A DNA stretch of 37,835 bases, from contig CAJWQR010000010.1 in assembly GCA_913045195.1 (NCBI GenBank), positions 1-37,835 of the forward strand. The letters run 5' to 3'. Made by a program: the position numbers and the translations under genes. The notes beneath the pieces were generated by a model. The model was not told the DNA's origin. It saw only the letters and a program-made list of their open reading frames with translations, and made no database searches. Of the stretch, positions 1-37,835 are shown piece by piece. Within the stretch, counting starts at the first letter, position 1. The number at the start of each line of letters is the position of its first letter. Source of the stretch: an uncultured Legionellales bacterium. Lineage in GTDB: Bacteria; Pseudomonadota; Gammaproteobacteria; Eutrophobiales; Eutrophobiaceae.

Positions 1-168
1 AAAAGAAGTATAGAAAATGAATCTAACCTCCCATTTCAATGCGGGTCTAAAACCACCTGCCGGCAGATGCAAAATTGTGCAGAAGCCAGATACTATTTAA
101 TGAATTGTGGGTTGACCCGACTCGATGGCGATAAGGATGGCGTCCCGTGCGAGTCAATTTGCCGGTGA
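1..168 (+). CDS. Excalibur calcium-binding domain protein, 3' end only
   Basis: An open frame runs in from the left edge and stops at TGA 166-168, giving the last 55 residues of a protein whose start lies outside the window. The segment has the Excalibur pattern: paired cysteines, an EA-x-YYL-x-x-C stretch, then the acidic loop LDGDKDGVPCE and a closing cysteine. Excalibur domains are small, disulphide-containing, EF-hand-like calcium-binding modules of extracytoplasmic proteins, often joined to nuclease or other secreted domains. What precedes it here cannot be seen. It faces the SH3-domain gene on the other strand, with 8 bases between the two stop codons and no clear terminator hairpin. 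The domain call is firm; the protein's overall function is unknown. Confidence 0.8.
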   Translation, partial: KRSIENESNLPFQCGSKTTCRQMQNCAEARYYLMNCGLTRLDGDKDGVPCESICR

Positions 169-176
169 CTTTAGAA

Positions 177-497
177 TTATTCAGTAATCAGGTTTAAAAG
201 GTCAGGCCCGGTGGTAACAATCTCACTCACCACATTGATAAATTCCGCCGAGAAATAAACCGGTACATTATTATCCGCATACGTCATCGCCCACCCATCA
301 TTCAACAGCGTGGCGACTATCTGTTGGCCTTCATTTAACTGAGTGACAACCTCGGCATCGGCACTGGGGGCTGCGCGCACATTTAAATTATTGGTGGCGA
401 TCTCTGCAATACAAATCGTTTGCGCGTTCGCAATACCTGCAAACAGCAAAAAATTAATACATAAAAGACACAGCAGACGTTGGCAATGATTTTGCAT
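177..497 (-). CDS. Small secreted bacterial SH3-domain protein
   Basis: Predicted 106-residue protein. Residues 1 to about 25 form a signal peptide with a hydrophobic core (LLCLLCINFLLFAGIANA), so it is probably exported to the periplasm. The rest is one bacterial SH3 (SH3b) domain: it opens with NLNVRAAPSADAEVV, the standard SH3b start, followed by the glycine and tryptophan of the G-W-A core. Such domains bind peptidoglycan peptides or other proteins and are usually fused to a catalytic domain; here there is none, so the protein may be an accessory or binding factor. It is a single gene, convergent with the Excalibur gene and divergent from nuoA. No specific function can be given. Confidence 0.75.
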   Translation of the reverse strand: MQNHCQRLLCLLCINFLLFAGIANAQTICIAEIATNNLNVRAAPSADAEVVTQLNEGQQIVATLLNDGWAMTYADNNVPVYFSAEFINVVSEIVTTGPDLLNLITE

Positions 498-633
498 TTT
501 GTTCAGGACACCCCTTTATCATTTGAGTGTTTTTTTATTAAATTAAACCGTTAATGTTACAGTGCTATGACAATGAAAATCAACGAATTAATGATCTAAG
601 ACAAGCTTTTAATAGGGTAGGTGAATAGGACAA

Positions 634-661
634 TTCTTGTTACTATATATATATGTATAAC
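634..661 (+). promoter_or_regulatory. Possible nuo operon promoter
   Basis: The 187 bases between the SH3 gene and nuoA (498-684) contain no gene. The most promoter-like part is an A+T-rich run with TATAAC at 656-661 and a weak TTCTTG at 634-639, 16 bases apart, about 23 bases before the nuoA start. The match to the sigma-70 consensus is poor in the upstream hexamer, so this is a tentative placement. A promoter somewhere in this gap is expected, because nuoA is the first gene of its strand here. Confidence 0.3.
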
Positions 662-684
662 GTACCAGTAAAAGCCATCGTTTA

Positions 685-1053
685 ATGCTTACAAACTACT
701 TCCCCATTCTCGTTTTTGGCGCCATGGTGTTACTGATGGGAACCTTTCTGGTGGCAATTGGACTCATCTTAGGGAAAGTGATGGGCCATGCCCGACCCGA
801 CAAAGCAAAGCAATCCCCCTATGAGTGTGGCTTTGATGCCTTTGAAGATGCCCGAATGAAGTTTGATGTTCGTTATTATCTGGTAGCGATTCTATTTATT
901 ATCTTTGACCTTGAGATTGCCTTTCTCTTTCCCTGGGCGGTGGTACTCGAAGAGATTGGTATGGTTGGCTTCTGGGCAATGATGATATTTCTGGGGGTAT
1001 TGGTAGTGGGCTTTATCTATGAATGGAAAAAAGGCGCACTCGATTGGGAGTAA
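685..1053 (+). CDS. nuoA: NADH-quinone oxidoreductase subunit A
   Basis: 122-residue membrane subunit of complex I with three hydrophobic helices (about residues 6-30, 62-85 and 93-115). The family signature SPYECGFD lies on the loop after helix 1, and [26 protein letters not shown] spans the second helix, including the Asp/Glu pair in [11 protein letters not shown]. The loop and helices lie near the quinone-binding junction between the hydrophilic and membrane arms. Length is normal for the family. This is the first gene of a complete nuoA-N operon; the start ATG has no strong Shine-Dalgarno sequence, but the N-terminus fits the family. Confidence 0.97.
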
Positions 1054-1060
1054 CTCACTA

Positions 1061-1543
1061 GTGGCAGCAACCGCAGAAAAAATTCATGAACCCGGTATTG
1101 TCACCACCAGTGTTGATAATTTAGTTAACTGGGCCAGAACCGGTTCGATGTGGCCAATGACGTTTGGCCTGGCCTGTTGTGCCGTTGAAATGATGCACGC
1201 CGGGGCATCACGCTATGATTTGGATCGTTTTGGGATTGTGTTTCGACCCAGTCCGAGACAATCTGATGTGATGATTGTGGCCGGTACCCTGGTCAATAAA
1301 ATGGCGCCGGCGCTTCGCAGAGTCTACGACCAAATGGCAGAACCACGTTGGGTAATTTCCATGGGGTCATGTGCCAACGGCGGCGGTTACTATCATTACT
1401 CCTATGCCGTGGTTCGGGGCTGCGACCGTATTGTCCCGGTTGATATTTATGTCCCCGGCTGTCCGCCGACCGCCGAGGCATTATTGTTTGGCATTATACA
1501 ATTACAGAAAAAAATACACCGTACCAATACCATTGCACGGTAA
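1061..1543 (+). CDS. nuoB: NADH-quinone oxidoreductase subunit B
   Basis: 160 residues from the chosen start. It carries the N2 [4Fe-4S] cluster, the last electron carrier before quinone. The tandem cysteines in [10 protein letters not shown] (39-40), the cysteine of MGSCANGG and that of YVPGCPPT are the cluster ligands. I chose GTG 1061: GGAG at 1047-1050 is a suitable ribosome site, and the protein then begins shortly before the conserved core. The in-frame ATG at 1019 would lie 35 bases inside nuoA and add 14 residues unlike the family. nuoC follows after 47 bases, the longest gap inside the operon. Confidence 0.95.
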
Positions 1544-1590
1544 TATTAAAAAAAATACTTGGAAAAATAATAATACTGGTTGTTTACTGA

Positions 1591-2268
1591 ATGACAGATA
1601 CCACGAGTCTTGCAGAAAAACTTACCGCCCATTTTAAAGACACAATAAGCGGTTGTGAAACTGATCGCGACCAGATCACACTGGTGGTGAGCCCGTCCCA
1701 TTTATTATCCACCTGTGAAGCACTACGCGATGAAGATGATTTTTCTTTTTCACAATTAGTTGACCTTTGTGGTGTCGATTATTCCACTTACGGACAAGTT
1801 GATTGGGCAACAGAGGAGACCACCGCCACCGGTTTTAGTCGGGGTCGTAATAAAACCTCCGTTAGTATTAACAATGAACAACGTTTTGCAGTGGTGTATC
1901 ACTTATTATCAATCAAACATAATCATCGGCTACGACTGCGTTGTTATCTGCCCGAGGAGAACCCAACTTTAGCATCGGTGACTGAGGTTTGGAGTTCGGC
2001 AAATTGGTATGAGCGCGAGGCCTACGACATGTTTGGTATTTTATTTGAAGGTCATCCGGATTTAAGACGCCTGTTGACCGATTATGGTTTTATCGGTCAT
2101 CCGTTTCGAAAGGACTTTCCATTAGAAGGCAATGTAGAGGTGCGCTATGACCCGGACCAGGAACGCGTGGTCTATCAACCAGTCACCATTACCAATCGCG
2201 TGTTAGTCCCGCGGGTGATTCGCGATGATCATCGCTACATCCCGGATGAGGAACCCTCCGATGCCTGA
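1591..2268 (+). CDS. nuoC: NADH-quinone oxidoreductase subunit C
   Basis: 225-residue 30-kDa subunit of the peripheral arm, packed against NuoD near the quinone site. The signature for this family, [20 protein letters not shown] followed by RRLLTDYG, is present at about residues 135-165. The C-terminus continues with the usual [10 protein letters not shown]. Between LCGVDYS and [10 protein letters not shown] there is an insertion of about 25 residues containing TGFSRG; I recall similar insertions in other gammaproteobacterial NuoC proteins, so I do not treat it as odd. The gene is separate from nuoD rather than fused as in Escherichia coli, and overlaps the likely nuoD start by 8 bases. Confidence 0.96.
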
Positions 2269-3514
2269 GATTCGTAATATGACGATGAACTTTGGCCCGC
2301 AACATCCGGCCGCGCATGGCGTGCTACGCTTAATATTGGAGATGGATGGTGAGGTGATTGAACGCGCCGACCCGCATATTGGGCTATTACATCGCGGTAC
2401 GGAAAAATTAGCAGAGAGCAAACCCTTTAATCAAAGTATTGGTTATATGGACCGGCTCGATTACGTCTCGATGATGTGTAACGAACATGCCTATGTGATG
2501 GCGATTGAAAAATTATTAGGCGTGACCCCACCATTGCGTGCGCAATACATTCGTGTGATGTTCGCTGAAATTACCCGCATCCTCAATCACTTGATGTGGC
2601 TCGGTGCACATGGTTTGGATATTGGTGCAATGACTGTTTTTCTTTATTGCTTTCGTGAACGTGAAGATTTAATGGATTGTTATGAAGCCGTCTCCGGGAC
2701 AAGAATGCATGCGACTTATTTTCGACCAGGCGGGGTGTATCGTGATCTACCCGAATCGATGGCAAACTATAAAGCCTCCAAGTGGCATAATAAAGAAGAG
2801 GCGAAGCGATTAAATAATAATCGCGAGGGGTCGCTACTTGATTTTATTTCATCATTTACTGAACGCTTCCCGGGTTGTGTTGATGATTACGAAACCCTGC
2901 TCACTGATAATCGGATTTGGAAACAGCGTACCGTGGGTATCGGTGTGGTTTCAAAAGAGCGCGCCCTGCAATTAGGATTTACCGGACCGATGTTGCGCGG
3001 TTCCGGCGTGGAATGGGATTTGAGAAAAAAACAACCCTATGAGGTTTACGATAAGTTAAATTTTGATATTCCGGTGGGCACCGAAGGGGATTGTTATGAC
3101 CGTTATCTGGTTCGAATCGAAGAGATGCGCCAATCAAATCATATTATTAGACAATGCGTTGACTGGTTACAACAAAACCCAGGCGAGGTCATTTTAGATG
3201 ACCATAAATTAACCCCGCCGGCCCGCGAGGAGATGAAAGGTGATATGGAATCACTCATTCATCACTTTAAATTATTTACCGAGGGATATTGTGTCCCCGA
3301 AGGGGAGGTCTATGTACCGGTGGAACACCCCAAGGGTGAGTTTGGTATTTATTTGATCTCCGATGGGGCAAATAAACCCTATCGGGTTAAAATTCGTGCC
3401 CCTGGTTTTGCCCATCTCGCCTCCATGGCTGAGATGGTCAAAGGCCATATGTTAGCGGATGTGGTTGCCGTTATTGGTACCCAGGATATTGTCTTCGGTG
3501 AGATTGACAGGTAA
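2261..3514 (+). CDS. nuoD: NADH-quinone oxidoreductase subunit D
   Basis: 417 residues from the chosen start. This 49-kDa subunit forms the quinone-reduction cavity together with NuoB. It begins [20 protein letters not shown], the standard NuoD opening whose histidines line the quinone pocket, and has [12 protein letters not shown] further on. It ends with the conserved [10 protein letters not shown] chose ATG 2261 because GAGGA lies about 10 bases upstream and the protein then starts exactly where the family does; the in-frame ATG at 2225 would add 12 unrelated residues inside nuoC. The nuoC stop overlaps this start, suggesting translational coupling. Confidence 0.96.
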
Positions 3515-3518
3515 CGCG

Positions 3519-4007
3519 ATGACAGAAACCACACTTTCAAAAAAGACCTGCAAAGAAATCGATAGCTGGTTGAAAAAATATCCTGCCGATCAAAAACAAT
3601 CCGCGGTCCTTGCGGCACTGCGCGAAGTTCAGCATGAAAACAAGGGTTATCTGACAACGGAACTGATGGATGCGGTGGCTGATTATTTAGAGATGGAAAA
3701 AATTGCAGTCTATGAAGTCGCTTCATTTTATTCCATGTTTGAAACCAAACCGGTTGGTCGACACAGTATCTCGGTCTGCACCAATATTTCCTGCATGTTA
3801 ATGGGAGCAGATAAAATTGTTAATCACATTGAAAAGAAACTCGATATTAAAACAGGGGAATCAACAAAAGATAAAAAAATATTTTTAAAGTGTGAAGAGG
3901 AATGCTTAGCTGCCTGTTGTGGTGGTCCGATGATGATGATTGATCATATTTACTATGAGAATTTAACCACCGATAAGGTGGATGAAATTTTGGATAGCCT
4001 GGATTAA
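3519..4007 (+). CDS. nuoE: NADH-quinone oxidoreductase subunit E (2Fe-2S)
   Basis: 162 residues from ATG 3519. The 24-kDa subunit carries the off-pathway [2Fe-2S] cluster N1a and belongs to the NADH-oxidising module with NuoF and NuoG. The expected four ligands are visible: Cys87 and Cys92 (CTNISC), then Cys129 and Cys133 (CLAAC). Additional cysteines sit at 125 and 134, so the second half of the site is cysteine-rich. A longer frame beginning at 3459 runs back into nuoD and adds residues unlike the family, so I reject it. nuoD ends 4 bases upstream and nuoF starts 5 bases downstream. Confidence 0.95.
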
Positions 4008-4012
4008 ATAAT

Positions 4013-5290
4013 ATGGAAATGAATAACGTTTGTTATGCCACATTAAAGTACAGGGAGCCCTGGACCTTTAAAAATTATTTAAAGGTGGGGGGTTATCAGG
4101 CGTGGAAAAATATTATTAATAAAAAAACAGACCCCGAACAAATTGTTAATGAATTAAAATCATCCGGTCTTCGTGGTCGGGGCGGCGCTGGTTTTCCGAC
4201 CGGTTTAAAGTGGAGCTTTGCGCCCAGAAAGGCACCCGGTCAAAAATATATTGTGTGTAATTCAGATGAGAGCGAACCGGGTACCTGCAAAGACAGAGAT
4301 ATTTTACGTTTTAATCCACACGCGGTAATTGAGGGGATTGCAATTGCCTGTTATGCCACTGGTGCGAGCGTCGGTTATAACTATTTACGTGGTGAATTTT
4401 TAGATGAACCCTATACACGTTTTGAAAATGCACTAGCTGATGCCTACGACGAAGGGTTGTTGGGTAAAAAAATTCTGGGCAGTACGATTAATATTGATAT
4501 CTATGCCTCGCTCGGTGCCGGTGCCTATATTTGTGGTGAAGAGACCGCGCTTTTAGAGTCTTTAGAAGGCAAAAAAGGACAACCCCGATTTAAACCCCCA
4601 TTTCCGGCAAATTTTGGTTTATACGGCAGACCGACAACAATTAATAACACCGAAAGTTTTGCCTCGGCACCAAGCATACTTCGGGAAGGCGGAGCCTGGT
4701 TTGCAAACCAAGGGGTTCCCAACAGTGGCGGCACAAAATGTTTTTCAGTCAGCGGTCATGTGAACCAACCTGGTAATTTTGAAATACCGCTCGGTACCCC
4801 ATTTTCAAAACTGTTGGCACTGGCAGGCGGTGTTCGAAAGGGTCATCAATTAAAAGCAGTGATTCCGGGTGGGTGTTCAATGCCGGTACTACCGGGTGAG
4901 GTGATGCTGGCAACACGAATGGATTACGATTCGATTGCTAAAGCAGGTTCGATGTTAGGCTCAGGGGCGGTGATTGTGATGGATGAAACGACTTGCATGG
5001 TCAAGGCACTGGAGCGATTGTCACGTTTTTATCATATGGAATCTTGTGGCCAGTGCACCCCGTGTCGCGAAGGAACGGGTTGGTTGCATCGAATGATACA
5101 ACGGATTATCGCAGGTCGTGGGGTGCAGGGTGACTTGGAAAAGTTAGATGATGTCGCCAGTAAAATTGAAGGTCGGACCATCTGCGCCTTTGGTGATGCC
5201 GCTGCCTGGCCGGTTCGGAGTTTTATTAAGCATTTTCGTAATGAGTTCCAATATTATATTGAAAATAAACAAAGTCTTATTAAGAGTTAA
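4013..5290 (+). CDS. nuoF: NADH-quinone oxidoreductase subunit F (FMN, NADH-binding)
   Basis: 425-residue 51-kDa subunit that oxidises NADH through FMN. The glycine-rich nucleotide and flavin loop [14 protein letters not shown] is at about residues 54-67. [19 protein letters not shown] is a second family motif. [13 protein letters not shown] supplies three cysteines of the N3 [4Fe-4S] cluster, and the fourth is in the [12 protein letters not shown] segment. The length is typical. ATG 4013 has only a weak ribosome site; a second in-frame ATG lies two codons downstream and cannot be excluded. It sits in the usual place between nuoE and nuoG. Confidence 0.96.
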
Positions 5291-5308
5291 AACGAAATAA
5301 ATTTAAAC

Positions 5309-7693
5309 ATGATGTCAGACGATCAAATTAAAATTGAAATTGATGGCCGCAAAATCAGCGCCGACAAAGGCCAGATGTTGATTGAAGTGACTGATAAAAA
5401 CGATATCTATATCCCTCGTTTTTGTTATCACAAAAAACTAACCGTCGCGGCCAATTGCAGAATGTGTTTGGTTGAAGTTGAAAAAGCGCCAAAACCATTA
5501 CCAGCATGCTCAACACCGGTGATGGATGGGATGAAAGTGAAAACACGTTCGAAATTAGCAATTGCTGCACAAAAATCAGTGATGGAATTTTTATTAATCA
5601 ACCACCCACTTGATTGTCCGATATGTGACCAGGGTGGTGAATGTGAGCTACAGGATTTAGCAATGGGTTATGGTAGCGATGTGTCACGTTACCAGGAAAG
5701 AAAGCGTGTGGTAATGGATAAAAATATTGGCTCACTTATTCAAACCGATCTGACACGTTGTATTCATTGCACTCGTTGCGTACGTTTTGGTGAAGAGATT
5801 GCCGGTATCCGTGAACTGGGTGCAACCGGACGTGGGGAGAACATGGAGATTGGAACTTATATTAAAAAAAGCGTGGTCTCGGAGATGTCAGGTAATGTGA
5901 TTGATCTTTGTCCGGTGGGTGCACTCACCTCAAAACCATTTCGTTATTCAGCAAGAACCTGGGAGCTGGTCCAACGTGACACGATTGCACCTCATGACTC
6001 GGTCGGGTCAAATATTCATTTACATATTAAAGGGGATAAGGTTATGCGTGTTGTCCCTGCTGAGAATGAAGCTATTAATGAGACCTGGATTTCTGATCGC
6101 GACCGATTTAGCTACGAGGCAATTAATAGCGACGCGCGTTTGCATTTCCCGATGATAAAAGAGGATGGTGTGTGGCAACAGGTTGATTGGCAGGAAGCAT
6201 TAAATGTTATCAAAGAAAAGTTAGGTAATATTTTAAATCAGGCAGGACCCGCACAACTCGGCACCCTTATCTCACCAACCGCAACACTGGAAGAATTATA
6301 TTTAGCGCAAAAATTAACCCGCGCATTAGGTTCGAATAATATTGATAGTCGATTAAAGCAGATTGATTTTTCAGACCAGCTTGTTACCCCTCGTTTTCCC
6401 TGGTTAGGTCAGTCGATTGTTGATTTTGAAGAAAACCAAGCCGCTTTATTAATTGGTAGCAATCTTCGTAAAGACCAACCGATTATTAATCATCGTCTAC
6501 GTAAGGCGGCACTGAATGGCGCATCAGTGATGGTGTTAAACCCAATTGATTATGAATTTAATTTTCCACTTGATTGTAAAATAATCTCACCCCCTAATAG
6601 TATAACGAGTGAGCTTAGTGCGATTTTAAAGGCAGTCATTAAATTAAGTGGTGAAAAAGTAGATACCGCAATAACTAAACTACTTAAAGATGTAACGATA
6701 AATAAAACTCATCAGACAATCGCTGATACACTTTTTAATAATGATGACGCGATTGTATTGCTCGGTAATTTTACCACAACCCATCCTCAACTTTCTTTAT
6801 TACGGACACTTTCAGGAGAGATTACTAAATTAACGCATTCGAAATTAGGTTATTTATCCGATTCAGTGAATAGTTCAGGAGCATGGTTATCAGGCGCTCT
6901 ACCACATCGACTAACCAGCGGTAGCAAAAATTCAAATATCGGTTTGAGTAGTCACGAGATGTTAGCTCAGAAACTCAAGGCCTATTTACTGTTAGCGGTC
7001 GAGCCGGAGTTAGATTGTTGGGATACGCGTCTTGCACAGCAGGCGATGCAGGATGCCGAGCTTGTGGTTGCCCTGACTGCATTTCAAAGTGAGGCGCTTA
7101 ATAATTACGCTGATGTGTTATTACCTATTGCAACTTTTACTGAAACCTCCGGTACCTATATTAATAATGAAGGCACTGTTCAGTGTTTTAATGGTGCTGT
7201 CCCACCACAAGGCGAAGCAAGACCCGCCTGGAAGGTACTTCGTGTCTTGGGAAATAGTTTTGATGTTGATGGTTTTGATTATGAGAGTTCAGCTGAGGTT
7301 TATGATGAGTCCATCAAGGCAATAGGTAAAATTGAGGGCGATAATACTAACCAATGGCAACTCACAGTGACCGCCGGGACAAAAAAGCAAGGTTTGCAGC
7401 GTATTACTGAAACACCAATGAATATGATTGATTCATTAACAAGACACGCAACATCACTACAAAAGACCAATGATGTTGCTGATGGCGCAATACATATTAA
7501 TTCCACATTAGCGAAAAAGAATAAATTATCCAACGCTGATGATGCGACCGTAGAACAGGATAAACAACAGGTCACAATGAAAGTGATGGTTGATGAGAGA
7601 GTTCCGGATAATTGTGTCTTAATTCAATCTGCACACCCAAGCCAGATAGAACTGGGTGCTGCATTTGGTTCAATTAAGATTGGGAAGCAATGA
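5309..7693 (+). CDS. nuoG: NADH-quinone oxidoreductase subunit G (iron-sulfur)
   Basis: 794 residues, the 75-kDa subunit of the peripheral arm. The N-terminal third binds the iron-sulfur chain: a [2Fe-2S] ferredoxin fold ([16 protein letters not shown]), the His/Cys site [19 protein letters not shown], and [15 protein letters not shown] with the later IDLCPVGAL. The C-terminal two thirds is a molybdopterin-oxidoreductase-like fold that in complex I has lost its cofactor; motifs such as [19 protein letters not shown] remain. It is shorter than the E. coli protein (about 908) but within the range of other bacterial NuoG proteins. nuoH starts 4 bases after its stop. Confidence 0.95.
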
Positions 7694-7697
7694 GATT

Positions 7698-8813
7698 ATG
7701 TTAGAGACCTTATATCATTTAATCAGCCAATATATTTTATTACCTTTGACGTTATTCGTCATTCCGGTTGATTATCAAATTGAAGCTATGATTTTTTTAC
7801 AAACCACAATTAAAATTTTTGCGATTATTATACCGGTTTTAATTACTGTGGCTTATTTTACTTACGCCGAACGAAAAGTGATTGGTTTTATTCAAGGGCG
7901 TATTGGTCCGAACCGCGTGGGTCTCTTTGGTTTTCGCCTTTGGGGTTTGGGACAACCGATTGCCGATGCCGTTAAATTAATTGTGAAAGAAATTGTGATT
8001 CCATTAAATGCAAATCGCACATTATTTGTTATTGCCCCGATTTTATCACTAGCACCGGCACTGGCTGCCTGGGCGGTGATTCCGTTTGATGATACCAAGG
8101 TCCTGGCTGATATTAATGCAGGGCTATTGTATGTATTAGCGCTTACATCACTTGCGGTTTATGGTGTGATTATTGCCGGTTGGGCATCGAATTCTAAGTA
8201 TGCCTTTCTCGGTGCCATGCGTTCTGCTGCACAAATTGTCGCCTATGAAATTGCAATGGGGTTTGCGTTAGTGGGGGTGCTAATTGCAGCGGGCAGTTTA
8301 AATTTAGGTGAAATTGTTAACGCACAAGCCGGCAGTGTTGTTCATTGGTTTTGGTTACCGCTACTCCCTTTGTTTGTTATTTATTTTATTTCTGGTGTGG
8401 CGGAGACAAATCGTGCGCCATTTGATGTGGCTGAGGGTGAGTCAGAAATTGTTGCCGGTTTTCATGTTGAATATAGCGGTATGGCATTTTCAGTTTTTTT
8501 TATGGCTGAATACGCAAATATGATTTTAATCGCAGTACTGTCCGCACTATTATTTTTTGGAGGCTGGCTATCTCCATTTCAGGGGATTATTTATCTTGAA
8601 GATTTTTTTAGTTGGGTACCGGGAATGTTTTGGTTATTAGCGAAGACTTCTATTTTTATGTTTTTATTTTTATGGTTCAGGGCAACATTTCCACGTTATC
8701 GCTACGATCAAATTATGCGTCTTGGCTGGAAAGTATTTATTCCGATTACAATTGTTTGGTTGGTTATTGTTTCTGCTTTGGTAGTGACAAATATACCACC
8801 TTGGTTTAGTTAA
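7698..8813 (+). CDS. nuoH: NADH-quinone oxidoreductase subunit H
   Basis: 371-residue membrane subunit that joins the peripheral arm to the pump arm and forms part of the quinone channel. It has about eight hydrophobic helices. The family motifs [19 protein letters not shown] (first cytoplasmic loop) and [20 protein letters not shown] followed by HVEYSG (the acidic loop next to the quinone cavity) are intact. I chose ATG 7698, which comes 4 bases after the nuoG stop; the longer frame from 7656 would overlap nuoG and add 14 residues unlike the family. nuoI follows after 18 bases. Confidence 0.95.
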
Positions 8814-8831
8814 TATCAGGATGACTAGCAC

Positions 8832-9320
8832 GTGAATAAAATTAAGCATTATTTAAATAGTTTGTTTCTTTTGGAATTGATGAGAGGGTTGTATCTAACG
8901 GGCAGCCATTTATTTAAGCGTAAAATTACCGTGCAATACCCGGAAGAAAAAACACCGCAATCACATCGTTTTCGTGGACTACATGCATTGAGACGTTATC
9001 CCAATGGCGAGGAACGCTGTATCGCCTGCAAATTATGTGAAGCCGTTTGCCCGGCGAATGCAATTACCATCGCGTCTGAAGCACGCGAAGATGGTAGTCG
9101 GCGAACAACCCAGTACGACATTGACCTGACAAAGTGCATTTTCTGTGGTTTTTGTGAAGAATCCTGCCCGGTTGATTCCATCGTTGAGACAAGAATATTT
9201 GAATATCACGGTGAGAAACGTGGCGATTTATTGCTTACCAAATCACAGCTGTTAGAGATTGGTGATAAATTTGAGAAAGATATTGCAGCGGACCGTCATG
9301 AAGACGCTAAATTTAGATGA
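8832..9320 (+). CDS. nuoI: NADH-quinone oxidoreductase subunit I (two 4Fe-4S)
   Basis: 162-residue ferredoxin-like subunit holding clusters N6a and N6b, which pass electrons from NuoG to NuoB. The two C-x2-C-x2-C-x3-CP motifs are complete: Cys63/66/69/73 ([12 protein letters not shown]) and Cys102/105/108/112 ([12 protein letters not shown]). The start is GTG 8832, with AGGA about 10 bases before it; no in-frame ATG is as well placed. Residues 10-28 form the amphipathic N-terminal helix that lies on the membrane. It is in the usual order between nuoH and nuoJ. Confidence 0.95.
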
Positions 9321-9336
9321 TGATAAATAATTTAAA

Positions 9337-9936
9337 ATGACGCAAATAATATTTTACATTTTTGGTGCGATGTTGCTGTTATCAGCAACTATGGTTGTGG
9401 TAATTAAAAACCCAATTCATGCTGCGCTATTTCTTGTGCTCTCATTTTTCTCATCCGCTGCTGTCTGGCTATTACTAAATGCAGAATTTTTAGCGATAGC
9501 ATTAGTATTGGTTTATGTTGGGGCGGTGATGGTATTGTTTTTGTTTGTTGTGATGATGTTGGATATTAATCTCGCAACATTACGGGAGGGGTTTGCGCGC
9601 TATTTTCCGTTGGGCATTATTATTGCACTTTTAATGGTGATTGCTATGGGAATGGTTGTGGGCTCGGATTATTTTGCCTCCGACACTTATAAACAAATCA
9701 GCATCTCTGCAACTCAGAGTAATACAAAGTTACTGGGACTCGCAATTTATACGGATTATCTTTATCAATTTGAAATTGCCGGCGCAATTTTATTAGTTGC
9801 TATCATTGCCGCAATTTCACTGAGTATGAGTAAATCAAAAATCACAAAATCCACACATCCTAACGAACAAGTGCTGGCTAAAAAGGAAGATAGATTGCGC
9901 GTTGTTAAGATGAAATCTGAAGAGAAGAAAGGTTAG
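9337..9936 (+). CDS. nuoJ: NADH-quinone oxidoreductase subunit J
   Basis: 199-residue membrane subunit with five predicted helices. Helix 3 has the typical NuoJ sequence FLAIALVLVYVGAVMVLFLFV, whose Tyr-Val-Gly bulge region is proposed to change shape during the coupling cycle. Helices 1-2 read NPIHAALFLVLSFFSSAAVW. The last 35 residues form a charged cytoplasmic tail rich in Lys and Glu. Three bases separate it from nuoK. The assignment rests on helix 3 and gene order. Confidence 0.95.
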   Translation: MTQIIFYIFGAMLLLSATMVVVIKNPIHAALFLVLSFFSSAAVWLLLNAEFLAIALVLVYVGAVMVLFLFVVMMLDINLATLREGFARYFPLGIIIALLMVIAMGMVVGSDYFASDTYKQISISATQSNTKLLGLAIYTDYLYQFEIAGAILLVAIIAAISLSMSKSKITKSTHPNEQVLAKKEDRLRVVKMKSEEKKG

Positions 9937-9939
9937 TTT

Positions 9940-10245
9940 ATGATTACTTTGCCTGAAGTATTATTACTCGCAACATTATTATTCTGTATTAGTGTTGCCG
10001 GTATTTTTCTTAATCGGAAAAATGTACTGATTCTATTGATGTGTATCGAATTAATGCTGCTTTCAGTCAATATTAACTTTATTGCGTTTTCTCATTTTCT
10101 TGGCGATATACATGGACAGGTTTTTGTCTTTTTCATTCTCACAGTAGCTGCGGCCGAATCTGCAATTGGACTTGCTATCTTAGTTGTCATGTTTCGTAAC
10201 CGGGATACGATTAATGTGGGTGAACTCGATAGCATGAAAGGGTAG
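9940..10245 (+). CDS. nuoK: NADH-quinone oxidoreductase subunit K
   Basis: 101 residues, three transmembrane helices. The two membrane glutamates known to matter for proton movement are in place, in [15 protein letters not shown] and [15 protein letters not shown] ribosome site (AAAGG) precedes the ATG. It sits between nuoJ (3-base gap) and nuoL (3-base gap). The MrpC-like protein at 17358 is a distant relative that lacks both glutamates, a useful contrast within the same window. Confidence 0.96.
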
Positions 10246-10248
10246 GGC

Positions 10249-12222
10249 ATGATAAATCATATCGAAACAATTTATCTCACCATCGTTTTAGCACCACTGG
10301 TCGGGGCATTACTTGCAGGATTTTTAGGAAGCGCTATTGGTAGAGCTGGCGCTCACTGGGTCACGATTATTGGTGTGGGGATATCAAGTATACTTTCTAT
10401 ATTGGTTTATAAACACCATATTATTGATGGTGCGCCAGATTATAATCAGGCTGTTTACACCTGGCTAAGCAGCGGAGGTATTGATTTTCAGATTGGGTTT
10501 TTAATTGACCCGCTTTCGGTCACAATGATGGTGGTGGTTAGTTTTGTCTCGTGGATGATTCACATCTACACCATTGGTTATATGCATGATGACCCAGGTT
10601 ACCAACGTTTCTTTAGTTACATTTCCTTATTTACGTTTGCTATGTTGATGTTGGTGATGGCGAATAATTTTTTACAATTATTCTTTGGATGGGAAGCAGT
10701 GGGTTTAGTCTCTTACTTATTAATTGGATTCTGGTTTAAAAAAGAGAGCGCTATTTTTGCAAATCTAAAAGCATTCCTGGTTAACAGGGTAGGGGATTTT
10801 GGTTTTTTACTGGGTATCGCTGCAATCTTAATGTATTTCAATACATTAGATTACGTTGAAGTTTTTAATAATGTAGAACAACACAAAGATACTACTATCA
10901 CAATTTTAAGTGGTGAATCCTGGTCAGTGATGACCGTAATTTGTCTTAGTTTATTTATTGGCGCGATGGGTAAATCAGCGCAAGTTCCCCTACATGTTTG
11001 GTTACCTGATTCGATGGAAGGACCTACCCCTATCTCTGCATTGATTCATGCAGCAACGATGGTCACCGCGGGCATCTTTATGGTCTCCAGAATGTCACCT
11101 CTATTTGAGCTATCTGTAACAACATTAAATTTAATCTTAGTGATTGGCGCGGTCACTGCCTTATCTATGGGATTTCTTGGGCTTGTTCAAAATGATATTA
11201 AACGCGTTGTTGCCTATTCCACGTTATCGCAGTTAGGTTATATGACCGTCGCATTAGGCGCATCTGCCTATGCTGCGGCAATGTTTCATCTTTTCACTCA
11301 TGCTTTTTTCAAAGCACTTTTATTTTTAGCAGCAGGCGCTGTTATTATTGTGATGCATCACGAACAGGATATGAGAAAGATGGGCGGACTATTTAAATAT
11401 ATGCCGATTACTTGTCTGACTTGTTTTATTGGTTCACTTGCGCTGATTGGTTTTCCGGGCACATCCGGTTTTTTTTCCAAAGACCTGATTATTGAGGCGG
11501 TCCATCATTCATCCTTACCCGCTTCCGGTTTTGCCTATTATGCGGTTTTATCGGGCGTTTTTATTACCGCCTTGTACACTTTCCGTCTCTTTTTTATGAC
11601 CTTTTTTGGAAAAGAAAATATGAAAAAAGAGGTCTGGAAAAAACTACATGAGGCACCTGCTGTGGTTACTGCCCCATTATTGGTGCTTGCCGTACCCTCG
11701 TTATTACTTGGACTTTTTTTAATCGAGCCGTTATTGGTAGGGGATTACTTTGGCAGTGCTATTTATGTCTCTGGTGAGCACAATGTGTTATCAAAAATTG
11801 CTGCAGAGTATCAAGGCATCATCCATTTTATTACCCATGCATTTTTATATCCGCCTGTCTATTTAGCTTTTTCAGGAATATTTGTTGCCTGGTTATGTTA
11901 TATCAAGTACCCCTGTCTCCCCGGTAAATTAGTGAATCGAATTGGGTTTATTTATAAAGTACTTGTTAATAAATATGGATTTGATGATTTTAACCAAATT
12001 GTTTTTGCAGGTGGTGTTAGAAAGATAGGACATTTCCTTTCCGAGTTTGGTGATATTAAGATGATTGATGGCGTACTCGTAAATGGTTCTGCGAGAAGCA
12101 TCCGTATCTTTTCAAATATGATTCGTCACATACAGTCGGGTTACCTTTATCACTATGCTTTCGCCATTATTATCGGACTACTTTTACTGCTCGTTATTTT
12201 TGTGCATAGAGCAGGGTATTGA
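10249..12222 (+). CDS. nuoL: NADH-quinone oxidoreductase subunit L
   Basis: 657-residue antiporter-like pump subunit at the far end of the membrane arm. The pump residues expected of the family can be found: Glu in FFGWEAVGLVSYLLIGFW (TM5), Lys in GAMGKSAQVPLHVWLPD (TM7), and Lys in TSGFFSKDLIIEA (TM12). The C-terminal part continues into the long lateral helix that runs along the arm, and the protein ends with a final hydrophobic segment. Length is normal for the family. A GGGTAGGGC stretch directly before ATG serves as ribosome site. Confidence 0.95.
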   Translation: MINHIETIYLTIVLAPLVGALLAGFLGSAIGRAGAHWVTIIGVGISSILSILVYKHHIIDGAPDYNQAVYTWLSSGGIDFQIGFLIDPLSVTMMVVVSFVSWMIHIYTIGYMHDDPGYQRFFSYISLFTFAMLMLVMANNFLQLFFGWEAVGLVSYLLIGFWFKKESAIFANLKAFLVNRVGDFGFLLGIAAILMYFNTLDYVEVFNNVEQHKDTTITILSGESWSVMTVICLSLFIGAMGKSAQVPLHVWLPDSMEGPTPISALIHAATMVTAGIFMVSRMSPLFELSVTTLNLILVIGAVTALSMGFLGLVQNDIKRVVAYSTLSQLGYMTVALGASAYAAAMFHLFTHAFFKALLFLAAGAVIIVMHHEQDMRKMGGLFKYMPITCLTCFIGSLALIGFPGTSGFFSKDLIIEAVHHSSLPASGFAYYAVLSGVFITALYTFRLFFMTFFGKENMKKEVWKKLHEAPAVVTAPLLVLAVPSLLLGLFLIEPLLVGDYFGSAIYVSGEHNVLSKIAAEYQGIIHFITHAFLYPPVYLAFSGIFVAWLCYIKYPCLPGKLVNRIGFIYKVLVNKYGFDDFNQIVFAGGVRKIGHFLSEFGDIKMIDGVLVNGSARSIRIFSNMIRHIQSGYLYHYAFAIIIGLLLLLVIFVHRAGY

Positions 12223-12226
12223 CTAA

Positions 12227-13747
12227 ATGTTTTTAGATAACTTACCTATTTTAAGTATGTTGATTTGGGTGCCGATTCTGGGCGGTATCTGGACCTTAAT
12301 TATTAGTGATCAACAGGAACGAATAGTTAAGCATTTTTCACTTTTTATTACCACCATAACGTTTTTATTATCAGCCGTACTTTATTATCAATTTGATAAT
12401 AGTTTTTCAGGAATGCAGTTTATTGAAGAGTTTTATTGGATTGAAGCTTTCGGTATTAAATATCATCTTGGTGTTGATGGCATTGCCTTGCCATTAATTA
12501 TGCTGACAACCTTTACCACGGTACTTGTTGTATTAGCGGCATGGGAAGTGATTGATGAAAATATTTCCTATTATATGTGTGCCTTTCTGGTGCTGACAGG
12601 ATTAATGAATGGTGTCTTTGTTGCATTAGATAGTATTTTATTTTATGTATTCTGGGAGTCCATGCTCATTCCAATGTTTTTAATTATTGGTATCTGGGGC
12701 GGACCAAATCGCGTTTATGCCACAATCAAATTTTTTCTATACACGTTTCTCGGTTCAGTATTTATGTTAGTTGCACTTCTTTATTTATATTCTGTTACCG
12801 GTAGTTTTAATATCCAGGCCTTACATGAGGTACCCTTAGAACTAACAGCACAAAAACTAATTTTTATTGCTTTTTTTCTGGCATTTGCAGTCAAAATTCC
12901 AATGTGGCCGGTTCATACCTGGTTGCCCGACGCTCACGTTGAAGCACCGACCGGTGGTTCAGTGATACTGGCTGCCATCATGTTGAAAATGGGTGGTTAT
13001 GGCTTTCTCCGGTTTAGTTTACCGATTGCGCCTGATGCGAGCCTGTTCTTTGGGAATACGATGATTGTGCTTTCGCTGATTGCGATTGTTTATATTGGTT
13101 TTGTGGCACTTGTCCAGGAAGATATGAAAAAGCTAATTGCCTATTCGTCGATTTCACATATGGGTTTTGTCACCTTAGGTTTTTTTATCCCCTTTGGTAT
13201 TTTTGCGGCGACAAATTCAAGTGCTGGTGCAGTGATGGGTATGGAAGGCGCAATGATGCAAATGATATCCCATGGCTTTATTTCAGCAGCGATGTTTTTA
13301 TGCGTCGGTGTGATGTACGAGCGTTTACATAGTCGTATGATTAAAGATTATGGCGGGGTCGTAAATAGTATGCCGTGTTTTGCTGCTTTCATGATGTTAT
13401 TTGCCATGGCAAATTCCGGATTACCAGGAACATCAGGATTTGTTGGTGAATTTCTGGTGATACTCAGTAGTTTTAAAGTAAGTTTTTGGATCGCATTTAC
13501 TGCCGCATTGACATTAATACTGGGGGCTGCCTATACCTTGTGGATGTATAAACGCGTCATCTTTGGCGAAGCAATAAGAGAAGAAGTGTCTGATTTAAAA
13601 GATATTGACGCAAGAGAAGGTTTTATTCTTTTTCTATTGGCGAGCGTTGTATTGTTATTTGGTGTTTGGCCGGCGCCAGTATTTGATGTGATGCATGTTT
13701 CTGTACAGCAACTCATTGAACATATTTCACAAACGAAATTATTGTAG
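12227..13747 (+). CDS. nuoM: NADH-quinone oxidoreductase subunit M
   Basis: 506-residue antiporter-like pump subunit with about 14 helices. The NuoM-specific motif YHLGVDGIALPLIMLTTF is at about residues 80-97. The pump residues are present: Glu in FYVFWESMLIPMFLIIGIWG (TM5), Lys in FAVKIPMWPVHTWLPDAH (TM7), Lys in IMLKMGGYG (TM8), and Glu in SGFVGEFLVI (TM12). The length matches the family. nuoL ends 4 bases upstream and nuoN starts 10 bases downstream. Confidence 0.95.
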   Translation: MFLDNLPILSMLIWVPILGGIWTLIISDQQERIVKHFSLFITTITFLLSAVLYYQFDNSFSGMQFIEEFYWIEAFGIKYHLGVDGIALPLIMLTTFTTVLVVLAAWEVIDENISYYMCAFLVLTGLMNGVFVALDSILFYVFWESMLIPMFLIIGIWGGPNRVYATIKFFLYTFLGSVFMLVALLYLYSVTGSFNIQALHEVPLELTAQKLIFIAFFLAFAVKIPMWPVHTWLPDAHVEAPTGGSVILAAIMLKMGGYGFLRFSLPIAPDASLFFGNTMIVLSLIAIVYIGFVALVQEDMKKLIAYSSISHMGFVTLGFFIPFGIFAATNSSAGAVMGMEGAMMQMISHGFISAAMFLCVGVMYERLHSRMIKDYGGVVNSMPCFAAFMMLFAMANSGLPGTSGFVGEFLVILSSFKVSFWIAFTAALTLILGAAYTLWMYKRVIFGEAIREEVSDLKDIDAREGFILFLLASVVLLFGVWPAPVFDVMHVSVQQLIEHISQTKLL

Positions 13748-13757
13748 AAGATAAACT

Positions 13758-15188
13758 ATGAGAACAGATTTAATTATTGTAATACCAGAAATAACATTAC
13801 TTACAATGGCATGCTTGGTATTGCTCGTTGATGCCTTTAGTAAAGACCCTTTACATAAAATAACTTATTGGGTAACACAGTTAAGTTTATTGCTTACCCT
13901 TTGCGCGCTGTTTTATTACAGTCCGGATTACTCATATATTGCATTCAACGGCGGTTTTATTACCGACACTATGAGTGTTCTGCTAAAAGGCTTCATCTGC
14001 GCAATTACCATTATTGTTTTTTTCTATTCTTATGAGTATTTAAAAGAAAATGAATTATTAAAAGGCGAATATTTTGTTCTGGGATTATTTGCTGTGTTAG
14101 GCATGATGATTATGACTTCTGCCTATCATCTACTTTCTATCTATCTTGGTCTTGAATTGCTTTCACTCTCACTATACGCGATGGTCGCGATGCAACGTGA
14201 ATCAACATTTGCGACAGAGGCTGCAATAAAATATTTTGTGTTAGGTGCGTTGGCCTCAGGTATGTTGTTATATGGTATTTCTATGATTTATGGTGTCACC
14301 GGATCACTCCAACTCACTGAGATCACAGAAGCCATTAATAGTGGTGTGGTCGATAGAATGTATCTTGTCTACGGCATGGTTTTTCTGATTGTTGGTATTG
14401 CTTTTAAATTAGGCGCTGCGCCTTTTCATATGTGGGTTCCTGATGTTTATCAGGGCGCACCGACTTCAGTAACATTATTTATTAGTAGCGCACCAAAGTT
14501 GGCAGGCTTTGCTATGGCAGTACGAATATTGGTCGACGGATTATTTCCACTTGTGGATGATTGGCAAGCTATTTTGAGTGTGTTGGCAGTTTTATCGATG
14601 GCGATTGGCAACATTATTGCGATCGCGCAAACCAATATTAAACGCATGCTGGCCTATTCTACTATTGCTCATGTTGGTTATTTATTTCTTGGACTCATCG
14701 CGGGGACGGCTTCAGGTTTTGCCGGCTCTATGTTCTATATTATTAGTTATGCACTAATGAGTATGGGTACCTTTGGGATGATAATTTTGTTGGGACGTTA
14801 CGACTTAGAGGCAGAAAAACTTGATGATTTTAAAGGTTTATCAATACGTAATAGTTGGTTTGCTTTTATTATGCTTTGTTTGATGTTCTCTATGGCCGGC
14901 GTCCCGCCGTTTCTTGGTTTTTGGTCAAAATGGTTTGTCTTAAAGGAGCTTGTGGCATCAGGTTTTATTGAGTTAGCCGTAGTTGCTGTTTTCTTTTCGA
15001 TTATTGGGGTTTATTATTATCTTCGTATTATTAAGCTTATGTACTTTGATCAACCAGATACGATGAGCGCGATAAAGGCATCACAACAAATGCGAGCGGT
15101 GTTGACAATTAATGGATTATTAATATTGCTCATTGGTCTCGCACCTAATTCATTGATGCGAATCTGTCTTACCGCGTTTTCTGGTTAA
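13758..15188 (+). CDS. nuoN: NADH-quinone oxidoreductase subunit N
   Basis: 476-residue antiporter-like pump subunit, last gene of the nuo operon. TM5 carries Glu in IYLGLELLSLSLYAMVA, TM7 carries Lys in VGIAFKLGAAPFHMWVPDVY, TM8 has Lys in SSAPKLAGFAM, and TM12 has Lys in FLGFWSKWFVLKE. Each is the expected half-channel residue. With this gene all 14 nuo genes are present, in standard order and apparently intact. The next gene on the other strand (psd) converges on it with only 24 bases between stops. Confidence 0.95.
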   Translation: MRTDLIIVIPEITLLTMACLVLLVDAFSKDPLHKITYWVTQLSLLLTLCALFYYSPDYSYIAFNGGFITDTMSVLLKGFICAITIIVFFYSYEYLKENELLKGEYFVLGLFAVLGMMIMTSAYHLLSIYLGLELLSLSLYAMVAMQRESTFATEAAIKYFVLGALASGMLLYGISMIYGVTGSLQLTEITEAINSGVVDRMYLVYGMVFLIVGIAFKLGAAPFHMWVPDVYQGAPTSVTLFISSAPKLAGFAMAVRILVDGLFPLVDDWQAILSVLAVLSMAIGNIIAIAQTNIKRMLAYSTIAHVGYLFLGLIAGTASGFAGSMFYIISYALMSMGTFGMIILLGRYDLEAEKLDDFKGLSIRNSWFAFIMLCLMFSMAGVPPFLGFWSKWFVLKELVASGFIELAVVAVFFSIIGVYYYLRIIKLMYFDQPDTMSAIKASQQMRAVLTINGLLILLIGLAPNSLMRICLTAFSG

Positions 15189-15212
15189 CAAAGATTTAAT
15201 ATAAAAGATATT

Positions 15213-16070
15213 TTATTGTATTTTTGTATTACCCAATAACTGTCCTACTTCTATTGGGTTATTCTTTTTGATATCAGGCATCCATAATAATTTATCTTTC
15301 TGAAATAAGAGAATAACAGTTGATCCCATATTGAAGTGACCAAACTCATCTGCCTGATTTAGTTTTATAGATTGATCATTATATTCTTTAATTGTTAATT
15401 CACGTTTTTTTGTGGGTGTGATTTCACCCAACCAAACTGTTTCCATACTACCAACAAAAATAGCACCAACCATTATTTGCGCCATCAAACCTAATTTCGT
15501 TTCAAAAATACTAATGAAGCGTTCATTTCTCGCAAATAATTGGTTTACATTTTCAACACTCGCCGTATTGACCGGAAATAAATCACCAGGGACATAAATG
15601 GTTTTTATTAATCGACCAGAGACTGGCATATGAATTCGATGATAGTCACGCGGGGCTAGGTAGAGTGTTGCAAAAGAGCCATTTAAAAAATTACACGAGA
15701 GAGTTATATCTCCTCCCAGAAGCTGCTCTATACTGTATTTTTTATTTTTAGCTTGCAGTAATTGGCCGTCATCGATATTACCTATTTGACTAACCGCACC
15801 ATCAACAGGAGAGAGGATAAAAGAACTATCAATTACCCAATTTCTGACATTTTTTTTGAGTTTTCTTGTAAAAAAAGCATTAAAGGATTTGTAGTCAGCA
15901 GGCTTTGCATTTAGAGCCAAACTCATATCGACAGCATAGATACGGATAAATAGATTGATTAGGAAACTTTTAAAAGGTTTGAATTCAATTCTGGTCAGGC
16001 GATGGATAAGTCTTGATAAGCTATGCTGAGGAAGACAATACAGTAATATAATCTTTAAATGGTTTAGCAT
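15213..16070 (-). CDS. psd: Phosphatidylserine decarboxylase proenzyme
   Basis: 285 residues from the chosen start. It makes phosphatidylethanolamine by decarboxylating phosphatidylserine at the inner membrane. The proenzyme cleaves itself at an LGST-type site to give a pyruvoyl group; here the site reads MGST at 248-251, so Ser250 would become the pyruvoyl residue. The self-cleavage partners are visible: Asp90 in SPVDG and His147 in RDYHRIHMPVSG. These two numbers equal the E. coli numbering, which supports ATG 16070 over the upstream in-frame TTG at 16088. Leu to Met in the cleavage site is a mild departure. It lies downstream of the copper chaperone pair on the same strand, 44 bases away, and converges on nuoN. 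Confidence 0.93.
   Translation of the reverse strand: MLNHLKIILLYCLPQHSLSRLIHRLTRIEFKPFKSFLINLFIRIYAVDMSLALNAKPADYKSFNAFFTRKLKKNVRNWVIDSSFILSPVDGAVSQIGNIDDGQLLQAKNKKYSIEQLLGGDITLSCNFLNGSFATLYLAPRDYHRIHMPVSGRLIKTIYVPGDLFPVNTASVENVNQLFARNERFISIFETKLGLMAQIMVGAIFVGSMETVWLGEITPTKKRELTIKEYNDQSIKLNQADEFGHFNMGSTVILLFQKDKLLWMPDIKKNNPIEVGQLLGNTKIQ
15231..15270 (+). terminator. Possible nuo terminator inside the 3' end of psd
   Basis: ACCCAATA at 15231-15238 pairs perfectly with TATTGGGT at 15252-15259 across a 13-base loop, and TATTCTTTTT follows. Read on the plus strand this is a weak intrinsic terminator about 43 bases after the nuoN stop. It lies wholly within the coding end of the convergent psd gene, where the two arms encode parts of NNPIEVGQLLGN. 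The stem is short and not G+C-rich, so it may be chance. Confidence 0.4.
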
Positions 16071-16114
16071 GTGATTAAATATTGACAATATTATGTTTGT
16101 TTTTAATGGCGTTA

Positions 16115-16570
16115 TTAATGTTTACGATATTTTCGTTTTTTAACCTGGGCTTTTACTAGGATTTTAACGCCGTTTGAAAATGTAAACGTTAGTGTTGGCT
16201 TATCACCGATTTCTAGTGGTGTTTTAGGGTTAAACAGCATCAAATGATAATCTCCAGGTAATAATTTAATTGTTGATTTAGCTGGTATTGTTAGCGATAA
16301 GTGTCTCTCCATACTGGCCACCTCATCTTTAACTATACTTCGATGAATTTCAATGGAAGAAAATAAAGGACTCGACACTGAAACTAAAGATGCTGTTTTT
16401 GTTGTATTATTTTTCAATGTCACATACGCAACTAAAACAGATACGGTTGGCGGTGCTTCACTTATCCATAGATGACTAATGTCGATTCCCGAAATATCTT
16501 CTGCTAAGACAATACTTGCATTCAGAAATATAATGAAAATAAAAATTAAACCATTAATCTTTTTCATCAA
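16115..16570 (-). CDS. PCuAC-family periplasmic copper chaperone
   Basis: 151 residues. A signal peptide (residues 1 to about 23, ending IVLAE) exports it to the periplasm. The copper-binding pattern of the family, H-x10-M-x21-H-x-M, is fully met: His of EIHRS, Met of VASMERH ten residues on, then the His and Met of YHLML after 21 more. Proteins of this type hold Cu(I) and, with Sco, deliver copper to the Cu-A centre of cytochrome c oxidase. It overlaps the end of the sco gene by 17 bases, so the two are almost certainly co-transcribed. The C-terminus is lysine/arginine-rich. A second ATG one codon in is also possible as start. Confidence 0.88.
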   Translation of the reverse strand: MMKKINGLIFIFIIFLNASIVLAEDISGIDISHLWISEAPPTVSVLVAYVTLKNNTTKTASLVSVSSPLFSSIEIHRSIVKDEVASMERHLSLTIPAKSTIKLLPGDYHLMLFNPKTPLEIGDKPTLTFTFSNGVKILVKAQVKKRKYRKH

Positions 16571-17207
16571 TAAACCTTTTTATATTTTTAAATTGTTCGA
16601 TTATTTTTTCTGGCTGATGAGGCGGAGATAGTTTTGCTATAAGACGTGTTTTTGGATCAATTACAAAAATTGATGCAGAGTGGTCCACTAAGTAATTATT
16701 ATTTTCCTTTTTCATATTATAATAATAAGGAATACCAATTTGTCTTGTTAAACTATTTTCAATAGTAGGTTCACCACTTAATCCAACAAAATCTTGATCA
16801 AAAAAAGAGATATAACTTGACAGTTTTTCAGTGGTGTCACGTTCCGGGTCAACGGTGACAAATATAATCTGAATATTTTCATAATAGTTTGCGAGGTGTT
16901 GGTAGACATTAGCCATAACAGACATCGTAATAGGGCAAATATCCGGACAGTTTGTGTAGCCGAAAAAGATAAACGACCATTTTCCACTTATGTTACTCAA
17001 CTCAAATGCGTTACCATTATGATCTTTAGCACTAAAATTTTTTATCTGTTTTGGATTAGGCCAAAACAAGCCCCTGAGTTCATTATTTTGTACTAACTGA
17101 TTTTGTGATTGTTTTAGGGAGATATAGAATCCTGTTCCTGCGGCTAAAATGATGAGCGCGACCATTGCCGGAATCAAAAATTTACTATTACTAAGTTTTG
17201 TGAGCAT
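16554..17207 (-). CDS. SCO1/SenC-family copper chaperone
   Basis: 217 residues. One N-terminal transmembrane helix (about residues 10-30) anchors a thioredoxin-fold domain in the periplasm. The copper/thiol site C-x3-C is Cys87 and Cys91 (NCPDICP), and the third ligand is His176 in VDHSASIFVID. Sco proteins help load or reduce the Cu-A site of cytochrome c oxidase. It is the first gene of a minus-strand set sco, PCuAC, psd. No oxidase genes are in the window, so the target oxidase must lie elsewhere. Function in copper delivery is inferred from family and partner. Confidence 0.92.
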   Translation of the reverse strand: MLTKLSNSKFLIPAMVALIILAAGTGFYISLKQSQNQLVQNNELRGLFWPNPKQIKNFSAKDHNGNAFELSNISGKWSFIFFGYTNCPDICPITMSVMANVYQHLANYYENIQIIFVTVDPERDTTEKLSSYISFFDQDFVGLSGEPTIENSLTRQIGIPYYYNMKKENNNYLVDHSASIFVIDPKTRLIAKLSPPHQPEKIIEQFKNIKRFIDEKD

Positions 17208-17262
17208 TTTGTTATTATACTAAAGAAAGCTAACTATTGCCGACGAACCCATTTTTTTTCTA

Positions 17263-17268
17263 TATAAT
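17263..17268 (+). promoter_or_regulatory. Candidate -10 element before the Mrp-like operon
   Basis: A perfect TATAAT lies in the 150-base divergent gap between sco and the MrpC-like gene, about 90 bases before the latter. A TTGCCG hexamer at 17237-17242 is 20 bases upstream, longer than the usual 16-18 spacing, so the match is incomplete. It would give a 5' leader of roughly 85 bases. No other strong promoter is visible in this gap. Confidence 0.35.
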
Positions 17269-17357
17269 GAACCTGGTAATTCATCGAATTTTTAGGTATT
17301 CAAATAATAAAAATCAACAATTTATATTGATAAAAGCGAGGTTATTTACAGATAAAA

Positions 17358-17705
17358 ATGGATATTCTAAGCTCGTTTAATTATTGGGTAGTGGTTATTT
17401 TAATGATGATAGGATTTTACATCATTATTGCGAATAATAATCTCATAAAAAAGATAATCGGTATTAATATATTCCAAACCTCAATTTTTATTATGTTTAT
17501 CTCCATGGGTAAGGTTATAGATGGAACAGCACCAATATTAACTGAATCGAGCACATTATATTCAAGCCCATTACCTCATGTATTGATACTCACAGCGATT
17601 GTCGTGGGAATTTCAACAACGGCATTAGGACTTGCTATTATTATTCGTATTCATACCGCATTTGGTACGATTGAAGACGATAAAATACAGCAGGAGATCA
17701 AGTGA
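17358..17705 (+). CDS. MrpC/NuoK-like cation:proton antiporter subunit C
   Basis: 115 residues with three transmembrane helices (about 10-27, 32-50 and 73-98). The third helix, PLPHVLILTAIVVGISTTALGLAI, is characteristic of MrpC (MnhC) proteins rather than NuoK, and the two membrane glutamates of NuoK are absent. MrpC packs next to MrpD in Mrp Na+/H+ antiporters. Its stop overlaps the GTG start of the next gene (GTGA), which indicates translational coupling. The ATG has no close Shine-Dalgarno match; a GAGG lies 16 bases upstream. It opens a five-gene module of pump-type subunits. Confidence 0.85.
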   Translation: MDILSSFNYWVVVILMMIGFYIIIANNNLIKKIIGINIFQTSIFIMFISMGKVIDGTAPILTESSTLYSSPLPHVLILTAIVVGISTTALGLAIIIRIHTAFGTIEDDKIQQEIK

Positions 17706-19183
17706 TTAGTTCGCAGCTACCTGCTTTACAGGTTGTGTTGCCGTTAGCTGCCGCACCACTTTGTATTCTTTTTCATAATCGTACTTTTGCTTGGTTGTTA
17801 ATGGTGTTTGTTAGTTTGGCATCGTTTGGTATTTCATGCGCATTATTTAACCAAGTATTAGCCGAAAATGCGATTACCTATGCAATGGGAGGGTGGGTTG
17901 CGCCCTGGGGTATTGAATACTATATCGATAAATTAACCACTTATATGCTATTAATCGTAAATGGTATTGCAGTTTTAGTCTCACTTGGTGCAAGAGAGAG
18001 CGTTGAGAATGAAATATCTTCAGATCGCATTTATTTATTTTATACCGCGTTCTTATTAAATCTTACTGGTTTGTTAGGGGTAATTATCACCGGAGATGCT
18101 TTTAATCTTTTTGTTTTTATTGAAATTGCATCACTATCATCTTATGCCATTATTAGTCTTGGAAAAGACAAGCGTTGCCTATACGCTGCTTTTAGGTATT
18201 TAGTTTACGGCACTGTAGGTGCTAGTTTTATATTAATTTCTGTCGGATTACTTTATGTTGTTACTGGCACATTAAATATAGCTGATTTATCACAACAGTT
18301 AGTAAATGCAGAAAACACAGCAACAATTACGACTGCATTTGTGTTCTTTGTTATTGGAATTGCTATAAAAGCAGCAATTTTTCCTATGCACCTATGGCTA
18401 CCCGATGCCTATACTTATTCACCATCAATTGTCTCTACATTTCTAGCGGGAACTACAACTAAAGTTTTTATCTACGTGTTGATAAGGTTTATTTATTCAC
18501 TATATGGTTATGAGTTTAGTTTTTTTCATGAATCATTTGATAATTTGTTAATGATTGCTGCATGCGGCGCAATACTTTACGGGTCATATCGGGCGATTAA
18601 ACAGGATAGTTTAAAGCGTTTATTAGCCTATTCCAGTATTGCGCAAATTGGTTATATGATTTTGGGTATTGCATTGATAACCGAACTTGGTCTTGCTGCT
18701 AGTTTGATACATATTTTTAATCACGCATTTATAAAAGTTGGCCTATTCCTGGCTGTGACAGCAATTATTTATTCTTATGGCACGGATTCAATAGAACGTT
18801 TAGCAGGTATGGCTAAAACATCACCATTTACCTTTGTTTTATTTTTAATTTCTGGATTAAGCATTATTGGTGTGCCATTAACTTCAGGATTTATTAGTAA
18901 ATGGTATTTAATCAAAGCCTCTCTTGAGGCAGGTTATTGGGGTCTTATTGTTATTATTGTTTTTTCATCAGTGCTGGCAATAATCTATATAGGCCGCGTC
19001 ATTGAGACGGCTTATTTTAAGCCTGAAGCCACGAATACTGCCTCATTTAATAATAAGAAGATGCCTCACCTATTATTTTTATCGTTATTTATTTTTTGTT
19101 TTATCAACATTTATTTAGGAATAGAGACTTCACTTAATGTTGATATGGCTTTTCAGATTGCACATGAATTAATTAATAAATAG
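17702..19183 (+). CDS. MrpD-like proton-translocating subunit, first copy
   Basis: 493 residues, about 14 helices, in the proton-antiporter membrane family that includes MrpA, MrpD and NuoL/M/N. The pump residues are present: Glu in FVFIEIASLSSYAIISLG (TM5), Lys in IAIKAAIFPMHLWLPDAY (TM7), Lys in AGTTTKVFIYVL (TM8), and Lys in TSGFISKWYLIKA (TM12). It most resembles MrpD, in keeping with the MrpC-like gene in front. The start is GTG 17702, coupled to the preceding stop. Two more subunits of this superfamily follow. Whether the module moves Na+ or only H+ cannot be told from the sequence. Confidence 0.87.
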   Translation: MISSQLPALQVVLPLAAAPLCILFHNRTFAWLLMVFVSLASFGISCALFNQVLAENAITYAMGGWVAPWGIEYYIDKLTTYMLLIVNGIAVLVSLGARESVENEISSDRIYLFYTAFLLNLTGLLGVIITGDAFNLFVFIEIASLSSYAIISLGKDKRCLYAAFRYLVYGTVGASFILISVGLLYVVTGTLNIADLSQQLVNAENTATITTAFVFFVIGIAIKAAIFPMHLWLPDAYTYSPSIVSTFLAGTTTKVFIYVLIRFIYSLYGYEFSFFHESFDNLLMIAACGAILYGSYRAIKQDSLKRLLAYSSIAQIGYMILGIALITELGLAASLIHIFNHAFIKVGLFLAVTAIIYSYGTDSIERLAGMAKTSPFTFVLFLISGLSIIGVPLTSGFISKWYLIKASLEAGYWGLIVIIVFSSVLAIIYIGRVIETAYFKPEATNTASFNNKKMPHLLFLSLFIFCFINIYLGIETSLNVDMAFQIAHELINK

Positions 19184-19185
19184 TA

Positions 19186-20652
19186 ATGAATAGTCAGCTA
19201 CTCATCATATCCGCATTATTATTGCCAATTATTGGCGTTATATTTATAGCATTAACGCAAAAAAATATTAATCTTAGAGAAACATGTACATTAATAACAT
19301 CAGTCGCTTTAATATATATTGTCTATTCACTTTTGCCCGCTGTTTTAAATGGCGTACACCCTGAATTATACTTATTTAATATCACTTCTAGTCTAGCAAT
19401 ACATTTTAAGGTTGAGCCGCTCGGCATGTTGTTTGCTTGTATTGCTTCATTTTTATGGCTCATCAATTCTATTTATTCAATTGGTTATATGCGTAGTAAT
19501 AAATACAAACACCAAACACGTTTTTATATTTATTTCGCTTTGGCAATAGCAAGTACTATTGGCATTGCTTTTTCGGCGAATCTATTTACTTTATTTATTT
19601 TTTATGAGTTTCTAACGCTATCAACCTATCCACTAGTGACGCATAAAGGGACTGATGAGGTAAAACGAGCTGGGCGTATTTATCTTGGTATTTTACTGGC
19701 AACCTCAATATGTTTATTCTTACCTGCCATTATCTGGACTCATTATTTAACCGGAACGATAGAATTTACTCGTGGCGGGGTTTTTAATGGCGATTATCAG
19801 CCCATTGTTATCATCAGTTTATTACTTATGTTTACCTATGGCATAGGTAAAGCAGCGGTTATGCCTGTTCATCGGTGGTTGCCTTCAGCAATGGTCGCAC
19901 CAACCCCAGTAAGCGCACTATTACATGCGGTTGCCGTTGTTAAAGCGGGTGTTTTTAGTGTGGTTAAGATTATTATTTATATATTCAGTCCGACATTCTT
20001 GTCTGACATTATTGATGTTAATGTATTGCTCTATCTAGCTGGCGCGACAATTCTTATCGCCTCTGTAATTGCGTTACGTTCTGATAATCTAAAACGAAGA
20101 TTAGCGTACTCAACAATCAGTCAATTGTCTTATGTTATATTAGCGACTGCTTTATTAGTGCCTATTAGTATTATGGGGGCAGTACTACATATCCTTGCCC
20201 ATGCTTTCGGAAAAATTACGTTATTCTTTGCCGCAGGCGCTATTTATACAGCAACAAAGAAAACAGAAGTGAGTCAATTAGATGGTATTGGAAGATGCAT
20301 GCCATGGACAATGGCAGCATTTGCGATTGGCAGTTTATCAATGATTGGAATACCACCAACGGCTGGTTTTTTGAGTAAATGGTTTATTTTACAGGGAGCA
20401 CTTGATATTCAATCATGGTTTGCAGTCACAGTCATTGTAATCAGCACACTATTAAATACCGCTTATTTTTTACCCATTGTATATGTTGCTTTTTTTAGAA
20501 ATTCTAATACCAAAAATGTTTGCACATATAATGAAGCGCCATTTCCGATTGTTTTGGCAGTTTCTATTACAGCGTTAATGACAGTTATATTGTTTTTCTT
20601 TCCAGAAGTACCATTACAACTTGTTAAGTTATTAATAGGTGAGGGCCTATGA
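19186..20652 (+). CDS. MrpD/NuoL-like proton-translocating subunit, second copy
   Basis: 488 residues with about 14 helices. It begins two bases after the previous stop. TM5 carries Glu in LFIFYEFLTLSTYPLVTH, TM7 carries Lys in YGIGKAAVMPVHRWLPSAM, TM8 contains VVKAGVFSVVK, and TM12 has Lys in TAGFLSKWFILQ. The TM7-TM8 segment APTPVSALLHAVAVVKAG looks more NuoL/MrpA-like than that of the first copy, so the two are not a recent duplication. It lacks the long C-terminal extension of NuoL and MrpA. Its stop overlaps the next start (ATGA). Confidence 0.86.
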   Translation: MNSQLLIISALLLPIIGVIFIALTQKNINLRETCTLITSVALIYIVYSLLPAVLNGVHPELYLFNITSSLAIHFKVEPLGMLFACIASFLWLINSIYSIGYMRSNKYKHQTRFYIYFALAIASTIGIAFSANLFTLFIFYEFLTLSTYPLVTHKGTDEVKRAGRIYLGILLATSICLFLPAIIWTHYLTGTIEFTRGGVFNGDYQPIVIISLLLMFTYGIGKAAVMPVHRWLPSAMVAPTPVSALLHAVAVVKAGVFSVVKIIIYIFSPTFLSDIIDVNVLLYLAGATILIASVIALRSDNLKRRLAYSTISQLSYVILATALLVPISIMGAVLHILAHAFGKITLFFAAGAIYTATKKTEVSQLDGIGRCMPWTMAAFAIGSLSMIGIPPTAGFLSKWFILQGALDIQSWFAVTVIVISTLLNTAYFLPIVYVAFFRNSNTKNVCTYNEAPFPIVLAVSITALMTVILFFFPEVPLQLVKLLIGEGL

Positions 20653-20888
20653 AGCAGAGTTGGTTTTACAGAAAGTCTTCTATAAAGAAACTTTATATTT
20701 CTACACTAATTATTTTAGGAGCCGTTCTTTTTGTAGAATCTTTTATTGTATTACACCCTCATTTTAGTGTTGAGAAAATATTTGGATTTCATGCAGTTTT
20801 TGGATTTTTATCCTGTGTCGGATTGATTATTTTTGCAAAACTTCTCGGTTTTCTAGTGAAACGTAAGGATGATTACTATGACATGTAG
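20649..20888 (+). CDS. Small two-helix membrane protein of the Mrp-like module
   Basis: 79 residues with two predicted transmembrane helices (about 14-34 and 46-68). A short loop with HPHF lies between them and a charged tail KRKDDYYD ends the protein. I do not recognise a named family with certainty, but the gene is overlapped at both ends (ATGA with the gene before; its 3' end covers the start of the gene after), so it is surely translated as part of the module. It could be a structural adaptor for the antiporter-like subunits, in the way MrpF or MrpG serve in true Mrp complexes; that is inference. Confidence 0.75.
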   Translation: MKQSWFYRKSSIKKLYISTLIILGAVLFVESFIVLHPHFSVEKIFGFHAVFGFLSCVGLIIFAKLLGFLVKRKDDYYDM

Positions 20889-22542
20889 TCTTTTTCATCC
20901 TGGATTATTATTAATTTTCTCCGGATTGCTGATTCCATTTATCCACGGTTTTAAACGAACTTTATTTATTTTAATCATACCTTGTCTTTCATTGCTTAGT
21001 CTCTGGAGTATGTCGTTTGGCAGTGATTGCTCAATTCAATATCTTGATTATGAATTAATTTTAATAAACCTAGACTCGTTAAGCCGACTTTTTATTACCG
21101 TATTTGCTATTGCTGTTTTTACAGCCGGACTTTTTTGTTGCAAGCAGGCGAGCTCAACGGAATTATCTGCTGCATATGTCTATGCTGGTGGCGCTATGTC
21201 AGTGGTGTTGGCGGGTGATTTGATAAGCCTTTTTATATTTTGGGAGTTGATGGCATTGGCATCAACACTGCTTATATGGTCTGCACAGAATGAAAAATCT
21301 TACAAAGCAGGTATGCGTTATATATCCATTCATCTTTTAGGTGGTGTTATCCTAATGTGTGGCATAGCTGGTTATGTTTATGAGACAAATTCAATTGCCT
21401 TCACGCACATGCAACTTAATAGTATTTCGACCTGGTTAATTCTATGTGGATTTTTATTAAATGCTGGCGCACCGCCACTCACTGCCTGGTTAGCTGACGC
21501 TTATCCCGAGGCATCCTATAGTGGTATGGTATTTTTAAGTGCCTTCACTACAAAAACAGCGGTTTATGTTCTTCTGAGAGGATTTCCGGGAACTGAGTTA
21601 CTAATCTATATTGGCCTATTTATGATTTTTTACGGAATTATTTATGCGTTACTTGAAAATGATATCCGTCGTATTCTTGGCTACAGCATTATTAATCAGG
21701 TTGGTTTTATGGTTTGTGGTATCGGCATTGGTACAGAGATGGCGTTAAATGGTACTGCAGCTCACGCATTCACACATATTATTTATAAAGCACTGTTATT
21801 GATGTCAGCGGGTTCTGTTTTATACATGACAGGAAAACGAAAATGTACAGAGTTAGGTGGGTTAGTTCAATCAATGCCGCTAACTGCAATTTGCGGTATT
21901 GTCGGTGCACTTGCTATATCTTCTTTCCCACTTACATCAGGCTTTATAAGTAAATCAATGATAACGCAAGCATCTATAGATGAGCATGTACTATGGATTT
22001 GGTTGTTATTACAGGCAGCGTCGGCTGGTGTATTTTTACATGCAGGAATAAAATTTCCTTGGTTTGTTTTTTTTCAAAAAGATAGCGGTCTTAGACCGAC
22101 CGATCCACCAATAAATATGAAAATAAGTATGGTCTTTTTTGCTGTTATTTGTATTTTAATTGGTATCTTTCCAAATATACTCTACAACATACTTCCATAT
22201 AACGTGAATTATCAGCCTTATACTGTTGCGCATACGATTACTCAATTACAATTGCTTTTGTTTTCCGGGCTAGCTTTTTTTATTATGTTGCCATTAATGA
22301 AACGGACTTTGACAATTAGCCTTGATTTTGATTGGTTTTATCGATATTTAGCACCGATCTTGGCAAAGATAGTAGTTAACTATTTATTAAATGCACAACA
22401 ACTTGTAAATAAATTTTTAATTAGTCTGAAATCTAGTTTATCTTTTGATGATAAACTAGATTATCAATTATCAATAGGTAAGAGTGTTGGATTAATTATA
22501 TTTTTCTTTTCTATTTTATTACTTTACTTTGTTGTCTTATAA
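20878..22542 (+). CDS. MrpD-like subunit lacking the TM7 lysine, third copy
   Basis: 554 residues from ATG 20878, which has AAGGA eight bases upstream; ATG 20869 three codons earlier is the alternative. It belongs to the proton-antiporter membrane family, with about 14 helices and a longer C-terminus containing DFDWFYR and a final hydrophobic helix. TM5 Glu (FIFWELMALAS), TM8 Lys (FTTKTAVYVLL) and TM12 Lys (TSGFISKSMI) are present. At TM7, where relatives read K-x-G/A-A-x-P-x-H, this protein reads NAGAPPLTAWLADAY: the pump lysine aligns with Asn195 and the following His with Thr. It may therefore be a structural or modified pump subunit. It ends 13 bases before the convergent hpnA. Confidence 0.85.
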   Translation: MTCSLFHPGLLLIFSGLLIPFIHGFKRTLFILIIPCLSLLSLWSMSFGSDCSIQYLDYELILINLDSLSRLFITVFAIAVFTAGLFCCKQASSTELSAAYVYAGGAMSVVLAGDLISLFIFWELMALASTLLIWSAQNEKSYKAGMRYISIHLLGGVILMCGIAGYVYETNSIAFTHMQLNSISTWLILCGFLLNAGAPPLTAWLADAYPEASYSGMVFLSAFTTKTAVYVLLRGFPGTELLIYIGLFMIFYGIIYALLENDIRRILGYSIINQVGFMVCGIGIGTEMALNGTAAHAFTHIIYKALLLMSAGSVLYMTGKRKCTELGGLVQSMPLTAICGIVGALAISSFPLTSGFISKSMITQASIDEHVLWIWLLLQAASAGVFLHAGIKFPWFVFFQKDSGLRPTDPPINMKISMVFFAVICILIGIFPNILYNILPYNVNYQPYTVAHTITQLQLLLFSGLAFFIMLPLMKRTLTISLDFDWFYRYLAPILAKIVVNYLLNAQQLVNKFLISLKSSLSFDDKLDYQLSIGKSVGLIIFFFSILLLYFVVL

Positions 22543-22555
22543 AATTAGCAACCAG

Positions 22556-23542
22556 TTATTGATATTTCTCTTTATTAAACCAATCGACCGCATCTTTTAG
22601 ACCTTCAATGGCTGGGCGGGAATGATAGCCTAGTTTTGTCTTGGCTTTTTTACTTGAGAAGTACATTATTTTTTTTGATATTTTTACGCCATCAACCGTT
22701 GCGCGAGGTTCGTTCTGAGTAATAACCGCTATGCATTCCATTATCCAGGCAATCGGTAAAATTAAATTGTGAGGTAATTTAATTTTTGGTGGATCGATAT
22801 TTTCACTAATACATAGGTAATTAATTATTGCCTCTAATGTCATATCATCACCACCTAGGATATAACGCTCACCAATTTCACCTTTTTCCATTGCAAGCAA
22901 GTGACCTTGGGCTACATCATCAACATGAGCAATATTCAATCCAGTTTTTACATAAGCAGGCATTCGGTTTCGAATTGTATCTAGTATAATCTTTCCCGTT
23001 GGTGTTGGTTTTATATCACGTGGGCCAACAGGTGCAGAGGGGTTAACTATTGTTACAGGACATGATTGTTCTTTTATTAGAGCTTTGACTGCTTGTTCGG
23101 CTAAAAATTTTGAGCGCTTATAAATCCCCGTCATATCTTTAAGTGATGAAGGTGTCGTTTCATCTGCGGGACTACCATCTTCGTTCGTTCCCAGAGTAGC
23201 CACACTACTGGTGTAGACAATTTTTTCAACACCAGCATCAGTTGCTGCGAGGATTAAATTTTGTGTTCCATCGATATTAGTTTTATACATTTGTTCTGGG
23301 TCTGGAACCCATAATCGATAATCAGCAGCAACGTGAAATACTTGATCACAAGAATCAACAGCACGTTTTAATGATTCGGTATTTTGTAAATCGCCTTCAA
23401 TTATTTTAAGATCGAATTTTTCTAAATTACGCTTATCAGCATTCGGTCTTACTAAAACACATACATCATAGCCTTCACTAACAAGTAATCTTAAAACAGC
23501 AGATCCTAAAAATCCATTTGCCCCGGTTATTAATGCTTTCAT
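22556..23542 (-). CDS. hpnA: Hopanoid-associated sugar epimerase HpnA
   Basis: 328 residues, an NAD(P)-dependent extended short-chain dehydrogenase. The nucleotide-binding GANGFLG loop is at residues 7-13, and the catalytic Tyr141 and Lys145 are in GIYKRSKFLAEQ, with Ser residues at 112-113. The overall sequence fits HpnA, a protein found in hopanoid gene sets whose substrate is not established; a role in modifying a sugar-derived side chain is assumed from the family name. It is the last gene of the first hopanoid operon, 4 bases after the CDP-alcohol phosphatidyltransferase gene. It converges on the Mrp-like operon with no visible terminator. Confidence 0.88.
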   Translation of the reverse strand: MKALITGANGFLGSAVLRLLVSEGYDVCVLVRPNADKRNLEKFDLKIIEGDLQNTESLKRAVDSCDQVFHVAADYRLWVPDPEQMYKTNIDGTQNLILAATDAGVEKIVYTSSVATLGTNEDGSPADETTPSSLKDMTGIYKRSKFLAEQAVKALIKEQSCPVTIVNPSAPVGPRDIKPTPTGKIILDTIRNRMPAYVKTGLNIAHVDDVAQGHLLAMEKGEIGERYILGGDDMTLEAIINYLCISENIDPPKIKLPHNLILPIAWIMECIAVITQNEPRATVDGVKISKKIMYFSSKKAKTKLGYHSRPAIEGLKDAVDWFNKEKYQ

Positions 23543-23546
23543 GACA

Positions 23547-24155
23547 TTAATTTTTTAATTTTATGTAATCTTTTATTACGTAAAAAGAAAATATTGGTGC
23601 GCCTAAGGCTGCTGCAAACATAAAGTAATATTCCAAACGAAAGCAGCTAATGACAGGTAAGAGATATAATATGTCTTCAGCTTCAAATCCGATTTTATGC
23701 GGTTGTCGTGCATTTTTTTTACCTATATTCATTTCGATATAATTTCGCATATAAAATATTCCGGCAACTGATAAACCAGCAATAATTCCCATCATACACG
23801 CATAGACACCCAAATTAGTTTGCATTAAGCCAATACCGATACCTATGAATAGAAAAATATTCACCAATGCATCCGAGATAAGATCATAGACATGACCATT
23901 TGGACTAATTTCATTTTTTAGTCTTGCTAATTCACCATCAGCATGATCAAGAAAGTTTGAAATTACAAAACAAAAAGCACCAATATTGCTATATTTATAT
24001 TCACCGATTGCAAAAAAAATACCAGCAAAAACGCCAAACAATAGTCGTAATGATGTTAAATGATTTGGAGTGATAAATGTATTGCGAAGCGGGTATATTA
24101 ATTGGTATGCAATTTGCGCATCCCAGGGTCTATCATCTGATTGATCAATTAACAT
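23547..24155 (-). CDS. CDP-alcohol phosphatidyltransferase family protein, copy 1
   Basis: 202 residues with about six transmembrane helices. The family catalytic motif D-x2-DG-x2-AR-x8-G-x3-D-x3-D is complete: Asp70, Asp73, Gly74, Ala77-Arg78, Gly87, Asp91 and Asp95. Members transfer a phospho-alcohol between a CDP-linked donor and an acceptor alcohol, making phospholipids such as phosphatidylglycerol or phosphatidylinositol phosphate. The acceptor here is unknown. A second gene of the same type (33037-33621) shares the unusual tail motif GF-x3-DILYL. Four-base gaps to hpnN before and hpnA after place it firmly in the hopanoid operon, suggesting a hopanoid-linked or other polar-lipid reaction. 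Confidence 0.85.
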   Translation of the reverse strand: MLIDQSDDRPWDAQIAYQLIYPLRNTFITPNHLTSLRLLFGVFAGIFFAIGEYKYSNIGAFCFVISNFLDHADGELARLKNEISPNGHVYDLISDALVNIFLFIGIGIGLMQTNLGVYACMMGIIAGLSVAGIFYMRNYIEMNIGKKNARQPHKIGFEAEDILYLLPVISCFRLEYYFMFAAALGAPIFSFYVIKDYIKLKN

Positions 24156-24159
24156 ATTG

Positions 24160-26754
24160 TTAGTGTAATGAATTACGCCATATCAGAAATGAAGGTAATA
24201 TTATCATAGTTGCAACCATCATTGAGATTAACCCTAAAGATAAGAGTAGCCCCATACTTGCAGTTCCTTGATGCGATGAAAATGCTAAATTTCCAATACT
24301 AAATATGGTGGTTAGTGTGCTTACGATAACGCCTCGCGTTGTACTTGTTGTATAGATGTTAGTTTCTGAGTCTTTTACTTCGTAAAATCGTTCCGTAATA
24401 TGTATTCCGCTATCAACGCCAATACCAAGCAGTAAGGGTAGGCCAATAATATTGGCAAAATTCAATGGAATATTAAATAGAACCATAAATCCAAATGTAA
24501 AGGTAGTGCCAACTAATACAGAAGCAAGAATAATCATGGCATCGTATTTAATTTTTACTAATAGTATTAATAATAGCGTTATCACAATAAACGCATAGGT
24601 GAAAGCAGATTTGAAGGCATTCATTACTGCATTTCCCGCTTCAATACTTACAATAGGAGAACCAATTACGTTTTTATCGAACATTTGGAGTTGATTGACA
24701 AAGTTTTTCATCGAATTATTGTTGTTTAGATTCTCTTTGGGTAGAATTTTGATTCTATATTTCCCATTGTTTACCCAGCGTTGGTAAATTTCAGTTGGGA
24801 TATCTTCCAAAGTTACTTCCTTTGCATTTAACCCATCCGATAGAGTTTTTATTCTGCCAGATAAATTTTCTAGAAATTGACGTTCAATATCTACCAGATT
24901 CTTGAAATCTTTTTTATCCTCTAATAGTAATAATAAATTATCTATATTATTTTTTAGTATTTTTATCTCTTGATCAGACTCATCATTTTCAAATTCTTCT
25001 AATCTATTTTTTAGTTCTCGGACTGCATCTAATCTCTCATTATTATTAATTTTTGGTAAAAGTGGATTTGTGTTTAATTGCCCCATCAATAAACTCATCT
25101 CATCAATAATCATTAATTTATCTTCTTGTTCTTTGGGTAAAAAATCATTAATTGAGATAATTTTATCGACTAACGATAAGGACTCGATTTCTTTTTTATT
25201 AATATTAGTGCTTTCATTAGACTCTGATATTAAAATTGCTTCCCAGGGGGATGTCTTACTATTCTCGAGTAAATCAAGGTAGGTTTGTACAGACTCATTT
25301 TTGGGATCTTGAAGATTTAATCTATTTGTATCAAAACTTATTTTATTCATTTGGAATAATAATATGATGACTATTGATATTGTGATTAGTAGGGTGTGTT
25401 TTGCATATTTATAAGGAAGTGCACTTAGTGCTAGAAAGATATTATTTTTTATTAGTTTTTTATTATTTTCAAATACATTGCTAGGAATAAAACTTAATAG
25501 CGCTGGCAACAAAGTAAATGTAAGTATTAGGCTTATTATCATTCCCGTTCCTGCAATCCACCCCAGTTCAGCAACACCAATATAATTAGTTGGAATAAAG
25601 GCATAGAAGCCAATTGCAGTCGTCATTGCGCATAATATCAAAGGTTTTGAAATATATTTTATTGTATTGCCCAGGGCATTGATATTGTTTGATGGGTAAC
25701 TAGATTCTTCCTTAAATCGCAATGCTAGATGTATCGCAAAATCAATACCTAACCCAATATATAATACTGCAAAGGCAATAGATATTAGATTGAGTTTACC
25801 AATCGTTAATGATGCAAAAGCAGTAGTAATTATAAGTCCTAGTAATAATGTGACTAAACAGGCTAGCACCATACGTAAAGAACCTAACCCCAGAACCAAC
25901 ACCACTGAAACGAGAATAATTGATGCTATAATTGCTTTTATATTTGCATTAGAAACACTCTTTAATTCCTCATAGGCGAGCACCTCACCCCCGGTCAATC
26001 TTATATTAACTGAAGAGTTATTATATGGAGTGATTATTGATCTTATGTGATCAATGGTATTTTTTCCGGGCAATAACTCATTTTTTTCTTCATTAATTTG
26101 TAAAACGATAAATTCTCTATAGATATCTTCAGTATCATATTTCGGATTCATAAGTCTTTGCCATGAGACTGAATAATCTTTGTTCTTAAAAGCATGATTT
26201 ATTTCTAATAGTATTGGGTTAATATCGATATTTTTATCGTTTTTATTTGCATCAATCGCATCACCAAGCATTCCAAATAGTCCACGCAAACTTTGATCTT
26301 CTAATAAAGTTCCAAGAAAGGGTTGAATCTTTGCTAATCGATCTGACAAATCCTGCAATTCATCAAGATCAAGAAATAAAAATGAAGACTGTCTAAGGTA
26401 TGGAAGGATTTTAGGATAATAAATATCTTTTAGAATATCTGGACCGATATTGATAGCAGAATGAATTTCTTTTGCCGTATCACTCGCAAGATCAGGCGTT
26501 TCAGCCTCAATGACAATGAGAATATTATCTAGAAACTGGGGAAATAATTTTTCATACTCTATATCTAGTTGTCGCCAATGCAATTTTTCCGATAGCATAT
26601 CAGCCGTATTAGTACTAAAACCTAAATTACTTTTAATACAAAATAGCGATGCTATTGCAAGCGCAATTATTATGGCTATTATTAGAGACCGTTTTTTTTC
26701 AACGAGTTTAGTCCAGAAGATAATAAAATTGGTAAATTTAGACGTATTATTCAT
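24160..26754 (-). CDS. hpnN: Hopanoid transporter HpnN (RND/MMPL family)
   Basis: 864 residues of the RND superfamily, MMPL type: two repeats, each with one helix, a large periplasmic domain and five more helices. The first membrane block after the periplasmic domain begins with VVLVLGLGSLRMVLACLVTL and has GLGIDFAIHLALRF; the second has GIGVDSGIHITERFYEV, the matching proton-relay type motif. In Rhodopseudomonas, HpnN moves hopanoids from the inner to the outer membrane. The position in the hpn operon makes HpnN the best call rather than a general MMPL exporter. It lies 41 bases after the PhyH oxygenase gene. Confidence 0.88.
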   Translation of the reverse strand: MNNTSKFTNFIIFWTKLVEKKRSLIIAIIIALAIASLFCIKSNLGFSTNTADMLSEKLHWRQLDIEYEKLFPQFLDNILIVIEAETPDLASDTAKEIHSAINIGPDILKDIYYPKILPYLRQSSFLFLDLDELQDLSDRLAKIQPFLGTLLEDQSLRGLFGMLGDAIDANKNDKNIDINPILLEINHAFKNKDYSVSWQRLMNPKYDTEDIYREFIVLQINEEKNELLPGKNTIDHIRSIITPYNNSSVNIRLTGGEVLAYEELKSVSNANIKAIIASIILVSVVLVLGLGSLRMVLACLVTLLLGLIITTAFASLTIGKLNLISIAFAVLYIGLGIDFAIHLALRFKEESSYPSNNINALGNTIKYISKPLILCAMTTAIGFYAFIPTNYIGVAELGWIAGTGMIISLILTFTLLPALLSFIPSNVFENNKKLIKNNIFLALSALPYKYAKHTLLITISIVIILLFQMNKISFDTNRLNLQDPKNESVQTYLDLLENSKTSPWEAILISESNESTNINKKEIESLSLVDKIISINDFLPKEQEDKLMIIDEMSLLMGQLNTNPLLPKINNNERLDAVRELKNRLEEFENDESDQEIKILKNNIDNLLLLLEDKKDFKNLVDIERQFLENLSGRIKTLSDGLNAKEVTLEDIPTEIYQRWVNNGKYRIKILPKENLNNNNSMKNFVNQLQMFDKNVIGSPIVSIEAGNAVMNAFKSAFTYAFIVITLLLILLVKIKYDAMIILASVLVGTTFTFGFMVLFNIPLNFANIIGLPLLLGIGVDSGIHITERFYEVKDSETNIYTTSTTRGVIVSTLTTIFSIGNLAFSSHQGTASMGLLLSLGLISMMVATMIILPSFLIWRNSLH

Positions 26755-26795
26755 GCTTATTTAATCCAATTCACAGAGGCTATTTACAGTTTCAT

Positions 26796-27542
26796 CTATA
26801 CTCTGAAAACATATTTCTTGTTTGGTTCGCGTTCAATATCGGGAGGATAACTAAGACGTTTGTCTGCATAGTATTCCCGACGATGGTCTCCTTCAGATGC
26901 TGCATTATAAGTAACATATAGTACTCTGCGGCTTTTATTTGTCATGTTTGGTCCTGATCGATGAGGGGTATAAGAATTAAAAAAAATAGCATCACCTGGG
27001 TTAGTCGGTATAGAAACATAATCTAATCCATCTTCTTTAAGAGGTACCCATTGCTCTCCAATTAACCCTTTATTGTGATTTCCATGCGCTATTTCAAGAC
27101 AGCCATTCTTTATTGTGGAAGCGTCAATACTTACCAAAGCAGTGATATGCAATTTTGAATATCGATCCCAGCCCGCTTGAACATCTTGATGCGCTTTAAA
27201 ACCATCTCCTCCGGGCATTTTAAAATTAATCTTATCTTTGAATAGTATCGCTTCTTCATTAAATAGTTGGGTTGTTATTTTTTGAATTTCACCATTAATA
27301 AAAAGCGTACTAAATCCCTGATGAAATGGTTCAATATCTTCCATACGCGATAAGATACGCTTACCCGACTCGATTTTACTCTCCTCAAAATACATCATGT
27401 ATTTATTTGCGATTTCTGGGTAATGTGTAATCTCATCTGTCCATTGAATAATTTCATTCATACTTTCTTTGTTATATAAGCTATTAATTAGTAAGAATCC
27501 ATTTTCATTAAAATCATTAATCTGTTTTTCAGATAATTCCAT
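26796..27542 (-). CDS. PhyH-family Fe(II)/2-oxoglutarate dioxygenase
   Basis: 248 residues from ATG 27542; an in-frame TTG four codons upstream is a weaker alternative. The iron site H-x-D is His118 and Asp120 (AHQDVQAGW), the distal ligand is His194 (TPHRSGPN), and the 2-oxoglutarate arginine is probably Arg205 or Arg206. ITALVSIDASTIKNGCLEIAHGNH is the typical core strand region. The phytanoyl-CoA dioxygenase superfamily hydroxylates varied small molecules. The gene lies within the hopanoid operon, between hpnG and hpnN, so a hydroxylated hopanoid or linked lipid is a reasonable guess. Some relatives act on phosphonates or other metabolites, so the substrate stays open. Confidence 0.82.
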   Translation of the reverse strand: MELSEKQINDFNENGFLLINSLYNKESMNEIIQWTDEITHYPEIANKYMMYFEESKIESGKRILSRMEDIEPFHQGFSTLFINGEIQKITTQLFNEEAILFKDKINFKMPGGDGFKAHQDVQAGWDRYSKLHITALVSIDASTIKNGCLEIAHGNHNKGLIGEQWVPLKEDGLDYVSIPTNPGDAIFFNSYTPHRSGPNMTNKSRRVLYVTYNAASEGDHRREYYADKRLSYPPDIEREPNKKYVFRV

Positions 27543-27579
27543 ATTAAGCACCAATTTATTGTAAAAAGTTAATCAATAA

Positions 27580-28296
27580 TTAAGGGAAATAGAAAAATTT
27601 TTTCTTTCTAAGTTCCGTTGAAATATTAGTAAGTGTTGATAATGATTTTTTATAGTTTTTAGCCAACAAAATAATCTCATATATTTGAGTAGGATGAAAC
27701 AAGCAAAATACTAAAAATTTTCCTATATTAATGCGGCCAAAATTATCAATATTTTTTATCACAGCTTCTGGAATATTTGAATCAGCATTATCAGCAATCG
27801 CTCTAATAATAATAAAATCTAAATTACCGGCCATCGCAACCTCGGCTATTCCCGCACTCTCCATGTCAATTGCTAATGCTTTTGTTTTTCTGAATAGTTT
27901 CATTTTTTCTTCAAATGAGGCACATATTTTTTCAGTTGATACTATATTTCCATCAAATATTTTATATGACGAATTTTTAAAATGAGAAATTATTTTTTTT
28001 TGCCATTCGTAAGATGTGCTATAAATATTTTTATGATTTATTACTGATCTAGCTATTATTACATCACCTGATTTTATTGAATCACTTATTGCGCCAGCGA
28101 TTCCCCAGCTAATGAGGCCATCTACATTTAATTTAACTAGCTTTTTTGCGGCATTAAGACATGACTTATAACCAATACCAGAAATACATAAGAAAACATT
28201 TTTTTCTATTTCAATAGGTGCTTCAAAACTCAACTCATTAATCTGAAAGCATTTAGCCTCTGCAGGAAGAGCCGCGATAATACCAAGTTTCTTCAA
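27580..28296 (-). CDS. hpnG: Hopanoid-associated nucleosidase/phosphorylase HpnG
   Basis: 238 residues of the nucleoside phosphorylase fold. The catalytic-type Glu146 lies in AIDMESAGIAEVA and Asp169 in IRAIADNAD, as in 5'-methylthioadenosine/SAH nucleosidases. HpnG removes adenine from adenosylhopane on the way to bacteriohopanetetrol. The start is TTG 28296, overlapping the shc stop (TTGA); no in-frame ATG gives the conserved first strand KKLGIIAALPAEA. The enzyme acts on the product of HpnH, whose gene is not in the window. The tail after about residue 200 is lysine-rich and unremarkable. Confidence 0.88.
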   Translation of the reverse strand: MKKLGIIAALPAEAKCFQINELSFEAPIEIEKNVFLCISGIGYKSCLNAAKKLVKLNVDGLISWGIAGAISDSIKSGDVIIARSVINHKNIYSTSYEWQKKIISHFKNSSYKIFDGNIVSTEKICASFEEKMKLFRKTKALAIDMESAGIAEVAMAGNLDFIIIRAIADNADSNIPEAVIKNIDNFGRINIGKFLVFCLFHPTQIYEIILLAKNYKKSLSTLTNISTELRKKKFFYFP

Positions 28297-30242
28297 GTTA
28301 TTTTTTGAAGAAGATTTCTATAACGGGCAAGCGCCCAGAGTGGAAAATATTTTGAATATCCATGATATTTTAAGTAAAAAACACGCGGAAAGCCCGGGGC
28401 AGTATAACTATCATCATACCACTGACCATTCGATAATTGATTATTGAGTAGATAGTTAACCCCTTTTTTAACAACAATACTTTTTACTTCTCCAGTAGCT
28501 AATAAGGAAAGCAATGCCCAGGCAGTTTGAAATGCAGTACTTTTAAATGGTCGATAATGTTTTGGGGGGTAATAACTATCATTGCTTTCACCCCACCCCC
28601 CATCACTATTTTGTGTTTTCTGGAAATATTCAACGGTTTTTCTAATATAGGGTTGCTGTGGGTCTTCTCCTGAGATTTCAAGCGCTGTTAGTACAGACCA
28701 AGTGCCATAGATATAATTTGTGCCCCACCGACCAAACCATGAACCGTCTTCTTCTTGTTCAGATTTAATATAATTAACACCGTCGTTTATATTCTTTTCG
28801 TATATTTTTTTATCTGCAAGACTAAGTAACGCAATAGCGCGTCCGGTGACATCCGCGGTTGGTGGGTCAAGTAAAGCGCCATGGTCCGCAGATGGAATTT
28901 CGTTAAGGTAAAAATGTGTATTATTTATATCAAACGAACCAAACCCTCCGCCTCGTGACTGCATACCAGCAACCCAATTAGCTGCACGTTGTATTGGTTC
29001 AGAGTAACTTTTATTGTTTGTACGATGCATAGCCCAGGCAACCATAGATGTATCATCTAAGTCAGGATAATAATAATTACTATATTGAAATGCCCAACCA
29101 CCACCACTTAGCTCAGGTTTTTGAATACGCCAATCGCCGGGCTCATCACTTAATTGTTGTTCTTTTAACCAATTTAGTGCAGTTTCAATTTCTGTAGAGA
29201 CATGCTGCTTATATTCTGTTTCAATTAGTGCTTGGCTTACTAAAGCAGTATCCCAGATCGGCGATACACATGGTTGGCAATACATTGCATTACCACGCTG
29301 AGTTAACAATGCATCTATTGCATTGCGGGCTAATTTTCGTTCTGGAGTATCTTTAGAATAACCAAGAACCACTAATGATTCGTAGACGTTAACCATTGCA
29401 GGAAAAATACCACCAATTCCATATTTACCATTCATTCGTTCTAAAAACCATTGCTCACACTTACGTATGGAATAACGACGTATAAACGCAGGAACTAATT
29501 TTTCTGCTAAACGCCCAATATGATCGAGGATCAAAAACACACGTTTTAAGGGCGTAGTTACTTTAAAATAGTTTTGCTCGTCTTCTGCTGGAATAATAAA
29601 GAGCTCTCTTATATCGATACCACGTGGATTAGCTGCGCTTGGTTTCAAAGTGCATAGAATAAATAGTGGCACCATCACAGTTCGTGACCAATATGAAACT
29701 TTATCAATATGAAATGGAAACCATTTTGGTAAAATTATTACTTCAGCGGGTATGAAAGGTGTAGCTCTCCAAGGTACTTGGCCAAATAATGCCATCGTAA
29801 TACGCGTAAAAACATTACAATGTGCCGCGCCACCATGATTTAATATCATTTTTTTTGCGCGAATCATATGCTCTTCATGCTGATCATCGCCAATTAATTT
29901 CAAGGCAAAATAAGTTTTTACCGAACAACTTAAGTCAAAATTTCCACCCGTATAGAGAGACCACCCGCCTTCTTTATTTTGTTGGGTACGTAAGTACGTT
30001 GCAATTTTCTCTTCGGTTTTATCATTAATTTCACCGACAAAATGATTCATTAAGATATATTCAGCTGGAATTGTGCAATCAGCTTCAAGCTCATAAACCC
30101 AATGACCATCATCGTGTTGTTGTTCATGAAGTTTATTTTTAGCTGATTTTATCGATCTATCTAAATTCGATATTAAATCTTTTGAAAGCGAATCATTGCT
30201 GAATTGATTAAGTAGACTCTCGTTTTGAGTTTCTAGTGTCAT
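28293..30242 (-). CDS. shc: Squalene-hopene cyclase
   Basis: 649 residues, normal for the family. It cyclises squalene to hopene and hopanol at the inner membrane. The acid motif D-x-DDT is DLDDTS at 394-399, where most cyclases have DVDDTA. Several QW repeats are visible, such as QNKEGGW, QEEDGSW, QNSDGGWG and QLSNGQW, and the IWDTAL segment follows QPCVSP. The C-terminus ends GFPRVFYLKYHGYSKYFPLWAL, as expected of a membrane-bound cyclase. It is the committed enzyme of the hopanoid operon, between the squalene synthase (60 bases) and hpnG (4-base overlap). Also named hpnF. Confidence 0.96.
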   Translation of the reverse strand: MTLETQNESLLNQFSNDSLSKDLISNLDRSIKSAKNKLHEQQHDDGHWVYELEADCTIPAEYILMNHFVGEINDKTEEKIATYLRTQQNKEGGWSLYTGGNFDLSCSVKTYFALKLIGDDQHEEHMIRAKKMILNHGGAAHCNVFTRITMALFGQVPWRATPFIPAEVIILPKWFPFHIDKVSYWSRTVMVPLFILCTLKPSAANPRGIDIRELFIIPAEDEQNYFKVTTPLKRVFLILDHIGRLAEKLVPAFIRRYSIRKCEQWFLERMNGKYGIGGIFPAMVNVYESLVVLGYSKDTPERKLARNAIDALLTQRGNAMYCQPCVSPIWDTALVSQALIETEYKQHVSTEIETALNWLKEQQLSDEPGDWRIQKPELSGGGWAFQYSNYYYPDLDDTSMVAWAMHRTNNKSYSEPIQRAANWVAGMQSRGGGFGSFDINNTHFYLNEIPSADHGALLDPPTADVTGRAIALLSLADKKIYEKNINDGVNYIKSEQEEDGSWFGRWGTNYIYGTWSVLTALEISGEDPQQPYIRKTVEYFQKTQNSDGGWGESNDSYYPPKHYRPFKSTAFQTAWALLSLLATGEVKSIVVKKGVNYLLNNQLSNGQWYDDSYTAPGFPRVFYLKYHGYSKYFPLWALARYRNLLQKIT

Positions 30243-30302
30243 TTTTATTATACTTAGAGTATTCTTATTTTAGCACACAAAATATTTTTCGAGAGTTAGT
30301 TG

Positions 30303-31358
30303 TTAAAGTTTCTCATGAATATCTACACTAGGCAAATGGCGCCCACTAAATTTAAAAAGATATCTTAATATAGTGTCATTACTTACAAAAACACTTGTTA
30401 TTAAAGTCGTTATTCTAACATCATGACGACTAATTTTGACTTGTTTCCCATCAATAAAATCTGGTTTTTGTCTAATCTTTTCTAGCGTTAGTACTGCCAT
30501 TCCTATTGCCCATAAACAAAATTTTCGTAATCCTTTCTCTTTTGTTGGAATAAATAGGGTATAACGTAAAGCATTATTCAAGTGGTTATAGGCTATACCT
30601 AGTAATTCAATTAACGCATCATCAAAACCAGATTTATTGTTTCCAGGTATTTTATGTCTTATATCAATTCCATATTTTTTGAAGTGATCGCAAGGCAACC
30701 AACATGCTCCTCGTTTATGATCATCCCAAATATCTTTTAATATATTAGTCATCTGAAGGCCTTGCCCAAATGAAGCAGCTAATTTCATTAACTCATTTTG
30801 GTGAGCATCAATTTCCACCGAATAATCACAGAATAACTCCGTTAGCATTTCACCAACGATCCCAGCTACGTAGTAACAATATTCATTCATATCATCTAAG
30901 CTTTCTAACCCAGCGAGTGTCTCTATATTTTGATATTTAGCCATACCTTTACACATAATTGAAACACAACGTTCGAGCGCTTTTCTTTGACGATTATTAA
31001 AACTATGAGTTATACGTATAATTTTTTTTGTATTTGCGATTAAATCATGTTCAGCCTCAGTTGCTGTAGGCGACAACAAAGAAAATAATTTCTCAGAAAA
31101 TTCATCTACATTTTTATTTTTTTTGACAACATCAATGAATAGATCTGTATATTTTTTCTTTTTTTCAACAGACATAGATTTATCATCTTCAATAGTATCT
31201 GCAATACGACAAAGAAGATAAGCATTTGATATTACTATCTGTAGAGAATCAGGTAATTCAGGGATTGTTAATGCGAAAGTACGAGATACATGTTGTAGTA
31301 TCTCATGTTGATAACTAATATCGTCAAGATTTGTGTTAAACTCTTCTTTTGATTTCAT
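30303..31358 (-). CDS. Squalene synthase (farnesyl-diphosphate farnesyltransferase type)
   Basis: 351 residues from ATG 31358; an in-frame TTG at 31382 would add 8 residues. The two acidic motifs are DTIEDD (54-59) and DIWDD (209-213). Around them SRTFALTIPELP, YCYYVAGIVGEMLTELF and GLQMTNILKD resemble single-enzyme squalene synthases of the eukaryotic and Methylococcus type more than HpnC or HpnD, which have DDIADE-type motifs. It would join two farnesyl diphosphates and reduce presqualene diphosphate to squalene with NADPH. No hpnC, hpnD or hpnE is in the window, which fits a one-enzyme route. It is the first gene of the operon. Phytoene synthase activity cannot be excluded from sequence alone. 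Confidence 0.85.
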   Translation of the reverse strand: MKSKEEFNTNLDDISYQHEILQHVSRTFALTIPELPDSLQIVISNAYLLCRIADTIEDDKSMSVEKKKKYTDLFIDVVKKNKNVDEFSEKLFSLLSPTATEAEHDLIANTKKIIRITHSFNNRQRKALERCVSIMCKGMAKYQNIETLAGLESLDDMNEYCYYVAGIVGEMLTELFCDYSVEIDAHQNELMKLAASFGQGLQMTNILKDIWDDHKRGACWLPCDHFKKYGIDIRHKIPGNNKSGFDDALIELLGIAYNHLNNALRYTLFIPTKEKGLRKFCLWAIGMAVLTLEKIRQKPDFIDGKQVKISRHDVRITTLITSVFVSNDTILRYLFKFSGRHLPSVDIHEKL

Positions 31359-31393
31359 CAGAATTAATTTTCTCTTTACCAAAAAAACTTATT

Positions 31394-31413
31394 TATACAT
31401 TAATATATGTATA
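31394..31413. promoter_or_regulatory. Inverted repeat in the divergent squalene synthase/PPTase gap
   Basis: TATACAT (31394-31400) and ATGTATA (31407-31413) form a perfect 7-base inverted repeat with a 6-base spacer. It lies 36 bases before the squalene synthase ATG and 40 bases before the PPTase ATG, in the only gap from which both could be transcribed. The shape suits a dimeric repressor site or overlapping -10 regions. The region is very A+T-rich, so a chance palindrome is possible. Confidence 0.4.
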
Positions 31414-31452
31414 CGGATTAGGCAAAGAGTATTTCAAGATTAAGAATTACAT

Positions 31453-32181
31453 ATGAGAAATTCAATAAATAACACTACTCAATTTTATAATAATAATTTT
31501 AGTCTTTCTACAAAACGGGCTCATGTTTTTCTGATAAATTTTGACCTGTTTAATTCAAATGATTTTAAAGAATTTTTATCAAATGACGAAATTAAAAGAG
31601 CAAATAAAATAAAAATTGTCGAAAAAAGGCATCAGTTTATTATTTCAAGAGGAGCTGTAAAAAAATTGCTATCTACACTTTTAAGAAAGGAAGTTGACCA
31701 GATTGAGTTTTTATATAGTCAACATGGGAAGCCATTTATAAATGAAAAATACCATAATCATGTAATTGAGTTTAATATTTCCCACTCTGGTAAATATGGC
31801 CTCATAGCAATAACATTAGATAATAAAATTGGTGTTGATATTCAAAAAATCGATCATAATGTCAATTATAATTCACTATCAGCTCGTTTTTTTAGTGATA
31901 ATGAAAAGAATGAGTTAATGAAGTTAGATAAGAATAAAAGAAAAGATGCTTTTTATCTTGGGTGGGTCAGAAAAGAATCGTTTATAAAGGCAATAGGCAC
32001 GGGCGTAGCTTATGGTCTAGATCGCTTTAGTGTGTCACTAAATAAAAATGATAATACGAATATTGTTATCTCAGATTTTGAAAATAAAAAATGGCATTGT
32101 TACGATCTGATGGAATTTAATAACTATAAAACCGCATTGACTACATGCGTAAATAAAATAGATATCGTGATCTCGCAATAA
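31453..32181 (+). CDS. Sfp-type 4'-phosphopantetheinyl transferase
   Basis: 242 residues. These enzymes move phosphopantetheine from CoA to a serine of acyl or peptidyl carrier proteins. The second family motif, WVRKESFIKAIGTG, is intact (Trp171, Lys174, Glu175, Lys179). The first reads GVDIQ at 127-131: Asp129 is present but the usual metal-binding Glu is Gln131. FNISHSGKYGLIAI at about 107-120 is the conserved CoA-binding strand. The length fits the Sfp class rather than AcpS. No carrier-protein or synthase gene is in the window, so its target is unknown. It is divergent from the squalene synthase and precedes a methyltransferase by 65 bases. Confidence 0.87.
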   Translation: MRNSINNTTQFYNNNFSLSTKRAHVFLINFDLFNSNDFKEFLSNDEIKRANKIKIVEKRHQFIISRGAVKKLLSTLLRKEVDQIEFLYSQHGKPFINEKYHNHVIEFNISHSGKYGLIAITLDNKIGVDIQKIDHNVNYNSLSARFFSDNEKNELMKLDKNKRKDAFYLGWVRKESFIKAIGTGVAYGLDRFSVSLNKNDNTNIVISDFENKKWHCYDLMEFNNYKTALTTCVNKIDIVISQ

Positions 32182-32246
32182 CTTTATTTTTATTTATTAA
32201 AAATAATAGAAAATATTATTACCTTCGATTGCATGGAAATAAATTT

Positions 32247-33014
32247 ATGATCAATTGGTACGATCTGCCAGCCTATTACGATGTTTCATTTTCTTATGAA
32301 ATGTCAGATGAATTAGCCTTTCTTAAAAATGTTTTTAAAAAATATTCTAATTCATCTCAACCAAAATTACTTGAACCTGCTTGCGGAACAGGGCGTTTAA
32401 TGATTCCTCTTATACGGGAAGGTTTTGATTGTTCAGGTTTTGATCTAAATAGAAATGCACTCCTATACCTAGAAGAAAAGCTTAATAGAAATCAACTTCA
32501 TGCGAATGTTTTCTATGATGATATGATTAATTTTACAACACACAGAAAGTACGATGGAATTTATTGTACTGTTGATACGTTTAGACATCTTCTTACCGAG
32601 AAAGAAGCTAGACAGCATTTACTTGGCGTATCAAAAGCATTAAAAAAGAACGGAATATATGTTCTTGGTCTACATTTACTATCAAAAGAAAAAAAAATTG
32701 ATAGATTAACGCGCTGGACTGCAAGACGAGGACGTTTGACGATTAAAACTATAATGTCGATGATAAAGCTGGATAAGAACAAGAGAAGAGAGACACTAGA
32801 AGTAGAATTAAAAATAAAGGCTAAAGAGCGCAATAATTCATATACTTCTGTTTATCAGTTGAGAACATATACTTTATTTCAATTAATGAAAATTTTAAAA
32901 AGCTTGCCAGAGTTAGAAATTATTAGTGTTTATGATGAGTATTATGATTTGTCAAATCCTATAATGCTCGATTCAGGATCTGATTATGCTGTTTTATTAC
33001 TACGTAAAAAATAA
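32247..33014 (+). CDS. Class I SAM-dependent methyltransferase
   Basis: 255 residues from ATG 32247; the in-frame TTG at 32229 is a poorer start. The SAM-binding motif I is LLEPACGTGRLMIPL (about residues 41-55), followed by the acidic end of strand 2 in CSGFDLNRNAL and a motif IV-like stretch YDGIYCTVDTFRHL. The C-terminal half, from about residue 150, is rich in Lys and Arg and would form the substrate region. No transmembrane segment is evident. The substrate cannot be named. It follows the PPTase on the same strand, 65 bases away, and converges on the second CDP-alcohol phosphatidyltransferase with 22 bases between stops. Confidence 0.82.
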   Translation: MINWYDLPAYYDVSFSYEMSDELAFLKNVFKKYSNSSQPKLLEPACGTGRLMIPLIREGFDCSGFDLNRNALLYLEEKLNRNQLHANVFYDDMINFTTHRKYDGIYCTVDTFRHLLTEKEARQHLLGVSKALKKNGIYVLGLHLLSKEKKIDRLTRWTARRGRLTIKTIMSMIKLDKNKRRETLEVELKIKAKERNNSYTSVYQLRTYTLFQLMKILKSLPELEIISVYDEYYDLSNPIMLDSGSDYAVLLLRKK

Positions 33015-33036
33015 TATTTTTTATATCTCAAGATTA

Positions 33037-33621
33037 TCATAGATATTTTTTTGAAGAGTACCATGTAAGAATCGCAAAAATTGGCGCCCCAAAAGAGGCG
33101 CCAATAAGAAATGGTAAATGCCAGTTTAACCAGACGATTGGGGCGAAGAGATATAAAATATCATCAAAATCGAATCCAGCAATACCCGGATAAGCTTTCC
33201 CCCCAGTATTCTTTTTTTTCTGGTCAATAATTTCAGCGTATATCCCAGTAAAAAAAACACCAGCTGCAGCGCTGAATCCCATAAATACTGACCAGTAACT
33301 AGACAGGTTGTCTTGCAGGTTTATTCCTATTGCTATAAAGAAGAGCGATGTAATAATTGTATCGGAGTAGCAATCAAATTTATGACCCCATTCACTGGTT
33401 TTACCCGAGACTCTAGCAAGCTCACCATCGGCACGATCAAGAAAAGTGGATAGTACCCAAAAAATACCGCCAATAAGATTTATTTTTAATGCAAAAGCAA
33501 CGCATGCAACTAACCCTGTGATTAGACGAATTATTGTTACATGATTAGGAGAGACTGATGTATTTACCAATGGAAGAATACAAATGCGAGCAATTTTATG
33601 TGTCCAGGAATCACCAATCAT
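33037..33621 (-). CDS. CDP-alcohol phosphatidyltransferase family protein, copy 2
   Basis: 194 residues with about six transmembrane helices. The complete catalytic motif is Asp62, Asp65, Gly66, Ala69-Arg70, Gly79, Asp83 and Asp87 (DRADGELAR, then WGHKFDCYSD). It shares with copy 1 the SPNH/TPNH-type opening, the DGELAR core and a late GFDFDDILYL motif, so the two are paralogues, but they differ clearly over most positions. It is the last gene of the second hopanoid operon, two bases after hpnK. The phospho-alcohol product is unknown; the location suggests it acts on hopanoid-related or membrane-lipid substrates. Confidence 0.85.
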   Translation of the reverse strand: MIGDSWTHKIARICILPLVNTSVSPNHVTIIRLITGLVACVAFALKINLIGGIFWVLSTFLDRADGELARVSGKTSEWGHKFDCYSDTIITSLFFIAIGINLQDNLSSYWSVFMGFSAAAGVFFTGIYAEIIDQKKKNTGGKAYPGIAGFDFDDILYLFAPIVWLNWHLPFLIGASFGAPIFAILTWYSSKKYL

Positions 33622-33623
33622 TT

Positions 33624-34472
33624 TTATGAATTAAAACCAGAAAGTTCGATATTAAATTTATCAATTGTTCGTTTTGTGCGAGCATGTATTAGTGCTTTAT
33701 ATTCTGCTTCAAATTCATATTTATATGATTCAGAATAATCACTATGATTATTTTTAGTGGCGGGATGCGTATAGATTTCAGTTATGCCATTAGTAATATG
33801 AGGGATAATACGTATTAATTTTTCAATATTCATATGTCCGCTATCATGTAATCCATAAATAGTGTCATTAAAATTAATATTATTCTTTATGCATTTTTTT
33901 TTCATAGAAAACGTAAAGAACATAAAAAATATCCACCGAAGATGACGTACTATAAATTCTTTTTTATTATTAATAATAGAATTTAGCGGCGGTTCATTCG
34001 GAATACGAATTGCCGTTAAATCATAGTCACGCCCTATCTCAATAATTAAGTTAAATACTGTAGGATGTAGATGCATATGATTATGCGCATTTACATGATC
34101 TAATTTTAAACCAGTTTTTTTATATGCCTCAAATTGAGCACGAATTTCTCTTTTTAATTGCTTTCTCGCTTTAATATTAAAAAAGAAGTTTATACCACTA
34201 TAAAATTTATTTATCTGAAATTCACCAGCATTATTTACTAGGTTCGGAATTTCCGACGCAGATAATTTTGCTATCCCATTACTTAGAACAAGATGTAGGC
34301 CTACATTTAATTTAGGAAATTTTTTTGCATTCTCTATTGCATGATCAACGGCAGGAGCAGCCACCATTAAACTTGTAGTAGTGAGAATACCTTTTGTAAA
34401 AGATTTTATTACGGCATCGTTTATTGAAATGGAGAGCCCAAAATCATCGCCTGTAACAATAAGTTTCTTCAG
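33624..34472 (-). CDS. hpnK: Hopanoid deacetylase HpnK (YdjC/ChbG family), CTG start
   Basis: 282 residues when started at CTG 34472. HpnK removes the acetyl group from N-acetylglucosaminyl-bacteriohopanetetrol after HpnI. The first 35 codons, before the first in-frame ATG (34367), encode KKLIVTGDDFGLSISINDAV, the family's metal-binding opening, so the frame must begin upstream of that ATG. An in-frame TAG occurs six codons before the CTG, and no ATG, GTG or TTG lies between. GGAG sits 8 bases before the CTG, and CTGA overlaps the hpnJ stop. Other metal-site histidines are His60 and the HVNAHNHMHLHP cluster at 126-136. The function is solid; the exact start codon is inferred. Confidence 0.87.
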   Translation of the reverse strand: MKKLIVTGDDFGLSISINDAVIKSFTKGILTTTSLMVAAPAVDHAIENAKKFPKLNVGLHLVLSNGIAKLSASEIPNLVNNAGEFQINKFYSGINFFFNIKARKQLKREIRAQFEAYKKTGLKLDHVNAHNHMHLHPTVFNLIIEIGRDYDLTAIRIPNEPPLNSIINNKKEFIVRHLRWIFFMFFTFSMKKKCIKNNINFNDTIYGLHDSGHMNIEKLIRIIPHITNGITEIYTHPATKNNHSDYSESYKYEFEAEYKALIHARTKRTIDKFNIELSGFNS

Positions 34473-35890
34473 GCCGCATTCTCCCGTCTAAATAGAAATT
34501 TGAAGAATTCGATACCTTCTCGTAACCGACGTTTCATTATTTCCCAATCACCACACATCTCAAAAAATAATATAGTCATTTTTTTTGGCCGAAAATAGAA
34601 ACGTTTGTAGAAATTATCAACAGCTTCAAAAATTTCTTTACTCGATAGGTGCGGATAGCTCAACACTGAGTGTTGCACACCATTATCGCCAACTAATTTT
34701 TCGTCAGCCACTAACCAGCCATTTTCAATCGCTTGTTTGTACAAAAGAGTGCCAGGATAAGCGGCGGGTAGTGACACTTGAATAGTTTGCGGATTTAATT
34801 CTTGCGCATAATTTATACTTTGCTCAATAGTCTCGATTGTTTCGCCTGGCAAACCGACAATAAATGTTCCATGAATAAGAATTCCGAGTTTATGACAGTC
34901 ACTGGTGAATTGACGCGCTATATCAAGGCGGATACCTTTTTTAATGTTGATTAATATTTCTTTATTACCTGACTCATAGCCAACTAGTAATAGACGAAGC
35001 CCATTGTCTTTCATGATTTTTAGAGTTTCATAAGGAACATTTGCTTTGGCATTACACGACCAAGTGATGCCAAGCTTTCCAATTTCTTTTGCTAGAGCTT
35101 CTACATGTTGAATATTGTCTGTCAACGTATCATCATCAAAAAAGAACTCTTTTATCTCTGGAAAATTATCACGAGCCCATAACACTTCAGCGGCAATATT
35201 TTCAACAGAACGTGTACGGTAGTTGTGTCCAGATATTGTTTGTGGCCATAAGCAAAAGGAACAGCGTGATTTGCAGCCGCGTCCAGTGTAAAAGGACATA
35301 TAAGGGTGCAACATATAACCATTATAATAATCTGACGTAACAAGATTATCTTTATATATTTTCGTTACCCACGGAAGACTATCCATATCTTCAATCAACG
35401 CACGTGATTTATTGTGAATAGGTTTATTATTTTTTTTGTAAGTCAATCCGTCAATTTTTTCTAGTATTTTTCCCTCTGCTATTTCTTTTATTGTAAAGTC
35501 GAATTCGTTTCCAGCAACAAAATCAATAGCATCAGATGCTAAAATACAATGATCGGGATTAATAGCAACATGCGCACCACAAAAACCTATAATTAAATTT
35601 TTATTCTCATATTTAAATGCCTCTGCGATTTTGACATCGTTTAGAAATGATGGGGTACTGGTATACAAAACTAGTAATTCATATTCTTTAGCCAGCGGTA
35701 AAATATCTTCTATTGTTATACCGCGAGCAGGTGCATCTATTAAGCGACTACCTTCAACTAGTGCTGCAAGCTGAGCAAGCCACGTTGGGTACCAGAATGA
35801 TTTTACTTCACGAGTGCATTGGTAGCGCGATCCAGCACCGCCGTCATATCCATTATATGATGGTGGGTTAAGAAATAGTGTATTTAACAT
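34469..35890 (-). CDS. hpnJ: Hopanoid radical SAM enzyme HpnJ
   Basis: 473 residues. The N-terminal region (about 1-150) is a B12-binding-like domain, and the radical SAM domain follows with its [4Fe-4S] motif Cys206-x3-Cys210-x2-Cys213 (GCKSRCSFCLWP). HpnJ rearranges the glucosamine of BHT glucosamine to the cyclitol ether. FFFDDDTLTDN and GTFIVGLPGETIETIEQSI are further radical SAM landmarks. Its stop overlaps the hpnK start, and hpnI lies 31 bases upstream, so the three genes of head-group construction are adjacent. The length fits the family. Confidence 0.92.
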   Translation of the reverse strand: MLNTLFLNPPSYNGYDGGAGSRYQCTREVKSFWYPTWLAQLAALVEGSRLIDAPARGITIEDILPLAKEYELLVLYTSTPSFLNDVKIAEAFKYENKNLIIGFCGAHVAINPDHCILASDAIDFVAGNEFDFTIKEIAEGKILEKIDGLTYKKNNKPIHNKSRALIEDMDSLPWVTKIYKDNLVTSDYYNGYMLHPYMSFYTGRGCKSRCSFCLWPQTISGHNYRTRSVENIAAEVLWARDNFPEIKEFFFDDDTLTDNIQHVEALAKEIGKLGITWSCNAKANVPYETLKIMKDNGLRLLLVGYESGNKEILINIKKGIRLDIARQFTSDCHKLGILIHGTFIVGLPGETIETIEQSINYAQELNPQTIQVSLPAAYPGTLLYKQAIENGWLVADEKLVGDNGVQHSVLSYPHLSSKEIFEAVDNFYKRFYFRPKKMTILFFEMCGDWEIMKRRLREGIEFFKFLFRRENAA

Positions 35891-35921
35891 CGCTTATTAT
35901 ATTTTTTATAAACTAATAATT

Positions 35922-37148
35922 TTATGATGATAGTAAATCGGAAATTTTCTCAGTAGTTTTAGGATCGTCGGAGGATATTATTTTCTTTTCATGCATCAAG
36001 CCTAAATGATCAACGACGAATGTATTATTACGCCATCTCACTGAATTTCCAATGTAACTAATAATTCTAATACAAAAGGATAATATATCACGTAGCGGGA
36101 TTAACCAAATTTCAGTAATTCTTTTTGAATTAATCATTTTGTTTGCACTATTGTGCAAAAGCACTCTCAAGGAAAGTGTTATGACTATTGGTAAATACAA
36201 CAAAATTAAACTTTCTGCTGTAATGAATAGAATAATGCCGGTAAAAATACTCAATACAAGACTATCCGTTAGGAATGTAAGCGCATAACCAAGTGGTTCT
36301 ATTCGTTTTAATGTTCTTGCCCAGCGTAATTCATGCAATATTAAATTTTTAAACGAGGTTTCTTCTATTATATTTTCAATAATGTAATCTGATAGATATA
36401 TTTGATAACCAAGATTCGAAATTAATTTGCCCAATATATAGTCATCAGCAAGATGATTAGAGAATGATTCAAATCCACCAATTTTTTTTAAAATATTACG
36501 TTTAACAATCATTGTTGCACCAAGACAATATTTCATTGGTTGTAATATTCGGGATATTAGGACAGACGGTAAAAACCAGTTATTAATAAACATAGCATTA
36601 AGTTTCGAGGCTATTTTATCATTAGCAATGCCATTATAAAGACAGGTAACGGCACCTATCTTTGTGTCAGTAAATGGGCTTATTACTCGAGTTAGAAAAT
36701 TTTTAGAAACACGCATATCACTATCGGCAATAAGTATGTATTCGTGTTTTATATAGGGGGACATATTAATTAAATTTGATACTTTATGGTTTGTTCCATG
36801 ACGTTCAGTACTGATAATGTAACTTACATCTGATTTACTAAATTCTTTTGTAATTTCTTTAACAACAGAAAGTGCTGGATCGTTTTTATCTTGTATTCCA
36901 AATATAACTTGGTATTGAGGATAATCTTGCTGACAAAAGCTACGGAGATTATCTAACATGTCAGGATCAAGCCCATAGATTGGTTTTAAGATTGTGACAG
37001 ATGGATGAAAGTTTTTTATTATCGTTTTTTTATTTTTTTTGTAATTGAAACGATCAACAGCAATTAAAGCAAAGAAAAGGTATCCAAGAGAAAAAAGCCA
37101 TAAAGATACGGCTCCAATTAGAATTATATTAAGAAAGTCAATCTGCAT
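35922..37148 (-). CDS. hpnI: Hopanoid glycosyltransferase HpnI
   Basis: 408 residues of the ceramide-glucosyltransferase-like GT2/GT21 type. One N-terminal helix (about 8-30) is followed by the catalytic domain with Asp142-x-Asp144 (ADSDMRV), a later NHLADDYILG acidic motif, and the ELRWARTLKR acceptor motif. Two or three more helices lie near residues 290-335. HpnI adds N-acetylglucosamine to bacteriohopanetetrol, the first step to BHT glucosamine and cyclitol ether. It is upstream of hpnJ and hpnK in the same direction, 208 bases after hpnL. Confidence 0.9.
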   Translation of the reverse strand: MQIDFLNIILIGAVSLWLFSLGYLFFALIAVDRFNYKKNKKTIIKNFHPSVTILKPIYGLDPDMLDNLRSFCQQDYPQYQVIFGIQDKNDPALSVVKEITKEFSKSDVSYIISTERHGTNHKVSNLINMSPYIKHEYILIADSDMRVSKNFLTRVISPFTDTKIGAVTCLYNGIANDKIASKLNAMFINNWFLPSVLISRILQPMKYCLGATMIVKRNILKKIGGFESFSNHLADDYILGKLISNLGYQIYLSDYIIENIIEETSFKNLILHELRWARTLKRIEPLGYALTFLTDSLVLSIFTGIILFITAESLILLYLPIVITLSLRVLLHNSANKMINSKRITEIWLIPLRDILSFCIRIISYIGNSVRWRNNTFVVDHLGLMHEKKIISSDDPKTTEKISDLLSS

Positions 37149-37273
37149 TTATTAACCTTAATTTGGTTTTAAGAGCCTCTATAAGAAAAATCTAAAAACA
37201 GCGGGCCGGAAGGATATTTTTTTATTTATGCACAATGGTAAATTCAAATTTTTGCGCTTTCCCACAATTCCTA

Positions 37274-37310
37274 TTTGCATAATATATTGATTTTAACGTA
37301 TTAATGCAAA
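37274..37310. repeat. Short inverted repeat between hpnL and hpnI
   Basis: TTTGCAT (37274-37280) and ATGCAAA (37304-37310) are perfect inverted copies 23 bases apart. They lie in the 208-base gap between hpnL and hpnI, the longest non-coding stretch of the second hopanoid operon. They could be an operator for a promoter internal to the operon. There is no following T-run on the minus strand, so a terminator is less likely. Chance is possible at this length. Confidence 0.3.
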
Positions 37311-37356
37311 TTTCGAAAATTATTGGAATTATTGAGAAAAAACATCTAAAAATCCC

Positions 37357-37835
37357 TCATATTTTCTTACGTAAATAGTTAACCTCAACATGTTGCCAAT
37401 AAAGTAATCCAGGGATATCAATTACTAGCTCTCGAACTCGAGTTGCCAAGGATAGTGCGAGTGAGAATTCAGGAGTCAAACCAACTAAAACACCTAACAT
37501 CAAGTAACCACCTTCTTGTACTCCATATCCATTCGGTATAATAAAGGCAAGGTCGGTAATGATCGAGGTAAGGCTTTTTAGCATTAAAGCTTCAATAAGG
37601 CTGATGGGATGTCCTAGTAAGTAGCAAGCTAGCCAGACCTCAGATGTTTGCAATATAAGTCCTAACGTTCGCCATAAAATAGAAAGAATAAATCGTTTTT
37701 TATTACCATAGATTTCTTTTACAAGCCCATCAACATCACTTGCTTTCAGTGTAATTTCTGCCCAATTATCAGAGGTATTGAATTTACCAACCATCTTTGC
37801 AAAAAAACTAAATAATCCGGCTCGTTGAAAAAAGA
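37357..37835 (-). CDS. hpnL: HpnL-type membrane protein, C-terminal part
   Basis: The frame is open to the right edge, so the start is outside; 158 residues are visible. It has about four hydrophobic segments. The stretch IIPNGYGVQEGGYLMLGVLVGL, followed by ATRVRELVIDIPGLLYWQ, is characteristic of the HpnL branch of the lysylphosphatidylglycerol-synthase transmembrane family. HpnL is carried in many hopanoid gene sets and has been proposed to move the lipid across the membrane, without firm proof. It precedes hpnI in the same direction. An ATG at 37794 lies inside the conserved domain and should not be taken as the start. Confidence 0.82.
   Translation of the reverse strand, partial: FFQRAGLFSFFAKMVGKFNTSDNWAEITLKASDVDGLVKEIYGNKKRFILSILWRTLGLILQTSEVWLACYLLGHPISLIEALMLKSLTSIITDLAFIIPNGYGVQEGGYLMLGVLVGLTPEFSLALSLATRVRELVIDIPGLLYWQHVEVNYLRKKI

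Follow-up and report, generated by a model that had tools for sequence, protein, structure and literature searches.

Candidate CMP-phosphonate:hopanoid transferases encoded in the hopanoid locus of an uncultured Legionellales bacterium

The transferase domain of the bifunctional enzyme IPCT-DIPPS uses a CDP-alcohol head group as its donor. Hopanoids, a major group of bacterial membrane lipids, also serve as geological biomarkers, and 2-aminoethylphosphonate (AEP) is the phosphonate analogue of phosphoethanolamine. The functions of hpnA, hpnB and hpnL are listed as not established (PMC12583986), and "phosphono" is not mentioned in that broad 2025 survey of alphaproteobacterial hopanoids. In the PntC pathway a MobA-like cytidylyltransferase is joined to PepM, which carries the motif EDKxxxxxNS, and CTP activates AEP to CMP-AEP; in the accessible part of that report the gene neighbourhoods contain LicD-like phosphotransferases or glycosyltransferases, with no hopanoid link (PMC6697681). 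A "phosphonolipid" cluster of Nostoc and Burkholderia comprises a CDP-APT, an OG-Fe(II) oxidase, NTPT, pepM, ppd, AEPT and hpnL (PMC5987646, Fig. 7). A hopene cyclase-pepM hybrid cluster of Roseomonas, described in 2021, links pepM to hopene cyclase, and an undiscovered terpene-phosphonate was suggested as its product; as far as the available part of the report goes, it covers a single bacterial family, names no transferase, donor or acceptor, and contains no co-occurrence test (PMC8776678).

The window analysed here is a stretch of 37,835 nucleotides (contig CAJWQR010000010.1, assembly GCA_913045195.1) that carries a hopanoid locus (Table 1). Its host genome shares with the PntC pathway the PepM fused to a MobA-like cytidylyltransferase and the EDKxxxxxNS motif. 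The gene set of the Nostoc/Burkholderia cluster is the same as that of the phosphonate-hopanoid loci described below, but in the present case the transferase lies within the core hopanoid operons; the text of PMC5987646 yields 0 matches for "hopan".

Table 1. Hopanoid-locus features of the window (scores in bits; aa, amino acids)
Feature	Position	Strand	Evidence
hpnA, NAD epimerase-like	22556..23542	-	TIGR03466 475, cut-off 367.65
P1, CDP-alcohol phosphotransferase-like, 202 aa, DHADGELAR type	23547..24155	-	PF01066 56.6; motif; tail; AF2 model; conserved hpnN-P1-hpnA order
hpnN, hopanoid RND transporter	24160..26754	-	TIGR03480 816.6, cut-off 751.85
PhyH-type 2-oxoglutarate oxygenase	26796..27554	-	PF05721 77.4; best model PhnY* NF052437 198.2, cut-off 500
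hpnG-like phosphorylase	27580..28296	-	TIGR03468 169.9, slightly under cut-off 187.1
Squalene-hopene cyclase (SHC)	28293..30242	-	PF13243 430.5; PF13249 402; TIGR01507 788
Squalene synthase-like	30303..31382	-	TIGR01559 124, under cut-off 286.75
P2, CDP-alcohol phosphotransferase-like, 194 aa, DRADGELAR type	33037..33621	-	PF01066 49.5; motif; tail; AF2 model; position after hpnK
hpnK, deacetylase	33624..34367	-	TIGR03473 273.1, cut-off 232.6
hpnJ, radical SAM	34469..35890	-	TIGR03471 742, cut-off 577.6
hpnI, glycosyltransferase	35922..37148	-	TIGR03472 393.9, cut-off 310
hpnL, C-terminal part	37357..37794	-	PF03706 47.8, model positions 198-296 of 302; contig end inside gene

Two of these genes, P1 and P2, are the subject of this analysis. 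Both score well above the PF01066 gathering cut-off (22 bits) in profile searches, and each encodes the complete motif DxxDGxxAR-x8-GxxxDxxxD, at residue 70 of P1 (DHADGELARLKNEISPNGHVYDLISD) and residue 62 of P2 (DRADGELARVSGKTSEWGHKFDCYSD), together with a GFxxxDILYL tail (GFEAEDILYL at P1 156, GFDFDDILYL at P2 149). The D, G and R positions of the motif are invariant across 47 aligned relatives, and so are the D and Y of the tail. P1 and P2 are 35% identical over the full alignment and belong to two separate clades. A first-pass annotation had described just these frames, motif and tail, which the motif check and PF01066 bear out, and had placed P1 between hpnN and hpnA and P2 after hpnK with gaps of 2-4 bases; the gaps are indeed 4 bases (hpnN-P1), 4 bases (P1-hpnA) and 2 bases (hpnK-P2). 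Gene spacing by itself would suggest that P1 and P2 are co-expressed with the hpn genes. The first model position matched by hpnK is 36, and the gene may therefore begin further upstream than annotated. The best model for the PhyH-type oxygenase, that of a methylphosphonate hydroxylase, is matched below its cut-off; relatives of this oxygenase sit within four phosphonate-hopanoid loci (L297, L285, L287 and L134).

The AF2 models (pLDDT 88.4 and pTM 0.84 for P1, pLDDT 90.4 for P2) predict for both proteins a six-helix membrane fold with a juxtamembrane helix, and Foldseek finds AF2299 as the best PDB fold for each (TM-score by query 0.79 for P1, 0.66 for P2). Profile comparison ranks AF2299, DIPPS and CEPT1/CPT1 above PIPS and PgsA; that is, the CDP-head-group users CEPT1/CPT1 outscore users of CDP-diacylglycerol (CDP-DAG) by sequence. 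The fold ranking also puts AF2299 and DIPPS first, yet places PIPS above CEPT1. By profile and predicted fold, P1 and P2 appear to be nearer to enzymes that move a CDP-alcohol head group than to CDP-DAG enzymes. Their closest solved relatives, in sequence and fold, are IPCT-DIPPS (PDB 4mnd; NF041135) and AF2299 (4o6m). In IPCT-DIPPS the transferase is fused to a cytidylyltransferase resembling the NTPT of the present system, and one half of that bifunctional protein is matched by the host's NTPT, the other by P1/P2; P1 and P2, unlike it, are unfused and reach 36-46 bits where the cut-off is 580. The DIPPS acceptor is inositol phosphate, whereas inositol genes were not seen at P1/P2-type loci. 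An inositol-type transferase was rejected on that observation and on the scores: the best NCBIfam matches are to inositol enzymes, but far below cut-off. CEPT1/CPT1 (8gyw, 8ero, 9uet) match P1 and P2 by profile and share their predicted chemistry, a CMP-activated head group meeting a lipid alcohol, but are eukaryotic proteins of 380-406 aa whose acceptor is diacylglycerol, while P1 and P2 are hopanoid-linked proteins of about 200 aa.

Placement of P1 and P2 is not a matter of chance, because relatives keep the same positions. Across the examined relatives, genes of the P1 clade sit between hpnN and hpnA, those of the P2 clade come after hpnK (in 11 of 11 P2-clade loci), and both clades are always found at hpn genes. 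A third clade, P3, adjoins hpnL in relatives, where hpnL at the corresponding place is full-length; P3 is missing here, at least partly because the window's contig, C10, ends within hpnL. Separate transferase clades stay with separate hopanoid tailoring modules.

Wider relatives of P1 and P2 lie in AEP clusters (cytidylyltransferase, PepM, Ppd, AEPT) of Nostoc, Nevskia and others, in which the PepM-NTPT fusion scores 382-398 bits (cut-off 319.55), Ppd 448 (312.5) and AEPT 424 (360.8). The cultured strains Nostoc punctiforme and Paraburkholderia xenovorans have the system too. In several genomes the AEP genes form one unbroken cluster with the transferase (PT) and hpn genes: the gene orders are HpnN-PT-HpnA-HpnL-oxygenase-NTPT-PepM-Ppd-AEPT in L281, HpnH-AEPT-Ppd-PepM-NTPT-HpnL-..-HpnA-PT-HpnN-HpnG-SHC in L282, and PT-AEPT-Ppd-PepM-NTPT-HpnL-HpnA-HpnN-HpnG-SHC-SQS-HpnH in L294; L285-L287 are further one-piece superclusters. 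The host genome has both gene sets as well. Its AEP operon is divided between contigs C58 and C3 and borders hpnH-hpnB: C58 reads PGI-NTPT-PepM-Ppd (PepM 385 bits, with EDKxxxxxNS present as EDKQFPKANS; Ppd 427 bits), and C3 opens in AEPT (339 bits, under the cut-off of 360.8 because it is cut off by the contig end), followed by DXS, HpnH (544 bits) and HpnB (390 bits). The C35 hopanoid set is present, with SHC, the HpnH of C3, and HpnA, N, I, J and K above their NCBIfam cut-offs. A MobA-like NTPT adjoins PepM and a second NTPT-type domain is fused to it; both are, on sequence grounds, candidate makers of CMP-AEP. The AEP operon is not adjacent to P1 or P2 in this genome.

Co-occurrence was surveyed in 352 genomes of the host's class, with PepM subtypes pooled. 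PepM is present in 28 and SHC in 50; all 20 genomes with a strong PT match have PepM and all 20 have SHC (Fisher 1.5e-26 and 2.3e-19, respectively, uncorrected for phylogeny). Conversely, 20 of the 21 genomes with both PepM and SHC have a strong PT, and the remaining one has a third transferase type beside hpnI-J-K. Across the genomes analysed there are exceptions: the transferase of G047 and G011 is away from hpn and AEP genes, PepM was not found in G064/G088 although the transferase is present, and the incomplete assemblies G018 and G032 have PepM and HpnH with no transferase match. Among Cyanobacteria, PT is found in 3 of 214 genomes, all three with PepM, the PepM fusion lying within ~4 kb.

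Since the transferase group co-occurs with genes of hopanoid and AEP synthesis, P1 and P2 probably put phosphonate on hopanoids. It seems rather likely that the two are isozymes from one branch of CDP-alcohol phosphotransferases, serving a joint phosphonate-hopanoid pathway, and we lean towards their donor being the CMP conjugate of an AEP-type group, which they would pass to different hopanoids. PepM, Ppd and AEPT would convert phosphoenolpyruvate to AEP; the MobA-type cytidylyltransferase next door (free-standing and/or the PepM-fused domain) would make CMP-AEP; the PhyH-type oxygenase, a possible phosphonate hydroxylase, may hydroxylate the phosphonate; and the membrane transferase, at its two-metal DxxDGxxAR...D site, would pass the phosphonyl group from CMP to a hopanoid hydroxyl with release of CMP. 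We infer a division of labour: P1, a predicted CMP-phosphonate:hopanoid transferase, would serve the hopanoid handled by HpnN/HpnA, bacteriohopanetetrol for example, and P2, a transferase predicted to work with HpnI-HpnK-HpnJ products, would serve a glucosamine or cyclitol-ether hopanoid. A literature search of partial coverage turned up no chemical report of phosphonohopanoids.

This is in part what the first-pass annotation had proposed: transferases that are dedicated rather than housekeeping enzymes and go with hopanoid genes, and a hopanoid linked to phosphorus, which is still the best reading. It had also named what would count against it, namely homologues chiefly away from hpn genes or an ordinary PgsA identity; instead, 18 of the 20 strong matches adjoin hpn or AEP genes. 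The sugar alcohol derived from HpnA that it offered as acceptor finds no support: nothing points to it, and several superclusters place the transferase beside AEPT or HpnJ, not HpnA. The evidence indicates that a CMP-activated phosphonate is moved and that the lipid is the acceptor. Phosphonate was not foreseen because the AEP operon lies outside the window.

The main rival acceptor is diacylglycerol. With CMP-AEP as donor, P1 and P2 might load AEP onto diacylglycerol or alkylacylglycerol, the product then being an ordinary phosphonolipid, and the gene linkage is compatible with a phosphonolipid and a hopanoid that are made together merely for use in the same membrane. Phosphonolipid synthesis is what PMC5987646 (Fig. 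7) proposes for the homologous clusters in Nostoc and Burkholderia, and the likeness to CEPT1/CPT1 suits this acceptor. But if a single diacylglycerol product is made, why are there 2-3 paralogues per genome, each at its own hopanoid tailoring module? Moreover, a strong PT is found in none of the 7 class genomes with PepM and without SHC, a contrast that is in part one of PepM subtypes, because 5 of the 7 have a shorter PepM frame (436-444 aa). We regard this rival as unlikely, if worth keeping in mind. That P1 and P2 use CDP-DAG to place a phosphatidyl group on the polyol of a hopanoid, or on some polar alcohol produced beside hopanoids, comes near the original suggestion and is a good deal less probable: PF01066 does cover CDP-DAG enzymes and the DxxDGxxAR...D motif is blind to the donor, but the tight association with PepM and cytidylyltransferase is left unexplained, CDP-head-group enzymes come first in the profile and fold comparisons, and the PgsA, PssA, PIPS and archaetidylinositol phosphate synthase models are far below cut-off (the best match is 54 bits, to NF040950, cut-off 180; PIPS reaches 34 bits, PgsA and PssA 26 each). 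That P1 and P2 are housekeeping PgsA/PssA-type enzymes placed in the hpn locus by happenstance is very improbable and this identity was rejected, for their weak matches to TIGR00560 and TIGR00473 (24.8-26.4 bits) fall far short of cut-offs of about 107-109 bits, the host has separate PgsA-like (C65, 136.8 bits to PF01066) and PssA-like (C1) genes, and the hpn-locus position is strictly conserved.

The phosphonohopanoid reading can be generalized, at roughly even chances, to a widespread two-part pathway in which a dedicated transferase clade would add AEP or hydroxy-AEP through two or three site-specific isozymes per genome (P1 to the HpnN/HpnA hopanoid, P2 and P3 to HpnI-K-J head groups), yielding zwitterionic hopanoids that would withstand phospholipases and phosphatases. 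If true, the phosphonate branch would represent a new membrane lipid class and would provide a job for the CDP-alcohol transferases of clusters labelled "phosphonolipid"; it would account for PepM and hopene cyclase travelling together in several bacterial families, and it would tie hopanoids to phosphorus cycling.

The two CDP-alcohol phosphotransferase-like genes of the hopanoid (hpn) locus, P1 and P2, lie where the first-pass annotation had placed them, at hpnN/hpnA and hpnK, with gaps of 4, 4 and 2 bases, and their neighbors are genuine hpn genes by NCBIfam models. Both pass PF01066 in a Pfam profile search, and the catalytic motif that had been called full, DxxDGxxAR-x8-GxxxDxxxD, is complete in each (starting as DHADGELAR in P1 and DRADGELAR in P2); the tail element said to be common to them, GFxxxDILYL, is found in both, its D and Y invariant across 47 aligned relatives. 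Housekeeping phospholipid enzymes they are not: with the PgsA, PssA, PIPS and archaetidylinositol phosphate synthase models they reach 22-54 bits, where the cut-offs are 107-180. One counter-case that the first-pass annotation had itself named, an ordinary phosphatidylglycerophosphate synthase, thus falls away with the PgsA model, and the genome has a separate PgsA-like gene on contig C65 as well as a PssA-like gene on C1.

Coordinates and gene orders of features (plain positions refer to the window; L-numbers are loci; PT, transferase; SHC, squalene-hopene cyclase; SQS, squalene synthase; other abbreviations as in the text)
Feature	Location	Strand	Remarks
Mrp/NDH-like membrane subunit run	17358-22542	+	borders hopanoid locus
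P1	23547-24155	-	202 aa; 4 bases after hpnN, 4 bases before hpnA
PhyH (2-oxoglutarate oxygenase type)	26796-27554		
4'-Phosphopantetheinyl transferase	31453-32181	+	inside hopanoid locus
SAM methyltransferase	32229-33014	+	inside hopanoid locus
P2	33037-33621	-	194 aa; 2 bases after hpnK
HpnK ORF	33624-34367	-	
P3 examples	L065:16611-17294; L066:17422; L081:4490; L094:15235; others		
286-aa protein	L134:4262-5122		no Pfam match
B12-binding radical SAM protein	L134:8346-9983		
AEP operon flanks, example	L219:1457-3040; L219:3046-4353; L219:9607-11508	+; -; -	
Supercluster	L281		one continuous run: HpnN-PT-HpnA-HpnL-oxygenase-NTPT-PepM-Ppd-AEPT
Supercluster	L282		one continuous run: HpnH-AEPT-Ppd-PepM-NTPT-HpnL-...-HpnA-PT-HpnN-HpnG-SHC
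Supercluster	L294		one continuous run: PT-AEPT-Ppd-PepM-NTPT-HpnL-HpnA-HpnN-HpnG-SHC-SQS-HpnH

The phosphopantetheinyl transferase and SAM methyltransferase genes, on the strand opposite the hopanoid genes, are conserved both in the genus and in g4, a genus of the same family; the Mrp/NDH-like run flanks the locus in L071/L111 as well as in the genus. The alignment of the HpnK ORF does not begin until model position 36, which probably means either a start codon farther upstream than the first ATG or a shortened N-terminus.

Gene orders from fetched regions of relatives (the order comprises 53 genomes, all of one family), together with the tree, put P1-clade genes between hpnN and hpnA and P2-clade genes after hpnI-J-K. 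The genes of P3, a third clade (about 230 aa), stand divergent beside hpnL or adjoin hpnI of the hpnI-J-K module; because the window's contig breaks off within hpnL, P3 would lie beyond it, and no third non-housekeeping PF01066 gene was found in the assembled genome. Genes of the sister clade P5 are located outside hopanoid loci, where they accompany an HpnA-like SDR and a ketopantoate-reductase-like protein (about 328 and 336 aa; one or both often adjoining in L076, L077, L079, L083, L087, L089, L096 and L103).

What these transferases keep company with is the pathway to 2-aminoethylphosphonate (AEP). The class was sampled evenly with 352 genomes of at least 90% completeness. A strong match to the P1 profile (E <=1e-30, a threshold chosen after inspecting the list; weaker matches exist, e.g., G124 at 7e-20 and G139 at 3.6e-14) occurs in 20 of them, PepM over cut-off in 28 and a hopene cyclase (E <=1e-60) in 50. 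All 20 strong-PT genomes hold both PepM (Fisher 1.5e-26) and cyclase (2.3e-19); they come from ten families, though families are non-independent draws. Conversely, strong PT occurs in 20 of the 21 genomes with both, the remaining one (G022) having the P3 type beside hpnI-J-K, in 0/29 cyclase-only genomes and in 0/7 PepM-only genomes, a contrast that partly reflects PepM subtype, since five of those seven carry a shorter PepM frame. The survey of co-occurrence with hpn genes that the first-pass annotation had proposed finds 18 of the 20 PTs adjoining hpn or AEP genes (exceptions: G011, G047). The two sets merge in superclusters (see table), and continuous phosphonate-hopanoid runs also occur in L285, L286 and L287.

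A scan of 84,980 genomes finds P1-family loci in Nostoc and other cyanobacteria, Paraburkholderia, Nevskia and many gammaproteobacterial MAGs. Many read PT, MobA-like NTP transferase (NTPT), PepM-NTP transferase fusion, phosphonopyruvate decarboxylase (Ppd), AEP transaminase (AEPT), the last three passing NCBIfam cut-offs in example loci; some also contain hpnJ, hpnI, hpnK or squalene synthase (L134, L121, L140, L142), and L148 and L149 read SHC-HpnG-HpnA-PT-...-PepM-Ppd-AEPT. Among 214 cyanobacterial genomes three have strong PT, all with PepM, which is encoded as a 551-aa fusion no more than about 4 kb away. In the Paraburkholderia loci examined, an hpnL-like gene and then an NTP transferase come after PT, with no PepM recognized nearby; PepM is present in 3/3 Paraburkholderia genomes searched. 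Of 28 genomes behind named loci, chosen for having PT, 27 pass the cyclase and 26 the PepM cut-off. Cyanobacterial phosphonate-hopanoid loci (example, L134) also encode, near hpnJ/hpnI and PT, a 286-aa protein and a radical SAM protein; the latter's top NCBIfam match, at 77 bits and so well short of the cut-off, is to a family of P-methyltransferases.

PepM is over cut-off in 43 of the order's 53 genomes. The window's own genome has it on contig C58 (family search), ordered PGI-NTPT-PepM/NTPT-Ppd, with the PepM-defining motif EDKxxxxxNS (PMC6697681) as EDKQFPKANS. Contig C3 starts inside AEPT and continues DXS-HpnH-HpnB; the same order is uninterrupted in relatives, and the AEP operon therefore borders a second hopanoid locus. 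In the order, the genes at its flanks encode phosphoglucose isomerase and DXS, often together with a serine/threonine kinase that bears a cNMP-binding domain.

The main rival to a hopanoid acceptor is transfer of AEP to diacylglycerol, which agrees with the phosphonolipid synthesis proposed for the cluster in Nostoc (PMC5987646) and accounts for the PepM link, but leaves unexplained the dependence on hopene cyclase and the tying of paralogues to separate hopanoid modules. As to the donor, AlphaFold2 predicts both structures with confidence (pLDDT 88.4 for P1, 90.4 for P2); the nearest solved structures by fold are AF2299, the bifunctional IPCT-DIPPS and then PIPS, and profiles rank AF2299, DIPPS, the choline/ethanolaminephosphotransferases CEPT1/CPT1, then PIPS and PgsA. 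The genome's free-standing NTPT is nearest the cytidylyltransferase half of the DIPPS model, so that the pairing of donor maker and transferase parallels one known in fused form; this likeness, with the fold and profile order, favors a donor that is a CMP-activated head group, and the lipid as acceptor. A CDP-diacylglycerol donor is less likely, since it would not account for PepM and the NTPT.

Gene sets, gene order, co-occurrence and fold are observed, and from them follows a proposed scheme in which an AEP-type donor, a hopanoid acceptor and a division of labor between P1 and P2 are predicted: PepM, Ppd and AEPT would convert PEP to AEP; the NTPT would convert AEP to CMP-AEP; and P1 or P2 would transfer the phosphonyl group from CMP-AEP to a hopanoid hydroxyl, releasing CMP. 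The PhyH-type oxygenase, nearest to methylphosphonate hydroxylase though under cut-off (198 of 500 bits), may yield hydroxy-AEP. P1 would serve the branch of HpnN and HpnA, and P2 that of HpnI, HpnK and HpnJ, which yields glucosamine and cyclitol-ether hopanoids (PMC12583986).

The mainly open-access literature searched yielded no report of a phosphonate-bearing hopanoid; a 2021 paper notes hopene cyclase-pepM linkage in Roseomonas and suggests an undiscovered terpene-phosphonate (PMC8776678). The superfamily is already known; new are the conserved supercluster and the pair of substrates predicted here.
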